Shown here one piece after another: positions 1-64,000 of a stretch of 64,000 nucleotides of DNA. The stretch covers positions 1 through 64,000 of the forward strand of contig JALVXB010000002.1 of NCBI GenBank assembly GCA_027023025.1. The letters are read 5' to 3'. Within the stretch, counting starts at the first letter, position 1. Every line of letters starts with the position of its first letter. The notes under the pieces were generated by a model, which ran no database searches, had not been told where the DNA came from, and was given only the letters and a program-made list of their open reading frames with translations. The translations under genes were made by a program, and so were the position numbers. The DNA is from Caldisericaceae bacterium. Lineage in GTDB: Bacteria > Caldisericota > Caldisericia > Caldisericales > Caldisericaceae.

Positions 1-3
1 CAT
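1..3 (-). CDS. possible start codon of a gene running off the left edge
   Basis: The first three bases are CAT, which is an ATG on the minus strand. Upstream of it on that strand are a GAGG motif six to eight bases away and a stronger GGAGGAG further up. The GH57 gene ends at 119 in the same direction, so this would be the next gene of that operon. Nothing of the protein is visible. Bases 4-118 hold no other gene that I can support. Confidence 0.35.
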
Positions 4-118
4 TTTTTCCTCGCTGTGCTCCTCCTTTTTATTCTATGTTCTTCATTGTTGCTATTTTTGCCTGCTATTCTCCTTTATTTTCTCCCTATTTCCTTCTCCA
101 AGGTATTGACTTATTATA

Positions 119-1576
119 CTAAGTCTTAATGGGATAATATAAGTATTCGGGAATGGGTTGATTTGCAACTTCATACGCTTTTATGAGATGGGATCTGAAC
201 AGAGTATCAAAACTCATGTCTACTTCTTTTTTGTGAAAGTCACTGTACCACCAGAACCAATCGCTTCCTTCTGCGATGTATATCTCTTCAATAGCCTCTT
301 TGCTGTTTTGTAGCATCTCTCTTGCTTCTGTTAAGTATGTCCAGGCAATATTACTTTCCTTGTGTCCTATCCAGGTGTCAAAATATCCATTAATCCAGGA
401 GCCCGGAATAATGTGGCTTAATTGACGGGTGGACTCTATTTCACTTCCAAGGGTGGAAATGCTTTCTATTTTTTTGAACCATTCGTTAAGAAAGTCAATG
501 CCGCTGTTTGGATAGTATTCCCATGGATTTTCTCCGTCCAAAATTACTACTTCTGTCCTGTTTTTTGATTGAACTTCATTGTAAAAATCGTCGGCAGCGG
601 CTCTGGGATCCATTTTGTTGTAAACGAATCCGATTTTGTCGGACAGGCTGTGATTCCTGAAAAATATCCTGGTATCTTTGAAATTCCAGATAAGCGATTC
701 TGGATTATCATTTTCAATGCTTCTTTTTAGCACTTGCTCGTCTGTTCCAATCCACTTAATTCCGGATTCGTTTATTATTCTTATTGCTTCTTCAGAAATA
801 CTTCCTTCTGATGGCCACACACCCTGGGGCATCTTTCCAAAGATATTTTTAAAAATTGTAATAGAGCGCGTGATTTGTTCTTTTGCATCTTCAGGATGCT
901 CAAATATACTCTCAGGGATTATCGAGTCGTTTTTGCTTTCTATTGCACTTTCTGTGTTTATTAACAGTGGAAGAATAGGATGGTAAAACGGCGTTACGGT
1001 GAGTTCGATCTGTCCTTTTTCATAAAGACTCTTATATAGATTCAATGTGTACTTTATAACCTCTTTTTCTGTTTTGTGTAGTATACTTTTGTCCGTTTCA
1101 CTATAGCATCTTTCCTTTTTTATCATTTCGGGTATTCCGGGAATAAGAGATGAAAAAGCGGATAAAGAGAAAAGAAATTGTACATCACGAATGTCTTGCA
1201 AACTGAATCTTTCGTTGCGTTTTTTCTTTTCTATAAGTTCGTTGTATCTATTGGATTCTTTCCATAGCCCAGGTATTAAAAAGTGTTCTAAAATAAAAGT
1301 TTTTTCGCTTTCCGTAAGATCTTCCGTGTTTTTTTCTTCTAAGTTCTCATAATAATCGTTAAAGTTATCGTTCTGATAAGCAATTATTTGTTTTAACAGA
1401 ACGCCAGAGAAGTTAATATTTATTTTTGTTGAGTATTTTGAGAGGATTTTTGCGACATTATAGTAACCTTTGGTAATGTTTCTTCTGACCCATGGAAGGT
1501 ATTGCAATTTGAGAATTGGATTGAAATAATCTGGTTGGTGCATGTGTAACCAAATCATTACTTTTTGGTTTTTCAT
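119..1576 (-). CDS. GH57-family glycoside hydrolase
   Basis: 485 aa. The N-terminus has the GH57 signature of a hydrophobic strand followed by HMHQPDYFNP. Near residue 255 is WPSEGS, whose Glu fits the family nucleophile, and near 350 is DGENPW, whose Asp fits the acid/base residue. GH57 enzymes act on alpha-glucans (amylase, glucanotransferase, branching enzyme); the exact specificity cannot be read here. No signal peptide, so it is probably cytosolic and acts on stored glycogen or imported oligosaccharides. A clear Shine-Dalgarno (AAAGGAG) precedes the ATG. It is divergent from a MalK-type ATPase, a common sugar-metabolism neighbour. Confidence 0.85.
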   Translation of the reverse strand: MKNQKVMIWLHMHQPDYFNPILKLQYLPWVRRNITKGYYNVAKILSKYSTKININFSGVLLKQIIAYQNDNFNDYYENLEEKNTEDLTESEKTFILEHFLIPGLWKESNRYNELIEKKKRNERFSLQDIRDVQFLFSLSAFSSLIPGIPEMIKKERCYSETDKSILHKTEKEVIKYTLNLYKSLYEKGQIELTVTPFYHPILPLLINTESAIESKNDSIIPESIFEHPEDAKEQITRSITIFKNIFGKMPQGVWPSEGSISEEAIRIINESGIKWIGTDEQVLKRSIENDNPESLIWNFKDTRIFFRNHSLSDKIGFVYNKMDPRAAADDFYNEVQSKNRTEVVILDGENPWEYYPNSGIDFLNEWFKKIESISTLGSEIESTRQLSHIIPGSWINGYFDTWIGHKESNIAWTYLTEAREMLQNSKEAIEEIYIAEGSDWFWWYSDFHKKEVDMSFDTLFRSHLIKAYEVANQPIPEYLYYPIKT

Positions 1577-1613
1577 TTTTTGGACTCCTTTACATTTTTT
1601 AATTTTTGCAAAC

Positions 1614-1641
1614 TTGACTATATTTTATATAAAAGTATAAT
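1614..1641 (+). promoter_or_regulatory. sigma70-type promoter for the malK-like gene
   Basis: TTGACT at 1614-1619, a 16-base spacer, and TATAAT at 1636-1641. It lies in the divergent gap between the GH57 gene and the ATPase gene, about 40 bases before the ATPase start. Confidence 0.7.
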
Positions 1642-1681
1642 TTTAAAAAATCTTACAATAATTTGGACAAAGGAGCGTGAC

Positions 1682-2794
1682 ATGGCTGATGTAATTTTAA
1701 AGAATGTTACAAAGAAGTTTGGGAATGTTATAGCTGTAAATAATTCTAACCTCCATGTATTAGATGGTGAATTTCTCGTATTATTAGGTCCATCAGGGTG
1801 TGGAAAAACCACGACATTAAGGCTCATAGCAGGGCTGGAAGAGCCTACAAGCGGGGAAATATACATTGGTGATAAGCTCGTAAACGATGTGCCGCCAAAA
1901 GATCGTAACATCGCTATGGTTTTTCAGAATTACGCTCTTTACCCGCACATGAATGTTTATCAGAATATTTCTTTTGGTTTAAGGCTCAGAAAGTTTCCAA
2001 AAGACGAAATTGATAGAAGAGTAAAACAGGCGGCGGCAATGCTTGGCCTTGAAAACTTGCTTGATAGAAAACCGAAGGAACTTTCTGGTGGTCAAAGGCA
2101 AAGGGTTGCACTTGCAAGAGCAATAGTCCGTGACCCTCAAGTTTACTTAATGGATGAGCCTTTATCTAACCTTGATGCAAAGTTAAGGGTTCAGACAAGA
2201 GGGGAATTAATCAAGCTTCACAAAAGGCTGGGCGTTACTACAATTTATGTTACTCACGACCAGGTGGAAGCAATGACACTGGGAGATAGAATTGTAGTTA
2301 TGAATAAAGGAGTTATCCAGCAGGTTGGTAAGCCAAAAGAAGTTTACGATAAACCTGTAAATAAGTTTGTTGCAGGGTTTGTTGGAACGCCGCCAATGAA
2401 CTTCATCGATGTTAAAATTTCAAAGGAAGGTAACGATTACTTTGCAACTTCAGAACACTTTAAGATCAGGTTACTTCCTGAACAGGGTAAAAAACTCGAA
2501 GAAGCAGGTTACATAGGTAAGGATATGATAATGGGCATAAGGCCAAAAGATTTTTACGACGAACCTGAAATTGGTCAGACCGGGAAAGAGAGAATGGAAC
2601 CTATTACCATTACGGTAGACTTCATAGAAATGATGGGTTCTGAAACATTTATTCACTTTAAACTTGGAGATAGCGTGTCGGTTGCAAGAGTAAGTGCAGC
2701 AAGGGATTATTCAATTGGAGATAATGTAAAGCTTTACATAGATATTAGATACATTCACCTATTTGATAAAGAGACAGAAAAGACAGTTATTTAA
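1682..2794 (+). CDS. sugar ABC transporter ATPase (MalK/UgpC/MsmX type)
   Basis: 370 aa from the ATG at 1682, chosen because an AAAGGAG site lies seven bases upstream; the reading frame is open further up but without a ribosome site. Walker A GPSGCGKTT, ABC signature LSGGQRQRV, Walker B VYLMDEPLS and the H-loop THDQ are all present, followed by a C-terminal OB-fold (TOBE) regulatory domain, as in MalK and UgpC. Such ATPases energise import of oligosaccharides or glycerol-3-phosphate. No permease or binding protein is nearby, so it may be a shared ATPase like Bacillus MsmX serving transporters elsewhere. Its stop overlaps the next start (TAATG). Confidence 0.9.
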   Translation: MADVILKNVTKKFGNVIAVNNSNLHVLDGEFLVLLGPSGCGKTTTLRLIAGLEEPTSGEIYIGDKLVNDVPPKDRNIAMVFQNYALYPHMNVYQNISFGLRLRKFPKDEIDRRVKQAAAMLGLENLLDRKPKELSGGQRQRVALARAIVRDPQVYLMDEPLSNLDAKLRVQTRGELIKLHKRLGVTTIYVTHDQVEAMTLGDRIVVMNKGVIQQVGKPKEVYDKPVNKFVAGFVGTPPMNFIDVKISKEGNDYFATSEHFKIRLLPEQGKKLEEAGYIGKDMIMGIRPKDFYDEPEIGQTGKERMEPITITVDFIEMMGSETFIHFKLGDSVSVARVSAARDYSIGDNVKLYIDIRYIHLFDKETEKTVI

Positions 2795-3075
2795 TGCAGA
2801 TTGGCATTTGTACCGTAAGACTTGGGATACCTGATACTTTTTCCTTAAAAGATAAAAGGCAGGTATGCTCAAGCCTTTTTTCAAAAATAAGGCAGAATTT
2901 TAATGTTTCTATAGCTGAGGTTGAGGACCAGGGCTCGTTTCGTAAGTCTACGATAGCGATCGTATCCGTAAATACACGTGCAAAGGACTTAAATCGAACT
3001 CTCTCTAAGGTCGTAGAATTTATTGAGAAGGACTTTCGCGTGTTAATCGAAAATTATTCTATTGAAATTATTTAA
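2794..3075 (+). CDS. DUF503 family protein (YlxP-like)
   Basis: 93 aa. The start MQIGICTVRLGIPDTFSLKDKR matches the DUF503 pattern in which a short beta strand is followed by SLKDKR. The family's role is poorly known; YlxP lies in nusA-infB operons of Firmicutes. Here it is translationally coupled to the ABC ATPase by a TAATG overlap, an unusual location for this family. A strong terminator follows directly. Confidence 0.8.
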   Translation: MQIGICTVRLGIPDTFSLKDKRQVCSSLFSKIRQNFNVSIAEVEDQGSFRKSTIAIVSVNTRAKDLNRTLSKVVEFIEKDFRVLIENYSIEII

Positions 3076-3101
3076 GGCAGCGGGACCCCGCTGCCTTTTT
3101 T
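3076..3101 (+). terminator. intrinsic terminator after DUF503 gene
   Basis: GGCAGCGG pairs with CCGCTGCC across a four-base loop (8 bp, GC-rich), followed by six T residues. It starts at the DUF503 stop codon and separates this operon from the convergent molybdenum hydroxylase genes. Confidence 0.9.
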
Positions 3102-3129
3102 AATGCTCTTTGATTAACCTAAATAATTT

Positions 3130-5472
3130 TTATTCTGGATCTACAGGTTCCAGTTTCTTTTCTTTAGACTTTCTTATTGCTTCTAATACACGCTCGGGTG
3201 TGTACGGTGAGCGATGCAATCTGATTCCAAGTGCATCGTGTAGCGCGTTTCCAATTGCAGGAATTGGACCATTAATGTTAATTTCTGCAACGGATTTTGC
3301 TCCGTAAGGGCCTGTTGGTTCGTATGTTTCTGCAAGAATTACTTTGATTTCTGGCAAATCTCTCGTCGATGGAATCTTATAGTCCATAAAGTTTGGATTT
3401 GTCATTCTACCAGATGAAGTAAAGTGGTATTCTTCTGTGAGTGCATAGCCTATGCCGTTGACCAGAGCGCCAATAATTTGCCCTTTTACGAGATTTGGAT
3501 TTATCGGAACTCCACAATCTACTGCAGCCACATACTTTATTGGTTTAATCTCGCCTGTTTCTTCGTCTACTTCTATTTCAACGAAGTGTACTGCAAATGG
3601 AGGAGGAGAATAAGGAGAAACAAAAGATCCTGCCGCGCCTATTTGATGCTGGTTCTTCACATATAAAGTGTCGTATGCAATTTCGGACAGCGTAATGCTC
3701 TTTCCGCTCTTTGGGCTGATAACTTTGCCATCTTCCAGGATGTAATCTTTTGAATCCGCTTCTCCAAATTTCTCTCTTGCAACTTCGAGTATTTGCTCTC
3801 TTACTTTAAGAGCGGCTTTTAATACTGCCCCACCAGAAACAAATGTACCGCTCGATGCGTATGCGCCTACATCAAATGGCGTAAGATCTGTATCTGAAGC
3901 GTATACAATTACTTGATCTGGCTTTATGCCTAGTGTTTCTGCGACTATTTGTGCTGCTACTGTGTCGAGTCCTGTTCCAATGTCTGTTCCGCCGTACAGC
4001 AAATTAAAGGAGCCGTCTTCGTTCATTTTCAATGTTGCTGCGCCCATGTCTATTAGCGGTATTCCTGAACCCTGCATGTGTATTGACATGCCTACTCCGC
4101 GCACTTTGCTTCCATTTCTTTTAGGTCTTCCGTATTTTTCAAGCCAACCTATTTCTTTTGCACCTTTTTCTAATAACTCATCCAGTGCGCAGCTCTGGAT
4201 GTATTGTGTTACACCTTCTCTACCTTCACCAAGTGCTCTAAATATTGGTGAGGTCTCTCCTGCTTTTATGTGGTTTTTCTTTCTTAGTTCCCAGGGATCC
4301 ATTCCAAGTTTTTCTGCAACCATGTCGATTGCCTGCTCAAGTGCTGCATATCCCTGTGTTGCGCCGTATCCTCTATAGGCACCTGCTACCGGCATATTTG
4401 TGTAAACGATATCGGAAACGAATTCTACATTTTCTGCCTTGTTATACAATGGAAGTGTTTTCGAGCCAGCATTTGACGCAACTGTAAGTCCGTGTGTACC
4501 GTATGCACCTGTGTTGCTTAAGGCGTACAAACTGATTGCGTGCAGCATACCGTCCTTCTTTGCCCCAATTTTTACCTTTACTTTGAATGGATGACGGGTC
4601 CTTGCTGAAATAAATTCTTCTTCTCTTGTGTAGAGAATTCTTGCGGGCCTGCCTGTCTTGAGTGTCACAAAGGAGCAAATTTCTTCAAGGATAATTTCCT
4701 GCTTTGTACCGAACCCTCCGCCGATGCGAGGTTTAATTACGCGTATTTTTTGCACTGGAATTTGTAAGGCTTGTGCGACAATTCTTCTTACATGGAACGG
4801 TACCTGCGTGGAGGTACGAATAACGAGCCTACTATATTCGTCAAGATAGGTAATTGTTACATGGGGTTCGATTGGTGTGTGTTGTGCATACTGCGTTTCG
4901 AATGTTTCTTCTACAACTACATCCGATTCCTTAAAGCCTTTTTCTACATCTCCTACTCTGATGTCTATGTGTGCTGCAAGGTTCTTTTTTGGATTGTATG
5001 CGCCTGTTATCCACGGTTCATCGTGGATTACTGGTGCACCGTCTTTCATTGCATCTTCTGGGTCTAAAATTGCAGGAAGTACTTTATACTTAACTTTAAT
5101 AAGTTTTAAGGCTTCTGCAGCCTGCTCTTCCGTTTCTGCTGCAACAGCTGCTACTCTGTCCCCTACGAATTTTACTTTCTCGTTAAACATCCAGGTGTCG
5201 TAGGGTGATGGCTCTGGCCATCCCTGTCCTGCAGTTGTATGTGGTACATGCGGGGTATTTTTATAAGTCAGTACCATTTTAACCCCAGGGTATTTTTCTG
5301 CTTCGCTCGTATCTATGTCTTCTATGATTGCATGTGCATGGGGGGAATATAAAAGTTTGATCTGTAATGTGTCGGGAAAACTTACATCGTCCACAAACAT
5401 TGGTTGCCCTGTTGCAAGAGACAATGCGTCAATCTTTTTTGTATCTTTGCCAATGCTCTTAAAATTACTCAT
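3130..5472 (-). CDS. xanthine dehydrogenase-type molybdopterin-binding subunit (locus 1)
   Basis: 780 aa, full length for a separate Mo subunit of the xanthine dehydrogenase/aldehyde oxidase family. The a/b hammerhead domain is at the N-terminus (TGQPMFVDDV), then cofactor-binding motifs GGGFGTKQE, YRGYGATQG and GGTDIGTGLD. Near the C-terminus, GAKSVAEI carries the Glu expected to be the catalytic base. It binds the Mo-pterin (often the cytosine dinucleotide form) and hydroxylates N-heterocycles. Last gene of a three-gene operon (FAD, 2Fe-2S, Mo) with overlaps. Beside ssnA and adenine deaminase, hypoxanthine/xanthine is the most likely substrate, but specificity is inferred from context only. 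Confidence 0.92.
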   Translation of the reverse strand: MSNFKSIGKDTKKIDALSLATGQPMFVDDVSFPDTLQIKLLYSPHAHAIIEDIDTSEAEKYPGVKMVLTYKNTPHVPHTTAGQGWPEPSPYDTWMFNEKVKFVGDRVAAVAAETEEQAAEALKLIKVKYKVLPAILDPEDAMKDGAPVIHDEPWITGAYNPKKNLAAHIDIRVGDVEKGFKESDVVVEETFETQYAQHTPIEPHVTITYLDEYSRLVIRTSTQVPFHVRRIVAQALQIPVQKIRVIKPRIGGGFGTKQEIILEEICSFVTLKTGRPARILYTREEEFISARTRHPFKVKVKIGAKKDGMLHAISLYALSNTGAYGTHGLTVASNAGSKTLPLYNKAENVEFVSDIVYTNMPVAGAYRGYGATQGYAALEQAIDMVAEKLGMDPWELRKKNHIKAGETSPIFRALGEGREGVTQYIQSCALDELLEKGAKEIGWLEKYGRPKRNGSKVRGVGMSIHMQGSGIPLIDMGAATLKMNEDGSFNLLYGGTDIGTGLDTVAAQIVAETLGIKPDQVIVYASDTDLTPFDVGAYASSGTFVSGGAVLKAALKVREQILEVAREKFGEADSKDYILEDGKVISPKSGKSITLSEIAYDTLYVKNQHQIGAAGSFVSPYSPPPFAVHFVEIEVDEETGEIKPIKYVAAVDCGVPINPNLVKGQIIGALVNGIGYALTEEYHFTSSGRMTNPNFMDYKIPSTRDLPEIKVILAETYEPTGPYGAKSVAEININGPIPAIGNALHDALGIRLHRSPYTPERVLEAIRKSKEKKLEPVDPE

Positions 5473-5938
5473 TTTTCCCCTCCTTTAAAAGTTTTACGGC
5501 AAATTTTACTGCTTCTACCTGCTGGACATATCCTGTACACCTGCATAAGTTGCCATCCAATGCTTTTTTGATGTCCTCGTCTGTAGGATTTGGGTTTTTC
5601 TTTAAAAGAGCGTATGCAGAAAGTATGGTTCCTGGTGTACAAAATCCACATTGAACAGCTCCAGTTTCTACAAATGCCTTTTGTAATGGATGAGGGTTAT
5701 TTAAGTCGCCAATTCCTTTTATAGTCGTGATGTGTTTTCCGTTTACTTTTGCAGCAAGAATTGTGCAGCTTGTATGTGGTTCTCCGTCGATAAGAACTGT
5801 GCATGCGCCACAGGTGCCTAAATAACAATTTCCTTTTATTTCAGTATGTCCATTTCTTCTTAAAACATCTAATAATACCTCACCTGGATGGATTTCATAC
5901 TCTTCTTCTTTGCCGTTTATTATGTATTTTACTTTCAT
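5465..5938 (-). CDS. xanthine dehydrogenase-type 2Fe-2S subunit (locus 1)
   Basis: 157 aa. The N-terminal plant-type ferredoxin domain has CYLGTCGACTV and a downstream Cys (TSC) for the first 2Fe-2S cluster. The C-terminal helical domain has CGFCTPG and CRCTGY for the second. All eight Cys ligands are present. It passes electrons from the Mo site to the FAD subunit. It overlaps the FAD gene by four bases (ATGA) and the Mo gene by eight, which indicates stoichiometric translation of the three subunits. Confidence 0.93.
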   Translation of the reverse strand: MKVKYIINGKEEEYEIHPGEVLLDVLRRNGHTEIKGNCYLGTCGACTVLIDGEPHTSCTILAAKVNGKHITTIKGIGDLNNPHPLQKAFVETGAVQCGFCTPGTILSAYALLKKNPNPTDEDIKKALDGNLCRCTGYVQQVEAVKFAVKLLKEGKNE

Positions 5939-6792
5939 TTTGCTGCCTCCAGTGCTTCTAATAAAATTCTCTTTGCATACACATGCGAGAGATTTTTACG
6001 ATATTCTTCTGTTGTTCTCGTGTCTGTGCCGACTTCTATGTGTTCTTCCACGAATTTACCAAATTCTTCTGCGAGATCTTCTGAAAGTTCTTTGCCTTTA
6101 AGAAATTCTCCTGCTTCCTGCATCAGGTATGCTGGTTTTGGCCTTGAGCCTGCAGCTACTCTGGCGGATGTTATCTTGTTTCCTTCTGTTTTTAGCAGTA
6201 TTGCCATGTTGAAAAGTGCAATGTCAGTTGCGTTTCTTACATAACGCTTCATTGAAAAGAAATAATCTTTTGAATATTTTTCCAGAATTACCTCTTTTAC
6301 GATCCTTTCTTTGAGTAGTCTTTTGAAGTTCTCTTTGTAGAAGTCATTTATAGAAACGATTTCGTCCCATTCACCGTCTGAAAGCACAATTTTAGCATTG
6401 AGCCCGTACAGAAGTGTTACGATGTCCGAATACGGTTCTCTTTTTCCAAGTGAACCACCTACTGTAATTTGATTCCTTAATAGTTCTGTTGCAATCTCTG
6501 GTAATATAGAATGCACGCTGCCGCTCATGTAGTCTTTAATTAAACCAGAATCAATAAGATTAGTAATAGTAGTCATTGCTCCTATTTTGATTCCTTCAGA
6601 GGAATCTTTTACATACGAAAGATCCAAATTGTCTAAGAAAATTAGAAATTTGATTCTGGGATTGGGAAACACTGAAATGTCCAATCCTCCACCTACTACT
6701 TCTGCCAAGTCTCCATGTGAACGAAGAATGTCTACTGTTTCCCTGATCGTTTGAGGATAATAGACTTCTTCGATTCCTTTTAATTTTAACAT
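5935..6792 (-). CDS. xanthine dehydrogenase-type FAD-binding subunit (locus 1)
   Basis: 285 aa, the usual size of the FAD (medium) subunit of the Mo hydroxylase family. The N-terminal region carries the AEVVGGGLDISV loop and then a TVGGSLGKREPYSDI flavin-binding segment, with a CO-dehydrogenase flavoprotein C-terminal domain at the end. It would deliver electrons to NAD or another acceptor. First gene of the FAD-FeS-Mo operon, divergent from ssnA. A good ribosome site (GGAGAGGAGGG) precedes its ATG. Confidence 0.92.
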   Translation of the reverse strand: MLKLKGIEEVYYPQTIRETVDILRSHGDLAEVVGGGLDISVFPNPRIKFLIFLDNLDLSYVKDSSEGIKIGAMTTITNLIDSGLIKDYMSGSVHSILPEIATELLRNQITVGGSLGKREPYSDIVTLLYGLNAKIVLSDGEWDEIVSINDFYKENFKRLLKERIVKEVILEKYSKDYFFSMKRYVRNATDIALFNMAILLKTEGNKITSARVAAGSRPKPAYLMQEAGEFLKGKELSEDLAEEFGKFVEEHIEVGTDTRTTEEYRKNLSHVYAKRILLEALEAAK

Positions 6793-6843
6793 GAGCCCTC
6801 CTCTCCTTATTCGTATTTGTTTCTATTTTAAGATGTTTTGATT

Positions 6844-6871
6844 ATGATATAATAATACAAAAAATAGTCAA
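6844..6871 (-). promoter_or_regulatory. promoter of the xanthine dehydrogenase-type operon
   Basis: On the minus strand TTGACT (6866-6871), a 16-base spacer and TATCAT (6844-6849). A plus-strand TATAAT at 6848-6853 for ssnA overlaps this -10 region, though its -35 is weak. The two divergent operons therefore share a compact control region of under 90 bases and may be co-regulated or exclude each other. Confidence 0.5.
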
Positions 6872-6880
6872 GGAGGCGCG

Positions 6881-8230
6881 ATGAAGATAATAGGTAATGC
6901 ATCAATTTTAACTTTAGGTAAAAAGGGATTTATAAACGACGGAGCAATTCTGATTGACGGAGAGGTGATCAAACAAATAAGTACCACTGAAGACCTTAAG
7001 AACAAATTTCCTGACGCTGAATTTATCGATGCAAAGCATAGACTTGTAATGCCCGGATTTTTAAATGCACACATGCATCTTTACAGTACATTCGCAAGGG
7101 GAATGGCGTTGAAAGGAGAACCACCGAAGACATTTGGAGAAATTTTGAAAAGGCTCTGGTGGAAATTGGATAAAAATTTAACTAATAAAGAGGAAATATA
7201 CTACAGCGCGGTTGTTCCTCTGATTGAGGGGATTAAAACAGGGACCACTGCAATACTGGATCACCATGCGTCATTTGGACTAATAGACGGAAGCCTTGAT
7301 ATAATTGAGAAAGCAGCCCTTGATACGGGGGTGCGTGCAGCGCTTTGCTATGAAACTTCCGACCGCTGGGGAAAAGAAGCGCGCGATGCATCTATTCGTG
7401 AAAATGTGAGATTTATCCGCAAAAAACAGGCAAATATGGGGACTGAACCTGAAACGCTTACTGCTGCAACTTTTGGGATGCACGCATCTCTTACTCTCTC
7501 TGACGAAACTCTTGAAATTGCAAAGGGGGAGGCGGATTCTTTGGGCGTAGGTTTTCACATTCATGTTGCAGAAGGTGAAGAAGATGTAGAAGATTCTTTA
7601 AAAAAGAGTGGCGTAAGAGTCGTAGAAAGATTACAGAAATTCGGCATTCTTGGTGATAAAACACTTGCCATTCACTGCATACACATAAACGAAAAAGAAA
7701 TAGATATTTTAAAAGAAACGAATACAATGGTGGTGCACAATCCTGAATCAAATATGAATAATGCTGTAGGTGTTGCACCAATACTTGAATTCTTTAAGAA
7801 AGGCATTCTTACAGGTATAGGAACTGACGGGTATACGCCTTCAATGTTTGAGTCTGTAAAAGTTGCGTATGTATTGCCCAAACTTCACTATGGCGATCCA
7901 CGAGTTGGTGGAAGTGAGTCACAAAAAATGCTGTTTGAAAATAACAGAAAAATCTTTGCAAAGTTTTTCGACAGACCTGTTGGCGTAATTGAAGAAGGTG
8001 CTTTTGCAGACATTATAGTTCTTGATTACTTCCCGCCTACGCCATTCAACGAAAACAATGCGTTCTACCATCTTATTTTTGGAATGAGGGATAATATGGT
8101 GAATACGACCATAATCAATGGAAAGGTCGTCATGAGAGACCACAAACTTACCGAAATAGACGAAGAAGAAGTTATGGCAAAGGCGAAGGAAGTTTCAAAG
8201 AAGTTCTGGGAGAAAATGGAAAATGAGTAG
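6881..8230 (+). CDS. ssnA: SsnA-like amidohydrolase (aminohydrolase, guanine deaminase-related)
   Basis: 449 aa. It has the amidohydrolase metal-site motifs: AHMHLYS near residue 64, HIHVAEGEE in the middle, HCIHI and GTDGYTP. The stretches LWWKLDK and DHHASFG are characteristic of SsnA, found in the ygeW-ygeX-ygeY-ssnA-hyuA-xdh cluster of E. coli. The reaction is not firmly known; homology suggests hydrolytic deamination of a purine or purine breakdown product. First gene of the rightward purine operon; the ATG follows AAGGAGG. It overlaps the adenine deaminase start by eight bases. The divergent Mo hydroxylase strengthens the purine assignment. Confidence 0.85.
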   Translation: MKIIGNASILTLGKKGFINDGAILIDGEVIKQISTTEDLKNKFPDAEFIDAKHRLVMPGFLNAHMHLYSTFARGMALKGEPPKTFGEILKRLWWKLDKNLTNKEEIYYSAVVPLIEGIKTGTTAILDHHASFGLIDGSLDIIEKAALDTGVRAALCYETSDRWGKEARDASIRENVRFIRKKQANMGTEPETLTAATFGMHASLTLSDETLEIAKGEADSLGVGFHIHVAEGEEDVEDSLKKSGVRVVERLQKFGILGDKTLAIHCIHINEKEIDILKETNTMVVHNPESNMNNAVGVAPILEFFKKGILTGIGTDGYTPSMFESVKVAYVLPKLHYGDPRVGGSESQKMLFENNRKIFAKFFDRPVGVIEEGAFADIIVLDYFPPTPFNENNAFYHLIFGMRDNMVNTTIINGKVVMRDHKLTEIDEEEVMAKAKEVSKKFWEKMENE

Positions 8231-9959
8231 AAAACTTTCCAGAAAAGATCTTGAAGAAATTATTGATGCAGCCCGTGGGCTAAGAAAAGCGGACTTGTTG
8301 ATTAAAAACGGAAGAGTTGTAAATGTATTTAACGAAACTATAGAAGAAAAAGATGTATTAATTCATAAGGGTATTATAGTAGGATTAGGAAGGTATGACG
8401 ATGCAGAAGTAATCGTTAACGCAGAAGGGCGTTTTGTTGCTCCAGGTTTTACTGATGCTCATATGCATATTGAAAGCACGATGTCCATTCCGCCAGAATT
8501 TGCAAAAGCAGTAATTCCTCTTGGTACGACTACTGCTGTAGTGGATCCTCACGAAATTGCAAATGTTGCGGGCATTCCAGGCATTCAGTTTATGATTAAT
8601 TCTTCTGAAAACCTTCCTATGGACATTTATTTTATGCTTTCGAGTTGTGTGCCTGCAACTCCTCTTGAAACAGCTGGTGCGCATTTGTATGCAGAGGACC
8701 TTGCTATTTTCAAGGATAATCCGCGTGTTTTAGGCCTTGCGGAAATGATGAACTATCCAGGGCTGCTTGCAAAAGTGCCTGAGGTGCTGGATAAAATTGC
8801 AAAGTTTAGAGACACGATTATCGACGGTCATGCCCCCGGACTTAGCGGAAAAGATTTAAATGCATATCTTGCTGCAGGCGTTATGGCTGATCACGAATGT
8901 ACAGTTTCTGGTGAAGCAAACGAAAAACTATCCAAGGGTATGTGGATTATGATGCGTGAAGGTTCTCTTACGCGAGATGTTTTGCGGCTTTTGCCGATAT
9001 TGAATGATCATACGAAACACAGGATTATGTTGGCAACCGATGATAAACATCCAGAGGATCTCGTCCACGAAGGGCACATAAATTTTGCAATTTCGCTTCT
9101 GATAAATAACGGAGTTTCACTGCCGGTTGCTATTCGTCTTGCTACACTAAACTCTGCAAATTTCTTCGGGTTTAAGCGTAAAGGCGGTATTGCACCTGGT
9201 TATGATGCGGACATTGTGATTTTTAAAGACATTCTGAAAATCGAAAAAGTATACAAGGACGGTGTCCTCGTTGCTGAAAACGGAAAACCATTGTTTGAGT
9301 TTAAAGGAGAGCTGCACGACGATGCCGTTAAGAACACGATAAATATTAAACCTGTTACCTTTGAGAAACTTCGCATTCCTGTTGAGAAAGGAAAGATAAG
9401 AGTGATAGGTATACATCCTGACACGATTTTAACGGACGAACTTCTTTATGAACCTAAAGTTGAGAATGGAGTTGTCGTTTCTGATACTGAAAGGGATATT
9501 ATAAAAATTGCCGTTGTTGAAAGACACAAAGCAACTGGAAATGTGGGGATAGGATTTATTCACGGCCTTGGATTGAAAAGAGGCGCTTTTGCCACTTCTG
9601 TTGCACACGACTCTCACAATATTATCGTTGCTGGCGAGAATGATAAAGACATGTTACTTGCTATTGCACAAATAGAGGCAATGGGCGGTGGTATTGCTAT
9701 TGCAAAGGACGGAAAGATTTTAGGAAGTTTAGCATTGCCGTATGGTGGGCTTATGACGAATAGGCCTATCACTGAAACCTCAGAAATTTTAATAAACCTA
9801 CACAGGATTGCAAAAGAGGAAAATAAAGTATCCGTGTCTGACCCCTTCATGACGCTGGCATTTATGAGTCTTCCCGTAATACCGAAGTTAAAAATTACAG
9901 ATAAAGGTCTCGTTGATGTAGATAAATTTGGCTTTGTTTCGTTGTTTAAGGAGGAATAA
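8223..9959 (+). CDS. ade: adenine deaminase
   Basis: 578 aa, normal length for bacterial Ade (amidohydrolase superfamily, distinct from adenosine deaminase). The metal site is seen in DAHMHIESTM near residue 80 and VVDPHEIANV shortly after, then DGHAPGLSG and TDDKHPEDL. The C-terminal domain has HDSHNIIV and GGG(I)AIA segments typical of the family. It converts adenine to hypoxanthine plus ammonia, feeding the adjacent Mo hydroxylase. It overlaps ssnA by eight bases and shares a base with the next start (TAATG), so all are in one operon. Confidence 0.95.
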   Translation: MSRKLSRKDLEEIIDAARGLRKADLLIKNGRVVNVFNETIEEKDVLIHKGIIVGLGRYDDAEVIVNAEGRFVAPGFTDAHMHIESTMSIPPEFAKAVIPLGTTTAVVDPHEIANVAGIPGIQFMINSSENLPMDIYFMLSSCVPATPLETAGAHLYAEDLAIFKDNPRVLGLAEMMNYPGLLAKVPEVLDKIAKFRDTIIDGHAPGLSGKDLNAYLAAGVMADHECTVSGEANEKLSKGMWIMMREGSLTRDVLRLLPILNDHTKHRIMLATDDKHPEDLVHEGHINFAISLLINNGVSLPVAIRLATLNSANFFGFKRKGGIAPGYDADIVIFKDILKIEKVYKDGVLVAENGKPLFEFKGELHDDAVKNTINIKPVTFEKLRIPVEKGKIRVIGIHPDTILTDELLYEPKVENGVVVSDTERDIIKIAVVERHKATGNVGIGFIHGLGLKRGAFATSVAHDSHNIIVAGENDKDMLLAIAQIEAMGGGIAIAKDGKILGSLALPYGGLMTNRPITETSEILINLHRIAKEENKVSVSDPFMTLAFMSLPVIPKLKITDKGLVDVDKFGFVSLFKEE

Positions 9960-11335
9960 TGAAGAAAATTAAAAACGGATTTATCGTAAAAGAAGGTAAT
10001 GACCTTCTAAAGGTTACGATATATGTAGAAAATGGCAAAATTCGTTTTATTATGCCTGGCGACGATAATTCGTATGAAGTATCCGAAGAAATTGATGCGG
10101 AAAGGAATGTTATTTTTCCGGGCTTTGTAGACCCCCATGTGCACTTTGACGATCCGGGCTTTACTGAGAGAGAAGATTTTGAAACTGGGACGAGAAGTGC
10201 AGCAGCTGGAGGTATTACTACTATAATAGATATGCCGTGTACTTCTATTCCTCCTGTAACAAGCGGCGATAACTTTGACAACAAGTTAAATATAGTTTCA
10301 AAAAAAGCGTATGTCGACTTTGCATTCTGGGGTGGCGTTACGCCCGAGCAGATTGAAAATGGAGAGTATAAGAAAACCCTAAGAGAACTTAAAGATAGGG
10401 GAATTGTAGGGGTAAAATTTTATACGATTTCTGGAATGGAGCTTTATCCGCGGATGCCTGTCCCAGATATGCACAAAGCATTTGAATATTTAAAAGATCT
10501 TAATCTCGTGTGCGGAGTACATGCAGAAGATTTCTATTTAGTCGACTTCTACTCGTCTCTGTTGCAAAAACAGGGCAGAAATGATCCTTATGCTTGGTTT
10601 GAAGGCAGGGTTTACCAGGCAGAGGCAGAGGCTATCTGGTCAGTGATGGGCATTGCACAAAAAGTGGGCAATAAACTACACATTGTGCACCTCTCTTCTA
10701 AAGAAGGGCTGCACGCAGTAAAATGGGGAAAAACCCATGGAGTAGACATAACAACTGAAACCTGCCCGCATTACCTGTTGTTTAATGTAGAGGATTTAGC
10801 GCGTATTGGTGCTATTTTAAAAACTGCGCCACCTGTGCGCAGAAAGGAAGATAATTTGGCTCTCTGGGAAGGGCTAAAAGACGGAACGATAGACTTCATT
10901 TCTACAGATCATGCAGCAGGAAAGTTCCCTGAGGAAAAATCTGACCCAAATATCTGGAAGGATTATGCAGGCATTCCAGGAACGCAGCTTGTTGCTTCTA
11001 CTATAATTACCTACGCACACCACGAAAATGGTTTTACACTTGAAAAGATTCAAAAACTATTGTCTGAGAATGCAGCAAGGCGTTATGGGTTGTATCCTTT
11101 AAAGGGCTCGCTCAATATTGGAACAGATGCAGACTTTACAATTGTTAATATAAATGAAGAATTCACCGTGGATGCAACGAAACTCGAAAGCAAAGGGAAG
11201 TATTCACCGCTAAATGGGGGAAGGCTTAAAGGAAAAGTGAAAAAGACAATTGTGCGCGGAGAGGTGGTATTTGACGATAAGGTAGGAGTTCTTGATAAAA
11301 AAGGTTTTGGAATCTTTGTAAAAAGTATGCTATGA
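9959..11335 (+). CDS. dihydropyrimidinase / allantoinase-type cyclic amidohydrolase (HyuA-like)
   Basis: 458 aa. HVHFDDPGFTEREDFETG and AAAGGITTIIDMP are the hallmark of allantoinase, hydantoinase and dihydroorotase. VGVKFYT contains the Lys expected to be carbamylated and to bridge two metals. HAED, HIVHLSS and STDHA supply the other ligands. These enzymes open cyclic imide or ureide rings. In a purine locus it probably opens a hydantoin- or allantoin-like intermediate; the E. coli cluster carries hyuA in the same role. Pyrimidine biosynthesis genes are absent, which argues against dihydroorotase. The exact substrate is undetermined. Confidence 0.85.
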   Translation: MKKIKNGFIVKEGNDLLKVTIYVENGKIRFIMPGDDNSYEVSEEIDAERNVIFPGFVDPHVHFDDPGFTEREDFETGTRSAAAGGITTIIDMPCTSIPPVTSGDNFDNKLNIVSKKAYVDFAFWGGVTPEQIENGEYKKTLRELKDRGIVGVKFYTISGMELYPRMPVPDMHKAFEYLKDLNLVCGVHAEDFYLVDFYSSLLQKQGRNDPYAWFEGRVYQAEAEAIWSVMGIAQKVGNKLHIVHLSSKEGLHAVKWGKTHGVDITTETCPHYLLFNVEDLARIGAILKTAPPVRRKEDNLALWEGLKDGTIDFISTDHAAGKFPEEKSDPNIWKDYAGIPGTQLVASTIITYAHHENGFTLEKIQKLLSENAARRYGLYPLKGSLNIGTDADFTIVNINEEFTVDATKLESKGKYSPLNGGRLKGKVKKTIVRGEVVFDDKVGVLDKKGFGIFVKSML

Positions 11336-12138
11336 AAATAACTGTTCTCGTAGATAATTACATTACAAAGAGAAATTTTATTGCAGAGCATGGTTTTTCT
11401 TTACTTATAGAAACTAATGGAAAGAAAATTCTTTTTGACACGGGGCAGGGATATGCACTAAAAAACAATCTGGATGTTTTAGGAATAAATGTTTGCAACA
11501 TAAGGTATATTATATTGAGCCATGGGCACGACGACCATACGGGTGGGTTAAAATTCTTTATCGAAGAAAAAGTTTTTTCGCGTATTATTGCACATCCCGA
11601 TGTAGTATTTCCTAAGTATAAAATTGAATCAGGTAAAAAAGAAAATATTGGTTTGAAGTATTCTTTAGATGTTTTTCATCCAGAATTTTTTAAGGGGCTA
11701 CGAGCTCTAGACGGAAAGATTGTATTTTCTGGAGAAGTGCCAAAGGTGAATCGATGGGAACTCGAAGAAACGAAATACTTTAGAAAAGTTAACGATAATT
11801 TAGAGCAAGATCCTTTTACGGACGATGTTTCGCTATTTATTCCTACTGATAAAGGGCTTGTGGTCCTTACGGGATGTGCACATTCAGGAATAATAAATAT
11901 AGTTCAATATGGACTTAAAGTTACACATTCGGATCGTCTGCGTGGCATAATAGGGGGCATGCACTTAAAAAGCGCATCACAGAAACGCATTGAAAGAACT
12001 GTATCTATATTAAATGACTTAAATCCCGAGTTTATAACGATTTCGCATTGTACAGGACTGGAAGCAGGAGTTGTATTTAAAAGTGGTTTAAAAGATAAAG
12101 TAATTTTTACTTCTGTTGGTATGTCGTTTTTTATTTAA
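11332..12138 (+). CDS. metallo-beta-lactamase-fold hydrolase within the purine operon
   Basis: 268 aa. The metal motif is SHGHDDHTGG near residue 63, with later ligands in GCAHSG and ISHCTG. It resembles the MBL subfamily annotated as dihydropterin/ribofuranosylaminobenzene phosphate synthase-like, whose roles are largely unproved. It overlaps the upstream cyclic amidohydrolase by ATGA and lies before ygeY. It has no counterpart I know in the E. coli ygeW-ssnA cluster. A hydrolytic step on an acyclic ureide or amide is plausible but inferred only from position. Confidence 0.75.
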   Translation: MKITVLVDNYITKRNFIAEHGFSLLIETNGKKILFDTGQGYALKNNLDVLGINVCNIRYIILSHGHDDHTGGLKFFIEEKVFSRIIAHPDVVFPKYKIESGKKENIGLKYSLDVFHPEFFKGLRALDGKIVFSGEVPKVNRWELEETKYFRKVNDNLEQDPFTDDVSLFIPTDKGLVVLTGCAHSGIINIVQYGLKVTHSDRLRGIIGGMHLKSASQKRIERTVSILNDLNPEFITISHCTGLEAGVVFKSGLKDKVIFTSVGMSFFI

Positions 12139-12205
12139 ACCTATTTTAAAATATTTTAAAATGCATATAATAGTTGCTAAAATCTATTATATGGGAGGTA
12201 GAATT

Positions 12206-13414
12206 ATGGGTGATAAGGAACAAAAAATCAAAGAACTTGTAGAGAAGTATCAAGACGACATTATAAAATTTGCTCAGGACATCGTCAGAACTAAATCTTA
12301 TTCTGGACAGGAAGAAAAACTCGTTAAGTTGTTTGAGAGTAAAATGAAAGAGCTTGGTTTTGACGAGGTAATTATTGATAAAACGGGCAACATCATTGGA
12401 AGAGTAGGCCATGGTGATATAAAAGTATTATACGATGCGCACATTGACACAGTAGAAGCTGAGGATAGAGAAAATTGGCATTACGACCCGTTTGGTGGCG
12501 AAATTATAGACGGAAAGCTTTACGGTAGGGGTAGCTCTGACGAAAAAGCTGCTATGGCGTCTATGATTTATGGCGCAAAAATTCTAAAAGAAGTGGGTAT
12601 CCCTGATAATATTTCTCTGTACATTTCTGGTACCGTCCAGGAAGAGGTGTGTGATGGACTTACCATTGGGCTTCTAATAGAAGAAGTTGTAAAACCAGAT
12701 TTTGTAGTCCTTTGTGAACCTACGAGTCTTGATGTTTACAGAGGGCACAGGGGAAGAGTAGAAGTTTCCATTACTGCAAAAGGTAAGTCGGCGCATGCTG
12801 CACATCCTAATCGAGGAGACAATGCAATTTACAGAATGGCAAAAACTGTAGTAAACATTGAAAAACTTACGGAAACCTTTAAGGAAGATCCATTCCTCGG
12901 TAAAGGCACTGCGGTTGTTTCTATTATTGAGTCAAAATCTCCGTCGATTAACTCAGTACCTTACGAAAGCACGATTTACATTGACAGAAGACTTACTTTA
13001 GGCGAAACGAAAGAAAGTGCGATTGAAGAGTTTAAAACTACATTTGTTGATCCGGATAAAACTGAAATTAATGTACTCACATTCGAAGGAGTTTCCTGGA
13101 AAGGCAGAAAAATCTCGCAAGAAAAATACTTCCCAACCTGGGTGCTTGAAGAGAATCATCCTTTGGTTCAAGCAGGATTTGAAGCAGCAAAGCTTGCACG
13201 GCCAGGTGAAGATGTTAAAATTTCTCGCTGGATTTTCTCTACTAACGGTGTAACGACAATGGGAAGGTATCACATTCCATCTATTGGTTTTGGTCCAGGT
13301 GACGAATGGCTTGCCCACGCAGTTGACGAATATGTACGAGTTTCTGATTTGCCAAAAGCTGCAGTATTCTATGCGCTTTTCCCATTTAGCCTTGTTGAAA
13401 AAATTAATAAATAA
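12206..13414 (+). CDS. ygeY: YgeY-family M20-type metallohydrolase
   Basis: 402 aa from the ATG at 12206, preceded by GGGAGGT; the open frame extends upstream without a ribosome site. M20/ArgE-DapE peptidase fold: YDAHIDTVEA (first metal His and bridging Asp region), GRGSSDEKAA, the catalytic QEEVCDG Glu pair and LCEPTS. It closely follows the pattern of YgeY, a hydrolase tied to selenium- and purine-metabolism clusters. It probably cleaves an amide or ureide downstream of ring opening. A TATAAT sequence at 12166-12171 could give an internal promoter, but the -35 is poor. Next in the operon are ygeW and arcC. Confidence 0.85.
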   Translation: MGDKEQKIKELVEKYQDDIIKFAQDIVRTKSYSGQEEKLVKLFESKMKELGFDEVIIDKTGNIIGRVGHGDIKVLYDAHIDTVEAEDRENWHYDPFGGEIIDGKLYGRGSSDEKAAMASMIYGAKILKEVGIPDNISLYISGTVQEEVCDGLTIGLLIEEVVKPDFVVLCEPTSLDVYRGHRGRVEVSITAKGKSAHAAHPNRGDNAIYRMAKTVVNIEKLTETFKEDPFLGKGTAVVSIIESKSPSINSVPYESTIYIDRRLTLGETKESAIEEFKTTFVDPDKTEINVLTFEGVSWKGRKISQEKYFPTWVLEENHPLVQAGFEAAKLARPGEDVKISRWIFSTNGVTTMGRYHIPSIGFGPGDEWLAHAVDEYVRVSDLPKAAVFYALFPFSLVEKINK

Positions 13415-13432
13415 TAATTTTAGGAGGAATTT

Positions 13433-14422
13433 ATGAATACTAAATTGAAAGGCAGAGATTTTTTATCTACTAACGATTGGACGCTTGAAGAATTAGAACA
13501 GGTGCTTGACTTGTCTTTTAAATTTAAACAAGAGCGTGCACTAAGAGTTTCTCATTCAAACATTCTTCCCGGGAGAGAACTCTTTATGATATTTAAGGAT
13601 AAGTCTACTAGAACGAGAAACTCTACAGAAACTGCAATGATCCAACTTGGTGGCCATGCTACTTACCTTCCTGCTGAGGCAACCCAGATTTCTCATGGGG
13701 ATACAGCGAAAGAAATCGGAATAATTTTTTCTCGTTATGGTGACGGAATTGCTATTAGAGACGACATTTATTTAGGTGTTGGACAGAAATACATGGAAGA
13801 TGTAGCAAAGTGGGCGGATGTGCCTGTGATAAATCTTGAATCAGATTGGGATCACCCTATGCAAATGCTTGCGGACATAATGACCATCAAAGAAAAATTT
13901 CATAATGACATTCGTGGAAGAAAGTTCGTCATTTCTTGGGCTTATGCCACTTCCCACGCAAAACCGCCTGCAGTCCCACAGGGGCTTATTATGATGATGC
14001 CGCGTTTTGGTCTAAATGTAACACTAGCAATGCCAAAAGAGTTTGCTTTGAGTCCCGAAGCAATGAAAATTGCGGAGAAAAATGCTCAAGAAGCGGGTGT
14101 AAATTTTGAAGTAGTGAACGATATGGACGAAGCATTTAAGGATGCAGATATAGTCTATCCAAAGTCGTGGGGTGCTTATTACTATGCGGAGAATAATTTT
14201 GAAGAAATGAAGAAAATTGCAGATAAGTATAAGGACTGGATTGCAGACGAAAGGCGTATGAAGCTTGCAAAGAAAAATGCGATCTATATGCATTGCTTGC
14301 CAGCAGACAGAGGTGCTGAAGTGACAAATGAAGTTATTGATGGCCCTCAGTCAGTAATTTACGATGAAGCGGAGAATAGATTGCATACGGTAAAGGCTGT
14401 TCTTGCTTTAACTATTAGATAA
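13433..14422 (+). CDS. ygeW: YgeW-like carbamoyltransferase
   Basis: 329 aa, aspartate/ornithine carbamoyltransferase fold. The carbamoyl-phosphate motif STRTR is at residues 58-62, followed by DHPMQMLAD and HCLPADRG near the C-terminus. The GQKYMEDVAKWADVPV segment and the position beside ygeY and arcC favour the YgeW subfamily over anabolic ornithine carbamoyltransferase. Run backwards, it would phosphorolyse a carbamoylated product to carbamoyl phosphate, which carbamate kinase (next gene) uses to make ATP. The carbamoylated substrate is unknown. The ribosome site is TAGGAGG. Confidence 0.85.
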   Translation: MNTKLKGRDFLSTNDWTLEELEQVLDLSFKFKQERALRVSHSNILPGRELFMIFKDKSTRTRNSTETAMIQLGGHATYLPAEATQISHGDTAKEIGIIFSRYGDGIAIRDDIYLGVGQKYMEDVAKWADVPVINLESDWDHPMQMLADIMTIKEKFHNDIRGRKFVISWAYATSHAKPPAVPQGLIMMMPRFGLNVTLAMPKEFALSPEAMKIAEKNAQEAGVNFEVVNDMDEAFKDADIVYPKSWGAYYYAENNFEEMKKIADKYKDWIADERRMKLAKKNAIYMHCLPADRGAEVTNEVIDGPQSVIYDEAENRLHTVKAVLALTIR

Positions 14423-14445
14423 AAATTTAAATTGGAGGTGATGTA

Positions 14446-15396
14446 GTGGGAAAATTAGCTGTGCTTGCAATCGGGGGGAATTCTCTGATAAAGGACAAGC
14501 AGCACGAGACGGTAGAAGATCAGTACAAAGCAGTGTGTGAAACTGCTAAACACATTGTGGGAATGGTAGAACAGGGCTTTGATGTGGTCGTAACTCACGG
14601 TAATGGCCCACAGGTAGGATTTATTTTAAGGCGTTCTGAGATTGCTCATGAAGTAGCAGGGATGCATCCAGTACCTTTAGTAAATTGTGGCGCTGATACA
14701 CAGGGTGCAATTGGTTATCAAATCCAGCAGGCACTTGACAATGAATTTTTTAAGAGAGGGATTAATAAAAAAGCGGCTACTGTTGTAACTCAAGTTGTCG
14801 TAGATAAGAATGACCCTGCTTTTAAGAATCCTTCCAAGCCAATTGGGACTTTCTATACGAAGGAGCAGGCTGAAAAACTTAAGAAGGAACATCCTGACTG
14901 GGTGATTATAAACGATGCAGGAAGGGGCTATAGAAGAGTTGTGCCTTCTCCAATGCCCAAGGAAATCGTAGAGCAGCCTGCGATTGAGCTTTTGGTTAAA
15001 AATGGTTTCAGCGTTGTAGGCGTTGGCGGTGGGGGTATTCCTGTGATAAGAAACGAAAATGGAGAACTCGAGGGTATTGATGCCGTTATTGACAAAGATA
15101 ATGCTTCAAGTCTTCTTGCAGTAAACATTAAAGCGGATATATTTATAATCTCTACTGCTGTAGAAAAGGTATATCTGAATTATAATAAACCTAACCAGAA
15201 GGCTCTGGATAAAATGACGGTTGCAGAAGCAAAGAGGTACATTGAAGAAGGACACTTTGCAAAAGGTAGTATGCTACCAAAGATACAGGCTGTTATTCGT
15301 TTCCTCGAAGCGGGTGGTAAGGAGGCAATAATTACAAATCCTGAATCACTAGAAAGAGCTTTAAGAGGTGAAACGGGCACACATATTTATCCGTAG
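14446..15396 (+). CDS. arcC: carbamate kinase
   Basis: 316 aa with a GTG start nine bases after GGAGGTG. Family motifs: AIGGNSL near the N-terminus, THGNGPQVG, NAGRGYRRVVPSP-like loop (NDAGRGYRR), GGGGIPV, AVIDKD and the C-terminal KGSMLPKI. It transfers phosphate from carbamoyl phosphate to ADP, giving ATP, CO2 and ammonia. Last gene of the ssnA-ade-hydrolase-MBL-ygeY-ygeW-arcC operon; it is the energy-conserving step of this pathway. A strong terminator follows. Confidence 0.95.
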   Translation: MGKLAVLAIGGNSLIKDKQHETVEDQYKAVCETAKHIVGMVEQGFDVVVTHGNGPQVGFILRRSEIAHEVAGMHPVPLVNCGADTQGAIGYQIQQALDNEFFKRGINKKAATVVTQVVVDKNDPAFKNPSKPIGTFYTKEQAEKLKKEHPDWVIINDAGRGYRRVVPSPMPKEIVEQPAIELLVKNGFSVVGVGGGGIPVIRNENGELEGIDAVIDKDNASSLLAVNIKADIFIISTAVEKVYLNYNKPNQKALDKMTVAEAKRYIEEGHFAKGSMLPKIQAVIRFLEAGGKEAIITNPESLERALRGETGTHIYP

Positions 15397-15411
15397 TATA
15401 AAAAGAATTAC

Positions 15412-15441
15412 AAAAAAGCAGGGTTAACCCTGCTTTTTTTC
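15412..15441 (+). terminator. intrinsic terminator after arcC
   Basis: GCAGGG (15418-15423), TTAA loop, CCCTGC (15428-15433), flanked by A-tract and T-tract. It separates the catabolic operon from the transport operon. Confidence 0.9.
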
Positions 15442-15451
15442 TTTGGGGCAC

Positions 15452-15480
15452 TTTACAACTACAGGATTTCGTATTATAAT
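15452..15480 (+). promoter_or_regulatory. promoter of the first BMP-type transport operon
   Basis: TTTACA at 15452-15457, a 17-base spacer and TATAAT at 15475-15480. It lies right after the arcC terminator, so the transporter is expressed independently of the catabolic genes. It leaves a leader of about 85 bases that contains a short open frame. Confidence 0.75.
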
Positions 15481-15525
15481 TTTAAAAACACATAGAGATG
15501 GGGAGGTGATAAGGAGTAAAATACT

Positions 15526-15570
15526 ATGAAAAGCGGAATTCAAATTAAAAATCCGTTAAGGAGGAGGTAA
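15526..15570 (+). CDS. possible 14-codon leader peptide before the BMP lipoprotein
   Basis: ATG at 15526 is preceded by AAGGAG nine bases away. The frame reads M-K-S-G-I-Q-I-K-N-P-L-R-R-R then TAA at 15568-15570. Its last codons are the Shine-Dalgarno of the downstream lipoprotein (AGGAGGAGG), and its stop is two bases before that ATG. If translated, ribosomes would cover or re-initiate at that site, coupling the two. It could also be chance. Confidence 0.3.
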   Translation: MKSGIQIKNPLRRR

Positions 15571-15572
15571 GT

Positions 15573-16700
15573 ATGAGAAAGTATAAAGTATTAGCTGCTT
15601 TACTCGTAGTTTTGTTGGTCGTTTCGTTGTTTGTTGGTTGTGCTCCTAAAAAAACACAACCAAGTAACGGTGGCAATGCACAAAAACCAAAAGAGAAAAT
15701 TAAAGTTGCAATGTTACTTGTTGGTCCAAAAAATGATGGTGGTTGGTCACAGGCACACTACGAAGGTCTTATGTATCTAAAAGACCACGATCCAAATGTA
15801 GAAGTTGCATATTCAGAAAATGTTCCAGAAGGCGCACCTGCAGAAAAAGTTATTAGGGATTATTGTAATCAGGGATACAAAGTGATATTTGGAACGAGTT
15901 TTGGGTTTATGGATCCTATGTATAATGCGGCAAAAGACTATCCAAATGTAATTTTTGAACACTGTTCCGGTTATAAAACCCGTAAGAATATGGGTACCTA
16001 CTTCGGTAGAATGTATCAGCCAGACTATCTTGCGGGACTCGTTGCGGGAATGATGACGAAAACTAACTACATCGGTTTTGTTGCGCCGTTCTCGATTCCA
16101 GAAGTCGTCAGAGAAATTGACGCTTTTACTATTGGTGTGAGAGAAGTAAATCCTAAGGCAGAAGTTCATGTGGTATGGTTAAATACATGGTTTGACCCGA
16201 CTAAAGAAGGCAATGCTGCAAAAACATTTATTGCTAATGGGGCTGACATTATAGCAAGTGGTATGGATTCTCCTGCTCCACTTGTTGAGGCGCAGAAAGC
16301 AGGTATATATGCAATAGGTTACGACAGAGATATGTCGACTTACGCACCTAAAGCAGTTCTTACTTCTCGTGTTTGGCATTGGGGTGTATTTTATGTGAAA
16401 TGCTTAAAAGAAGTAGAAGACGGAACTTGGAAGCCTACCCAGTATTGGGGTGGCATGAAAGACGGTATCGTTAGTCTTGCTCCATTTGGACCTATGGTAC
16501 CTGAAAAGGTAAGGCAATATGTAGAAAAGAGAGAAAAAGAAATTAAAGACGGTACATTCAAAGTATTTGAAGGACCTATTTATGACCAGCAAGGAAATCT
16601 TAAAGTACCAAAGGGTCAGGAACTCTCTGATGCTGATAAACTACAACTTCAGTGGTTTGTTAAAGGAGTAGTTGGAAGCATACCGAAGAGTGGTTCTTAA
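15573..16700 (+). CDS. BMP/PnrA-family substrate-binding lipoprotein (nucleoside/purine ABC transporter, locus 1)
   Basis: 375 aa. A lipoprotein signal peptide ends at the lipobox LFVGC, followed by a Gln/Asn/Lys-rich linker. The body matches the Med/BMP family (PnrA, TmpC), which bind purine nucleosides: NDGGWSQAHYEG, VIFEHCSGY, TYFGRMYQ and DYLAGLVAGMMTK. First gene of a binding protein-ATPase-permease-permease operon. A hairpin directly after it would keep downstream expression lower than that of the binding protein. Ligand (nucleoside, purine or urate-like) is inferred from family and neighbours. Confidence 0.9.
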   Translation: MRKYKVLAALLVVLLVVSLFVGCAPKKTQPSNGGNAQKPKEKIKVAMLLVGPKNDGGWSQAHYEGLMYLKDHDPNVEVAYSENVPEGAPAEKVIRDYCNQGYKVIFGTSFGFMDPMYNAAKDYPNVIFEHCSGYKTRKNMGTYFGRMYQPDYLAGLVAGMMTKTNYIGFVAPFSIPEVVREIDAFTIGVREVNPKAEVHVVWLNTWFDPTKEGNAAKTFIANGADIIASGMDSPAPLVEAQKAGIYAIGYDRDMSTYAPKAVLTSRVWHWGVFYVKCLKEVEDGTWKPTQYWGGMKDGIVSLAPFGPMVPEKVRQYVEKREKEIKDGTFKVFEGPIYDQQGNLKVPKGQELSDADKLQLQWFVKGVVGSIPKSGS

Positions 16701-16719
16701 ACTAGCGTAGGAAGACAAG

Positions 16720-16757
16720 CCCTCAGCATAGATCGCATTATGCTGAGGGTATTTTTT
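16720..16757 (+). terminator. attenuating stem-loop between BMP lipoprotein and ABC ATPase
   Basis: CCCTCAGCAT (16720-16729) pairs with ATGCTGAGGG (16740-16749) across ten bases, then TATTTTTT. A partial terminator here is a common way of making more binding protein than transporter. Locus 2 has an unrelated hairpin at the same place. Confidence 0.8.
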
Positions 16758-16773
16758 GTAAATGGAGGATGAT

Positions 16774-18303
16774 ATGGCTGAATATATTCTTCAAGCAAGA
16801 AACATTACTAAGAAGTTTCCCGGAGTGCTAGCAAACGATCACATTAATTTTGATCTTAAAAAAGGAGAAATTCACACTATACTCGGTGAAAATGGGGCAG
16901 GTAAGTCTACATTAATGAATATTCTCGATGGTATTTATTATCCGAATGAAGGAGAAATATACATAAACGGTAAGAAAGCACACATACGCTCTCCCTTTGA
17001 TTCTATGCGCTACGGTATAGGAATGATTCACCAACACTTTATGCTTGTAGATACATTAACGGTTCTGGAAAATGTAATTTTAGGTTTAAAAGATCAAAGT
17101 TTTTTTATAAATAAAAAACAAATAGCTAATAAAATACTTGAGATATCGAATAGGTATAAGTTCGACTTAAAACCCTTTGCCAAGATCTGGCAACTTTCTG
17201 TTGGTGAGCAGCAGAGAGTAGAGATAGTAAAAATGCTTTTTAGAGGAGCGGATATTCTTATACTTGACGAACCTACGGCGGTCCTTACGCCTCAGGAGTC
17301 AGAGGCCTTGTTTGAAATTCTAAAAAAGATGAAGAGCGAAGGAAAGTCAATTATATTTATAAGCCATAAATTAAACGAAGTAATGGAAATTTCTGATAGA
17401 ATTACTGTTTTAAGGAAAGGGAAAGTTATAGGAACTGTAAATAAAGACGAAACTAACCCTGTGGAACTTGCAAAAATGATGGTGGGCAGGGAAGTTTTGT
17501 TTAGGTTACAGCGCAAACCTCTGGAACGGGGAGAAGAGGTTTTAAAAGTGGAGAATGTAGAAGCCTATAATGACAGAGGCATAAAAGTTCTAAATAAAAT
17601 CGGTTTTACTGTACATAGAGGAGAAATTTTTGGACTTGCTGGTGTTGCAGGAAATGGACAAAAAGAACTTGCTCAGGTTATAACTGGATTAAGGAAAGCA
17701 ACTAATGGAAAAGTTTTTTTGCTTGGAAAAGACATTACGAACCAGCATCCTCTTGTGATTGCAAATAGTGGGACAAATTACATTCCACCTGATAGGCTAA
17801 AGGTTGGCCTTGTCCCGAATTTGTCTTCTATAGATAATGCGATATTGAGGCGATATAGGAAAAGTCCAATTGGCTCTGGAATACTGGTTAACTACAAAAA
17901 GGCCAGGGAATACACGGAGAGTTTGATAGAGAAGTTTAATATAATGGTTCCACGAATCGATGCACCAGTAAAGTTGCTCTCTGGTGGAAATATGCAAAAG
18001 CTGCTTCTTGCACGAGAAATTTCTGAAAATCCAGCGCTTCTTATAGCAGTACATCCTACCAGGGGGTTAGATATCGGTGCAACGGAATTTATTCGAAAAA
18101 AACTTCTTGAAGTGCGAGATAGTGGTATGGCCGTGCTTTTAATTTCAGAGGACCTGGACGAGATATTGATGATTTCTGATCGTATAGGTGTGATTTACGA
18201 AGGGAGAATTACTGGAATAATGGATGCAAAAGATGCCGATGTGCGTAAGATCGGTCTTCTTATGGCGGGTTCTACTGAAGAAGAAAGCGCAACAGTGCAT
18301 TGA
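16774..18303 (+). CDS. nucleoside-type ABC transporter ATPase, duplicated domains (locus 1)
   Basis: 509 aa. The ATG at 16774 is chosen because GGAGGATGAT lies just upstream; an earlier in-frame ATG at 16762 has none. Two fused ABC domains of the RbsA/YufO/NupO type. The N-half has GENGAGKST, LSVGEQQRVEI and LILDEPTAV. The C-half has the degenerate Walker A GVAGNGQKEL and LSGGNMQK, normal for this family. It powers the two following permeases with the BMP lipoprotein as receptor. Confidence 0.92.
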   Translation: MAEYILQARNITKKFPGVLANDHINFDLKKGEIHTILGENGAGKSTLMNILDGIYYPNEGEIYINGKKAHIRSPFDSMRYGIGMIHQHFMLVDTLTVLENVILGLKDQSFFINKKQIANKILEISNRYKFDLKPFAKIWQLSVGEQQRVEIVKMLFRGADILILDEPTAVLTPQESEALFEILKKMKSEGKSIIFISHKLNEVMEISDRITVLRKGKVIGTVNKDETNPVELAKMMVGREVLFRLQRKPLERGEEVLKVENVEAYNDRGIKVLNKIGFTVHRGEIFGLAGVAGNGQKELAQVITGLRKATNGKVFLLGKDITNQHPLVIANSGTNYIPPDRLKVGLVPNLSSIDNAILRRYRKSPIGSGILVNYKKAREYTESLIEKFNIMVPRIDAPVKLLSGGNMQKLLLAREISENPALLIAVHPTRGLDIGATEFIRKKLLEVRDSGMAVLLISEDLDEILMISDRIGVIYEGRITGIMDAKDADVRKIGLLMAGSTEEESATVH

Positions 18304-18313
18304 GAGGTGGAAT

Positions 18314-19408
18314 ATGATTAGATTTGAAAAAAGAGAGTCGACTTCTACGAGTTTAAAAATTCTTATTCCCACAGTATCTATTATTTTAGGTATTTTAATT
18401 GGTGCTGTGGCCATTCTTTTAAAAGGGATTAATCCTATTAAAGTATACCAGGCACTTTTGATAGGTGCATATAGCAGTAAGTATACATTCTCTGAAACAC
18501 TTGTTGCAGCAACGCCGCTCATTTTGATCTCTGCTGGATTAATCGTAGTATTTAAAATGAACTTCTGGAATATTGGTGCATACGGACAGTACATTATGGG
18601 TGCAATCTTTAGTTCCTACTTTGCAATTTTCTGGTCACCGCACATTCCCAAATTAATAATGCTCACCGTCATGGTAATTGCAGGTATGGTGGGCGGTGCG
18701 TTGTGGGCTATTATTCCTGCGTTGCTGAAGGCGTACTGGGAGGTAAACGAAGTTATTTCTACACTGCTTCTTAATTATATTGCGCTTTTTATACTGAAGT
18801 TTTTAATGTATGGCACCTGGAGAGATCCGTTGAGTCACGGCTTTCCACTGTCAAAGCCATTTCCAGATAATGCCCAACTTCCAAGAATAATACCTCATAC
18901 GCGTGTTAATTTGGGCTTAATATTTGGCATTATAGCAGTTGTTGTAGTATGGTATCTTCTTAAAAAGACGAAATTTGGATACGAAATCAGGGTGATTGGT
19001 GAAAATCCCAATGCGGCTCGTTATGCAGGAATGAATGTGGCAAAAAACATTATTATTGCTATGATTATCAGTGGTGCGCTTGCAGGGCTTGCTGGAATGG
19101 TCCAGGTTTCTGGTATTATTCATCTACTGCAGATTAAAATCAATCCGGATTATGGATATACGGCGATTATTGTGGCATGGCTTGCTTATCTTGACCCAAT
19201 TGTTGCATCTTTCTTTGCTGTGTTCCTCGGCGGGCTTGCATCCGGTGCTTATCAGATACAGATTACGATGCAGGTACCTTTTGGAATCGTGGGTGTTATT
19301 GAAAGTGCAATTCTTTTTGTTTTAATTGGTAGTGAGATCTTTATGAGATATCGATTGGTTTTTGATGTGGGGAAGAAGAAACATAGTGGTCAGGAGGAAA
19401 CATTATGA
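18314..19408 (+). CDS. ABC transporter permease 1 (nucleoside type, locus 1)
   Basis: 364 aa from the ATG at 18314, preceded by GAGAGGTGG; the open frame upstream overlaps the ATPase gene and lacks a ribosome site. About eight to ten hydrophobic segments. Motifs NFWNIGAYGQY and GENPNAARYAG are typical of BPD_transp_2 permeases of nucleoside transporters. The next gene starts inside its stop (ATGA). Confidence 0.9.
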   Translation: MIRFEKRESTSTSLKILIPTVSIILGILIGAVAILLKGINPIKVYQALLIGAYSSKYTFSETLVAATPLILISAGLIVVFKMNFWNIGAYGQYIMGAIFSSYFAIFWSPHIPKLIMLTVMVIAGMVGGALWAIIPALLKAYWEVNEVISTLLLNYIALFILKFLMYGTWRDPLSHGFPLSKPFPDNAQLPRIIPHTRVNLGLIFGIIAVVVVWYLLKKTKFGYEIRVIGENPNAARYAGMNVAKNIIIAMIISGALAGLAGMVQVSGIIHLLQIKINPDYGYTAIIVAWLAYLDPIVASFFAVFLGGLASGAYQIQITMQVPFGIVGVIESAILFVLIGSEIFMRYRLVFDVGKKKHSGQEETL

Positions 19409-20346
19409 GTGGAGCACATCACATTGTATTGATAGCGTTATTTTCTGCAGCAGTTCAATCAGGTACGACACTTCTGTATCCTACGATTGGGGAGATATTT
19501 GCTGAGCGTGCTGGTATATTAAACCTTGGCGTTGAAGGTATGATGATAATGGGTGCATTTTTCGGTTTTGTAGTTACTTACATCACTAAAAATCCTTACA
19601 TTGGATTTCTTGCAGGTGTGCTAGCTGGAGGAATATCAGCTCTCATTCATGCCTTTGTTTCAATTACTCTTAGAGGAAACCAGGTAGTAAGTGGCTTGGC
19701 ACTTACGATTTTTGGATTAGGATTTACTAATTTTTATGGGCAAAAGTGGATTAATTTGCGCTCTCCGGTCACAGTGTCTCAGATGTCTGTCCCGTTGCTT
19801 TCTAAAATACCTTACATAGGTCCAATTTTCTTTAAGCAGGATGCACTTGTTTACACATCATACATAGTTGCAATTGTTATGTGGTTTATTCTTTATAAAA
19901 CGAAAGTAGGTGTTCACCTTCGTGCAACAGGACAAAATGCTCGTGCAGCAGATGCAATGGGTGTAAATGTGTATGCAACGCGTTACTGGTGGACATTTTT
20001 TGGTGGTTTACTTGCAGGCGCCGGAGGGGCGTACCTTACAATTGCTTATGCTCCGTTTTGGCTTGACGGAATGACGGCAGGCAGAGGATGGATAGCAATT
20101 GCTCTCGTAATATTTGCAATGTGGGATCCGTTAAATGCGATGGTCGGTGCGTACCTATTTGGTGGAATTGATGCATTGCAGTTACAGTTACAGGCAGTTG
20201 GGGTAACGATTCCTTCCTCTCTACTTAATATGCTTCCATACCTCTTAACATTGATTGTTATTATCATAGCTACACTTATCGTGAGAGTAAAACACATATC
20301 AGCACCGAAAGAACTTGGTATTCCGTACAATAGGGAGGAAAAGTAA
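19405..20346 (+). CDS. ABC transporter permease 2 (nucleoside type, locus 1)
   Basis: 313 aa, strongly hydrophobic. GEIFAERAGILNLGVEGMM and AADAMGVNVYATRYWW are hallmarks of the second permease of BMP-linked transporters. It overlaps permease 1 by four bases and the following gene by one (TAATG), so the threonine-synthase-like gene is part of this operon. Confidence 0.9.
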   Translation: MSGAHHIVLIALFSAAVQSGTTLLYPTIGEIFAERAGILNLGVEGMMIMGAFFGFVVTYITKNPYIGFLAGVLAGGISALIHAFVSITLRGNQVVSGLALTIFGLGFTNFYGQKWINLRSPVTVSQMSVPLLSKIPYIGPIFFKQDALVYTSYIVAIVMWFILYKTKVGVHLRATGQNARAADAMGVNVYATRYWWTFFGGLLAGAGGAYLTIAYAPFWLDGMTAGRGWIAIALVIFAMWDPLNAMVGAYLFGGIDALQLQLQAVGVTIPSSLLNMLPYLLTLIVIIIATLIVRVKHISAPKELGIPYNREEK

Positions 20347-21581
20347 TGAGCTATGTAAAAAAGTTAAAATGCTTATTGTGTGGCAGCGAATATGATCCCA
20401 ACGAGGTAACTTACACATGTCCAAAGTGTGGTAACGATGGAATTCTTGAAGTAATTTATGATTACGAGGAAATTAAAAAATACTTCTCTAAAGAATCTCT
20501 CCAAACTAATAAAGATTACTCAATGTGGCGTTATCTGCCTCTCTTGCCAGTTAACGATCCTTCCAAGATTGGTCCTTTGAAAGTTGGCTGGACGCCGCTG
20601 TACGAAGCAAAAAGAATTAGAAAGGATTTAGATATTCCGCATTTATGGATTAAAGATGACGGTAGAAACCCTACTGCATCACTTAAGGATCGTGCATCAG
20701 CAATAGCTGTCGTTAAGGCTCAGGAACTTGGAAAGAAAGTCGTAACTTGTGCATCTACTGGTAATGCTGCTTCTTCGCTTGCTGGAGCTTCTGCGTCAGT
20801 GGGCTTAAAAAATTACATTTTTGTGCCAAGGACGGCACCAAAGGCAAAGATTGCACAACTTCTCGTTTTTGGGGCAACTGTGCTTGCCGTAAAAGGTAGT
20901 TACGATGAAGCGTTTGACCTCTCTATTGAAGCAACTGAAAAATTTGGGTGGTACAATAGAAACACCGCATTCAATCCGTATATGGTGGAAGGCAAAAAAA
21001 CTGTAGCTCTCGAGATTATAGAACAGATGAATTTTGAAGTACCTGATTATGTATTTGTTTCTGTCGGTGATGGCTGTATTATTTCTGGCGTTGCAAAAGG
21101 ATATAAAGACATGCTATCTCTTGGTCTTATTAATAAGATGCCAAAGCTTGTTGCTGTGCAAGCAGAGGGCTGCAAGCCGATCGTTGATGCTGTAAATGGT
21201 GATGGAAGCGTAAAATTTGTTAAACCAGATACAATTGCAGACAGTATTGCCGTTGGTATTCCAAGAAATAGAGTTATGGCCGTAAGAGATGTAAAAGAGT
21301 CTGGTGGTTTTGGTGTTGCTGTCAGCGACGAAGAAATTTTATCTGCAATAAAATATTTAGGTTCTGCACAAGGAATCTTTGCAGAACCTGCAGGTGCAAC
21401 TGGTTTTGCTGGAATGTTAAAAGCACTAAAAGAAGGAAAAATCAGTAAGAACGACAAAATCGTGGTCATTATAACGGGGAATGGGTTAAAAGATGTAGAA
21501 AGTGCACAGAAAGCGGGAGGTGCACCTATTGAGATTGAACCGCGGATTGAAGATGTGGAAAGAGTACTTAAAGAAATGTAA
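20346..21581 (+). CDS. thrC: threonine synthase-like PLP enzyme with N-terminal zinc ribbon
   Basis: 411 aa. N-terminal CLLCG...CPKCG zinc ribbon within residues 9-28, then a fold-type II PLP domain. PTASLKDRAS carries the PLP-binding Lys, ASTGNAASSLA the phosphate/cofactor loop, and IFAEPAGAT the late motif. By family it would convert O-phosphohomoserine to threonine. No hom or thrB is present, and it is translationally coupled to a nucleoside transporter beside ygeW/ygeY. In E. coli a different PLP type II enzyme (YgeX, diaminopropionate ammonia-lyase) occupies that place, so a catabolic ammonia-lyase role is a real alternative. The fold is certain; the substrate is not. Confidence 0.75.
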   Translation: MSYVKKLKCLLCGSEYDPNEVTYTCPKCGNDGILEVIYDYEEIKKYFSKESLQTNKDYSMWRYLPLLPVNDPSKIGPLKVGWTPLYEAKRIRKDLDIPHLWIKDDGRNPTASLKDRASAIAVVKAQELGKKVVTCASTGNAASSLAGASASVGLKNYIFVPRTAPKAKIAQLLVFGATVLAVKGSYDEAFDLSIEATEKFGWYNRNTAFNPYMVEGKKTVALEIIEQMNFEVPDYVFVSVGDGCIISGVAKGYKDMLSLGLINKMPKLVAVQAEGCKPIVDAVNGDGSVKFVKPDTIADSIAVGIPRNRVMAVRDVKESGGFGVAVSDEEILSAIKYLGSAQGIFAEPAGATGFAGMLKALKEGKISKNDKIVVIITGNGLKDVESAQKAGGAPIEIEPRIEDVERVLKEM

Positions 21582-21615
21582 TTTAACAAAAAACTCAGTT
21601 TGTAGTATCGCTTGT

Positions 21616-21646
21616 AGGGCTTGCAAGGTTTTTGCAGCCCTTTTTT
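21616..21646 (+). terminator. intrinsic terminator after the threonine synthase-like gene
   Basis: GGGCTTGCAA pairs with TTGCAGCCC around a short T-rich loop (one bulge), followed by six T residues ending at 21646. Confidence 0.8.
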
Positions 21647-21668
21647 ACTTAAATAAGCGAGGTAAGAA

Positions 21669-22835
21669 TTGAATGTTTATCTAATTGTTTCACTACTGCT
21701 TTTGCTTGGCTTTATATTTGGTAGACTTCTTAAAAAAGTAGGCCTTACCGAAATTTTAGCATACATAGTTGCTGGAATATTGATAGGGCCTGTGTTGCAC
21801 TTTCGTGTACCGAACGAATTTAACGGTGTAATTACTGCAGTAACCCTTTCGTTTGTTGCATATATGGTAGGTTTAAGTTTTTCTTTTGACTTTCTAAGAA
21901 GGGCAGGTAAAAAGGTCGTTATCATACTTGTCGTGGAGGTTATCATTACATCGGTTGTAGTATGGTTTCTCACCTATATTTTTACAAATAATTTACCGCT
22001 TTCTGTTATATTGGGTTCACTTGCCCCTGCGACTGCACCTGCTGGAACAATTGCGGTGATAAGAGATCTAAAATCTAAGGGTTCACTGACAGAGGTTGCG
22101 ATCGCGGTTGTTGGCCTTGACGATGCAGCAGGAATAATTATATATTCGTTTGGTATTGTTTTAACTAAGGCATTGTTGGGAGGGAAAATAAATATAGCAG
22201 CTTTTGTCGTAAGGCCTTTGTGGGAAATATTTGGTGCTATTTTGGTGGGAGGCGTTATAGGCTTTCTAGTTTCTTTTCTTACCAATAAAACAAAAATGTC
22301 GAGTGACCATATATTTATCGTTTCTATTGGAGTGGTAATACTAACATGGGGGATTGCCGTACATATAGGTGTGTCGGCCATTCTTTCGTGTATGGTTTTG
22401 GGAACAGTAATTGTAAACTTTAATAAATCAATTAGTAATAAGTCAAATCAATTGATAGATCGAATAATGAGTCCAATTTTTATTTTATTTTTTGCTGCCA
22501 TCGGTGCAGAAATAGACTTCGTGCAATTTGCAAGTATTATAGGTGTCGTGTTAATTTATTGTGTTGCCCGAAGCATTGGCAAAGTGCTTGGCTGCGGAGT
22601 TGGTGGTATTCTTGCACATGCAGAACCAAAGATAACGAAATATCTTGGAGTAGCACTTTTAAATCAGGCAGGTGTTGCAGTGGGACTTGCGTTTTTAGCC
22701 GCACAGGAACTTCACACCTTTAACATGGGGGCACTAATTACCACGCTGATGGCTACGACTACTGCTGTGTTTCAAATATTATCGCCTTTAGGGACTCAGT
22801 TTGCCCTTAAAAAATCTGGTGAAAGTAACATCTGA
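21669..22835 (+). CDS. CPA2-type cation/proton antiporter
   Basis: 388 aa, TTG start after GAGGT. Eleven to twelve hydrophobic segments cover the whole protein. ILAYIVAGILIGP near the N-terminus and GLDDAAGIIIY in the middle match the Na+/H+ exchanger family (KefB/NapA type), where such Asp pairs bind the cation. No C-terminal TrkA-N domain, so it is the short form. It lies between terminators and promoters of other operons and is probably transcribed alone or by readthrough. Confidence 0.85.
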   Translation: MNVYLIVSLLLLLGFIFGRLLKKVGLTEILAYIVAGILIGPVLHFRVPNEFNGVITAVTLSFVAYMVGLSFSFDFLRRAGKKVVIILVVEVIITSVVVWFLTYIFTNNLPLSVILGSLAPATAPAGTIAVIRDLKSKGSLTEVAIAVVGLDDAAGIIIYSFGIVLTKALLGGKINIAAFVVRPLWEIFGAILVGGVIGFLVSFLTNKTKMSSDHIFIVSIGVVILTWGIAVHIGVSAILSCMVLGTVIVNFNKSISNKSNQLIDRIMSPIFILFFAAIGAEIDFVQFASIIGVVLIYCVARSIGKVLGCGVGGILAHAEPKITKYLGVALLNQAGVAVGLAFLAAQELHTFNMGALITTLMATTTAVFQILSPLGTQFALKKSGESNI

Positions 22836-22856
22836 GTTTTGTTATAGATGTTATTC

Positions 22857-22884
22857 TTGACGAAATATAAATTTTCTGTAAAAT
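22857..22884 (+). promoter_or_regulatory. promoter for the omega-like / coaBC / metK / priA operon
   Basis: TTGACG at 22857-22862, 16-base spacer, TAAAAT at 22879-22884; the first gene starts 36 bases later. Confidence 0.6.
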
Positions 22885-22919
22885 AATATTCTACACAAAT
22901 ACAAAGAGGTGATTATAAT

Positions 22920-23117
22920 ATGGGTATGGAAGAAAGCAAACTCTACATGGAACTTTTAAAGAATGTGGAGAAGAATAAATATAAACTAATTCAGGAACTT
23001 ATAGAAAGGGCAGAAAAGGAATCAAAAATAAATCCAGCTTTCGTGCCTTTCTATCCAGCGGATTGTTTTGTAAAAGTTTCAAACCTAATGCTCGAGGAGG
23101 CAAAAGATAAGGAATAA
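22920..23117 (+). CDS. small protein, possibly a divergent RNA polymerase omega subunit
   Basis: 65 aa, with AGAGGTGAT before the ATG. No confident family match. The segment KNKYKLIQELIERAEK resembles the omega helix in which a PNRF/PNKY motif is followed by L..AAKRAR. A C-terminal [15 protein letters not shown] is like omega's KP(V)T.AL.E...GK. In many Firmicutes the order is gmk-rpoZ-coaBC-priA, and this gene sits exactly before coaBC with priA two genes on. Size is right for omega (60-90 aa). Its last bases overlap the proposed coaBC start. Confidence 0.45.
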   Translation: MGMEESKLYMELLKNVEKNKYKLIQELIERAEKESKINPAFVPFYPADCFVKVSNLMLEEAKDKE

Positions 23118-24315
23118 AGTACTCCTTATTGTTACCGGCAGCATCGCATTTTATAAAGTATACAATATTTTACGCTTGCTCAAAAAATCCAGCATAAGTG
23201 TAAAAGTTATTTTAACTAAAGGAGCGCTTAAATTTGCGTCTCCTTTATCTTTTTCTGCACTGGGTGCTGATGCTGTTTACACTCCAGACGATAGTTTTTC
23301 TTTGGACGAAGATAATGTTTCTTTACACCTTTCCTTATCTCGATGGGCAGATTTGATTTTAATTGCACCTGCAAGTGCTGACTTTATTGCAAAGTGTGCA
23401 AACGGAGTTTCTGACGAGCTTGCGCTTACTACTGTGCTTGCTTTTAATAAGTATAGTGGTGTAATTATAGCACCCGCAATGAACAGCATGATGTATGAAA
23501 ATTCTTTAACATCCAAAAACATAGAGAGTCTCAAAAATCTTGGTGTATCTTTTGTTGATTCTGAAGTAGGTGCTCTTGCGGATCTGTCTGTTGGTAAAGG
23601 GAGACTTGCTAACGAGGAAAAAATTTTTGAAAAAGTGATGTGTACATTAGAGGAAAAGAATTTGTTTTTGGGTAAAAAGTTTCTTATTACTGCGGGTGCA
23701 ACGAGAGAATACATTGATCCGGTGCGATTTATCACTAACGGTTCTTCAGGTGCTATGGGGTTTTCTCTTGCTAAGGCTGCAAAGAGGTTTGGCGGGGAGG
23801 TGTATTTAGTAAAAGGGCATACGACTGCAAAACCACCGTTTGTTGATGCTATATTTGAGGTAGATACGACAGAGGACTTATTAAGAGAAACACGGAAGTT
23901 ATTTAGTGGAATAGACATATTGATTATGGCTGCTGCTCCTGTTGACTTTAAACCCGAAGTGAAAGCTACTCATAAAATTAAAAAACAAAAGGAACTTCTT
24001 CTGTCACTAAAGGCAGCACCTGATATTTTGAAAACTCTATCCAATGACAAGAAGAATCAAGTAATTGTGGGTTTTGCTCTCGAAACAGAAGACCTGGTTA
24101 AAAATGCTAAAGAAAAAATGAATCACAAGCATATGGACATCGTTATCGCCAATAAAAATTCCAATATTGGTAAAAAAAGTGGCAGTGTGATGATTATTGA
24201 TAAATATGGAAAAAGTATTATTATAGAAAACAAAAGTAAAGATGAAATTGCTCAAGAAATTTTGTTATTTTTGAAAGATTTTATGGAGAAGGAGGTACAA
24301 AATGGTAAGAAATGA
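23107..24315 (+). CDS. coaBC: bifunctional phosphopantothenoylcysteine decarboxylase / synthetase
   Basis: 402 aa if it begins at the ATA at 23107. The conserved N-terminus [14 protein letters not shown] lies upstream of the first TTG (23176), and there is no ATG/GTG/TTG in that stretch. The ATA follows GAGGAGG by six bases. CoaC half: [18 protein letters not shown]. CoaB half: [15 protein letters not shown] and AAAPVDF, with the Lys-containing ATHKIKK. Makes 4'-phosphopantetheine for coenzyme A. Oddity: residue 159, where the decarboxylase catalytic Cys is expected (ACG.xGxGRM in E. coli), is Asp here ([11 protein letters not shown]). The synthetase half looks intact. Confidence 0.88.
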
Positions 24316-25492
24316 AGAAATGAGATTTGTTACATCGGAATCTGTAACGGAGGGTCATCCTGATAAACTTGCTGACCAGATTTCCGATAAAGTTTTAGAC
24401 GAAATTTTAAAAAAGGACCCTAATGGTCGTGTTGCTTGTGAAACATATGTAACGCATGGGCTTATAATTGTTGGTGGCGAAATTACCACGAAGGCATGGG
24501 TTGACATCTCTAACATTGCGAGAGAAACTGTAAAGGAAGTAGGTTATACTTCTCCAAAGTATGGTTTTGACTATCATACTTGCGCAATTCTAAACGCCGT
24601 AGGTAGACAGTCTCCAGATATTGCTCAGGGTGTCGATAGAGGAGGAGCAGGCGATCAGGGCGTAATGTATGGTTACGCAACGAACGAAACGGATGAACTT
24701 ATGCCTCTTCCTATAGTGCTTGCCCATAAACTTACTGAACAACTTGCAAAAGTAAGAAAAACAGGTAATCCATCTGATGTTGGTCCTTTCCTTGGACCTG
24801 ACGGTAAAGCGCAGGTTACCTTGAGATATGAAGGCGGCAAAGCAGTGGAAGTAACTGATGTCGTTATTTCTACTCAGCATACGGAAGAACTGCTTGATAA
24901 AAATGATCCGTCTCACATGTCAGAGGATGCAAGGCAGCGCATTATTCAGGCGGTTGCTATGCCAATTATACCTGACTACTTAATAACAGATAAGACCCGC
25001 TTCCATGTGAATCCTACAGGCAAATTTGTAATAGGCGGTCCGCAGTCTGATACTGGAATGACTGGTAGAAAATTGGAAGTTGATACATACGGCGGGATGG
25101 CACCACATGGTGGAGGTGCTTTTTCCGGTAAAGATCCGACAAAGGTTGACAGGTCTGCTACTTATATGATGCGATACCTTGCTAAAAATGTCGTGGCGTC
25201 TGGCATTGCAAGTGAGTGTCTTATCCAGGCAGCATACATTATCGGTGAGGTTCAGCCTGTGTCGTTTATGGTAGATACTTTTGGGACGGGGAAAGTTGAC
25301 GATAGAGAAATAGAGCGTGTATTGAAAGAACTCGTAGATCTTTCTCCGCGTGGAATAATAGAGAAACTCGATTTGCTTAGGCCTATCTATCAAAAAACGG
25401 CATCCTACGGACATTTTGGCAGGAATGAACCTGAATTTACCTGGGAAAAGACAGACCTTGCTGAAGACATAAGAAAAAGGCTTGGAGTATAA
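24302..25492 (+). CDS. metK: S-adenosylmethionine synthetase
   Basis: 396 aa. [27 protein letters not shown] and [16 protein letters not shown] are the methionine-adenosyltransferase signatures, all intact. Makes AdoMet from ATP and methionine. The ATG follows GGAGGTAC and overlaps coaBC by 14 bases. An operon with coaBC and priA is not the usual place for metK. Confidence 0.97.
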
Positions 25493-25505
25493 TAAGGAAC
25501 ATTTA

Positions 25506-27791
25506 ATAGCCGGAGTCGTAATAGACGGTCTTTACATTAAAAAAGATCTATTTTATTACGAGATTCCTCCGCATCTCACTGATAAAGCTCTTATTGGGGT
25601 GAAAGTTGTCGTACCATTCGGACCGAGAGACGAATTTCGGTCCGGTTTTTTATTTTCTATAGAAAAATCTAATAATCTCCAGAAACATCTTAAAGAAATA
25701 AAAGAAATTTCTAATTCGAGAATCTTTGATTTAGAAACACGCGATCTTTTATTATTTACTGCAGAAAAGTATTTTGTTTCCCTACACATATTAATAAATA
25801 AAGTTCTTAAGAATTTTTCTCTTGAGGTATTTCGCAAATACATTATTTGTCAGGATTGTGAGAGATTAAAGTCTAGACTCTCAAATTTTTCGGATAAAAA
25901 AAGACGAGTTTCTGAGTTTATCCTTACTCGTAAAATATTTCCTGTGTCTTTGCTGAGGCGCTACTTTGGAGAGATCTATAGGCCAATTCTCAGAGAACTG
26001 GAAGAAGAAGGTATTATTACGAGGAATACCATAGTTGAGAAGTTTTCAAAAAGATATCTCTCTATAAACAAACCTCGAGAGTATTTTAATTCTATCGTAG
26101 AGGAAATAGCTGATAAAAAATTGCGTAATGCCGTAGTCTCCGTATTAGGACGGCTGATAAATGCAAAAAGCCCTGTTAGAGAAGATATTGCAAAAAAAGG
26201 TATTCCTTACGGACGAAAGGCTGTAGATTTTCTCATTTTAAAAAGTGTCGTATCTGAACAGTACTCTGCTGAATCTAGTGTATTTACTGATAAAAAGTAC
26301 ACGATGAGTGTCCTTTACCTGGGTTCCCTTTCCGAAAGAGCAAAAAAAATTGCCAAAATTATAAAGCACAGTAGTCATAAAACTTTAATTGTTTTTCCGG
26401 AACTTTCCACGATAGAGAAAGTGAAAGATTTTTATAAGGCGGAATTTGGTGAAAGTGTTTTCGTCTGGGACGGCGGCAGTAAGAGAAAACTTTTTGAAGC
26501 AATATACTGGCAAAATAAGACTGTTATACTTGCAACAGCACCAGCTCTATTTGTTCGAATCCCTAATTTGTCTGTTTTAGTTATAGAGGATGCTTCCTCA
26601 AAGTATTTTGAGAATAGAAACTTTTTGATGTTTGATGTGCGTACTGTTTCGATTAAAAAGGCCCAAATAGAGAAGTTATCTTTGATTTTTTCTGCTGCAG
26701 TGCCTACTACAGAAGTGTACTATTTATTGGATAAAGGTTTAGCAGAAAAAACTGTTATCCATAATAAAAAAGTTAACCATTTGTTGCACATCGTTGACAT
26801 GAGAAACGAATTTAAGAGACACAATTATAAGGTGTTATCCGTGGCAGTCCAGAAAAAAATGCGAGATGTTTTAAACGGCGGAGGAAATGTAGCACTTTTA
26901 TTAAATAGAAAGAGTTATTCTACATTTGTAATGTGCAGGGAGTGTGGATATGTGCTGCGTTGCCCGAATTGCAATGTGTCATTGTATTACGATAAAGATA
27001 GAAATAAGTTGTTTTGTCCTATATGTGGATATGAGACGAATCCGCCAGATGTTTGTCCGCGCTGTGGCAGCCCGAGTATTGCTTATTTTGCCGGTGGATT
27101 ACAAAAATTGAGAGAGCAAATTGTAGAACTCTTTCCTGGTTTTAAGATCGTAGAATTAACCAGTGACATTAAGTCACGCGATTTAGTCTGGTGGTCCTCA
27201 AATCACAAGAAAACAATTTTTATTGGCACTGAGTACTTACTCAGCCATCTCACATTTGAAGAGATAGGTTTGTTTGCGTTTGTTGGCATAGATATATTTT
27301 TAAATCATTATGGATTTAATGCCTCAGAGGAAACATTTTCGTTGATAGCAAAGTCCCTTTTAGAGACGAAAAAGGGAGAAGTCTTTGTTCAAACATATGT
27401 TCCAGACAATTTTGTATTTAAGGCTGCTAAAACTATGGACTGCAAAAAGTTTTTTAACGAAGACCTCTCTTTAAGGAGCGCTATGAAGTATCCGCCATTT
27501 TTAAATTTAGTTGTTTTTACATTCTCTGGTAAAGATGTCAAAGAGGTAAACGATCTTGCCAAAAGTTTTAAAGATGCTTTAGAAAAAATTTTAGGTAAGG
27601 AGGTGGATATTTTTGGCCCTTCCCCTTCTGTAATAGAAAAAAGAAAGAACCTACACTTCGTTGAGGTAATGCTAAAGATTAAGAACTTGAAAAAAGAAGT
27701 ACGAGATTTATTTGTGAAATTTTCTAGTGAATCAAGTAGAATTAGCATTTCCGTGTCTTCCTACCTTGCATCTAACGAATATGTGGAGTAG
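25506..27791 (+). CDS. priA: PriA-like primosomal protein with decayed helicase motifs
   Basis: 761 aa from a proposed ATA at 25506, which follows AAGGAA by six bases and gives the expected N-terminus AGVVIDGLYIKKDLFYYEIP. A TTG at 25482 is possible but has almost no ribosome site. The central zinc-binding cysteines are intact (CRECGY, CPNC, CPICG, CPRCGSP). The helicase motifs are not: the Walker A site GVTGSGKT reads YLGSLSERAKK, DEEH reads IEDASS, SATP reads SAAVP, and the QxxGRAGR region is replaced by LLETKKGEV. It may load the replisome through DNA and partner binding without ATP-driven unwinding, as proposed for helicase-deficient PriA of actinobacteria. Confident of homology, not of activity. 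Confidence 0.85.
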   Translation: MAGVVIDGLYIKKDLFYYEIPPHLTDKALIGVKVVVPFGPRDEFRSGFLFSIEKSNNLQKHLKEIKEISNSRIFDLETRDLLLFTAEKYFVSLHILINKVLKNFSLEVFRKYIICQDCERLKSRLSNFSDKKRRVSEFILTRKIFPVSLLRRYFGEIYRPILRELEEEGIITRNTIVEKFSKRYLSINKPREYFNSIVEEIADKKLRNAVVSVLGRLINAKSPVREDIAKKGIPYGRKAVDFLILKSVVSEQYSAESSVFTDKKYTMSVLYLGSLSERAKKIAKIIKHSSHKTLIVFPELSTIEKVKDFYKAEFGESVFVWDGGSKRKLFEAIYWQNKTVILATAPALFVRIPNLSVLVIEDASSKYFENRNFLMFDVRTVSIKKAQIEKLSLIFSAAVPTTEVYYLLDKGLAEKTVIHNKKVNHLLHIVDMRNEFKRHNYKVLSVAVQKKMRDVLNGGGNVALLLNRKSYSTFVMCRECGYVLRCPNCNVSLYYDKDRNKLFCPICGYETNPPDVCPRCGSPSIAYFAGGLQKLREQIVELFPGFKIVELTSDIKSRDLVWWSSNHKKTIFIGTEYLLSHLTFEEIGLFAFVGIDIFLNHYGFNASEETFSLIAKSLLETKKGEVFVQTYVPDNFVFKAAKTMDCKKFFNEDLSLRSAMKYPPFLNLVVFTFSGKDVKEVNDLAKSFKDALEKILGKEVDIFGPSPSVIEKRKNLHFVEVMLKIKNLKKEVRDLFVKFSSESSRISISVSSYLASNEYVE

Positions 27792-27815
27792 GCAGCGTAT
27801 CATTGTGCCTACTCC
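27785..27815. terminator. stem-loop between convergent priA and htrA
   Basis: GGAGTAGGCA (27785-27794) pairs perfectly with TGCCTACTCC (27806-27815) across an 11-base loop. The priA stop codon lies inside the left arm. There is no good T-tract on either strand, so it may act as an RNA 3' end stabiliser or weak bidirectional terminator. Confidence 0.5.
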
Positions 27816-27826
27816 AATAATAACTT

Positions 27827-29029
27827 CTATGGTCCGAAATTAAAGAACGGTGCAAGAGGATTATTGTTCTTGTTTTTCTTTTGCTGTGGTACAGGCTGTG
27901 CCTGTAAGATTACCTCTAATCTTAATGTTTCGCTTAAACCTTTTCGTGCTATTTCTACGATAATGTGATCGCCTACATTATGCGAGCGTATAATGTTTAT
28001 TAACTCATCTGATGTTTTTACTGGTTTTCCATCTATCGAAACTATAATGTCTCCCTGTTTTATGCCTGCTTTGTCAGCTGCCGACCCCTTTATTACTTTT
28101 GCAACTAATACTCCTGGCCTATATTTCATGTGAAGTTGGTCGGCGATTTCAGGAGTCATCGTTGTTACTTCTACGCCAAGGAAAGGCCATTCGACTTTTC
28201 CGTTTTTCAGGATGCTATCTATAACTTTCTTACAGGTGTTGGAAGATACAGCAAACCCCAATCCCTGTGCATTTTCGTATATCATTGTGTTGATACCGAT
28301 AACTTTTCCATCCAACGAAACGAGTGGCCCTCCACTATTACCTGGGTTAATTGCAGCATCTGTTTGAATAACTCCGTGCATCGTTTTGTTTCCTACATTA
28401 ATGTTTCTTTCAAGTGCACTTACAACTCCAACTGTTACGGTGTGGTCGAGCCCATACGGGTTTCCAATTGCTACTACGAACTGCCCTACTTTTAATTTTG
28501 AGGAATCTCCTAATTCGACATAGGGTAAGTTGTTTGCGTTGATTTTTACTAGAGCAACATCACTTATTGGATCGGCTCCGACAACCTTTCCTTTGTATGT
28601 TTTTCCGTTGCTCAATGTTACTTCTATTTTGCTTGCGTCTTCAATTACATGATTATTTGTTAAAATAAGCCCGTCTGGCCGTATAATGACTCCAGAACCA
28701 AGTCCCTGCTGCGGGACTACCTGTAGGAAGAAGTAATCCAGTACTTCCTTTGTTGATACTATCCTTACAACCGCAGGTGATACTTTTTGAACGACATTTT
28801 CCACTGCTAATTCAATGGAAGGCTGCGTTGCATTTGAGGTGCTGGTTGCGGGCTGTGATGTAGTATTTTGCGATGGACTACTTTGTAATGCAATTGTTTT
28901 TTGAGTCCAGGGGAAGAGTTTTGGGTTCTGGAACACGAGGTAAGTGCCAAAGATACCGCCTATTATACCTCCAATAATGATACCGATGATAAGTCCTACG
29001 AGCCAATTTCTTTGATGCATTTCTTCCAT
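27827..29029 (-). CDS. htrA: HtrA/DegP-type serine protease, membrane-anchored
   Basis: 400 aa from the ATG at 29029, which follows GGAGGTG; a GTG nine bases earlier overlaps that ribosome site. One N-terminal transmembrane segment rich in Ile and Gly, a Ser/Thr/Gln linker, then a trypsin-like domain: His in TNNHVIED, Asp in DPISDVAL, Ser in GNSGGPL. One PDZ domain (about residues 290-380) and a Pro/Asn tail. Degrades misfolded extracytoplasmic proteins. Second gene of an operon with the RNase J-like protein. Confidence 0.93.
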   Translation of the reverse strand: MEEMHQRNWLVGLIIGIIIGGIIGGIFGTYLVFQNPKLFPWTQKTIALQSSPSQNTTSQPATSTSNATQPSIELAVENVVQKVSPAVVRIVSTKEVLDYFFLQVVPQQGLGSGVIIRPDGLILTNNHVIEDASKIEVTLSNGKTYKGKVVGADPISDVALVKINANNLPYVELGDSSKLKVGQFVVAIGNPYGLDHTVTVGVVSALERNINVGNKTMHGVIQTDAAINPGNSGGPLVSLDGKVIGINTMIYENAQGLGFAVSSNTCKKVIDSILKNGKVEWPFLGVEVTTMTPEIADQLHMKYRPGVLVAKVIKGSAADKAGIKQGDIIVSIDGKPVKTSDELINIIRSHNVGDHIIVEIARKGLSETLRLEVILQAQPVPQQKKNKNNNPLAPFFNFGP

Positions 29030-29056
29030 TTTGTTCACCTCCCTATTAAATTTTAT

Positions 29057-30508
29057 TTAAAATGTTATAGTTGCGCCTTCGTTAATTATTTTAACTTTGC
29101 TTCCGAATTCTTTTACATACTCTTCTGGGTGCTCCGTATGTACAGGAATAACAATTTTTGGGTTTATCGTATAAACAATCTTAAACAAATCTTCTTTCCT
29201 TGCGTGGCCTGAAGCGTGTATGTGTTCTTTTGGGTATAGATTAAAAAGTTTTAACCAGTTGTTCATTCTCCATTCGTCTATTTCCTGTTCTTCTGTGTGT
29301 GCCTCTGAAGAGGAATGAATGTATTTGCTTCCTTTTTGAGGTCTGAGGTCTACCAGTTCTTGAAGGTCCCAGTATCTCATCACAAACACAAATGCATTTT
29401 CGTTCTCCCTAATGTCTTTTGCTTTTACAACTTTTGGCTTCATCGAGAATATTTCTTTAATCCACTTTTCGCTATAGTCCTTTTCAGCATAAGTCCCGCT
29501 TTTCCTTTTTTTAATGTAGACATAGATGTTTTCGTCAGTAATGTCAGGTACATCCATTCCTGCTTTGTTCATACTGTGAATTAAATACGCATCTTTCATC
29601 GTAATGACGAATTTTCTTCCTATCTCCTTTGACAGTGTATAAAATGTCATGAATCGATTGACATCTCGTATCGAAAAGTCTGCAAATATAAGCCCGGAAG
29701 TTTTCTTCATAACTTCGCCTGCTTTTTGGTAAACTTTTTCTTCAGTCCAGAATTCTCTGTTTGTATCTTCACCCTTTAGGTTAGTTCCTTCAATTATGAG
29801 AATGTCTGGATGGAACTTTGAGGCCGACAGCATAAAATTTTCGGTATCTTTTTTGTTTTTTCCGTGTAACCTTAAGTCTCCTGTATAGACTATGCTACCC
29901 TCATTTCCTGTAAATACGAATCCGTGCGCTCCTGGAACAGAATGATCTACTGGATATGTAAATACTTTAACATTACCAAAGTCCATTTCTGGGGTAAAGT
30001 GTATAGCTTTATGTTCTCCGTAGTAACCAGGGGTTTTCCAACTTCCCAATGCTGGTCGTCTAATAAATTTAAATATAGAAGTTTCAAACTTCGTAACTGA
30101 AACCTCTTCCATCGCCCGCAGGAGCGACTCCGTAATCTTCGAGGTGTAGATGGGGATCTCTTCTCGAATAAAGGAAATGTATCCTGAATGGTCGAAGTGT
30201 GCGTGGCTGAGAAATATTCCGTCTGCATAGTTTTCTTCGTTTCCACTTCCAAGGTCATCGGTTCCTTCTGAAGATAGCATTTTGACCAAATCTTTTCTAT
30301 AAAGTCCCTTTATCTTGGGTATAAGCCCTAAGAAAAATAGGTCTCCTATCCCGTTAGCAACGCGCGGGTTTAAAAATTCTTCAAAAAAGAAGTTCCGTTT
30401 TTTGTAGTTCATACCGAAGTCCAGAAAGAACTTCTTTTTTGAAATTTCTAACAATATTTTTGTACCGCCTATTTCTTTAACTCCGTCGTAGAATGTTATT
30501 TTTCCCAT
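29057..30508 (-). CDS. MBL / beta-CASP-type protein, RNase J-like
   Basis: 483 aa from the ATG at 30508. Metallo-beta-lactamase motifs: HAHFDHSG, a D in YTGDLRLHG, and late beta-CASP-type motifs SGHARKEDL and PVHTEHP, as in RNase J and related nucleases. RNase J proteins are usually about 550 aa with a C-terminal domain lacking here, so this is a shorter relative. Probable RNA processing or decay. No ribosome site precedes the ATG; a TATAAT lies eight bases upstream, suggesting a leaderless mRNA. Confidence 0.78.
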   Translation of the reverse strand: MGKITFYDGVKEIGGTKILLEISKKKFFLDFGMNYKKRNFFFEEFLNPRVANGIGDLFFLGLIPKIKGLYRKDLVKMLSSEGTDDLGSGNEENYADGIFLSHAHFDHSGYISFIREEIPIYTSKITESLLRAMEEVSVTKFETSIFKFIRRPALGSWKTPGYYGEHKAIHFTPEMDFGNVKVFTYPVDHSVPGAHGFVFTGNEGSIVYTGDLRLHGKNKKDTENFMLSASKFHPDILIIEGTNLKGEDTNREFWTEEKVYQKAGEVMKKTSGLIFADFSIRDVNRFMTFYTLSKEIGRKFVITMKDAYLIHSMNKAGMDVPDITDENIYVYIKKRKSGTYAEKDYSEKWIKEIFSMKPKVVKAKDIRENENAFVFVMRYWDLQELVDLRPQKGSKYIHSSSEAHTEEQEIDEWRMNNWLKLFNLYPKEHIHASGHARKEDLFKIVYTINPKIVIPVHTEHPEEYVKEFGSKVKIINEGATITF

Positions 30509-30516
30509 CACAAAAA

Positions 30517-30547
30517 ATTATATCACAAAATTTGAAAATATTGTGAA
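30517..30547 (-). promoter_or_regulatory. promoter giving a leaderless mRNA for the RNase J-like gene
   Basis: On the minus strand TTCACA (30542-30547), a 19-base spacer and TATAAT (30517-30522). The -10 ends eight bases before the ATG, so transcription should start at or next to the start codon. Confidence 0.5.
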
Positions 30548-31328
30548 TATTTATAAGGTTTAAATTCTTGCCGAATAAAGGTCTCTCAATTTTTTGTGTT
30601 TGCGAAACACTCTTATTTTTTTCTTAGAGTTTGTTGATCGAATGCGTGTTATTAGTTCTTTAGCGAATAAAATTCTTTGAATTTGAAGACCTGCGTTTTG
30701 AAGACCTGCGTGCAGAGATTAATTTCTGTTCTAACATCTATATAGTGTTTGCACTAAAGAACATAAGGATTAATTTAAAAAGTGGTTCATAGAAAAAATT
30801 ACCTCTAACTAACCCTGTATTTATAAGGGTTTATTCAAAATATGCCATTTAAATGCCCGTAGAGGCGAATCTTGAGAAAAATCGGGTAAATATACCTGCA
30901 AAACGCTCAAAACGCCTTATTTTAGGGCATACGAAAATTGCAATAAAACCTGTATTTATCAGCATTTTCTAAAAATCACTTTGAAATTATCAATTTGGAT
31001 AAAACTCTCAAAAATAGAAACCCGCATAAATAGAAACTTTCTTAACTGTCAAAAACAGGCAAAATTTGGCCGAAAATCGAGAAATTGTTCGTATATATAA
31101 AAATGCCGTAAAAGCCTGTAGAAATCACGATTATTACTACTTTCTGTAGGGTTACCGGGCATATTTGAAGTGCTCGTAATGAATGCCTGTTTGCATGCTG
31201 ATTTATTCTTTGTTTGCAATCGTTTGAAAATGTTGTGTTTTCTTTTAGTAGAAACAAATATTTGTTTAAGTCTGTACGAGGTAAAACTGTAGTAAAATTA
31301 TTTTTGCCGTATTTTATGAGAATATTTT
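30548..31328. other. gene-free region of about 0.8 kb
   Basis: No open frame here has a ribosome site and family features; the longest (31042-31257, minus) is low-complexity. I see no tRNA, tmRNA, RNase P or CRISPR pattern. It contains a 15-bp tandem duplication (30682-30711), an 11-bp direct repeat CCTGTATTTAT at 30814 and 30949, a six-bp hairpin AACCCT/AGGGTT at 30811-30831, and a perfect 16-bp palindrome AAACAAATATTTGTTT at 31252-31267. The core CCTGY recurs eight times on the two strands. It may be a decayed gene, an unrecognised RNA or a protein-binding region. Confidence 0.6.
30682..30711 (+). repeat. perfect 15-bp tandem duplication
   Basis: TTTGAAGACCTGCGT occurs at 30682-30696 and again at 30697-30711 without a gap. 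Confidence 0.9.
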
Positions 31329-32075
31329 TTAAGTTTCGTTTATCTCGAATATGTATTTTTGGTTTGCTTTAACAAATTCACCGTAATCGCCTTTTTTTAA
31401 GGCAAGTTTTGCTTGTTCGATGTTCTTTGCCTTCATAGAAGCAATGTGCGTTATACCCGTTCCTTTAAGTAGTTCTGGTAAAATTTGTCCTGTTGCTCCA
31501 ACAAGAATAACACTTTTTGCATTTTTGGAGCGTTCAACGATAAGGTCGATTGTGTTGTTAACCAGTACAGATGCAGTTGAAATCACGATGTCCATTTCGG
31601 GAAGCATTGAATATTCAAGTGTGTCGCTTAATACTTCTTCGTGCCATAATCTGGTATTTCTTTCGAATACATAGACATTTTTCCCGTTTTCTTTTAGCTC
31701 TTTTACTAAAGGCGGCATATTTCCTATGACACCAATTTTGCCGTTTAAGTGAGTTATTATTTCGTTTATGTCTATTTGTATGCTGTTGTTAATGTTTATA
31801 TAGTATTGAGATACTGCGTTTACCGTTGCGAGTGCAAGTGTCCTTTCGATTATATTTTTAGATTCGATTGCACTAATAAATGTCGAAGTTGATACATCGT
31901 GAAAGCTGTTTTCGTAGTGCTGAACTTCCTCGGGTATGGTCATTGCAACACCCATAGAACATTTGCCATCTTTTTCTACGATTACATACGAATACGGCAA
32001 TCCAAAAGAAAAATCTTCAATGGAAAAGCCGTTAGATATTTTTTCTACTCGTTTCTTTATAATATTTAAAATCAT
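31329..32075 (-). CDS. DUF4213/DUF364 protein (putative heavy-metal chelation)
   Basis: 248 aa. The N-terminal part fits DUF4213 and the C-terminal part (VGATGQILPELL, IVISTASVLVNNTID) fits DUF364, a Rossmann-like fold suggested to bind heavy metals or a metal chelate. Members are often found beside FecCD-type metal transporters, as here. Last gene of the six-gene operon that starts with the Phd-like gene; 14 bases after the ABC ATPase, with its own AAAGGAG. The biochemical role is unknown. Confidence 0.82.
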   Translation of the reverse strand: MILNIIKKRVEKISNGFSIEDFSFGLPYSYVIVEKDGKCSMGVAMTIPEEVQHYENSFHDVSTSTFISAIESKNIIERTLALATVNAVSQYYININNSIQIDINEIITHLNGKIGVIGNMPPLVKELKENGKNVYVFERNTRLWHEEVLSDTLEYSMLPEMDIVISTASVLVNNTIDLIVERSKNAKSVILVGATGQILPELLKGTGITHIASMKAKNIEQAKLALKKGDYGEFVKANQKYIFEINET

Positions 32076-32089
32076 TTTTGGCTCCTTTG

Positions 32090-32857
32090 CTATAGTAATT
32101 TCTCTGGAATTATAAATCTTTTATTTCCTAACTTTACGAGTCGTGACTTAAGAGAATAAAGAAGATCTATGTTTTCTTCGGTAATTACCTCGTCTGTATT
32201 TCCGTTTTTTAGTATTGTTCCTTCTTTTAGCAAAAAAACTTTGTCACAAAAACTTAACGCAAGATTTGGATCGTGTAACGAAACGAGGACAAGTTTCTTA
32301 AATCTTTTGGCAATTTTATTTATTACGGTAAGAACAATTAATTGGTTTCTAAAATCTAAAAAAGAGGTAGGTTCGTCAAATAACATTAGTTGCCCATTTT
32401 GCGATAGCGCTCTTGCAATAAGCGTCAGTCTTTTTTCGCCGCCACTTAAGGAAGTAAACGGTATGTTTTCAAACTTTGCGAGCTTTAGAGTCTGAATGGC
32501 TTTTTTGGTTTCTTCGATATCTTCTTTTTTAGGTCCTTCAAGTATGTTTATGTGTGGATTTCTACCCATAAGAACTATTTCAAATACCGTGTAAGGAAAG
32601 TTTACAGAAAATTCTTGGGGTGCATACGAAACAAACTTTGCCCTTTCCTTAAAGTTAAGTTTTTCTATACCTCTTTTATTTAGTTGAATTTCTCCTGCCT
32701 TTGGATTAAGGATGCCAGCTATACACTTAAGGAGAGTGGACTTGCCAGCACCGTTTGGCCCAAGTAAACATCCTATTCCGCCGGTAAGTTGTAGATCTAT
32801 GTTTTTAAGAATCTCTTTTTTGCCGTATGAAAAGTAAAGATGTTTAATTTTTAACAT
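32090..32857 (-). CDS. FecE-type metal/chelate ABC transporter ATPase
   Basis: 255 aa from the ATG at 32857, preceded by AGGAG; an upstream in-frame TTG lacks a site. Walker A GPNGAGKST, signature LSGGEKRLT, Walker B LMLFDEPTS, H-loop VSLHD. Pairs with the FecCD permease upstream, whose 3' end it overlaps by 14 bases. Such systems import iron-siderophores, cobalamin, haem or oxyanions (MolBCA-type molybdate/tungstate). In this window, with Mo enzymes, molybdate or tungstate is attractive but unproved. Confidence 0.9.
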   Translation of the reverse strand: MLKIKHLYFSYGKKEILKNIDLQLTGGIGCLLGPNGAGKSTLLKCIAGILNPKAGEIQLNKRGIEKLNFKERAKFVSYAPQEFSVNFPYTVFEIVLMGRNPHINILEGPKKEDIEETKKAIQTLKLAKFENIPFTSLSGGEKRLTLIARALSQNGQLMLFDEPTSFLDFRNQLIVLTVINKIAKRFKKLVLVSLHDPNLALSFCDKVFLLKEGTILKNGNTDEVITEENIDLLYSLKSRLVKLGNKRFIIPEKLL

Positions 32858-33788
32858 ACTTAAATCTCCTGGCAAGTATCAGTATAAGTAGAGGTGCTCC
32901 GATTAGTGATGTAATAACGCTAATAGGTAATTCTGTTGCTGCTATTGAACGAGCTATGTCGTCACAGAAGAGTAACAAAGTTGCTCCAACAAATGCAGAT
33001 GCAGGAACGAGCCTTCTATTGTCATAGCCTACTAATAATCTTGCAATGTGGGGGGATACAAGTCCTATCCATCCTATTATTCCTCCTATTGCCGTTGCAG
33101 AAGAAACAGAAAGTGCTGCAAGAACAATAATAACTTTTCTGTAAATGTTTACATTTAAGCCAAGTGATTTTGCTTCGCTATCGCCCAACGAGAGTATATT
33201 AAATGGCCAGCGTAAGAGAACTATTCCTATAATTCCTATCGATATTGGAAGAAGCAGGAATAAAAGATCTCTCCACCTCATTCCTGAGAAACTGCCAAGC
33301 AACCAGAAAACTATTGTGGGTAATTTATCGTATGGGTCGGCCATGTACTTTGCCATGCCTACCATTGAAGTAAACAGTGCAGACACCGCAATACCGGCAA
33401 GTAATAACCCTACTATACCATTGCCTACTAATTTGCTCATTTTGTACGCAATAGTTACTGCGATAATTCCAAAGATAAAAGAAGACAGTTGTATGTACAA
33501 GGGATTAAAAGAGAAGAACAGGATTGCAAGTACGGCCCCAAGGGCTGCACCACTACTTGCTCCTACGATATTAGGTCCTGCCAGGTAATTTCTGAACAAG
33601 TTCTGAAATGCAAGTCCTGCAAGTGAAAGCCCTGCTCCTGCAAGTGATGCAATTATTATTCGTGGTAATCTAACATCAAGCAGGATAGTTTTGCTTAATG
33701 TAGAAAAGTGCAATGGATTAACTAACAATCTTCCTGTAAATAACGAACCAATAAACACGAGGATGTACAGCGTTAAAAATTTTTTCAA
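32844..33788 (-). CDS. FecCD-type ABC transporter permease
   Basis: 314 aa with about nine to ten membrane segments. LPRIIIASLAGAGLSLAGLAFQ near the N-terminus begins with the FecCD/BtuC signature, and GGIIGWIGLVSPHIARLL is the coupling-helix region. TTG start after GGGAG. It overlaps the binding-protein gene by four bases and the ATPase gene by 14. Confidence 0.92.
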   Translation of the reverse strand: MKKFLTLYILVFIGSLFTGRLLVNPLHFSTLSKTILLDVRLPRIIIASLAGAGLSLAGLAFQNLFRNYLAGPNIVGASSGAALGAVLAILFFSFNPLYIQLSSFIFGIIAVTIAYKMSKLVGNGIVGLLLAGIAVSALFTSMVGMAKYMADPYDKLPTIVFWLLGSFSGMRWRDLLFLLLPISIGIIGIVLLRWPFNILSLGDSEAKSLGLNVNIYRKVIIVLAALSVSSATAIGGIIGWIGLVSPHIARLLVGYDNRRLVPASAFVGATLLLFCDDIARSIAATELPISVITSLIGAPLLILILARRFKYVKN

Positions 33789-34855
33789 TTCAAGTCTCCC
33801 ACTATTTTTATTTTGTCTATATCGAGGTTATAGAATTTTTTGTAGAAATTTGCTGCTTCTTCTTTTACATTTAAGCTGCCGAAAATTTCAGGGTGTATTG
33901 TTTTAGCCATCCAGTATAAACCCAGTATCCACTTTGGGGCAGGATAGTCCCAGCTTTCACCGTCGTTAGGCATTGCGTAAACCTTTCCTGATTTTACGGC
34001 CCTTATGTTTTTCCACGCAACATCATTCATTATCGTTTTTTTAAGATCTTCGCTTGTGTATTTAAGGGAATAGCTTACGGTAATTATTATGTCGGGATTC
34101 CATTTTGCTACTTGCTCGACATTTACGATATTCCATCCACCGGGAAGCGTATTTGATACACTTTCGCCACCTGCCATATTTATAATTGTGTTCTGAAAGT
34201 ATTCCTTTCCTGGTACTTTTAAAGATTTACTTCTCATGCTGTACTCTACGAGCATAACTTTTGGTTTGTTTTTGATTGTATTTGTTTTTTTCAATATTTT
34301 CTGCATATTTTCGTTGTAGTAATCGATAATCGAACGGGCTCTCTGTTCGTCGTTTAATATTTTACTTAATATCTCAATACTTTTAATGTAGTTTTTAGGA
34401 GTTTCCATGTTTAATGTAATTATTGGTATTTTAAGATTCCCAAGTTGTTTTTTAACCTGTTCGCTATTCCAAAATGCAGCAATTACGAGATCAGGATTAA
34501 TCTTTGCTATTTCTTCTACATTAGAACCATTTGGAGATGTAACCAATTTCATCTTTTTTGATACATCCGGGTAGGCTAACTTTATAAAAGCGTCGTTTAC
34601 TGCCATTTTTGTACTTCCAAAAACTTTATCTCCTTCTCCCATAAGAAACAGTGTTTGAGTAGCAAGTCCATACATTGAAACGATTTTTTGAACTGGTTGT
34701 TTAACTTTTATTTCTGTACCTGAGAAGTCTGTTATTGTAATAGTTTTTGTGCTTCTACTTGTTGATTGTTTACTCGAACAACCAGAAAGTGCAGATAGGG
34801 AAAGTAGGATAGTTAAAGCAACTACGATAATTCTAAGAATTGTTTTTCTATACAT
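33785..34855 (-). CDS. BtuF/FepB-type metal-chelate or oxyanion-binding lipoprotein
   Basis: 356 aa. Signal peptide ends at a lipobox LSGCSSK (near residue 26), then a Ser/Thr linker. Helical-backbone-type periplasmic binding domain: VQKIVSMYG, EIAKINPDLVIAA, NVEQVAKWNPDIIIT. It captures the ligand for the FecCD/FecE pair. Ligand unknown; the family also includes molybdate/tungstate-binding MolA. The gene overlaps the MobA-like gene upstream by eight bases and follows GAGGAGG. Confidence 0.88.
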   Translation of the reverse strand: MYRKTILRIIVVALTILLSLSALSGCSSKQSTSRSTKTITITDFSGTEIKVKQPVQKIVSMYGLATQTLFLMGEGDKVFGSTKMAVNDAFIKLAYPDVSKKMKLVTSPNGSNVEEIAKINPDLVIAAFWNSEQVKKQLGNLKIPIITLNMETPKNYIKSIEILSKILNDEQRARSIIDYYNENMQKILKKTNTIKNKPKVMLVEYSMRSKSLKVPGKEYFQNTIINMAGGESVSNTLPGGWNIVNVEQVAKWNPDIIITVSYSLKYTSEDLKKTIMNDVAWKNIRAVKSGKVYAMPNDGESWDYPAPKWILGLYWMAKTIHPEIFGSLNVKEEAANFYKKFYNLDIDKIKIVGDLN

Positions 34856-35462
34856 TATGTACCTCCTCTTTTAGGTGGACTTCTTTAAATAATATTTTTG
34901 AGAAGTATTTTAAGCCTTGCTCCTTTCTAATGTGTTTTATTCTTGAAAATCCGCTTTGGCTAATCACTATTGGATGCATTCGTTCGTTGGACACGAGGGG
35001 AATCGCAAAATCAATGTGTTTAAGCAGGACGACTTTTAAAAATCTGTCTAATAAGTTTGTGTTAAGCTGATTTTTGCTTACTGGCGTAATGATTGCAAAT
35101 TTTGAGAAAGGGCTTATGCAAAATAATCCTTGTTTGACTGAGGTGATTATTGGAGAATTTCTTTTATTGTTTATCGTAAACTTTACATTTTGTAAGTGTA
35201 TAATATCCTGTAAGTCTTGCTTTTCATTTCCTACGATGATGACTTCTCTAATTGCCGGAATATTTCTATACGAATGCATAAGTTTGACTGCTTGATGCAG
35301 AGATTTTTCCTGTGCTGAAAGGAGTATTAGAGAGAAGTATGGATAATCACCAGGATTTACATACGGTTTAAAGGTATGTTTATCTTCGTAAGAAAAATCG
35401 ATACCTTCTGAAGAAAACCGCACTTTCAATTTGTTTAGTAAAATTACTTCTCTTCCAGCCAT
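34848..35462 (-). CDS. degenerate MobA/MocA-like nucleotidyltransferase-fold protein
   Basis: 204 aa. The overall order resembles MobA-like molybdopterin nucleotidyltransferases: a first strand FSLILLSAQEKS where the family has L(A)AGxSxRMG, then REVIIVGN, NSPIITSVKQGL (family: G.S.S...GL), FAIITPVSKN (family: DQP) and AIPLVSNERMHPIVIS (family: P.....GHPV). The glycine-rich loop, Arg and the metal-binding Asp are gone, so nucleotidyl transfer is unlikely. It could be a sensor or scaffold. It overlaps the Phd-like gene by 19 bases and the binding-protein gene by eight, exactly where a toxin gene would be expected after an antitoxin. Confidence 0.5.
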   Translation of the reverse strand: MAGREVILLNKLKVRFSSEGIDFSYEDKHTFKPYVNPGDYPYFSLILLSAQEKSLHQAVKLMHSYRNIPAIREVIIVGNEKQDLQDIIHLQNVKFTINNKRNSPIITSVKQGLFCISPFSKFAIITPVSKNQLNTNLLDRFLKVVLLKHIDFAIPLVSNERMHPIVISQSGFSRIKHIRKEQGLKYFSKILFKEVHLKEEVHNV

Positions 35463-35656
35463 TTTTCTAAGTCTTTTTTCATCTCAGGAATTGTGTAAAA
35501 TTTTATTGTTTCCATTACTCTTTCGTATTCTTCTACTCCTAAAAGAACGGCAATTGGCTTTCCGTTTTTTGTAATAAGAAAAGGTGTTTCGTTACACTTG
35601 TCCAGTAATTGTAGAAGCGTTTTTTTGGCCTCAGTAGCGTTTATTGCTTTCAGCAT
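35444..35656 (-). CDS. Phd/YefM-family antitoxin-like protein
   Basis: 70 aa from the ATG at 35656, which has GGAGG at the right distance; a longer frame starts 27 bases earlier without one. INATEAKKTLLQLLDKC, ITKNGKPIAVL and EEYERVMETI are the Phd/YefM pattern, with a DNA-binding N-terminal domain and a flexible, charged C-terminus. No RelE, Doc or PIN toxin is nearby. The family autorepresses its own operon, so it may be the regulator of the metal-transport operon that follows. Confidence 0.85.
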   Translation of the reverse strand: MLKAINATEAKKTLLQLLDKCNETPFLITKNGKPIAVLLGVEEYERVMETIKFYTIPEMKKDLEKWLEEK

Positions 35657-35674
35657 TTTTACCTCCTGCATTTG

Positions 35675-35684
35675 TATGGTCATA
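35675..35684. promoter_or_regulatory. possible operator palindrome at the Phd-like promoter
   Basis: TATGGTCATA has TATG/CATA half-sites around a two-base centre. It lies just downstream of the -10 box and covers the expected transcription start. Phd-type proteins bind short palindromes at such positions. Confidence 0.3.
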
Positions 35685-35712
35685 ATTATAACAATAAAAT
35701 TGTTTCAGTCAA
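35685..35712 (-). promoter_or_regulatory. promoter of the six-gene metal operon
   Basis: On the minus strand TTGACT (35707-35712), 16-base spacer and TATAAT (35685-35690), about 30 bases before the Phd-like ATG. One of the best promoters in the window. Confidence 0.75.
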
Positions 35713-35752
35713 CTTGTTTTTCATTTTCTTTTCCGTGATTATACTTATGCAT

Positions 35753-36691
35753 ATGGATAAATTATATTTAGGTGTGGACTTTGGTGGAACGAAAGTTAAT
35801 TTTACCGTAATGAAAGGCAAAGAATTTATTAATCTTGCAAAAATTCGTACGGGCTCTATTAGTTCTGTTTACGATATTGTTGATAGAGTAAGCGTAGGCA
35901 TGGAAAAGATTGGGATAGATAAAATTCGTGCAATTGGAATTGGTATTGCTGGAATGGTAGATCAAATAAAGGGTGTTGGTGTGTATCTAACGAATTTAGG
36001 GAAACTTACGAATGTGAATCTTACTGACATTCTTTTCGAAAAATTTGGTGTGCCCGTATTTATAGACAATGATGTGGATGCTGCGCTTATTGCAGAAAAA
36101 GAGTTAGGAGCATTAAGGGGTATAAGGAATGCCGTATTTATTTCTGTTGGTACTGGCGTTGGGGGAGGAATTCTCATAGGAGGGAAAATATATATAGGTA
36201 AGAATGGATTTGCTGGAGAGTTTGGCCACATTACGGTAAGAGATAATGGTTTGAAGTGTAATTGCGGTAAAAGGGGATGTCTTGAAACTGAGTCTTCTGG
36301 AACTGGAATAGAAAGATATGTGAGAAATAGAATAAAAAAAAGGTGGAAGACCAGAATAGACAAAATTGAAGCTAAAAGAATTGCTGCTTTTGCTAAGTCG
36401 GGTGATGTGCTTGCAATTGAGGCTTACCAGAATGCCGTGCATTATCTTGCTTTAACTACTGGTAATTTAATAAATATATTTAATCCAGAAAAAGTTATAT
36501 TTGGAGGAGGAGTTGTGGAATCTGGGTTAATCGTTGAATCTGTGAAAGATCTCGTGAGTAAGTATGCATTACCTGCTTTTTTGAAAGAGGTTAAGATAGA
36601 GAAAAGTGCTTTAAAAGGAAATACTGGGGCAATAGGTGCTGCTTTGCTTGCCCGGGATCGATCCAGTGGAAAAAATATTTATATTTATTGA
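35753..36691 (+). CDS. ROK-family sugar kinase (glucokinase-like)
   Basis: 312 aa from the ATG at 35753 (MDKLYLGVDFGGTK). ATP-binding DFGGTK at the N-terminus, catalytic DNDVDA, GFAGEFGHI and the ROK zinc site CNCGKRGCLE. Phosphorylates glucose or another hexose, or N-acetyl sugars. No N-terminal helix-turn-helix, so it is a kinase and not a repressor. No ribosome site precedes the ATG; TATACT at 35740-35745 is seven bases away, suggesting leaderless translation. Confidence 0.88.
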   Translation: MDKLYLGVDFGGTKVNFTVMKGKEFINLAKIRTGSISSVYDIVDRVSVGMEKIGIDKIRAIGIGIAGMVDQIKGVGVYLTNLGKLTNVNLTDILFEKFGVPVFIDNDVDAALIAEKELGALRGIRNAVFISVGTGVGGGILIGGKIYIGKNGFAGEFGHITVRDNGLKCNCGKRGCLETESSGTGIERYVRNRIKKRWKTRIDKIEAKRIAAFAKSGDVLAIEAYQNAVHYLALTTGNLINIFNPEKVIFGGGVVESGLIVESVKDLVSKYALPAFLKEVKIEKSALKGNTGAIGAALLARDRSSGKNIYIY

Positions 36692-36694
36692 CTC

Positions 36695-37045
36695 CTATTC
36701 TTCCAGAAATTGAGCTTTGATTTCTCTTACGGCTCTATCTATTTTAATTTTTATTAAACCGAGATTTGCATCTTTTTCTGAAATAACGGCAATAAATCCA
36801 TTTCCTATAGTTGCAAATATTATAAAGTCCTTATCTGTTTCGATAATTACTTTTCTTGTTTTACCAGCATTTAATACTTTTGCTACGGTAGTGCTATTTC
36901 TGAAGTTACTTGCGCACATTCCTGCTACGGCATCTGGATCTATGTCGGTCGGAAGTAATGATATTACCATTAAGCCTTCGTTGCTTATTATTGCGCTTCC
37001 TTTAACTCCTGGTATTTTGTTTAATTCTCTCAAATGTTTTTCCAT
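36695..37045 (-). CDS. roadblock/LC7 domain protein
   Basis: 116 aa, a single roadblock/LC7 (MglB-like) domain: LNKIPGVKGSAIISNEG at the start, ATIGNGFIAVISEKDANLG near the end. Such proteins regulate small Ras-like GTPases; no partner GTPase is in the window. It ends three bases from the convergent ROK gene and its first 44 bases overlap the 3' end of mogA. A second member of the family lies at the right edge. Confidence 0.85.
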   Translation of the reverse strand: MEKHLRELNKIPGVKGSAIISNEGLMVISLLPTDIDPDAVAGMCASNFRNSTTVAKVLNAGKTRKVIIETDKDFIIFATIGNGFIAVISEKDANLGLIKIKIDRAVREIKAQFLEE

Positions 37046-37523
37046 CGTTTCCTAACCTCCCTTGTATTATTTCTATTCCATGCGGAATCGCTTCTTTTAT
37101 TACTTCGAGACATTCAATAGCCCCTTTAGGATTTCCTGGCAAATTTATTATTAAAGTGTTTCCTCTTATTCCAGCAGTTGCTCTGGACAGAATAGACAGA
37201 GGCGTTATGTTAAAAGTTTTCATTCTCATAGCTTCTGCAAATCCTGGCGTTTCTTTATCTATTACCTCCTTTGTTGCTTCTGGCGTTACATCTTTTTTTG
37301 AAAAACCTGTTCCTCCGCTTGTAAGAACGAGATCTACTTTCATCCTGTCAGAATAATAAATTAATTTCTCTTTTAAAAGTCTTACATCGTCAGGCACAAT
37401 GGCAGAGTCAACAAATTGCCACCCTTGTCTGCTTATAAAATTTTTTATCGTGGGAATAACTTCGTCCTTATTTATTCCCTTGCTTCGTGTATCGCTTGCA
37501 ACTATTATTGCCACAGTTATCAT
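37002..37523 (-). CDS. mogA: molybdenum cofactor biosynthesis protein MogA/MoaB
   Basis: 173 aa from the ATG at 37523 (MITVAIIVASDTRSKG). LTSGGTGFSKKDVTPEAT is the molybdopterin-binding signature, then GNTLIINLPGNPKGAIECL. Adenylylates molybdopterin before Mo insertion, supporting both Mo hydroxylases in the window. No Shine-Dalgarno; a promoter ends eight bases before the ATG. It overlaps the roadblock gene by 44 bases, an unusually long overlap. Confidence 0.92.
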   Translation of the reverse strand: MITVAIIVASDTRSKGINKDEVIPTIKNFISRQGWQFVDSAIVPDDVRLLKEKLIYYSDRMKVDLVLTSGGTGFSKKDVTPEATKEVIDKETPGFAEAMRMKTFNITPLSILSRATAGIRGNTLIINLPGNPKGAIECLEVIKEAIPHGIEIIQGRLGNDGKTFERIKQNTRS

Positions 37524-37531
37524 TATGCTTA

Positions 37532-37559
37532 ATGATATATAATTTATCGATTTAGTCAA
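37532..37559 (-). promoter_or_regulatory. promoter giving a probable leaderless mogA mRNA
   Basis: TTGACT (37554-37559), 16-base spacer, TATCAT (37532-37537) on the minus strand. The same TTGACT-16-TATCAT arrangement precedes the locus 1 Mo hydroxylase operon. Eight bases separate it from the ATG. Confidence 0.55.
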
Positions 37560-37598
37560 ATAATTTTTAATAAAAAGAATTTTGTTTTATATTTTACT

Positions 37599-38288
37599 AT
37601 GTTCGGTATTGTTATACATTTAAAGAAAGTAACCTCCACTATGGATATTGCCAAGAAAGTCTCTTATTGGCTTTCTCCTCCGTTCCTCGTAATTTCTGAT
37701 GTTCAAACAAGTGGCTATGGCCAGTATAATAGAAAGTGGCTATCCCCTGAAGGAGGGCTGTGGCTTACGGAAGTATTGGAGCTTAAAAACTACACCGCTT
37801 TGTCTCTCCTAATGTCTATATTGGTTGTGCGTGTTTTAGAAAAATATGTGTCAGAAGAAATAGTTAAAATTAAGTGGCCGAACGATGTATATCTTAATGG
37901 GAAAAAAGTGGCCGGTATATTGACTAAAGTCTCGGGCAACCTTTCTTTTGTTGGAATAGGTATAAATGTTGAAAATAGTGTAAGTGGTTCTCTTTCTAAT
38001 ACGGCAACGAGCCTTTCTTACTATACAAGAGTGGACCGTTCTCAGTTTTTGAATAAACTATTGAAAGAAGAGGACTCTTTGGTCAGTCTTTACGAACAGA
38101 TAGGTTTTAGGGCTTTTGTTAAAGAATATAATAAAAAACTGATTTTTTTAAACAAACAGGTAGTCGTTAAGTCAAAGAGCGTAATTTGTGGAGAGGCAAT
38201 TGGTGTAGATGAAAGTGGAAATTTATTGATTAATAAAGGCTTTTCTCGTGTAGAAAGAATAAGCAGCGGAACTGTGGTAAGTTTTTAA
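37599..38288 (+). CDS. birA: biotin-[acetyl-CoA-carboxylase] ligase
   Basis: 229 aa. VQTSGYGQYNRKW (biotin/ATP loop, normally GRGR.GR.W), KWPNDVYLNGKKVAGIL and a small C-terminal domain. No N-terminal helix-turn-helix, so it is a ligase without repressor function. It would biotinylate the decarboxylase carrier at 49277-49699. The loop GYGQYNRKW departs from the classical GRGRRGRxW. Upstream of the ATG there is TATATT five bases away and no ribosome site. Confidence 0.9.
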   Translation: MFGIVIHLKKVTSTMDIAKKVSYWLSPPFLVISDVQTSGYGQYNRKWLSPEGGLWLTEVLELKNYTALSLLMSILVVRVLEKYVSEEIVKIKWPNDVYLNGKKVAGILTKVSGNLSFVGIGINVENSVSGSLSNTATSLSYYTRVDRSQFLNKLLKEEDSLVSLYEQIGFRAFVKEYNKKLIFLNKQVVVKSKSVICGEAIGVDESGNLLINKGFSRVERISSGTVVSF

Positions 38289-38332
38289 TAACCTTAAGAA
38301 TTATGCTTTAATATTGACTTTCTGAAGTATTC

Positions 38333-38361
38333 TTGACAAAAGCACTCGCAAAGACTATACT
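38333..38361 (+). promoter_or_regulatory. consensus promoter of Mo-hydroxylase locus 2
   Basis: TTGACA at 38333-38338, 17-base spacer, TATACT at 38356-38361. It leaves an unusually long leader of about 150 bases before the first large gene. Confidence 0.8.
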
Positions 38362-38389
38362 AAAAAACAAAAAGGGTGGCGAAACCTGA

Positions 38390-38527
38390 ATGTCTGCAAT
38401 AGTGGGGAATTTAAAAAAGTTATTTTTAGGTGAAGTTCTAATTGTATTTAAAAGATCGTGTCCTGTAAAGATCGATAGATATTTTATCTTTAAATTTATC
38501 ATATTAGGGGGTGGAAATGGCATTTAA
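38390..38527 (+). CDS. possible 45-codon leader ORF before Mo-hydroxylase locus 2
   Basis: Open from ATG 38390 to TAA 38525-38527, overlapping the start of the Mo subunit (ATG 38517) by 11 bases. GGGTGG lies ten bases before its ATG. The product would be hydrophobic and basic, with no recognisable family. The leader also has two copies of AAAGATCG and an inverted repeat TAAAGAT/ATCTTTA. It may be a regulatory leader or chance. Confidence 0.25.
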   Translation: MSAIVGNLKKLFLGEVLIVFKRSCPVKIDRYFIFKFIILGGGNGI

Positions 38528-40913
38528 ATACATTGGCAAGAAAGCCACGAGGCCGAATGTATTAGAAAGAGTAACCGGAAAAGCTATTTTTGTTGACGAC
38601 ATTAGACTTCCACAGATGCTTTATGCAAAAATTCTCTACCCAAAGTACGCTCATGCAAAAATTCTTTCTATTGACACAAGTGAAGCTGAGAAGATGCCAG
38701 GCGTTGTTAAAGTTGTTACAGGAAAAGGAATTAAGCATCCTTACGGTGATTGTCTTCACGATAGAGTGCCGATGGCCGTAGACAAAGTTCGTTACATTGG
38801 TGAACCTGTTGCAGCAGTGATAGCAGATACGGAGCGCCATGCAAGAGCTGCCTTAAGTAAAATAAAAGTAGAATACGAACCTCTTCCAGTTTATACTGAT
38901 GCATTAGATGCAATGAAAAAGGACGCCGTTCTAATTCACGAAAATCTTGATAAGTACTTTTATGTGACTCCTCTTTACAAGCCTACTCCGGGAACGAACA
39001 TTGCTTTATCCTATGAAATTAAGAAAGGTAACATCGAAGAAGGGATCAAACAGGCTGATGTAATCGTTGAAAAAGAATTTGTTTTTCATCACATGTCTTC
39101 TGTTGCAATTGAACCCCACACTGCGATTGCTATGCACCATCCTAATGGAATGATAGAAATATGGACTGCGAATGTGGGTCCTTTTGCCGTAAGGGAACAA
39201 GTTGCCGAATTTTTTGGAAAGAATGTCAGCGATGTAAGGGTGCATGTGCCGCACATTGGTGGATGTTTTGGATATAAATCGGATCCTTCGATTGAGCCAC
39301 TTGCTGCATATATTGCAAGTTTTGTGCCTGGCCGTCCCGTAAAACTTAAACTTACGAGAACAGAAGATTTTACGAGCACATTTATCGGTAGGGGTATGAG
39401 GGCACATGTAAAAGTAGGTGCAACCAAAGACGGTAAACTTACTGCGCTTGAAGAAACACTATATCTGTCAACTGGTGCTTATGCAGATACTGGCACAAAT
39501 GTACTTATAGTTTCCGTTCAGGCATCAGGTGGTGTTTATTACTTTCCTAATGCTCATGTGAAGGGGTATTCTGTCTATACAAATACTCCTCCCGTAGGTG
39601 CATTGAGAGCCTACGGGCATCCGGAAGCACAATTTGCTATTGAGAGAATGATGGATTTGCTTGCAAGAGAGTTGAATATGTCTCCTATTGAGATTAGAAA
39701 AAAGAACTTTATTACTGAAGGTAAAACAAATGTCGTAGGTGAGAAATTCAAGGCAAGTGATGGAAACTTGTTTAAGTGTCTTGAAAATGTAGTTGAGGCT
39801 ATACCTCCAGAAGAAGGACATAAAGAAGATGACGATTATTACTATGGTGTGGGCTATGCGGGATTGATAAAGGCACCTAAAGCCGCAACTTTTGCTTCTA
39901 AAGGATGCCATATAAAATTTAATGTAGATGGAACTGTTTCTTTGAATATGTCTGGAGGAGATGTAGGGCAGGGATTGTGGACGGTTGCCCGTCAGATAGC
40001 GGCTGAAGCATTAAAAATGCCACCCGAAAAAATCCGCGTATACAGTGAAATAGACACCCAATATTCACCGTGGGAATGGCAGACAGTTGGTTCTATGTTT
40101 ACTTTTCAGGGAGGAAATGCGATTATTCGTGCTGCAAACAAAGCAATTGATATTTTAAAGAAAAATGCTTCGCTTGTACTCGGAAGAGATCCTGATATGT
40201 TGGAATATGACGGAGAATATGTGTATGATAGGTCCTATCCTGATGTAAGAGTTGCGGTTAAAGACATTTGCCGTGGCTACGTAAAACCTGACGGAACGAC
40301 CATTGGAGAAGTAGTAAATGTAACGAGTTATTTTAGACTTCCTGGTGTTCAGAATCCTGACCCGGAAACTGGAATGGGTAGAACTGGTGGAAGCTATACG
40401 ATGGGGGTGCAGGGTGTAAAGTTGCGTATAAATAAGCATACCGGTGAAATCAAAGTAGAACATGTGGCAACTTCTATTGATGTAGGTAAGGTGATTTACC
40501 CTAAGGGAGCAGAAGGACAGGTGCTTGGTGGTGTCGTCCAGGGATTGGGAGAAGCATTATTTGAGCAAATTCGTTTTAAGGAAAATGGTGCACTCGAAAA
40601 TCCGAACCTTATTAAGTATAAAATCCCTCGTCTTGAAGACATACCGGACAAGTTTACTATAAAGTTTGTTGAAACCCCCGACGCGATAGGGCCTTACGGT
40701 GCGAGAGGTCTTGGTGAGCATCCTGTGATTGGTGTTCCTCCTGCCGTTGTAAATGCTATTTATAATGCGATTGGCTACGATTTCTACGAGGTCCCTGTTA
40801 CGAGTGATATGATTAAGAAAGTCCTGGAAGAAAAAGGCATGCTTAAAGAGCAGCCCAATGAAACTACTAAGGCTTCCTTAAGTGAAACTGTAGATAGAGA
40901 TAAGGAGGGATAG
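38517..40913 (+). CDS. molybdopterin-binding subunit of a second Mo hydroxylase (locus 2)
   Basis: 798 aa from the ATG at 38517, after AGGGGGTGG; a GTG six bases earlier overlaps that site. Same family as the locus 1 subunit but clearly divergent. N-terminal TGKAIFVDDIRL, then GGCFGYKSDP, LRAYGHPEAQ (for the usual FRG(F/Y)G), GGDVGQGLW and, near the end, GARGLGEHPV with the expected catalytic Glu. Hydroxylates an N-heterocycle or aldehyde. Only a 2Fe-2S gene follows; no FAD subunit is encoded in this locus. Confidence 0.92.
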   Translation: MAFKYIGKKATRPNVLERVTGKAIFVDDIRLPQMLYAKILYPKYAHAKILSIDTSEAEKMPGVVKVVTGKGIKHPYGDCLHDRVPMAVDKVRYIGEPVAAVIADTERHARAALSKIKVEYEPLPVYTDALDAMKKDAVLIHENLDKYFYVTPLYKPTPGTNIALSYEIKKGNIEEGIKQADVIVEKEFVFHHMSSVAIEPHTAIAMHHPNGMIEIWTANVGPFAVREQVAEFFGKNVSDVRVHVPHIGGCFGYKSDPSIEPLAAYIASFVPGRPVKLKLTRTEDFTSTFIGRGMRAHVKVGATKDGKLTALEETLYLSTGAYADTGTNVLIVSVQASGGVYYFPNAHVKGYSVYTNTPPVGALRAYGHPEAQFAIERMMDLLARELNMSPIEIRKKNFITEGKTNVVGEKFKASDGNLFKCLENVVEAIPPEEGHKEDDDYYYGVGYAGLIKAPKAATFASKGCHIKFNVDGTVSLNMSGGDVGQGLWTVARQIAAEALKMPPEKIRVYSEIDTQYSPWEWQTVGSMFTFQGGNAIIRAANKAIDILKKNASLVLGRDPDMLEYDGEYVYDRSYPDVRVAVKDICRGYVKPDGTTIGEVVNVTSYFRLPGVQNPDPETGMGRTGGSYTMGVQGVKLRINKHTGEIKVEHVATSIDVGKVIYPKGAEGQVLGGVVQGLGEALFEQIRFKENGALENPNLIKYKIPRLEDIPDKFTIKFVETPDAIGPYGARGLGEHPVIGVPPAVVNAIYNAIGYDFYEVPVTSDMIKKVLEEKGMLKEQPNETTKASLSETVDRDKEG

Positions 40914-40915
40914 TT

Positions 40916-41398
40916 ATGCAAGCGGTTAATGTTACTTTGAATGGGGAAAAGAAGACTGTGTATATAGAAGGAGGAGAAACCCTTCTTGATGTACTGAGGG
41001 AAAACTTAGAACTTACAGGTACAAAATATGGTTGCGGCCAGGGTGCTTGTGGTGCTTGCACGGTTGTGGTAAACGGCGAAGCAGTTAAGAGTTGCATGGT
41101 TTTATTCAGAAGATTGGAGGGTGCTGAGATCCTTACGATTGAGGGTATATCTGATGGTGTCCACTTGCATCCTATACAGAAAGCCTTTGTTGACGCTGAT
41201 GCAGTTCACTGTGGTTTTTGCACACCAGGAATTATAATGGAATTGTATGCACTTTTTACAAAAAACCCTGATGTTAGTGAAGAGGAAATTAAAAAAGCAT
41301 TAAATAAGCATTTGTGTAGATGTACAGGCTACCTTCCATTGATTGAGGCTGCTAAACTGGCTCAAAAATATTATAAAGAATCCCTGAAGGAGGTGTAA
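40916..41398 (+). CDS. 2Fe-2S subunit of Mo hydroxylase (locus 2)
   Basis: 160 aa. GCGQGACGACTV plus a downstream Cys (KSCMV) for the ferredoxin-type cluster, and CGFCTPG and CRCTGY for the second. All ligands present. It lies two bases after the Mo subunit and two before the amidohydrolase. Without a FAD subunit it must hand electrons to another partner, such as a ferredoxin or the locus 1 FAD subunit. Confidence 0.93.
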   Translation: MQAVNVTLNGEKKTVYIEGGETLLDVLRENLELTGTKYGCGQGACGACTVVVNGEAVKSCMVLFRRLEGAEILTIEGISDGVHLHPIQKAFVDADAVHCGFCTPGIIMELYALFTKNPDVSEEEIKKALNKHLCRCTGYLPLIEAAKLAQKYYKESLKEV

Positions 41399-41400
41399 AC

Positions 41401-42624
41401 TTGGAAGAAAAATTTGACATTGTGGTCAAGAATGCAAAGTTAAGAAAAGGAGGTGGTAAATCTTTCAGTATTGCCGTAAAGGACGGAAAAGTTGCAAAAA
41501 TTTCAGAAGATGGTGATTTTAACGGAAAGGTTGTAATTGACGCAGAAGGTAATCTCGTTACTGAGTCATTTGTGAACACGCATTTACACCTGTGTAAGGT
41601 GTACACACTTGAGATGATGGATGAAGATGCATTGAAAGATTATCATGGGGAAACGATGGGAAAGGCGATGACTGCCATTGAACTTGCTGCGCGTATAAAG
41701 GAGCGCTACAATGCGGATTGGATTATTAAGAATGTAAGGAAGGCATTGAATCTTGCGGCGAGAAACGGTGTAACTCACATTCGTGCCTTTGCTGATGTAG
41801 ATAATAAAGCAAAATTAGAAGGAATTAAAGCGTTATTACAGGCAAAGGAAGAATATAAGGATGTAGTGGAATTACAGGTAGTAGCCTTTCCTCAAGACGG
41901 CGTTGTAAGGGAGCCTGGAGCTAAAGAACTCGTAGAAGAAGCTGTTAAGATGGGTGCTGATGTAGTGGGTGGTATTCCGTGGATAGAATATACTGAGGAG
42001 GACGAACAGGCGCATATTGATGCGATGTTTGAAATTGCGGAGAAGTACGACAAAGACATTTCTATGTTGGTAGACGATGCAGGAGATCCTACGCTTAAAA
42101 CACTCGAAATGCTCGCCGTAAAAACGATTAAAGAAGGGCGTTTTGGTAGAAGCCTTGCACACCATGCAAGAGCAATGCAACTCTATCCAGAGCCTTACTT
42201 CCAGAAGTTGGTAGCCTTGCTTAAAAAGGCGCAGATGGGTGTAGTAAGTGATCCTCATACTGGTCCATTGCATGCGCGTGTAAGAGAAATGCTTGCAGAA
42301 GGTGCGCTTGTGGTTCTTGGACAGGATGACATCTCTGATGCATACTATCCGTACGGAAGAAACAATATGTTGGAAGTAGTATTCTTAAATTCTCACTTGT
42401 TGTGGATGACCACGAAGCAGGATATGGAAAAACTTTACGATATGGTAACAGTAGATGCAGCTAAAGCAATGAATGTGAAGAATTTCGAACTGAAAGAAGG
42501 GAATTCTGCGAATTTCGTCGTACTTAAAGAAGACAGTATAAGGGAAGCCATCCGAAATCATGACGAACCGCTTTATGTGGTGAGTCACGGTAAGTTGGTT
42601 GATAAAGATAAATATAAAAATTAA
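41401..42624 (+). CDS. cytosine deaminase-like amidohydrolase with altered metal site
   Basis: 407 aa, TTG start after GGAGGTG. Overall order follows CodA-type cytosine deaminase: NTHLHL near residue 59, AHHARAM near 258, GQDDISDAYYPYGRNNML near 310. Where CodA has VHCDE (metal His and proton-shuttling Glu), this has MLVDD near residue 221, so one metal ligand and the catalytic Glu are replaced by Leu and Asp. It may act on a different cyclic amine or amide, or use another metal arrangement. Third gene of locus 2, between the Mo hydroxylase and the transporter. Confidence 0.75.
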   Translation: MEEKFDIVVKNAKLRKGGGKSFSIAVKDGKVAKISEDGDFNGKVVIDAEGNLVTESFVNTHLHLCKVYTLEMMDEDALKDYHGETMGKAMTAIELAARIKERYNADWIIKNVRKALNLAARNGVTHIRAFADVDNKAKLEGIKALLQAKEEYKDVVELQVVAFPQDGVVREPGAKELVEEAVKMGADVVGGIPWIEYTEEDEQAHIDAMFEIAEKYDKDISMLVDDAGDPTLKTLEMLAVKTIKEGRFGRSLAHHARAMQLYPEPYFQKLVALLKKAQMGVVSDPHTGPLHARVREMLAEGALVVLGQDDISDAYYPYGRNNMLEVVFLNSHLLWMTTKQDMEKLYDMVTVDAAKAMNVKNFELKEGNSANFVVLKEDSIREAIRNHDEPLYVVSHGKLVDKDKYKN

Positions 42625-42674
42625 TAAAAATTAATTCTTTAGTCTAAATTAAATTTAAGAAAGGAGGGTCTGAT

Positions 42675-43703
42675 ATGAAGAAGAAAGTATTAGCAATTTT
42701 ACTTGTGGTATTTATGGTTTCTGTTCTTTTTGCAGGTTGTTCTTCTGCGCAGAAGCCTCAACAGCAGAAACCTGCTGAACAGAAATCTACTGAAAAAGTG
42801 ATCAAGGTGGCAGCTGTTTACGCAACACCTATAGAGGAGCCCTGGGATGGGGCAATTCACAAAGCGTTGTTAAAAGCTAAAAAAGAGCTTGGAATCCAAT
42901 ACGATTGGACCGAAAATGTAGGATATGCTGACTTTGAAAAAGTTTTAAGAGAGTATGCTGACAAAGGGTATGATATTATTTTCGGTGATGCATTTGGCTC
43001 AGAAGACGCAGTGAGGCGCGTTGCAAAAGATTATCCAAAAATTGCCTTTGTATTTGGGTCAGGTGAAGGTCCAATGGATCCGAACCTTTCTGTGTTTGAC
43101 GACTGGATTCAAGAACCTGCGTATCTTTGTGGTTTAATTGCGGGAAAAATTACGAAGACTAACATTGTTGGCGTGGTGGCAGGTGTCCCAGTGCCAGAGG
43201 TAAATAGGATTGTTAACGCATTTATTTATGGTGTAAAGGAAGTTAATCCTAAAGCAAAAGTTCTTGTATCATTCATTGGAAGTTGGTTTAACCCTACTAA
43301 AGCAAAAGAAATGGCGCTTGCAGAAATTCAAAAGGGTGCTGATGTAATGTATGCTGAGAGGTACGGAGTAATTGATGCATGTAAAGAAAAACATGTTTAT
43401 GTTTTTGGTAATTTGCTTGACCAGCATTCTCTTGCGCCTAATTATGTTATTACGGGGCCGGTTTGGGATATGTGGCCTACCGTAAAGTATGTAATAGAAT
43501 CGGTCAAGAATGGAACATATCATGCGCAAGATTTGAGAGAGTGGTCCATGATGGCAAAAGGTGGTGCAAAACTTGCACCTTTCTATCAATTTAAGGATAA
43601 ATTACCTAAAGATGTGTTAGAGCTTGTTCAGAAAAAAGAGGAGGAAATAAAAGAAGGTAAGTTTAGAGTTCCTATTAACGAAGCTCCTCCGAAAAGTGGT
43701 TAA
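42675..43703 (+). CDS. BMP/PnrA-family substrate-binding lipoprotein (locus 2)
   Basis: 342 aa. Lipoprotein signal with lipobox LFAGC, Gln/Lys-rich linker, then a Med/BMP domain: EEPWDGAIHKAL, YADKGYDIIFGDAFG, IAFVFGSGEG. Paralogue of the locus 1 lipoprotein but quite divergent, which suggests a different ligand. AAGGAGGG precedes the ATG. No terminator separates it from the amidohydrolase gene 50 bases upstream. Confidence 0.9.
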   Translation: MKKKVLAILLVVFMVSVLFAGCSSAQKPQQQKPAEQKSTEKVIKVAAVYATPIEEPWDGAIHKALLKAKKELGIQYDWTENVGYADFEKVLREYADKGYDIIFGDAFGSEDAVRRVAKDYPKIAFVFGSGEGPMDPNLSVFDDWIQEPAYLCGLIAGKITKTNIVGVVAGVPVPEVNRIVNAFIYGVKEVNPKAKVLVSFIGSWFNPTKAKEMALAEIQKGADVMYAERYGVIDACKEKHVYVFGNLLDQHSLAPNYVITGPVWDMWPTVKYVIESVKNGTYHAQDLREWSMMAKGGAKLAPFYQFKDKLPKDVLELVQKKEEEIKEGKFRVPINEAPPKSG

Positions 43704-43725
43704 CTTTGAGGCTGTATAATTCTAC

Positions 43726-43759
43726 GGCACAGAGCAGAATGCTCTGTGCCAAATTTTTA
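43726..43759 (+). terminator. attenuating stem-loop after the second BMP lipoprotein gene
   Basis: GGCACAGAGCA (43726-43736), three-base loop, TGCTCTGTGCC (43740-43750), then AAATTTTT. Eleven perfect base pairs. Same position as the hairpin of locus 1 but different sequence. Confidence 0.8.
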
Positions 43760-43771
43760 TAAGGGGTGGAT

Positions 43772-45307
43772 ATGGAAAAAGAAAAAATTATTGAGATGCG
43801 TAATATCCGCAAAACTTTCTTAAACAATGTAGCGAATAATAACATTAACTTTGTAGTTTATAAAGGAGAGATCGTTTCACTTCTTGGAGAAAATGGTGCT
43901 GGTAAAACAACCTTAATGAAAATCCTCTATGGAATGTATACTAAAGATAGTGGAGAGATATTTGTTAATGGAAGAAAAGTGGAAATAAATTCCCCAAAGG
44001 ATGCTATTGCGCTTGGAATTGGTATGGTTCACCAGCACTTTACTCTCGTGAGGACACTTACAGTTTTGGAAAATGTTATACTTGGGCTGCCTTCTCCAAA
44101 AGGAATAAATCTTGACTTCGATTACGCAAGGAAAAGATTAGAAGAGATTATTCAGCGATACGGACTCGTCGTGAATCCTGATGCTAAAATCTGGCAATTA
44201 TCTGTGGGGGAAAGGCAAAGGGTTGAAATTATTAAAGCATTATATAGAAATATTAATGTTTTAATACTTGACGAACCTACAGCTGTATTAACCCCACAAG
44301 AAGTAGAGGAATTGTTCAAAACATTAAGAATTTTTAAGAAGGAAGGAAAAAGTATAGTTTTTATTTCTCATAAATTAGAAGAAGTAATGGAGATTAGTGA
44401 CCGTATCGTAATTTTAAGGAACGGAGTCGTTACGGGAGAGCGGAGAAAAGAAGAAACGAATGCCAGAGAACTTGCTCGTCTAATGGTAGGTAGGGAAGTA
44501 ATAGAAGTTTTAAGAGAAAAAACTTCAGTTACGAAAAGGTCTCCCTTATTAAAAGTCAAAGAATTGAAGGCTTTAAATGATAAAAACCTCGTTGCGCTAA
44601 AAGGTATTTCTTTCTCTGTTAACAAGGGTGAGATTTTGGGGGTTGCTGGAGTGGCAGGAAACGGACAAAGAGAACTTGAAGATGTAATTTGCGGTGTGCG
44701 AAAACCGATTAGTGGCCACATTTTCCTTGATAATGACGAGATATCTGGCAAATCTCCAAAGGAAATAATTAGGCTTGGTGTAGGAAGAATTCCTGAAGAC
44801 AGGATGGAGTCAGGCCTTATATTGGATTTGCCATTATATGAGAACCTCGTTATTGAATTCTACGATAAGCCACCTTTTTCTAAAGGAATGTTAATTGATT
44901 ATAAAAATATTAAAAGATTTGCTCAAAAGCTTATAAAGGAGTATCGAATCAAGACGGCAAGTATAGATGTTAAAACGAGAACTTTATCTGGAGGGAATTT
45001 GCAAAAAGTCATTTTAGCGCGTGTGCTTTCTCAATCTCCTAAGTTTATAATAGCCTCTCAGCCTACAAGAGGATTAGATGTGGGTGCTATGGAATATATT
45101 CATGAAAAACTATTAGAGGCTCGTAATAATGGTGCAGGGGTTTTGCTAATTTCTGAGGATTTACACGAAGTATTGAATCTCAGTGACAGAATTATGGTTA
45201 TGTACGAAGGTGAAATTATGGGTATTATAGATAGGTCGAAAGAAAAAGTTGACATTGAAGAGCTTGGTCTTATGATGGCAGGGGCGAAAAGGAGGAAAGT
45301 GTCATGA
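43772..45307 (+). CDS. nucleoside-type ABC transporter ATPase, duplicated domains (locus 2)
   Basis: 511 aa from the ATG at 43772, preceded by AAGGGGTGG (a GTG at 43766 overlaps this site). N-half: GENGAGKTT, LSVGERQRVEI, LILDEPTAV. C-half: GVAGNGQREL and LSGGNLQKV. RbsA-like, as in locus 1. The next gene starts in its stop codon (ATGA). Confidence 0.92.
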   Translation: MEKEKIIEMRNIRKTFLNNVANNNINFVVYKGEIVSLLGENGAGKTTLMKILYGMYTKDSGEIFVNGRKVEINSPKDAIALGIGMVHQHFTLVRTLTVLENVILGLPSPKGINLDFDYARKRLEEIIQRYGLVVNPDAKIWQLSVGERQRVEIIKALYRNINVLILDEPTAVLTPQEVEELFKTLRIFKKEGKSIVFISHKLEEVMEISDRIVILRNGVVTGERRKEETNARELARLMVGREVIEVLREKTSVTKRSPLLKVKELKALNDKNLVALKGISFSVNKGEILGVAGVAGNGQRELEDVICGVRKPISGHIFLDNDEISGKSPKEIIRLGVGRIPEDRMESGLILDLPLYENLVIEFYDKPPFSKGMLIDYKNIKRFAQKLIKEYRIKTASIDVKTRTLSGGNLQKVILARVLSQSPKFIIASQPTRGLDVGAMEYIHEKLLEARNNGAGVLLISEDLHEVLNLSDRIMVMYEGEIMGIIDRSKEKVDIEELGLMMAGAKRRKVS

Positions 45308-46374
45308 GTTGGCCTACAATAAAATTAGAAAAGCGTATGCCACCCCCCGTGTGGTTTCAAGTCCTTACACCTGTAATTGCGGTCTTTATTTCACTTCTTA
45401 TTTCGGCGGTATTTATTTTGATTCTTGGCAAGAACCCTTTAATAGCTTTTTATTACATACTTAAAGGTTCTATAGGAACATGGTTTGCGTTTAAGGAAAT
45501 GCTCGTTAAAGCAGCGCCTTTAATTCTTACAGGTGTCGCTGTTGCAATTGCATTTATAGCGAAGTATTGGAATATAGGTGCAGAAGGTCAGTTATATGCA
45601 GGTGCACTTGCAGCTACATGGATAGGTATGCTCAATTTACCACTTCCAAAGCCGGTCTACATACTTTTAGTTATTACTGTGGGCTTTATTGCTGGTGCAA
45701 TATGGTCAGGCATACCCGGTTATTTAAAAGCAAAGCTCAAAGTAGACGATGTAGTAACTACATTGCTTATGAATTACATTATGATTTATACAGTAAGTGC
45801 TTTACTGAATGGGCCGTGGAGAAATCCTGTAACTATGTATCCTTCTTCTACACCTATTGCACAAAATGCGAGATTTCCTATTATAATTCCGCGCTCCCGT
45901 GTGCATTTCGGTTTAATTATATCTTTACTTGCGGTTTTGTTTATGTACTTCCTCGTCAGGAAAACAAAACTTGGTTTTGAAATAAGAGCAACGGGAGCAA
46001 ACCCTTCTGCTGCTAGATTTCTTGGAATTGATACGATTAAGTCTATCATAGTTATATCAATAATAAGTGGAGGAATAGCAGGACTTGCTGGTGTAGGGGA
46101 AGTTGCAGGTGTTCATTATCACCTGATAAGTGGTTTATCACCCGGATATGGTTACAGCGGAATAATAATAGCAATGCTTGGAAGATTGAATTCAATAGGT
46201 GTGTTACTTGCTGCAATTTACTTTGCAATTATTATAAATGGAGCTCAATTTATGAGTATTACTTTAAATATACCTTCTTATATAGCTACCGTAATCCAGG
46301 GAATTACACTTATCGTTATGCTTGCTATGCTTCTATTATTTGAGTATCGAATAAAGATAGGGAGGTCGAAATGA
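45304..46374 (+). CDS. ABC transporter permease 1 (nucleoside type, locus 2)
   Basis: 356 aa, hydrophobic throughout, with YWNIGAEGQLYAGA and GANPSAARFLG as in BMP-linked permeases. Overlaps its neighbours by four bases on both sides. Confidence 0.9.
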   Translation: MSWPTIKLEKRMPPPVWFQVLTPVIAVFISLLISAVFILILGKNPLIAFYYILKGSIGTWFAFKEMLVKAAPLILTGVAVAIAFIAKYWNIGAEGQLYAGALAATWIGMLNLPLPKPVYILLVITVGFIAGAIWSGIPGYLKAKLKVDDVVTTLLMNYIMIYTVSALLNGPWRNPVTMYPSSTPIAQNARFPIIIPRSRVHFGLIISLLAVLFMYFLVRKTKLGFEIRATGANPSAARFLGIDTIKSIIVISIISGGIAGLAGVGEVAGVHYHLISGLSPGYGYSGIIIAMLGRLNSIGVLLAAIYFAIIINGAQFMSITLNIPSYIATVIQGITLIVMLAMLLLFEYRIKIGRSK

Positions 46375-47309
46375 ATACCGGATTTTGGACTCTAACATTC
46401 TGGGTTGGATTTCTTGCCGCCACGGTCAGGATGGCTACCCCTTTAATTATTGCTACCCTTGGAGAAACTTTTGCTGAGCGTTCCGGCGTTCTTAATTTGG
46501 GTATAGAAGGAATGATGATATTTGGAGCGTTAGCGGGGTTTCTGACGACATACTTTACGAAAAGTTTGTGGCTCGGCGTATTAGTTGCTACTTTATCTGG
46601 GATAGCATTTGGCTGGCTGATGGCTTTTTTAACGGTTACTCTAACACTTAGCCAGCATGTTTCTGGGTTGGGAATTACTATATTCGCTAGTGGATTGGCT
46701 TATTATACATATAGGGCTGCAATTGGTTCTCCTACTGTGCCTCCCACGATAAAAGCTTTTTCAACTCTTAAGATCCCCCTACTCTGGAAAATTCCCATTA
46801 TAGGGCCTATATTGTTTGATCAATATGCAATTACTTACATTGGAATTCTTCTCGTTCCGCTTGCAGGTTATTTAATTTACAAAACGACATTTGGATTATC
46901 ACTCCGTGCAGTTGGTGAAAATCCTGAGGCAGCAGATGCGATGGGTATAAATGTTTACAGAATTCGTTACACAGCGCTTATTATAGCTGGGGGTCTTGCA
47001 GGCTTGTCAGGTGCATTTTTTACTCTTGCAGAATTTAACATGTTCTTGTACGACATCGTTGCAGGTAGAGGATGGGTAGCGATAGCGCTCGTTATTTTTG
47101 CAAATTGGATACCGTCTAAAGTTTTATGGGGTGCTTTGTTCTTTGGCAGTATAGACGCCATCGGTTTGAGATTACAGGGTACTGCTATTAAAGTGCCGTT
47201 TCAAGTATATTTAATGCTTCCGTATATTTTTACTATTATTGTACTTATACTTATTGCAAGGAATGCATCTTATCCGTCTGCCTTGCTTAAACCATACAGA
47301 AGAGAATGA
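46371..47309 (+). CDS. ABC transporter permease 2 (nucleoside type, locus 2)
   Basis: 312 aa, hydrophobic. GETFAERSGVLNLGIEGMM and ENPEAADAMGINVYRIRY mirror the second permease of locus 1. Last gene of locus 2. Confidence 0.9.
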   Translation: MNTGFWTLTFWVGFLAATVRMATPLIIATLGETFAERSGVLNLGIEGMMIFGALAGFLTTYFTKSLWLGVLVATLSGIAFGWLMAFLTVTLTLSQHVSGLGITIFASGLAYYTYRAAIGSPTVPPTIKAFSTLKIPLLWKIPIIGPILFDQYAITYIGILLVPLAGYLIYKTTFGLSLRAVGENPEAADAMGINVYRIRYTALIIAGGLAGLSGAFFTLAEFNMFLYDIVAGRGWVAIALVIFANWIPSKVLWGALFFGSIDAIGLRLQGTAIKVPFQVYLMLPYIFTIIVLILIARNASYPSALLKPYRRE

Positions 47310-47328
47310 AATATATAGCAATAAACTA

Positions 47329-47356
47329 TTGACATGAGGGTTGATTTTCTTAAACT
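47329..47356 (+). promoter_or_regulatory. possible promoter of the decarboxylase operon
   Basis: TTGACA at 47329-47334, 16-base spacer, TAAACT at 47351-47356. The -35 is perfect but the -10 is only a 4/6 match. Confidence 0.35.
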
Positions 47357-47394
47357 TTAATATATTTTTATCACAAAATCTACGGGAGGAATAA

Positions 47395-48942
47395 ATGGAT
47401 GCACATAAATTAGTTGAACAATTGGAAGAAAAAAAGAAACAGATCTATGCTCAGGGGGGGGAGAAAGCAATATCAAAACAGCACGCAAAAGGAAGACTTA
47501 CGGCGAGAGAACGCATTGACTTACTCGTTGATCCTGGTTCTTTTGAAGAGTTTGATATGTTTGTAAAAACTCGGTCTACCTACTTTGGGCTTGATAAAAA
47601 GAACATTCCTGCAGATGGAGTTGTAACAGGTCTTGCTACGGTAAATGGCAGAAGAATTGCTCTTTATGCTCAGGACTTTACTGTGGTAGGTGGTTCGCTG
47701 GGGGAAATGCATGCCCTAAAGATTGCTAAAATGCAAGATATGGCGATGAAACTCGGCATTCCGTTTATTGGGATGAATGATTCCGGGGGAGCTCGTATCC
47801 AGGAAGGTGTTGACTCTCTCAGGGGATATGGGGAAATTTTCATAAGAAATGTTCGGGCATCTGGTGTAATTCCACAAATCTCTCTTGCTATGGGGCCTAC
47901 GGCTGGAGGTGCAGTTTACTCTCCTGCCATGATGGACTTTATAATTATGACGAAGCACGCAATGATGTATATAACTGGACCCGAAGTGGTCAAGGCTGTC
48001 ACTGGAGAAGTCGTTTCTCACGAGGACTTAGGTGGTGGCCTCGTGCATAACCAAAAAAGTGGAGTAGCTCATTTCCTTGCTGAAGACGACAAGGAAGCAA
48101 TTGAGAAGCTTAAAATCCTACTGTCTTATTTGCCGGATAATTACTTGCAGACTCCTCCTTTTGTAGAAACTGGCGATTCTGTAGAGCGTGAAATTCCTGA
48201 ATTGATAGATCTCGTACCTACAGACCCAAATAAAGGTTACGATGTAAAAGAAGTAATCAAAGCAGTTTTAGACAATGGTGATTTTTTTGAGGTCCAGGAA
48301 CTATACGCACAAAATGCCGTGGTTGGTTTTGGAAGGATTGGTGGTAATGTAGTTGGTGTAGTTGCGAACCAGGCAAGGTATCTCGCTGGGGTATTGGATA
48401 TAAACTCTTCTGATAAAATTGCGCGGTTTGTGAGATTCTGTGACGCGTTCAATATTCCATTAATCACTTTTGTTGACACTCCTGGATATCTTCCTGGCGT
48501 CGCACAGGAGCACGGCGGTGTTATAAGGCATGGTGCTAAAGTCCTTTACGCTTATTCTGAGGCCACAGTTCCAAAAATTACTGTGATTTTAAGGAAATCT
48601 TACGGTGGAGCATACATTGCAATGTGTTCTCGTCATTTGGGTGCAGATGCCGTCTTTGCGTTTCCACAAGCAGAGATTGCTGTTATGGGAGCAGAAGGTG
48701 CTGCGAATATTATATTTAGAAAGGAAATTAAAGCTGCAGAGGACCCGGATAAATTAAGAGCGGAAAAAATTGAAGAATATCGTAAAGAATTTGCAAATCC
48801 GTATAGAGCAGCCGAAAGGGGTTACATTGACGATGTAATAAATCCCAAAGATACTAGAAAAATTGTTGCAAAGACTCTTAATTACTTAAGAAGTAAGAGT
48901 GAGTCAATGCCAGAAAAGAAACACGGCAATATTCCACTATAA
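47395..48942 (+). CDS. mmdA: methylmalonyl-CoA decarboxylase / acyl-CoA carboxylase carboxyltransferase subunit
   Basis: 515 aa, typical of MmdA/PccB. KGRLTARERIDLLVDPGSFEE near the N-terminus opens a family signature, with NDSGGARIQEG and GPTAGGAVYSPA in the N-domain and KSYGGAYIAM in the C-domain. Transfers the carboxyl group between an acyl-CoA and carrier biotin. The following OadG-like, biotin-carrier and MmdB genes make it the alpha subunit of a sodium-pumping decarboxylase and not a biosynthetic carboxylase, as no biotin carboxylase is present. GGGAGG precedes the ATG. Confidence 0.92.
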   Translation: MDAHKLVEQLEEKKKQIYAQGGEKAISKQHAKGRLTARERIDLLVDPGSFEEFDMFVKTRSTYFGLDKKNIPADGVVTGLATVNGRRIALYAQDFTVVGGSLGEMHALKIAKMQDMAMKLGIPFIGMNDSGGARIQEGVDSLRGYGEIFIRNVRASGVIPQISLAMGPTAGGAVYSPAMMDFIIMTKHAMMYITGPEVVKAVTGEVVSHEDLGGGLVHNQKSGVAHFLAEDDKEAIEKLKILLSYLPDNYLQTPPFVETGDSVEREIPELIDLVPTDPNKGYDVKEVIKAVLDNGDFFEVQELYAQNAVVGFGRIGGNVVGVVANQARYLAGVLDINSSDKIARFVRFCDAFNIPLITFVDTPGYLPGVAQEHGGVIRHGAKVLYAYSEATVPKITVILRKSYGGAYIAMCSRHLGADAVFAFPQAEIAVMGAEGAANIIFRKEIKAAEDPDKLRAEKIEEYRKEFANPYRAAERGYIDDVINPKDTRKIVAKTLNYLRSKSESMPEKKHGNIPL

Positions 48943-48957
48943 TAGGTGATTAGATAA

Positions 48958-49284
48958 ATGAACATACACGAGCTCAATCAAGGTATACTTTTAGGTCTAA
49001 TGGCAATGGTGGGCGTTTTCATAGTGCTTGCCTTGATAGGTCTGATTCTATATGCATTTGAACTTTTGCTTTATAAGAAAGAGGAAAAAGGGATAGATAC
49101 CGGCCGCCCAAAAGTTGAAGTAGAAGAAGGGATACCTAAGAAAGTAGTTGCAGCAATAGTATCTGCGATATATGCAAAGCAGTATATACCAGTAAGTATA
49201 TCGACCAGAATAACTATTAGACATAAAAAAAAGAATTCAGTTTATAAGAAAATAAAGGAGAAGAGGTGGAAAAACAATGGTTAA
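48958..49284 (+). CDS. OadG/MmdD-like small membrane subunit of the decarboxylase
   Basis: 108 aa. One N-terminal membrane helix (residues about 12-35), then a charged region ending in a very basic tail. This is the gamma/delta subunit that anchors alpha and carrier to the membrane beta subunit. It overlaps the biotin-carrier gene by eight bases. The family is poorly conserved, so the call leans on position and topology. Confidence 0.75.
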   Translation: MNIHELNQGILLGLMAMVGVFIVLALIGLILYAFELLLYKKEEKGIDTGRPKVEVEEGIPKKVVAAIVSAIYAKQYIPVSISTRITIRHKKKNSVYKKIKEKRWKNNG

Positions 49285-49699
49285 AAAGTTTAAAGTAAAG
49301 GTGAATGGGGAAGAATTTAATGTCGAAGTAGAAGAAGTAGTAGAGGGCTCTGCTATGTCTAACCCGAGTGGTAAAGTTGCTGAACCTTCTACTACTGTAA
49401 GGGAAGTAGCAGAAGTGCCGAAGTCAGGTGAAGGAAAGACGGCACAAAGTAGTACTTCAGATAGAAGAGGGGGGGATATATCTGGAAAGAAGGTAGTTTC
49501 AGCCCCGTTGCCCGGGAAAATTATCTCAGTAAATGTTAAAAAAGGCGACTTCGTTAAAAAAGGCGATTTATTGCTCATATTGGAAGCAATGAAAATGGAA
49601 AACGAAATTTTTGCTTCTACTGACGGAAAGATCGTCGATATATTAGTTTCACCGGGTGATTATGTTTCTACTGGCGATAAAATGATCGTAATGGAGTAG
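49277..49699 (+). CDS. biotin carrier subunit of the decarboxylase
   Basis: 140 aa. A short N-terminal region, a low-complexity Ser/Thr/Pro/Gly linker (about residues 25-70) and a biotinyl domain with EAMKMENEI, whose Lys is the biotin attachment site. A substrate for BirA at 37599-38288. It shuttles CO2 from the alpha to the membrane beta subunit. Confidence 0.92.
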
Positions 49700-49703
49700 T
49701 TTT

Positions 49704-50828
49704 ATGTCTGATATAATTATCCAACTTGCAAAGCAAAGTGGTTTTTACCTTATTACATGGAAAGAGATCGTAATGATCTGTATAGGACTATTGCTTATAT
49801 ACCTTGCTATATACAAGCAATCTGAGCCATTACTTCTTTTGCCTATTGGTTTTGGATGTATTTTAACGAATCTTCCTTTGTCTGGTTTAATGAGTTCTCA
49901 TCCGGTAGGTTTATTTTATTTTCTTTATAAGTATGGGGTTTCTACAGAAATCTTTCCTTTGTTGATATTTATGGGAGTAGGTGCAATGACGGATTTTGGT
50001 CCTTTAATTGCAAACCCTTGGACTATTTTGCTTGGAGCTGCTGCGCAATTTGGAGTGTTCCTTGCATTGATCGTTTCGTTACTTTTGGGATTTAGCTTGA
50101 AGCAATCAGCGTCAATTGCTATTATCGGAGGTGCTGATGGTCCTACCTCGATTTATACTGCCGTAAAACTTGCACCGCAACTCTTAGGCGCTATCGCCGT
50201 TGCTGCTTATACTTATATGTCTTTAGTGCCAATTATACAACCTCCCATAATGAAGTGGATTACTACTAAGAAAGAGCGCAGTGTGGTGATGGAACAGTTA
50301 CGGCCTGTTTCAAAACTCGAGAAGATACTATTTCCTATTGTAGTTACGATTATTATCAGTCTTTTATTTCCTGCGGTGGCCCCACTTATTGGAATGCTTA
50401 TGTTAGGAAACTTATTTAGGGAATCTGGTGTTGTAGAAAGATTATCTCATACTGCTGCAAACGAACTTATTAACATTACGACAATTTTACTTGCAACTAC
50501 CGTTGGCGGAACGATGAGAGCAGAATCTTTTCTTACTCTTCAGACATTGGAAATTATAGGATTAGGAATTATTGCATTTGGCGGAAGTACTCTGGGTGGC
50601 GTTCTGTTAGGAAAACTTTATTACTATTTAAGTGGTGGCAAAATAAATCCTTTGATAGGCTCTGCGGGTGTTTCTGCTGTACCAATGGCAGCTCGTGTTT
50701 CACAAAAAGTGGGACAAGAAGAGAACCCTGGTAACTTTTTGTTGATGCACGCTATGGGGCCTAATGTTGCTGGTGTTATTGGAACTGCTGTGGTAGCTGG
50801 TATTATGATTTCTATGCTCGCACATTGA
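49704..50828 (+). CDS. mmdB: sodium-pumping decarboxylase beta subunit
   Basis: 374 aa, about nine to eleven membrane segments. [16 protein letters not shown]-type and [12 protein letters not shown] motifs with conserved Asp residues match OadB/MmdB/GcdB, which couple carboxybiotin decarboxylation to Na+ export. Substrate may be methylmalonyl-CoA, oxaloacetate or glutaconyl-CoA; the alpha subunit favours methylmalonyl-CoA. Confidence 0.92.
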
Positions 50829-50864
50829 TACTTTATTAATTAATGGTGACTTCTTATTAAAATT

Positions 50865-50890
50865 ACGGGCAGTTTAAACTGCCCGTTTTT
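50865..50890. terminator. bidirectional terminator between mmdB and pyk
   Basis: A perfect 22-bp palindrome, ACGGGCAGTTT followed by its exact complement AAACTGCCCGT (50865-50886), with a T-run on the plus strand and a weaker one on the minus strand. It lies between convergent genes. Confidence 0.88.
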
Positions 50891-52325
50891 ATTTTATTGT
50901 TGCAACTTTTAATAAGTCTGTACTTCCGCTTATGCCTGTATGTGAACCTGCAGTGATTACTATGATGTCACCCTTTTTGGCAAGTTTTGTTTCTTTTGCA
51001 ATTTCTACGGCTTTTTGTAGAATTTCATCTACCGTTTTGAAAGCATCTACTTTAAACGGAATAACTCCCCATTTTAAGATAAGGAATTTTAAAGTTTCTT
51101 CTTTAGGAGTTAACGCAATAACCGGAACATTTGGCTTATGCTTGGATACTAAAATCGCAGTTCTTCCAGACTCTGTTGCTGATATAATAATTTTTGCATT
51201 TACCACATTTGCTATATTGTTTGCAGATATAGCTATAGCATCAGAAATATTTTTTTCTACGGGCTCTTCTGCCTTTGTTTTGAGGAATTTTCTAAAAATC
51301 GTGCTCTTTTCAGTATTTTTTATGATGTTTCTCATTACTTTTACGCTTTCGATTGGAAATTTTCCAACGGCTGTTTCATTTGATAACATTACTGCATCCG
51401 TTCCATCGAATATGGCATTTGATACATCCGTTACTTCTGCGCGTGTTGGAACGGGACTTTCCACCATAGAATTAAGCATTTGTGTTGCCGTTATCACTGG
51501 CTTACCCTTTTTATTTGATATCGAAATAATCTTTTTTTGTATAATAGGAACTTTTTCTACCGGAACTTCTACGCCAAGGTCACCACGAGCCACCATTATA
51601 CCATCAGAAACTTCAACGATTTTCTCTATGTTCTCTACGGCTTCCCACTTTTCAATTTTTGAGATTATTGGAATAATTCTTCCGTATTCTTGCATTAAAC
51701 TTCTGAGCTCAATGACATCTTCTGGTGTTTTTACAAACGAAAGTGCAACGAGATCTACGCCATTAGAAAGTCCGAATTTTAAATCCTCTTTGTCCTTTTC
51801 GGTTATTGCAGGAATTGAAAGTCTCGTATTTGGAAAATTAACCCCTTTATGATCGCTAATTTCCCCTCCTTCTATTACTGTAGTATAAACTTTGTCACCC
51901 GTAACTTTCTTTACTTTTAGTTTAATAAGTCCATCATTAATGTAAATTAGTTGATCTACGGTAATGTCCTTTATTACGCTGGGGAATGTTATAGAGCATA
52001 TGTGCTCATCTCCTAAAATCTCTTTAGTCGTCAGGATGAATTCTGAACCATTTTTTAAAAATGCTTTTCCATTTTTTAACTTTCCTAATCTTATTTTCGG
52101 TCCCTGTAAATCTTGCAAGATAGAAACTGGATACGATAGATCGTTGCTAATGGCTTTTATTTTTTTAATTGTTTCTCTGTGCTGTTCTTTATCTCCATGC
52201 GAAAAATTTATTCTGAATACATCTACACCCTCTACTATTAACCTTTTTATTTTTTCTTCTGTATTTGTAGAGGGTCCGATTGTTGCTACAATTTTTGTTT
52301 TACATTCCTTTCTTTTTTGAATCAT
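50889..52325 (-). CDS. pyk: pyruvate kinase
   Basis: 478 aa. KIVATIGPST at the N-terminus, NFSHGD, LQDLQGPKIR, the catalytic ISKIEKWEA Lys region and MVARGDLGVE are all present. Converts phosphoenolpyruvate and ADP to pyruvate and ATP. The start (ATG with AAAGGAG five bases upstream) lies inside dnaJ, a 26-base overlap, so it is translated from the heat-shock operon mRNA or from a promoter within dnaJ. Confidence 0.96.
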   Translation of the reverse strand: MIQKRKECKTKIVATIGPSTNTEEKIKRLIVEGVDVFRINFSHGDKEQHRETIKKIKAISNDLSYPVSILQDLQGPKIRLGKLKNGKAFLKNGSEFILTTKEILGDEHICSITFPSVIKDITVDQLIYINDGLIKLKVKKVTGDKVYTTVIEGGEISDHKGVNFPNTRLSIPAITEKDKEDLKFGLSNGVDLVALSFVKTPEDVIELRSLMQEYGRIIPIISKIEKWEAVENIEKIVEVSDGIMVARGDLGVEVPVEKVPIIQKKIISISNKKGKPVITATQMLNSMVESPVPTRAEVTDVSNAIFDGTDAVMLSNETAVGKFPIESVKVMRNIIKNTEKSTIFRKFLKTKAEEPVEKNISDAIAISANNIANVVNAKIIISATESGRTAILVSKHKPNVPVIALTPKEETLKFLILKWGVIPFKVDAFKTVDEILQKAVEIAKETKLAKKGDIIVITAGSHTGISGSTDLLKVATIK

Positions 52326-53436
52326 AAATCTCCTTTAATTTTTCTATGAGTAATACCTCTTCTGGTGTTGGGTTTGTTGGTATATCTACCTTTACTTTTA
52401 CTATTAAATCTCCTCTTCTTCTACTACCTACGACTCTTGCACCCTTTCCTTTTATAACGAACTCTGTGTCATTCTGAGTCCCAGGCGGTATCCGAATGGT
52501 TTCAAATCCCCCTTCGATTAGCGGCACTTTTATCGTTGTTCCTAATACGGCTTCTGGAAAAGTAATGTGTGCAGTATAGTATAATTTATCTCCCTCTCTC
52601 TTATAAGATGGATCTGGAATTACAGTAATCCTAACATAGAGATCGCCTCTCGGTCCACCGTGCAATCCTGCATTTCCCTGCCCTTTAATTCGCACTCTTA
52701 CGCCAGTGTCAACTCCAGGCGGAATTTTGACCTCTACTACTTTTGTTTCAGTTACGACACCAGTTCCACCACATACATGACACTTTTCTTTGGGGATCTT
52801 GCCTGTACCATGGCATGTTGGACAGGTCGTTTGGACTACAAATTCTCCAAATACTGAGCGTTGCACTCGCCTTACTACGCCAGTTCCTCCGCAGGTAGGA
52901 CAGGTAATGTAGCCACTTCCGGGTTCTACTCCAGTTCCTTTGCAGTGTGGACAAACTTCTTTCCGAGTAACTGAAATTTCTTTTGTAGTGCCTAGGATGG
53001 CTTCTTTTAATGTTATCGTAAGTGGTACCTCTATGTCTTCTCCCCGCGCTGGCTTATTGGCGTTTCTATTGCTTGTATCGTAGTATGCTCTTCTGTTCTC
53101 TGTAAATCCAAAACCTCCAAATCCAAAGTTCCTTAAGATTTCATCAAGATCAAAAAAGTCACCCATCCCACCGCCGAAGTTAAAGTCATATCCTCCACTT
53201 GAGTTTGCTCCCTGACCTCCAACTGCACCAAACCGGTCGTATTGAGCTCTCTTTTCGGGGTTACTCAAAACCTCGTATGCTTCATTTATTTCAGCCATCC
53301 TTTTTGCTGCCTCTGGATCATTTTTGTGGAGGTCGGGATGGTACTTCATTACGAGTTCTCTGTATCTTTTTTTAATATCATCAGGAGAGGCGTCCCGGGG
53401 GACGCCTAAAATTTCGTAGTAATCTTTATTTGCCAT
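52300..53436 (-). CDS. dnaJ: chaperone DnaJ
   Basis: 378 aa. J domain with the HPD motif (YHPDLH), a Gly/Phe-rich region, four CxxCxGxG zinc repeats (CPHCKGTG, CPTCGGTG, CPTCHGTG, CHVCGGTG), and the C-terminal substrate domain. Stimulates DnaK ATPase. Six bases after dnaK with almost no Shine-Dalgarno before its ATG, so translation probably depends on coupling to dnaK. Confidence 0.97.
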   Translation of the reverse strand: MANKDYYEILGVPRDASPDDIKKRYRELVMKYHPDLHKNDPEAAKRMAEINEAYEVLSNPEKRAQYDRFGAVGGQGANSSGGYDFNFGGGMGDFFDLDEILRNFGFGGFGFTENRRAYYDTSNRNANKPARGEDIEVPLTITLKEAILGTTKEISVTRKEVCPHCKGTGVEPGSGYITCPTCGGTGVVRRVQRSVFGEFVVQTTCPTCHGTGKIPKEKCHVCGGTGVVTETKVVEVKIPPGVDTGVRVRIKGQGNAGLHGGPRGDLYVRITVIPDPSYKREGDKLYYTAHITFPEAVLGTTIKVPLIEGGFETIRIPPGTQNDTEFVIKGKGARVVGSRRRGDLIVKVKVDIPTNPTPEEVLLIEKLKEIYDSKKKGM

Positions 53437-53442
53437 ATGTTT

Positions 53443-55293
53443 TTACTGTTTCGTATTACCTTCTCCTTCCACGGTGGGACCTTCATTGTTATCTCCAGGA
53501 TTATTCGTTGTATTGCCTCCTGGAGGTGGTGTTTGGGTTGTTCCTCCACTCTGTTTGTACATATTGGTCCCTATTCTTTCCATTATGTTATTTACTTTGT
53601 CCATATTTGCCTTAATCATTTCTATATTACTTTCTTTTACAGATTTTTCAAGTTCATTTAACGCATTTTCTAATTCTTTTTTATCATTTTCCGGAATCTT
53701 GTCTCCGTAATCCTTTAAGAATTTTCTTCCGCTATATACAAGTTGGTCGCCTTTATTCTTAGTTTCTATTTCTTCTGCTCTCTTTCTATCTGCTTCTGCA
53801 TACATTTCTGCTTCTTTTTTCATTCTTTCGATTTCTTCTTTAGAGAGCTTATTGCTATTCGTAATAGTAATGTGCTGTTCTTTTCCGGTTGCTTTGTCTT
53901 TTGCCGTTACATGGAGTATTCCGTTTTCGTCTACTGCGTATGTAACCTCAATTTGCGGTACACCCCTTGGCGCAGGTGGAATCCCATCCAGGATAAATCT
54001 ACCTAACGATAAATTGTCTTTTGCAAGTGGTCTTTCTCCTTGCAATACATGTATTTCCACCTGTGTTTGGTTGTCTGCTGCTGTAGTGAAGATCTGTGTT
54101 TTAGATGTAGGGATGGGAGAGTTTCTTTCTATCATTTTTGTAAATACTCCACCCATTGTTTCTATACCTAACGAAAGAGGAACCACATCAACGAGGACAA
54201 CATTTTTAACATTGCCTTCTATAATTCCTGCCTGGATTGCTGCGCCCATTGCGACGCATTCCATTGGATCTATACCTCTTTCAGGCTCCTTTCCTATGTA
54301 GTCCGCTACAAATTTCTGCACAATAGGCATACGCGTTGGGCCACCAACGAGTATAATTTTATCAATTTGTTGAGGAGTGAGTCCTGCATCTTTTATTGCT
54401 CTTTCCATCGGTCCTGCGCACCTCTTGACGATTGGCTCAACAAGTGCTTCTAATTTTGCCCGTGTAATGTTCATTACGAGGTGTTTTGGTCCGCTTGCAT
54501 CTGCAGTTATGAATGGCAGATTGATTTGTGTTTCTAATACTGAGGAGAGCTCTATTTTTGCTTTTTCAGCTGCTTCTCTAATTCTTTGCATTGCCATTTT
54601 GTCTTTGGTTAGGTCGATACCATTTTCTTTTTTGAACTCTTCCACGATGTATTTGACTAATGCTTCGTCCATGTCTCTTCCGCCAAGGTGAGTGTCACCT
54701 GCAGTTGATTTTACCTGGAATACTCCACCGCCAAAGTCCATAATTGTAACATCGAGTGTCCCTCCACCAAAGTCGAATACGAGGATTTTCAGCTCTTTGT
54801 CTGATCTATCAATTCCGTATGCAAAAGCAGCTGCAGTAGGTTCATTTACGAGACGCACGACTTCAAGTCCTGCAATTTCTCCAGCGTTTTTTGTTGCTTG
54901 CCTCTGGTCGTCGTTAAAGTATGCAGGTACGGTAATAACTGCTTTCTCTACTTTCTCACCTAAAAATGCTTCTGCGTCTTTTTTAATTTTCTGCAAAATA
55001 AATGCTGAAATCTGCTCTGGTGTGTACTCTTTATCAAAAACTTTTATTTTTGTTTTTGTACCCATTAATCTTTTAACTCCAGTAACAGTACCTTCAGGGT
55101 TGATTGCTGCCTGTCTTCTTGCAGGTTCACCAACGAGGATCTGTCCGTCCTTTGTAAACGCAACGACAGAAGGTACTGTTTTGCCTGCTACTGTTGGTCC
55201 TTCTGCAGCTGGTATGATTGTAGGTTTACCACCTATCATTACTGCTGCTGCAGAGTTGCTTGTACCTAAGTCAATTCCAATAATTCTACTCAT
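53443..55293 (-). CDS. dnaK: chaperone DnaK (Hsp70)
   Basis: 616 aa. [27 protein letters not shown] and [13 protein letters not shown] are the ATPase motifs; the lid ends in a Gly/Thr/Asn/Gln/Pro-rich tail. GGAGGCG precedes the ATG, and the gene overlaps grpE by eight bases. Confidence 0.98.
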
Positions 55294-55864
55294 TATTATC
55301 GCCTCCTTTGCTTTCTTTGTTATTTTCTTTTTCCTGTTTTGGAGCAGCTACTGAAACTACTGCGGGTCTCAGTAGCTCATTCCCCAGATAGTAGCCTTTT
55401 CGCAGAACCTTGATGATGGTGTTTGGTTTTACATCGTTTGTTTGCACGATCTCTCCTATCTCACATATCGAGGGGTCAAACTGCCTGCCGGAGAGATCAA
55501 TTTCTTTTACCCCTTGTTGTTCTAAAAATTTTGCGATTTGCTTGTGTATCAGCTGTATACCTGTTTTGGTACTTGCTGAATCTTTTTCGTTCATTGCCGA
55601 GAGCGCTCTTTCAAAATTATCAAAAATCTCAAGAAATTCTTTAATTAATGCTTTCTTTGCCTGCGTTATTTTTTGTTCTGCCTGTTTTTCTATTGTTTGC
55701 TGTTCTTTACGAAACTGCTCCTTTAGCTTAATAAATTCAATTTTAAGGTTTTCGATTTCATTTTCTTTTTTTTCTATTATCTCGTTTTTCTCCTTTAGTG
55801 CCTTTACGAGTTCGTCGAGTTTTGTTTCTTTCTTATCTTTAATTGCTTTTTTCTTTTCTTCCAT
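55286..55864 (-). CDS. grpE: nucleotide exchange factor GrpE
   Basis: 192 aa. Long charged N-terminal coiled coil rich in Glu, Lys and Gln (about residues 1-75), then [12 protein letters not shown] and a beta domain with [17 protein letters not shown]. Releases ADP from DnaK. First gene of the grpE-dnaK-dnaJ-pyk operon; hrcA, often first in such operons, is not here. Confidence 0.95.
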
Positions 55865-55877
55865 ATCTTTCCCTCCA

Positions 55878-55904
55878 TTAGCACTCTCATACTCTGACTG
55901 CTAA
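55878..55904. promoter_or_regulatory. CIRCE operator (HrcA binding site)
   Basis: TTAGCACTC, nine bases, GACTGCTAA on the plus strand. The consensus is TTAGCACTC-N9-GAGTGCTAA, so one arm has a single mismatch. It lies between the grpE promoter and start codon, the normal position for HrcA repression. Confidence 0.92.
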
Positions 55905-55905
55905 T

Positions 55906-55933
55906 AATTTAGCAAAAATTTAATTTTTGTCAA
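55906..55933 (-). promoter_or_regulatory. promoter of the grpE-dnaK-dnaJ operon
   Basis: On the minus strand TTGACA (55928-55933), 16-base spacer, TAAATT (55906-55911), directly upstream of the CIRCE element. Confidence 0.7.
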
Positions 55934-55959
55934 GTATATTTTGAAGTTTATTTGGATTT

Positions 55960-55987
55960 TTGATTTAATCGTAAAAGGTATTATAAT
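55960..55987 (+). promoter_or_regulatory. promoter of the MEMO-AMMECR1 operon
   Basis: TTGATT at 55960-55965, 16-base spacer, TATAAT at 55982-55987; the ATG is 20 bases on. Confidence 0.65.
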
Positions 55988-56006
55988 TTACTAAAGGAGG
56001 TGGAGC

Positions 56007-56801
56007 ATGAAGATTAGAAGATCGGTTGTTGCTGGAGCGTTTTATCCTCAAGATAAATTTGAGATTAAAGAGATGGTAAAGAATTTTTTAAGTGCTGCTC
56101 CATTGTATAAATTAGATAGTATTCGTGCTGCTGTTTCTCCTCATGCAGGATATATTTTTTCTGGACCTATTGCTGCATATACATATAAGCAATTCTTAAA
56201 TTTAGATCTAGATAAAAACTGGACGATATTCTTATTAGGTCCTTCTCATTATGCCTATTTTAGTGGTGCCTCTGTAGGAATGTTTGACTTTTACGAAACT
56301 CCACTTGGTTTGGTAAAGGTTTCACCTATTTCTAGAACTATTATTAAGGAAGAGGGTTTTAGTTTTGTTGTAGATGCACATGTGGAAGAGCATTGCCTTG
56401 AAGTTCAACTTCCTTTCTTACAGATAGTATTTCCTAAATTTGAGATAGTACCAATTGTTTTTTCTGAAATCTCTTATAAATATCTTGCTTTGGTTTTGGA
56501 TAAATATTTAAACGAGAACTCTATTTTACTGGTTAGTTCTGACTTAAGTCATTACCATCCATACGATATTGCACGAAGTATTGATAAACATTGCAATGTC
56601 GCTGTTGATAAACTTGACATATCAGAATTAGAGAGATGTGAGGCTTGCGGAAAAATAGGTATTGCTGCATCTATATACCTTGCTCAGAAAAATAAGTGGC
56701 GTTCGAAAGTTCTTGCATATGCTACGAGTGGGGATACCGCGGGTCCTAAAAACCAGGTTGTTGGGTACGGCTCCTACATTTTTTACGAAGGAGGTGTCTA
56801 A
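56007..56801 (+). CDS. amrB: MEMO family protein (AmmeMemoRadiSam system protein B)
   Basis: 264 aa. SPHAGYIFSGP, LGPSHYAYF, DAHVEEHCLEVQLPFLQ and SSDLSHYHPYD are conserved His/Asp/Cys motifs of the MEMO family, which is related to extradiol dioxygenases. In many prokaryotes it is encoded with an AMMECR1 protein and a radical SAM enzyme. AMMECR1 follows at once; the radical SAM member is not in the window. Function unresolved. Confidence 0.9.
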   Translation: MKIRRSVVAGAFYPQDKFEIKEMVKNFLSAAPLYKLDSIRAAVSPHAGYIFSGPIAAYTYKQFLNLDLDKNWTIFLLGPSHYAYFSGASVGMFDFYETPLGLVKVSPISRTIIKEEGFSFVVDAHVEEHCLEVQLPFLQIVFPKFEIVPIVFSEISYKYLALVLDKYLNENSILLVSSDLSHYHPYDIARSIDKHCNVAVDKLDISELERCEACGKIGIAASIYLAQKNKWRSKVLAYATSGDTAGPKNQVVGYGSYIFYEGGV

Positions 56802-57380
56802 ATGAATTCACAGGAAAAGAAAGCACTTTTATACATAGCAAGAGCTGCAATTGCTACTTATTTAAGTGAAGGAATAGAATTTGTTCCGGATAAGAAGAGT
56901 TTCCCATACGAGAGGCTTTGGGAGAAACGAGGAAGTTTTGTTACTTTAACTATTCACGGAAATCTTCGTGGCTGTATAGGTTCTATTATTCCACACCAGC
57001 CGCTTGCTGTTGATGTAGCTAAGAATGCTGTAAATGCTGCTTTTCGTGATCCGCGTTTTTATCCATTATCCCGTGAGGAATTCGAATTAGTTAACATAGA
57101 AGTTTCTGTTTTAACCTATCCTAAAAGACTAGAGTTTTATGGCGCAGATGATTTATTCTCCAAGATTAAAAAGTACGAAGACGGAGTTATTATAAAACGA
57201 GGTTTTTATCAAGCTACTTATTTGCCTCAAGTATGGAAAGACATTCCAGATAAAGAAGAATTTTTTAGAACGCTTTGCTTAAAAGCTGGTATGGAACCGG
57301 ATTGTTTTAAGGATCCACACCTTGAAGTATATACCTATAGAGTGGAGGCATTTTCTGAGGAGGAGTTATTAAGTCAATAA
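56802..57380 (+). CDS. amrA: AMMECR1 domain protein (AmmeMemoRadiSam system protein A)
   Basis: 192 aa. FVTLTIHGNLRGCIGSI contains the LRGCIG signature of the family; a FRDPRFYPL motif follows. It starts immediately after the MEMO gene, with its ribosome site (GGAGGTG) in that gene's last codons. Its 3' end overlaps the convergent downstream gene by seven bases. Confidence 0.92.
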   Translation: MNSQEKKALLYIARAAIATYLSEGIEFVPDKKSFPYERLWEKRGSFVTLTIHGNLRGCIGSIIPHQPLAVDVAKNAVNAAFRDPRFYPLSREEFELVNIEVSVLTYPKRLEFYGADDLFSKIKKYEDGVIIKRGFYQATYLPQVWKDIPDKEEFFRTLCLKAGMEPDCFKDPHLEVYTYRVEAFSEEELLSQ

Positions 57381-59728
57381 TTTGGAAAAATTATTTCGAT
57401 TTCTCTCGTTTTAGGGAACCAGGTCACTTTTCCTCCTATTTGTTCTATAACAAATCTTAAAGGAATGTAGGTTCTGTTGTTTTTAATTATCGCTACTACT
57501 GAAGGATTTTTATCAATTTGCACTTCTTTGCCGTTTACAGTTGCAATATTACTTCCTATTTTTAAAGATATTTCTGCACCGCTAATTTGAATGTTAACAG
57601 TTCTATATTCAGGATTCCATTCTACACTACCGTGTAAAGCCTCTATGACATGTCTTATAGGAAGAAGCGTTCTATCCCACATTATAATGGGTGGGACATC
57701 CATTAATTTTTTAGTGCCGTTTACATATAGATTCTTGCTTCCTATCTTCAACAGTAAACGAGTCTTTGGCAAAGGCGAGTATACCACTGTAAATCTCCTT
57801 TCGGCGCTTAAACCAAATTTGTTTTTTCCTGATAATGTTATGAGATTTTTTCCAGGTTTTAACTTTATAAATTTCGTGCATTTTAAAGAAGTTGATTTTA
57901 AAGAAGTTGTGCATGGGATACCGTTAATATAGAGCACATAGACATTTTTTGTTGTAATATCTAATTTCAGGAATTGTTTGGTTGTTATATTTGGTACGGT
58001 ACTCGTAAATATTTGCGGCACATCTACTTCTTTTATAATACTGTAAAAAACAGTGCTTGTGTTTCCGAACTTATCTACTGCATCAACTACAATAGGGTTT
58101 ACGATGTTTTTTAACTTTACTTCTTTTTCAAACTCACCATCATTTTTTAGACTAACTATCGTGTTGTTTATTGACAGTGAGTCTATCGTACTTTGATCGT
58201 TTACTTTTCCTTTTATTTTGATTTGTTTTGTATCTGCTGAAACTATAGTATTGTTGTATAAGTAGATGGTGGGTGGCGTGCTATCACTACTATCTAAATT
58301 AAATATAAGAGATTCTTCTGTTAATAGGTTAAAAGTATAATTAAGCGTTTTTTCGTTATAAAGAAATTGAATGCTGTGTATTCCTTTAGACAAGTTTATT
58401 TTTGCTGGCGTATCTACGAAGTATGTGTCATCCACTTTGATTATCGTAGGCCTTTTGTTTTTTGTATTTATGGAAACGATAGGGTTGTCTATTGAAAGTT
58501 TCGACAAAAATATAGAAGTCGGAGGTTTGGGGATTTTGGTATCAGAGCCTATAAAGGATATTGAAAAATTATTTAGTTGAGAAATATTTCTAACTTTAAT
58601 CTGTTTTACTTCTCGTTCGTTTAAATTACATCCATTCAAAAGCGTAATCTTGGCAGGAGTTTCCGTTAAATCTTTGAGCAGGTCGATGTATGCGTACTTT
58701 ATATATGCATCAGTGCTTACGATGTTAAATGTCGTAACGCTATCAGAGTTTGTAAAGTACAAATCTATGTGGACGGGTACTAAATTTACTATACAGGTGT
58801 TACTGACAAATTTTCCGTCTTTGTCCATTATTCCAAATATTATTTGCTCCTCTTCATTTATGGGAGGGATGTTTACATTAATATTTATGCTCTGCCCTTT
58901 TGACATGTTTAAGTCCACTTTAACACTCTTAATGGTTAGTGACGGTATCGTCTCTTTAGCAACTACTAAGAATGGATTACTGGACAGTTTGTTTGTTGTG
59001 TTTATTAATGTTATGGGGATTTCTGATGTGATATTTTGCGGTATGTAGAAGGTTAATTTTTGCGATTTAAATTCAGGATACGCTGAATCGAGTGTTGTTT
59101 TTTTGAACCATCGGGAAAATATTTTTACAAAATTATAGTTTCCACCTATAAAAATTCCTTTATCTGTATAGTATCCTCCAATATATGGGGTATATAAATA
59201 CAGTGATGCTGTGGCTTTATTTTCTGGAATAACTACATTGTCTATGTACTTCGGGTCGTCTTCTGTTTTGTGGGATTTGCCTACCTTCCAGCCATATTTT
59301 GCGGCAAGGTAATCGTATCCGTCTCTTAAAAGTTTTGTTCCTCCATATACTTGGTCTGTAAAGGAAGAGGGTCTGTGGTAACCCATTGCGTAGTTTATAG
59401 CGTATGAGTCGTAACTGTGTTCTGTAATAAGTCCTTCTTCTTTTTGTAAAGTGGTAAGTATTACTGCAGGATTAATTTTATACTTTTTTGCAGCGTTAAA
59501 AATTATTTCTGATGCGCTTATTCCGTTTTGTTTGTAGGAAGATAAAGTGCTATTGTGCTTTTCCAGGAACTTTTGAATCTCGTTCACGCTCATTGAGTTG
59601 TAGTCTGTGAAAACTGAATTGCTGATTAAGAGATTTTTATTAAACGAAAAGGCTTTTATCGATTGTGGTGCACGCGTATACGAAACGCAAATGATAATAA
59701 TAAGAAGAAAGACAATAAACTTCTTCAT
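57374..59728 (-). CDS. secreted protein: lysozyme-like domain plus copper amine oxidase N-terminal-type domains
   Basis: 784 aa. A signal peptide (residues 1-25) precedes a helical domain with INPAVILTTLQKEEGLI, INYAMGYH and KATASLYLYTPY. I recognise this pattern from secreted actinobacterial proteins of the lysozyme-like type; the Glu of QKEEGL could be catalytic. A long beta-rich middle (about 220-650) looks like repeated Ig-like or bacterial cell-surface domains. The last 120 residues are a copper-amine-oxidase-N repeat pair (MDVPPIIMWDRTLLPIRHV and YIPLRFVIEQIGG), common in cell-envelope proteins of Gram-positive and thermophilic bacteria. Probably cell-wall associated. Overlaps the MFS gene by four bases. 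Confidence 0.7.
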   Translation of the reverse strand: MKKFIVFLLIIIICVSYTRAPQSIKAFSFNKNLLISNSVFTDYNSMSVNEIQKFLEKHNSTLSSYKQNGISASEIIFNAAKKYKINPAVILTTLQKEEGLITEHSYDSYAINYAMGYHRPSSFTDQVYGGTKLLRDGYDYLAAKYGWKVGKSHKTEDDPKYIDNVVIPENKATASLYLYTPYIGGYYTDKGIFIGGNYNFVKIFSRWFKKTTLDSAYPEFKSQKLTFYIPQNITSEIPITLINTTNKLSSNPFLVVAKETIPSLTIKSVKVDLNMSKGQSININVNIPPINEEEQIIFGIMDKDGKFVSNTCIVNLVPVHIDLYFTNSDSVTTFNIVSTDAYIKYAYIDLLKDLTETPAKITLLNGCNLNEREVKQIKVRNISQLNNFSISFIGSDTKIPKPPTSIFLSKLSIDNPIVSINTKNKRPTIIKVDDTYFVDTPAKINLSKGIHSIQFLYNEKTLNYTFNLLTEESLIFNLDSSDSTPPTIYLYNNTIVSADTKQIKIKGKVNDQSTIDSLSINNTIVSLKNDGEFEKEVKLKNIVNPIVVDAVDKFGNTSTVFYSIIKEVDVPQIFTSTVPNITTKQFLKLDITTKNVYVLYINGIPCTTSLKSTSLKCTKFIKLKPGKNLITLSGKNKFGLSAERRFTVVYSPLPKTRLLLKIGSKNLYVNGTKKLMDVPPIIMWDRTLLPIRHVIEALHGSVEWNPEYRTVNIQISGAEISLKIGSNIATVNGKEVQIDKNPSVVAIIKNNRTYIPLRFVIEQIGGKVTWFPKTREIEIIFPNY

Positions 59729-60927
59729 GATTTTCTGTAAGTATCGGGATCTTTAAAAAATATTGCAGATAAGAACATAAGCAGCATGGGTAATATTCCA
59801 AACAGTACAATCGCATTGTGGATTTCCGATACTGTTGCACCTAATTCTGGCAATAAAAATCCACCAAGATTTCCTGCGATAAGCATTATACCGCTTCCAA
59901 CTCCTGCAAAAGCAATACCGATTTTGCTGTATGCGCTGGGTAAGTGTACTCCGAGTGGATACATTGGGAAAAGGGCAAATCCGAGTATTAATCCATCTGT
60001 AAGAAATGCTGTAAATGAATCCAATACAGGAATGATAGAAAGTGTTGCGATGCATATAATGGGCAAAAGCAAAAGGAATATTTTAACTTTTTTAATGTGG
60101 TGGGCGATATTTGGAATGGTTTCAGCACCTATCAGACATCCTATTAATATAAAGCTATTTACAATGCCTGCCTGTGTTGGAGTAATTCCTTTGTGTGCTA
60201 CGAGGATGGAAGGATACCATCCTGCAAGCCATGCAAATACACCGATGTCTAAGAAAGAAATAATCATAAGCGGGATCATTGACTTTTCTGAAAGAACAAT
60301 TTTAAATCCTTCTATCAGAGATGGGCGCTTACTCGTAGATATAGAAAATGGAAACTCTCCGGATTTAACTATAAGTATAAAGAACAGAGCAACAATTGCT
60401 GTTATAATGCCATAAATCCACATTGTTCTTGCAAGTCCTATCTTTCTAACTATAGGATAGGTTATTAAAAATGCAAGTATTTGGCCACCGGTTAGCGCAG
60501 CTGTGAATCCTGCTATAAGTGATGCAGCTTTTTCTTTTTCAAATAGCCTATAGGTGAAAGATGCCCATGAAGGAAAGCAAAATGCTGCGCTTATAGAGAG
60601 AATTATTTGATCGCTAAGGAGCAGATAAAAGTTTGATAAAGTTAGAGGTCTTATTAATACGGCGATCAAAAGTATTGTGGAGGAAATAATCGTCGTTTTT
60701 CTGGGATCTCTATCTGCTAAATCACCTACAAAGTACGAAAGGAAAACCAACATTATAGGGACTGACGAAATAAATAGTGCGAGCAGAAAGCCTGATACAT
60801 GATATTTAGGCTCTATTACAGAACCTAAGATTGGACCCCACATAAACCAGTTGAAACCTATAAGAGCTGTGATCAAGGCAAATCCTGTGTAACTAAGAAT
60901 GCTAAAATTTTTTCTCTTCATAAACAC
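59725..60927 (-). CDS. major facilitator superfamily transporter
   Basis: 400 aa with about 12 membrane segments. SYFVGDLADRDPRKTTII is the loop 2-3 signature of MFS proteins in variant form. Substrate cannot be told. Ribosome site GGAGGTG; divergent from the LapA-like gene. The downstream envelope protein is co-translated. Confidence 0.85.
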   Translation of the reverse strand: MFMKRKNFSILSYTGFALITALIGFNWFMWGPILGSVIEPKYHVSGFLLALFISSVPIMLVFLSYFVGDLADRDPRKTTIISSTILLIAVLIRPLTLSNFYLLLSDQIILSISAAFCFPSWASFTYRLFEKEKAASLIAGFTAALTGGQILAFLITYPIVRKIGLARTMWIYGIITAIVALFFILIVKSGEFPFSISTSKRPSLIEGFKIVLSEKSMIPLMIISFLDIGVFAWLAGWYPSILVAHKGITPTQAGIVNSFILIGCLIGAETIPNIAHHIKKVKIFLLLLPIICIATLSIIPVLDSFTAFLTDGLILGFALFPMYPLGVHLPSAYSKIGIAFAGVGSGIMLIAGNLGGFLLPELGATVSEIHNAIVLFGILPMLLMFLSAIFFKDPDTYRKS

Positions 60928-60938
60928 CTCCAGATAAA

Positions 60939-60988
60939 ATTATATAGAAGTTTGATTTATTGCAAACCTTTTTGTAATACACTATAAT
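60939..60988. promoter_or_regulatory. divergent promoters of the MFS and LapA-like genes sharing a TTGCAA
   Basis: Plus strand: TTGCAA (60960-60965), 17-base spacer, TATAAT (60983-60988). Because TTGCAA is its own reverse complement, the same six bases can be the -35 of the minus-strand promoter, with TATAAT at 60939-60944 after 15 bases (slightly short). Confidence 0.55.
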
Positions 60989-61019
60989 ATATTAAACTAA
61001 AAGGTACAAAGGAGGGAAC

Positions 61020-61538
61020 ATGAAAAAATTTAGTATTTTTATTACTGTGCTTCTTATTATACTAATCGTTAGTTTGATTTTTGTACTTCAGAACAGTGCA
61101 ACAATTGTAAGTTTGAAGTTTTTCGGGTGGACATTTCCTACAGTTTCGGTTGGCTTACTTACTGTGATAATGTTCTTTGCAGGCTTTGTTGTGATGTGGC
61201 TTATAGCATTAATGTTTTACATTGGGTCAGCTGCAAGGTATAGAAGAGAATTAAAGTCTAAAGATAAAGTAATTAAACAACTTCAAAAGGAGAAGGACGC
61301 ATTAGAAAAAGAGTTGAAAAATAAAGAAAAGGAAATAGATGCTTTAAAAGAGCAACTTAATAAAGTGCAAACAGGGACTGTGGAAAGTACTGAGCAGAGT
61401 AAAAGTAACGAACAGGTTGATTTAGGAGGTAGGAATAATAATGTAGAAACAAAGACCTCTACACCTAATACTTCAGATAAAGTAAAAGAAGAAAAGAACC
61501 AGAAAAGCAAAAGGAGAGGTCTATTTGGCAGGAGATGA
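61020..61538 (+). CDS. LapA-type (DUF1049) membrane protein with coiled coil
   Basis: 172 aa. Two N-terminal membrane helices around SLIFVLQNSATIVSLKFFGW, the usual LapA pattern, then a Lys/Glu coiled coil (about residues 75-115) and a Ser/Thr/Asn-rich tail ending in a very basic RRGLFGRR. LapA proteins help lipopolysaccharide assembly in enterobacteria, but this short family is widespread and of uncertain role. Overlaps queT by ATGA. Confidence 0.8.
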   Translation: MKKFSIFITVLLIILIVSLIFVLQNSATIVSLKFFGWTFPTVSVGLLTVIMFFAGFVVMWLIALMFYIGSAARYRRELKSKDKVIKQLQKEKDALEKELKNKEKEIDALKEQLNKVQTGTVESTEQSKSNEQVDLGGRNNNVETKTSTPNTSDKVKEEKNQKSKRRGLFGRR

Positions 61539-62089
61539 ACCGAAGCAAAAGTGTAAGATTTATTGCACGAGTAGGTGCAATTGCTGGTTTGTACATAGTA
61601 CTTACATATCTTACTTATAGTTTTGCTTATGGAGAAATTCAGGTAAGAGTTTCTGAAGCACTTACAGTCCTTCCGTATGCGTTTCCTGAGGCTGTATGGG
61701 GTGTAACATTAGGCTGTTTTATTGCAAATATTGGTTCTCCGTTTGGACCAATTGATATGGTTTTTGGTACTACATTTACTTTAATTGCAGCAATTATTAC
61801 TTATTGGCTTGGAAGACGCAGAAAACCCCCGTATCTTGCAGCTTTACCCCCTATTTTAGTCAATGCTTTTGGCGTATCTTTTTATGTCACTACATTGCTT
61901 GGTTTATTAAATAAAAATGGAACTTTAACAATACCTAAGAGTAGAGCATTTGAATATGTTTTTACGCATTTTGCACTTAAACCGTATCTTATAGGTGTAG
62001 TATGGATAGGAATTGGTGAAGCGATTGCCACAATTGTTTTAGGGCTTCCAATTCTGTATTTCTTTTTAAAAAGAAAGGTTGACAAATGA
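61535..62089 (+). CDS. queT: QueT-type queuosine-precursor transporter
   Basis: 184 aa with five to six membrane segments. EIQVRVSEALTVLPY and NIGSPFGPIDMVFGT are the QueT signature; it is an S-component of ECF transporters that imports a queuosine precursor such as preQ1. Energising EcfA/EcfT proteins are not nearby. No preQ1 riboswitch is visible, as the gene is internal to an operon. Confidence 0.9.
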   Translation: MNRSKSVRFIARVGAIAGLYIVLTYLTYSFAYGEIQVRVSEALTVLPYAFPEAVWGVTLGCFIANIGSPFGPIDMVFGTTFTLIAAIITYWLGRRRKPPYLAALPPILVNAFGVSFYVTTLLGLLNKNGTLTIPKSRAFEYVFTHFALKPYLIGVVWIGIGEAIATIVLGLPILYFFLKRKVDK

Positions 62090-62931
62090 GAATAAAAATT
62101 GCTTTAGCACAGATAAATCCTATATTGGGAGATATTTTTAAAAATCGTGAGAAACATCTCGAATTTATAGAAAGAGCAATTAAAGAAAAGGCAAAGGTTA
62201 TAGTTTTTCCGGAATTAAGTCTTACGGGATATTCTCTGCTTGACCTTTCTATGGAAGTTGCACTTTCTCCCAATGATTCATTCTTTAACGAAATTTTTAA
62301 TCTTAGCAGATACATAGACATTGCGTTTGGTTTTGTAGAAAAAGGTGTAGACAAAATTATTTATAATTCTGCAATGTATCTTTCTCAAGGTGCAATAAAA
62401 CAAATCTATAGAAAGATCTATTTGCCTACTCATGGAATGTTTCAGGAGCTGAGGTTTTTTGGTAAAGGAAAAAATGTGTTCGTATTTGATACGGACTTTG
62501 GCAGGGTTTCTATGCTTATATGTAGGGATTTTTTTCATCCATCACTTTTATTTCTTTCTTATGCAGGAGGTGCTGATTTTATTTTTGCTTTAAGTAATAT
62601 GCCTTTAAGAGGATTGTCTGGAGATAAGCCGTACATTGAAGAAACGGTCGAAAAGGCGGCTGATACTTATGCAAATTTCTTAAGCGCATTTATAGTATTT
62701 GTGAATAGGGTAGGCTTCGAGGATGGACTTGGGTTTTATGGCGGTTCTTTTGTGGAGTCACCTTTGCTTGTTAGACACGGATTTGCAGGCATTTTAAATG
62801 AAAAACTGACTTTTGCTGAAGTGGAGACTGGTGATATATATAAAAAGAGGCAGAATTTTCCTTTGTTAAGGGAGGAGGATTTTTCTTTAATAAAACAGAA
62901 TCTTGAGAGAATTTTGGAGGAACAGAAATGA
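62086..62931 (+). CDS. nitrilase-fold glutaminase subunit of NAD synthetase
   Basis: 281 aa. Nitrilase triad: Glu43 in VFPELSLTGY, Lys in RKIYLPTHG and Cys in MLICRDFF. Similar to the glutamine amidotransferase domain that is fused at the N-terminus of glutamine-dependent NAD synthetases. It supplies ammonia to NadE, which is the next gene with an ATGA overlap. Also overlaps queT by four bases. Confidence 0.82.
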   Translation: MRIKIALAQINPILGDIFKNREKHLEFIERAIKEKAKVIVFPELSLTGYSLLDLSMEVALSPNDSFFNEIFNLSRYIDIAFGFVEKGVDKIIYNSAMYLSQGAIKQIYRKIYLPTHGMFQELRFFGKGKNVFVFDTDFGRVSMLICRDFFHPSLLFLSYAGGADFIFALSNMPLRGLSGDKPYIEETVEKAADTYANFLSAFIVFVNRVGFEDGLGFYGGSFVESPLLVRHGFAGILNEKLTFAEVETGDIYKKRQNFPLLREEDFSLIKQNLERILEEQK

Positions 62932-63749
62932 TTAACCTTTCTTTAAATTATAAATTAGTCAGGAAGTTTATAAAAAACTTTATTAGAGAAGAAATATTGA
63001 GTAATGGTTTTAGTAGGGCTGTTGTGGGTCTTTCTGGTGGAGTAGATTCTTCCCTTGTGTTATACCTTACTGTAGATGCGCTTGGCAATAAGAATGTTAG
63101 GGCAATTATGATGCCTTATAAAACAAACTCTCCTGACTCTCTTAAAGACGCTATGTTGGTTGTAGATGAGTTAAAAGTTCCTTACGAAATTGTTAACATT
63201 TCTAATGTTGCAGATGCGTATTTTGAGAATATTAAAGGCATTCATAATCTTAGAAGAGGGAATTTTCTTGCAAGAATCCGGATGGCCGTCCTGTTTGATA
63301 AAGCACTTGAATTTCAATCTGTTGTGGTTGGAACGAGCAATAAAAGTGAACTACTTTTGGGGTATAGTACCTGGTACGGTGATATGGCAGCAAGTTTGTA
63401 TCCGATTGGGGATCTTTATAAAACACAGGTCTGGGGGCTTGCAAAAGAAGTAGGCGTGCCAGAAAAAATCGTTAAGAAAAAACCCTCAGCTGATTTGTGG
63501 CCAGGGCAGAATGACGAAAAAGAGCTTGGTGCTTCATATAAAGAATTAGACGAAGTACTGAATTTATATGTCGATCAAAGAAAAAGTTTTGATGAAATCG
63601 TTTCACTTGGATACAAAAGAAGCATTGTAAATATAGTTTTTCAGAGAATATACAAAACACAATATAAGAGAACTTTCCCTCCAATAGCAAAATTTTCTCC
63701 AAGAACTGTGGGTATAGATTTCCTATACCCACACGACTTTAAACGCTGA
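62928..63749 (+). CDS. nadE: NAD+ synthetase
   Basis: 273 aa. The PP-loop GLSGGVDSSLVLYL lies near residue 32, then GTSNKSELLLGYSTWYGD and KKKPSADLWPGQNDEKELG. Amidates nicotinic acid adenine dinucleotide to NAD+. It has no glutaminase domain of its own; the preceding gene supplies it. Confidence 0.95.
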   Translation: MINLSLNYKLVRKFIKNFIREEILSNGFSRAVVGLSGGVDSSLVLYLTVDALGNKNVRAIMMPYKTNSPDSLKDAMLVVDELKVPYEIVNISNVADAYFENIKGIHNLRRGNFLARIRMAVLFDKALEFQSVVVGTSNKSELLLGYSTWYGDMAASLYPIGDLYKTQVWGLAKEVGVPEKIVKKKPSADLWPGQNDEKELGASYKELDEVLNLYVDQRKSFDEIVSLGYKRSIVNIVFQRIYKTQYKRTFPPIAKFSPRTVGIDFLYPHDFKR

Positions 63750-63771
63750 TATTATTAAAGAAAAAAAGGTA

Positions 63772-64000
63772 TTATAAAGTCTCGGCTATTTTTTCTACCC
63801 CTTTTCTAATGCTGAGCATTACCATGCCTAATTTTGCATTCTTGTCGGTTACTACGAGTAATGCAGCAAGATTTTTAATACCTGTTACAATTGCGTAACC
63901 TTCCGAACCTTTTACATAGGCTTGTTCTAATTTTCCCTTTTTGAGCTCTTCAGATGCTCTTTCTCCTAAAGCAAGAATAGTTGCTGATAATGCTGCAATT
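63772..64000 (-). CDS. roadblock/LC7 domain protein, partial (start beyond right edge)
   Basis: Visible C-terminal 75 residues on the minus strand, ending with a TAA at 63772-63774: ALSATILALGERASEELKKG, GYAIVTGIKNLAALLVV and LGMVMLSIRKGVEKIAETL. The pattern matches roadblock/LC7 and resembles the protein at 36695-37045. It ends 22 bases from nadE (convergent). Confidence 0.8.
   Translation of the reverse strand, partial: IAALSATILALGERASEELKKGKLEQAYVKGSEGYAIVTGIKNLAALLVVTDKNAKLGMVMLSIRKGVEKIAETL

Follow-up and report, generated by a model that had tools for sequence, protein, structure and literature searches.

Why should the operon of an ABC importer begin with the genes for an antitoxin-like DNA-binding protein and a MobA-like protein, and what does such an importer carry? 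This question is raised by a locus in a 64,000-nucleotide stretch of DNA from a Caldisericaceae bacterium (contig JALVXB010000002.1), which is hereafter referred to as the window. The locus had previously been described, in what we call the original prediction, as a six-gene operon for Mo/W acquisition with internal regulation.

Gene content of the operon and degeneration of the MobA-like protein

The operon lies on the minus strand, from position 35656 down to position 31329, and all of its six genes match named Pfam families. The first gene (35444..35656), with an AGGAGG sequence ahead of its start at 35656, encodes a Phd/YefM-type DNA-binding protein of 70 aa (Phd_YefM, PF02604, 2.6e-17). 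The second gene (34848..35462) encodes a 204-aa pseudo-MobA/MocA protein, a predicted sensor domain, whose match to NTP_transf_3 (2.6e-6) is weak (28 bits versus a cut-off of 27). These are followed by the genes for the binding lipoprotein of a FecCD-type importer (33785..34855; Peripla_BP_2, 1.3e-26), a FecCD-type permease (32844..33788; FecCD, 9.4e-81), a FecE-type ATPase (32090..32857; ABC_tran, 1.3e-27) and a DUF4213/DUF364 protein (31329..32075; DUF364, 1.9e-31; DUF4213, 1.7e-11), which is a full-length homologue of the known family members Dhaf4260 and 3npg (solved structure 3npg, 1.5e-74). The gene families had been predicted correctly, and the predicted overlaps of 19, 8, 4 and 14 bases and the single 14-base gap are exact, given the Phd start at 35656 and the ATPase start at 32857. 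The Mo-related surroundings were also recovered: mogA (PF00994) is located near the operon, and two nearby gene clusters (3130-6792 on the minus strand and 38511-41398 on the plus strand) can be read from their sequences as xanthine-dehydrogenase-type Mo hydroxylases.

The MobA-like protein is predicted to adopt a GT-A nucleotidyltransferase fold (AlphaFold pLDDT 86.7), and the Foldseek neighbours of the model include IspD, the MocA-like protein Rv0371c and 3d5n (about 1e-7 to 1e-8). It shares this fold and the acceptor-side HP motif with MobA/MocA nucleotidyltransferases (TIGR03310, NF045665, 3d5n and Rv0371c) but scores far below the curated cut-offs. The earlier view that it is a dead enzyme is borne out by the alignment: the LAAGxSxRMG NTP-binding loop and the metal-binding Asp (DxP) are missing in 17 of the 17 aligned pair and fusion sequences, whereas 16 of 17 MocA-like paralogues retain the loop and most retain the Asp. 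The GDxGAR motif has also been lost, the HP motif has been kept, and a new RKExGxxY motif is conserved. Ten residues are invariant, excluding the start Met (K94, S108, K110, H163, P164, R179, K180, E181, G183 and Y186). This loss on the NTP side, together with conservation on the acceptor side, is the reason that molybdopterin or Moco is proposed here as the putative ligand. Internal TGA codons in matches to the MobA-like protein were considered as selenocysteine codons, a reading that was rejected; they are most likely the stop codons of the genes themselves.

Conservation of the pair, exchange of its transporter and domain fusions

Each of the two proteins was searched for in 60 related genomes besides that of the window. 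The Phd/MobA-like pair was found in 17 of these, in genera belonging to three families (f1, f3 and f7) of the phylum but not in all family members, and both genes are missing from several further genera of the class. The Phd gene lies directly ahead of the MobA-like gene, mostly with an overlap of 11-28 bases, and the Phd protein is 99% identical to that of the window in the sister genome G001 and 59-62% identical in sister genera. In two further genomes, G016 and G027, the contig ends within the locus, so that only the MobA-like gene is visible; in G027, this gene is itself truncated and adjoins ModABC. The recurrence in 17 related genomes indicates that the arrangement is not due to chance. 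In several genomes, the pair adjoins genes unrelated to Mo, such as iscS/nifU or genes for an acyl-CoA dehydrogenase and a nucleoside kinase. Genes for another degenerate MobA-like protein and for an S component of the ECF type (L036:4290-5557) are located inside the ModABC operon of G027.

Behind the pair, the window's genome (G000) and G001 carry the FecCD system with DUF364. In G002, G009, G010, G012 and G016, an NMT1/SsuA-like binding protein is encoded in this place and, if the contig extends far enough, so are a BPD_transp_1 permease, an ATPase and a DUF364 protein that differs from that of the window. The flanks of the G002 locus match those of the window, with a divergent ROK gene and Roadblock, MogA, biotin-ligase-like and Mo-hydroxylase genes; a metallo-beta-lactamase-like gene is the matching flank in G010, and the same gene and an HtrA-like gene are those in G012. 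Thus, the transporter has been swapped at one syntenic locus, FecCD plus DUF364 versus NMT1-type ABC plus DUF364, while the Phd/MobA head has remained constant. The window's genome itself contains an NMT1-type cassette away from the window (C21), the binding protein of which is 62-64% identical. The neighbourhood is conserved in part: the pair recurs in three families, but the FecCD cassette is replaced in sister genera. In G007, G015, G051 and G053, the pair is absent beside related transporters, yet these transporters carry the predicted operator described below, with the pair located at another place in the same genome. The original prediction can be refined accordingly: the pair is the separable regulatory unit, and the transporter behind it is exchangeable.

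DUF364 is a constant companion in the alternative cassettes, and in G007 and G015 a related DUF364 follows ModABC and a protein with a molybdopterin-binding domain (the domain was scored in G007). A single-sequence DUF364 scan of the whole genome collection recovered the sister genome only, and a profile query would reach further. The NMT1/SsuA-like ABC transporter (L022:9395-12017 and L181:6506-9846), with DUF364 following it in L181 and relatives, is a candidate Mo/W importer. Its ATPase (335 aa) has about 120 C-terminal residues that do not match any Pfam family. Small NTPases recur beside DUF364/FecCD transport genes (L227:6801-7307, PF03266; L127:1844-2338 and L223:1935-2522, both judged by inspection of the sequence). 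Another candidate oxyanion-type ABC importer, with a PF13531 binding protein, is present in the window's genome (C27; L182:4279-7070) and is not accompanied by the operator.

A profile search of 386 genomes, extended to the phyla of three matches, identified genes from other phyla in which the Phd and MobA-like domains are fused. In G217 (L124), both are in one reading frame that is directly followed by modA/modB-like genes, and single reading frames also encode both domains in G124 (L125) and G391 (L156). The fusion in G390 (L155) ends an array of modABC-moeA-moaA-moaC-mogA-MOSC, in which the mod genes and moeA, moaA, moaC and mogA were assigned by reading the sequence. In G261 (L135:796-5721), a fusion heads a porin-ModABC operon. 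The modA genes of L036, L124 and L135 score above the curated cut-off of TIGR01256. Another broad sample, of 385 genomes that overlapped largely with the first, yielded no further fusions, and a search for a plasmid copy of the fusion found none. A tree built together with MocA-like paralogues places the pairs in a single clade with three of the fusions (97/96 support), and the G261 fusion lies on a long branch among MocA-like proteins; this fusion seems to represent a separate, convergent event. The Phd part of the L124 fusion stops after about 50 residues and does not have the C-terminal toxin-binding tail; the separate Phd genes encode a tail of variable sequence. The AlphaFold model of the L125 fusion consists of a Phd-like part, judged by the order of helices and strands, followed by a GT-A fold.

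Promoter and predicted operator

The strong promoter that had been proposed for the operon was confirmed as a sigma-70-type promoter (TTGACT-16-TATAAT, with TG ahead of the -10 box; 35685..35712, minus strand), which agrees with the consensus at 11 of 12 positions and is the best of 13 in the region. The -10 box lies within a predicted operator (35664..35707, minus strand), a 44-bp near-palindrome of sequence TGAAACAATTTTATTGTTATAATTATGACCATACAAATGCAGGA (E 1.2e-8 in the window's genome). Although an initial palindrome search yielded 6-bp arms only, a comparison of promoters revealed that the 44-bp element, which is centred on the -10 box and has the consensus TTATGCATTATTATGGTTATAATTATAACCATAATAATGCATAA, is common to the Phd promoters of eight genomes (G000, G001, G002, G009, G010, G012, G050 and G052). 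A ROK-like gene (35750-36691 of the window) is divergent from the operon, so that the intergenic region with the operator is common to both; the same arrangement is present in G002.

When a 22-base operator pattern was searched for in 18 whole genomes with up to 3 mismatches, 10 sites were obtained. Five of these are Phd promoters and one is the modA promoter of G007; the other four, with 3 mismatches, are at places unrelated to Mo. We also trained a sequence-only model (R1) on six Phd promoters, each in both orientations, and ran it on 32 whole genomes. With the Phd promoters of G001 and G052 set aside as near-identical, it identified only five new sites at E<1e-3, all of which front Mo-type or transporter/DUF364 operons. 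One precedes the NMT1-DUF364 (NitT/Tau-type transporter) cassette of the window's genome (7.6e-7). In G053 (3.7e-6) and G051 (5.0e-4), the site lies in the intergenic region that separates DUF364 from a FecCD transport operon, and the remaining two are in the modA promoters of G015 (3.8e-4) and G007 (7.0e-4). These E-values are rough; the next matches have values of at least 0.008, and those inspected are mostly at unrelated places. The weaker matches include one that precedes a FecCD/DUF364 operon in G023 (0.017) and one close to DUF364 in G019 (0.034). A site at E<1e-3 is present in 12 of 20 pair-bearing genomes, a group that includes G016 and G027, where one partner is cut off, and in none of the 12 genomes without the pair (Fisher p 0.0006, phylogeny being ignored). 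Three pair-bearing genomes (G008, G011 and G017) gave no R1 site, and those of the third family gave weak sites only; such genomes, and those in which the pair adjoins iscS/nifU or acyl-CoA dehydrogenase genes, may use a diverged operator. No palindrome upstream of the fusions, the third-family pairs or the acyl-CoA dehydrogenase-linked pairs was convincing when the number of positions tried was allowed for. Imperfect TGTACA-containing palindromes occur upstream of modA in G390 (L155:703-742) and upstream of the fusion gene in G217 (L124:6088-6119) but are not significant after correction for multiple testing.

The predicted operator is thus common to the pair's own promoter and to Mo transport operons. 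Its position over the -10 box points to repression, and autoregulation together with trans-acting control of transporters is consistent with a homeostatic repressor.

A proposed two-part repressor of Mo/W uptake

We consider it probable that the Phd protein and the pseudo-MobA protein form a two-part repressor of a Mo/W-uptake regulon, in which the dead enzyme domain acts as the sensor. The conservation of the pair, its fusions, the loss of the catalytic motifs and the operator shared by transport operons are the computed support for this proposal, from which we infer a physical complex, its binding to DNA, its ligand and the direction of the response. In the proposed mechanism, the Phd/YefM-type protein would bind DNA and the MobA-like protein would sense the Mo/W status of the cell, most likely via molybdopterin or Moco and less likely via the oxyanion itself. 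When the ligand is replete, the complex would switch the operon off by occupying the 44-bp operator that spans the -10 box; upon ligand shortage, it would be released, allowing the transporter and DUF364 to be made. The same regulator would act in trans on further Mo/W-transport operons where these are present. The expectation of Mo/W acquisition with internal regulation is supported by the occurrence of Phd and MobA-like domains beside ModABC or Moco-synthesis genes in other lineages and by the predicted operator at modA and transporter/DUF364 promoters. Against the proposal stand the pair-bearing genomes with weak R1 sites or none, the pairs that adjoin genes unrelated to Mo, and the C27 importer of the window's genome, which has no such operator.

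Phd/YefM proteins are known as antitoxins, and the pair resembles a toxin-antitoxin module in its DNA-binding domain, its antitoxin-first order with overlapping frames and its predicted autoregulatory palindrome; if Phd merely neutralized a MobA-like toxin, its location in transport operons would be incidental. We regard this as very improbable, because the same predicted operator is found at unlinked transport operons, linkage to mod/moa genes recurs, and Phd occurs fused to its partner, in L124 without a neutralizing tail. The sole partner of Phd at the locus is the NTP_transf_3-like protein, a degenerate nucleotidyltransferase for which PADLOC gave no toxin or defence match, and no cognate toxin (Doc, YoeB, RelE or similar) lies beside Phd. 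It is also rather improbable, although less so, that Phd is the sole regulator and the MobA-like protein a working accessory protein, such as a molybdopterin carrier or Moco chaperone. The invariant acceptor-side residues imply a bound ligand and some fusions lie in Moco-synthesis loci, as such a role would predict, but two separate domain fusions argue for a shared regulatory role, and the 70-aa Phd protein has no ligand domain of its own.

The identity of the cargo deserves more weight. Most FecCD-type importers transport iron chelates, heme or B12, the permease has its best NCBIfam relatives among BtuC-like proteins, and the lipoprotein matches the solved structure of MolA (HI_1472, 4e-23) with a lower score than two other binding proteins, one of which is named an iron-complex protein. 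The system could thus respond to another nutrient (an iron chelate, cobalamin, heme or an unknown organometal), with the Mo links elsewhere reflecting a different ligand of a broader family. We consider this unlikely, since the same predicted operator is present at ModABC with a molybdopterin-binding protein, and since DUF364, found in all alternative cassettes, has a published context with ABC transporters and molybdate and tungstate transport (PMC2954201). As had been pointed out, the FecCD-type class includes molybdate importers, the precedent being the type II importer MolBC-A (PMC4031551). Mo/W is favoured over other metals by the links to ModABC and to Moco-synthesis genes, by a molybdopterin-binding protein within the predicted regulon and by the published context of DUF364, and we infer that it is also the cargo of the FecCD importer.

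The proposed two-part repressor of Mo/W uptake resembles ModE and other Mo/W transcription factors in its proposed control of molybdate/tungstate uptake genes and in its palindromic operator near the promoter. ModE is composed of winged-helix and TOBE domains, whereas the present system combines a Phd/YefM DNA-binding part with a dead MobA/MocA-like part, and neither winged-helix nor TOBE/Mop domains were detected by Pfam in the window's Phd or MobA-like protein. The MolBC-A system (HI1470-72) consists of the same class of binding protein, FecCD permease and ATPase, with MolA among the closest solved binding proteins, but we know of no Phd/MobA regulator described with it. DUF364 differs from its known setting in that it belongs here to transporter cassettes that replace one another at a single locus, several of them under one predicted operator. 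The candidate Moco riboswitch senses the finished cofactor and controls molybdate transport and Moco genes (PMC2408646); it is an RNA element, whereas the present system is proposed to be protein-based. No Rfam family was found in the window and, therefore, no Moco riboswitch is present there. We found no description of the pair, or of a system of this composition, in the open-access literature, in agreement with the original prediction, and to our knowledge the architecture of the regulator matches none known. Regulation of Mo/W uptake is a known kind of function; what is new is the architecture.

It is possible, though we advance this more tentatively, that the pair represents a new class of cofactor-status regulator, in which an antitoxin-type DNA-binder and a pathway pseudo-enzyme that reads molybdopterin or Moco directly control interchangeable Mo/W importers in several bacterial phyla, as a pair or as multiple fusions. 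If the proposal is true, Mo/W homeostasis would gain a regulator without any domain in common with ModE or the Moco riboswitch, a metal-cofactor switch for which a DNA-binding domain of the antitoxin type and a biosynthetic enzyme that is now dead have been recruited. The operator would also serve as a marker for Mo/W importers, including the NMT1-type ABC and FecCD plus DUF364 candidates, and DUF364, a long-standing puzzle, would gain a Mo/W context that is open to testing.

Follow-up and report, generated by a model that had tools for sequence, protein, structure and literature searches.

In the genome of a member of the Caldisericaceae (1.66 Mb, 99.9% complete), the window, that is, the whole stretch of 64,000 nucleotides analyzed, carries at positions 38511-47309 one of the four molybdenum (Mo) hydroxylase loci of that genome. 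As identified by open reading frame (ORF) calls and Pfam domains, this locus starts with genes for a Mo subunit, whose start is probably the ATG at 38517, and for a 2Fe-2S subunit; a gene for a CodA-like amidohydrolase comes next, and four genes for an ABC importer of the BMP type complete it (Table 1). The genes are spaced by 2, 2, 50, and 62 bp, plus two overlaps, which is consistent with a single operon, and the ORFs, Pfam domains, and spacing bear out an earlier note on this DNA that had assigned the Mo, 2Fe-2S, hydrolase, and BMP transporter genes to one operon. The same note had called the module the second of its kind, implying two, a count superseded by the four Mo-hydroxylase loci of the genome. 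Methylmalonyl-CoA decarboxylase genes at 47395-50828 were considered as further operon members and rejected, as they do not lie directly downstream in genomes G006, G009, G010, G014, and G016.

Table 1. Features of the Mo-hydroxylase operon, in positions of the window.
Feature	Position	Strand	Basis or remark
Sigma-70-like promoter, TTGACA-N17-TATACT	38333..38361	+	11/12 consensus match
Mo (molybdopterin) subunit, XO-family hydroxylase	38511..40913	+	Pfam Ald_Xan_dh_C + MoCoBD_1 + MoCoBD_2
[2Fe-2S]2 subunit	40916..41398	+	Pfam Fer2 + Fer2_2
CodA/AtzC-fold amidohydrolase, TTG start	41401..42624	+	Pfam Amidohydro_3
BMP/PnrA-type substrate-binding lipoprotein	42675..43703	+	Pfam Bmp
11-bp hairpin between binding-protein and ATPase genes	43726..43750	+	position conserved
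ABC ATPase, two ABC domains	43766..45307	+	Pfam ABC_tran x2
ABC permease 1	45304..46374	+	Pfam BPD_transp_2
ABC permease 2, final operon gene as conserved in relatives	46371..47309	+	Pfam BPD_transp_2

A window-wide promoter scan gave matches at chance level (24 found vs 24.0 expected), and an 11/12 match recurs ahead of the Mo gene in seven relatives (G001, G002, G006, G010, G012, G014, and G023), in agreement with the consensus promoter described earlier. An Rfam search of the window returned no match.

The presence of these components among relatives is nested, with the hydrolase in 17 genomes, the Mo and 2Fe-2S genes in 14 of the 17, and the transporter in 9. Wherever the contigs allow judgement, the Mo and 2Fe-2S genes were never seen without the hydrolase. 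In the second family the operon lacks the transporter, whose treatment as a fixed part of the module is accordingly given up. In G019, which is collinear with G023 over 17 kb, a clean loss has affected only the Mo and 2Fe-2S genes; the hydrolase remains intact there and in G004, indicating that the two parts are not strictly interdependent. The hydrolase is under purifying selection, and the copy standing alone is still constrained. This nesting, together with the natural deletion and the constrained stand-alone copy, speaks for the hydrolase being the core enzyme with a function of its own, for which the Mo/2Fe-2S pair and the transporter would be optional additions broadening its substrate range; such an organization is regarded as possible, if somewhat doubtful, and against it G007 carries a frameshifted hydrolase without the Mo and 2Fe-2S genes, a hint of dependence in that lineage. 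At a threshold of E <= 1e-85, three further phyla, represented by 4, 291, and 101 genomes, yielded nothing; this search was run without a positive control and thus gives no proof of restriction to Caldisericota.

The Mo subunit possesses the Mo domains of the xanthine oxidase (XO) family and is accompanied by a two-cluster 2Fe-2S subunit, with PF01315, PF02738, PF20256, PF00111, and PF01799 all above their cut-offs. In the Mo tree, the operon Mo subunits from 13 genomes form one clade (support 100/100), whose sister consists of FAD-linked trimers, including that of the AllG/AllH locus (97/99). Orthologs are 56-97% identical to the subunit of the window, the Mo subunit of the nearest paralogous trimer in the same genome is 40% identical, and that of locus 1, a purine-type cluster, is 35% identical and falls into a separate clade. 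Strong purifying selection was detected, and the catalytic residue corresponding to bovine xanthine dehydrogenase (XDH) Glu1261 is retained as GEH in 13/13 orthologs. In the columns of the purine substrate residues, bovine Glu802 and Arg880, Ser and Val/Ala are found instead, so that both residues of a purine-specific xanthine dehydrogenase are missing from the pocket; the pocket was numbered on a human XDH fragment that agrees with PDB chain 2ckj at all but one residue. The NCBIfam model XdhA likewise scores 484 bits, below its cut-off of 780. Two motifs had been put forward as distinctive of this subunit: GGCFGYKSD is indeed invariant across the 13 orthologs, while LRAYGHPEA is no hallmark of the enzyme clade, LRAYGHPE being limited to the family of the window and replaced by YRGYGYQ or FRGYGYQ in the other.

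No FAD gene was found in or near the operon. Profile searches of the host genome revealed 4 Mo, 4 Fer2_2, and 3 FAD subunits, and each of the 3 FAD genes adjoins another Mo gene with none in surplus, so that an FAD partner is absent in cis and a spare one is absent in trans. The dedicated FAD subunit of a heterotrimeric xanthine dehydrogenase is therefore lacking, and relatives show the same deficit: Fer2_2 exceeds FAD by exactly one in the operon-bearing genomes G000, G001, G006, G009, G012, G014, G023, G027, G031, and G035, vs equal counts in the operon-less G003, G004, G007, G008, G011, G013, and G019. Because this surplus tracks operon presence, a dedicated FAD gene in trans is rejected. 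The claim that the module has no FAD subunit thus holds in cis and by genome-wide counts, and the unlinked, co-inherited FAD gene that the earlier note had named as grounds for abandoning it was sought and did not appear. Since the operon Mo clade stands beside FAD-linked trimers, the flavin subunit was probably lost by descent from an FAD-containing heterotrimer.

All eight cluster Cys residues are kept in the 2Fe-2S subunit. Next to the flavin-side cluster, most FAD-linked partners have a CxxGEC or CxxGDC loop; in the operon clade its acidic residue is replaced by A, T, V, or S, and Gly46 is missing in G027 and G023. This relaxed loop, together with the pairing of every FAD gene with its own Mo gene, argues against the Mo/2Fe-2S pair being a normal heterotrimer that borrows a shared FAD subunit from another locus, for which the three FAD subunits of the same genome and the nearest paralogous trimer could be cited; borrowing of this kind is considered unlikely. 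Compared with XdhABC-type FAD heterotrimers, represented here by the C21 and locus 1 paralogs, the operon enzyme shares the Ald_Xan_dh_C and MoCoBD domains, a separate eight-Cys 2Fe-2S subunit, and the catalytic Glu, but differs in having FAD neither in cis nor as a spare in trans and in its altered Glu802/Arg880 columns and flavin-side loop. FAD-less heterodimers of similar subunit make-up include isoquinoline 1-oxidoreductase and NicAB-type enzymes.

Another flavin-free relative is the Desulfovibrio gigas aldehyde oxidoreductase (1sij), which contains no FAD and used flavodoxin in vitro (PMC10223205). It shares the GGxFGYK and RxYG motifs with the operon enzyme, but is a single polypeptide rather than the product of two genes, and the operon adds an importer and an amidohydrolase. 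The resemblance of GGCFGYK and RAYG to the GGTFGYK and RGYG of 1sij means that the substrate could be an aldehyde, and the replacement of XDH Glu802 and Arg880 would also suit an FAD-less, two-polypeptide aldehyde oxidoreductase feeding a soluble carrier. That the enzyme is of this type, and not a heterocycle hydroxylase, is nevertheless improbable, considering that the tree places the Mo subunit apart from 1sij, although the 1sij branch is long, and that the operon also encodes an importer of heterocycle type and a hydrolase with a deaminase fold. Furthermore, the flavodoxin domain PF00258 is weak in G000 and missing in five operon genomes (G001, G002, G009, G027, and G031), a distribution that, as far as PF00258 is concerned, does not support classical flavodoxin as the universal partner.

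The amidohydrolase presents H61, H63, C65, Q156, L214, H245, H246, D313, and D314 in CodA numbering. Among the CodA metal ligands, His61, His63, and Asp313 are kept and His214 is lost; the linked changes His214 to Leu, Asp65 to Cys, and Ser245 to His occur in every ortholog readable there. Given that these changes coexist with purifying selection, "CodA-like" describes the fold and not the activity, which preserves the earlier designation in the former sense only. The bit scores against the curated NCBIfam cut-offs agree, PRK07572 reaching 261.6 vs a cut-off of 438 and PRK09230 234 vs 483. E. coli CodA (1k6w) is a cytosine deaminase and AtzC (5akq) is N-isopropylammelide amidohydrolase; both share with the window hydrolase the fold family and His61, His63, Gln156, His246, Asp313, and Asp314, but differ from it at the three remodeled positions. 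AlphaFold models, for which only four close sequences were eligible, reached pLDDT values of 32 for the Mo subunit and 50 for the hydrolase, too poor for pocket and metal-site geometry, respectively. Alphaproteobacterial operons on Shinella and Tritonibacter plasmids also place a BMP importer beside a CodA-like amidohydrolase, with a related binding-protein pocket (AERFG, GERIG), but Mo/2Fe-2S genes are absent from the part that was read, and their hydrolase retains His214. Plasmid searches yielded only homologs of at most about 35% identity, and viral contigs searched for the hydrolase contained no relative.

The nearest relatives of the binding protein are AtzT (6pi5), which binds guanine and 2-hydroxyatrazine, and the Brucella purine binder 3s99. 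The AtzT pocket is formed by Tyr45, Ser97, Glu165, Trp194, Asn218, and Asn220 (PMC6834077). At the equivalent positions, the window protein has Trp45, Ala97, Phe98, Glu165, Trp194, a gap at 218, and Glu220. It belongs to the BMP family like AtzT and 3s99 and retains their ring-stacking aromatics, Phe98, Glu165, and Trp194, but differs in Ala97, a shortened Asn218/Asn220 loop, and Glu220; several guanine contacts of the full purine pocket are missing, and the pocket would be of a heterocycle type.

Locus 1 also carries a BMP-type importer and a Mo hydroxylase, and the operon could accordingly be a redundant copy degrading the same purines. This is highly improbable: the binding protein of locus 1 keeps Ser97 and has Asp220, as in 3s99, vs Ala97 and Glu220 here, and the Mo subunits belong to different clades, that of the operon being without Glu802/Arg880 equivalents, columns at which locus 1 also deviates. 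Based on the 35% identity of the Mo subunits in different clades and the differences at purine contacts, a substrate other than that of locus 1 is favored at the sequence level. In the earlier phrase "distinct heterocycle," the distinctness from locus 1 therefore stands on clades and contacts, and the heterocyclic identity is presumed.

On balance, it is somewhat more likely than not that the operon, taken as a combined scheme, serves to import an N-heterocyclic compound and to degrade it by oxidation and hydrolysis. Its importer, of the BMP type, would bring in a flat aromatic heterocycle, as the binding pocket suggests, and the Mo/2Fe-2S heterodimer would hydroxylate a ring carbon at the Mo center. 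By analogy with the Desulfovibrio aldehyde oxidoreductase, a soluble carrier, rather than a flavin subunit of the enzyme itself, would receive the electrons by way of the two [2Fe-2S] clusters; ferredoxin is favored for this role over classical flavodoxin. The CodA-fold amidohydrolase with its remodeled metal site would belong to this pathway too, its step most likely following that of the Mo enzyme. A more far-reaching version, in which a flavin-free two-subunit Mo hydroxylase feeding ferredoxin directly and a rebuilt hydrolase (Leu214, Cys65, and His245) with a new metal, substrate, or reaction constitute an N-heterocycle pathway seen so far only in Caldisericota, is advanced tentatively and is rather unlikely.

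The locus provides a phylogenetically placed XO-family enzyme without a flavin subunit that has retained its catalytic residues and remains under selection, paired with an amidohydrolase that has lost one of the canonical metal ligands wherever that position could be read. The route by which electrons leave the enzyme in place of the flavin, and the function of the rebuilt hydrolase site, become testable questions, with G019 and its clean natural deletion at hand for comparison. The findings also add to the picture of Caldisericota as N-heterocycle degraders, the 1.66 Mb genome encoding four Mo hydroxylases.

Mo and 2Fe-2S subunits, a CodA-like hydrolase and a full BMP-type transporter are all read on the plus strand at window 38511-47309, as the earlier note had described, in a Caldisericaceae-type host genome of 1.66 Mb (G000). 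Pfam and NCBIfam are concordant on the family names, and the NCBIfam models checked for these proteins score below curated cut-offs, so that no specific function is assigned. The closest named record to the Mo subunit is from Caldisericales S143_107 (97% identity). As for the proposed consensus promoter, the promoter-like TTGACA-17-TATACT at window 38333 is at chance level in the whole scan, but seven relatives likewise have an 11/12-match site 5' of their Mo gene. A strong hairpin (window 43726-43750) separates the lipoprotein and ATPase genes, with a counterpart in locus 1 (window 16701-16761), a separate Mo-hydroxylase cluster, and in every BMP operon looked at in the phylum; it probably has a role in unequal expression.

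Genes of the operon (window coordinates)
Feature	Position	Strand	Basis
Mo subunit	38511-40913, start probably ATG 38517	+	ORF reading
2Fe-2S subunit	40916-41398	+	ORF reading
Amidohydrolase	41401-42624	+	ORF reading
BMP-type lipoprotein	42675-43703	+	ORF reading
ABC ATPase, two-domain	43766-45307	+	ORF reading
Permeases, two	45304-46374 and 46371-47309	+	ORF reading

The claim that the module is FAD-less is borne out, with no FAD gene in cis and none spare in trans: G000 carries four MoCoBD_2, four Fer2_2 and three FAD_binding_5 genes, and all three FAD genes adjoin other Mo genes, namely those of locus 1, C21:103269-105602 and C21:15160-17427 (C21 is another contig). Among the genomes compared, mostly draft assemblies, Fer2_2 minus FAD is +1 in G000, G001, G006, G009, G012, G014, G023, G027, G031 and G035, all operon-bearing, and 0 in G003, G004, G007, G008, G011, G013 and G019, which come from the same pair of families but are without Mo+FeS (the Mo and 2Fe-2S pair). 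Counts of +2 in G005 and G010 and of 0 in G002 and G016, drafts of 80 to 390 contigs, likely reflect contig breaks at these genes; in family f2, three fragmented assemblies lacking the operon give +1 (G042, G047) and -1 (G046).

Among 34 Mo subunits placed in a tree that is rooted for drawing only, the 13 from the operon form a single clade (support 100/100), sister (97/99) to FAD-linked trimers, including one beside AllG, AllH and an FdrA-like CoA-ligase; the row label 'FADlinked' includes the FAD-less, long-branched 1sij, Desulfovibrio gigas aldehyde oxidoreductase (AOR). Loss of the FAD subunit in the operon line is the simplest reading. In the loop at the flavin-side 2Fe-2S cluster, the second Cys is preceded by Glu or Asp in most FAD-linked partners; the operon clade has no acid there, and two members also miss the Gly. 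This is no more than a hint, because locus 1 likewise has no acid. The operon's closest FAD-bearing relative within G000 is the Mo trimer of L045 (G000:C21:96000-114000), beside AllG, AllH, an FdrA-like CoA-ligase, a cyclase and a xanthine/uracil permease.

D. gigas AOR has no FAD, and flavodoxin acts as its pseudo-subunit in vitro (PMC10223205). Since PF00258 gives one weak match in G000 and no match in five other operon-bearing genomes, ferredoxin appears the more likely electron carrier. XdhC (PF02625) occurs as one copy in G000, within the C21 cluster, and likewise as one copy in nearly all relatives with Mo hydroxylases; its maturation function is therefore probably common to these enzymes. 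The C21 cluster holding it, L046 (G000:C21:4000-22000), has a Mo trimer in split gene order with PreT/PreA-like, MocA-like and SsnA-like proteins.

The operon Mo subunit retains the catalytic Glu; in the alignment, bovine Glu802 and Arg880 correspond to Ser and Val or Ala, and Phe914 to Tyr. Regarding the cofactor-pocket motifs singled out earlier, GGCFGYKSD is invariant across the 13 orthologs, as is the segment SPWEWQT, but LRAYGHPE is conserved only in the window's own family, f1, and is therefore a sub-lineage mark; the other operon-bearing family, f3, has YRGYGYQ or FRGYGYQ.

The hydrolase is CodA-like in that CodA and AtzC are its nearest PDB relatives, but its metal site departs from the CodA type. 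All readable orthologs have Leu214, Cys65 and His245 (CodA numbering) and retain His61, His63, Gln156, His246, Asp313 and Asp314. By contrast, His214 and Asp65 are both present in homologs from Haloarcula, Tritonibacter, Shinella and Enterococcus, as well as in the second CodA-like proteins of the phylum. Together, the linked substitutions are suggestive of a rebuilt metal site. For those comparisons that allowed an estimate of dS, dN/dS lies at about 0.05 to 0.16. In G006 and G019, a second CodA-like hydrolase with His214 intact adjoins another BMP importer (L099 6282-7511, L100 6222-7475).

Of the 54 genomes in the phylum, 17 have a hydrolase ortholog (at least 65% identity); searches outside the phylum were run without a positive control. 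Fourteen of the 17 carry Mo+FeS and nine the transporter, family f3 having the Mo-FeS-hydrolase core without it. G019 and G023 are collinear over 17 kb (81-84% identity), save that Mo+FeS is cleanly absent from G019, with no remnant, and loss is the simplest reading because G023, G031, G035 and G027 carry the pair. The G019 hydrolase is intact and under constraint. In G007, assembled as one contig of 1,558,103 bp, Mo+FeS is absent and the hydrolase ortholog (L093 8661-9856) has a frameshift near codon 66.

Numbering of the binding protein follows AtzT, which maps exactly (9/9 residues). In the operon lipoprotein, both ring-stacking positions remain aromatic (Trp for Tyr45; Trp194); it also retains Phe98 and Glu165, and has Ala for Ser97 and Glu for Asn220, the latter in a loop two residues shorter; the locus 1 protein keeps Ser97 and has Asp220, as in 3s99, modelled with adenine (PMC6834077). 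Judged from these residues, both ligands are likely heterocycles, and the differences at 97 and 220 make the same heterocycle improbable, so that the distinct ligand proposed earlier is probably correct.

Locus 1 (window 3130-21581) resembles a cluster for anaerobic degradation of the purine/urate type: it comprises an XdhD-like Mo trimer, SsnA, adenine deaminase, an allantoinase-like protein, YgeY, carbamoyltransferase, carbamate kinase and the BMP importer with Asp220. Window 31329-35462, with a BtuCDF-type ABC importer, a DUF364/DUF4213 protein, a MocA-like transferase and a MogA gene nearby, could serve to take up molybdate or tungstate. Methylmalonyl-CoA decarboxylase-type genes (47395-50828) lie 3' of the operon, also in G001 and not directly so in other relatives.
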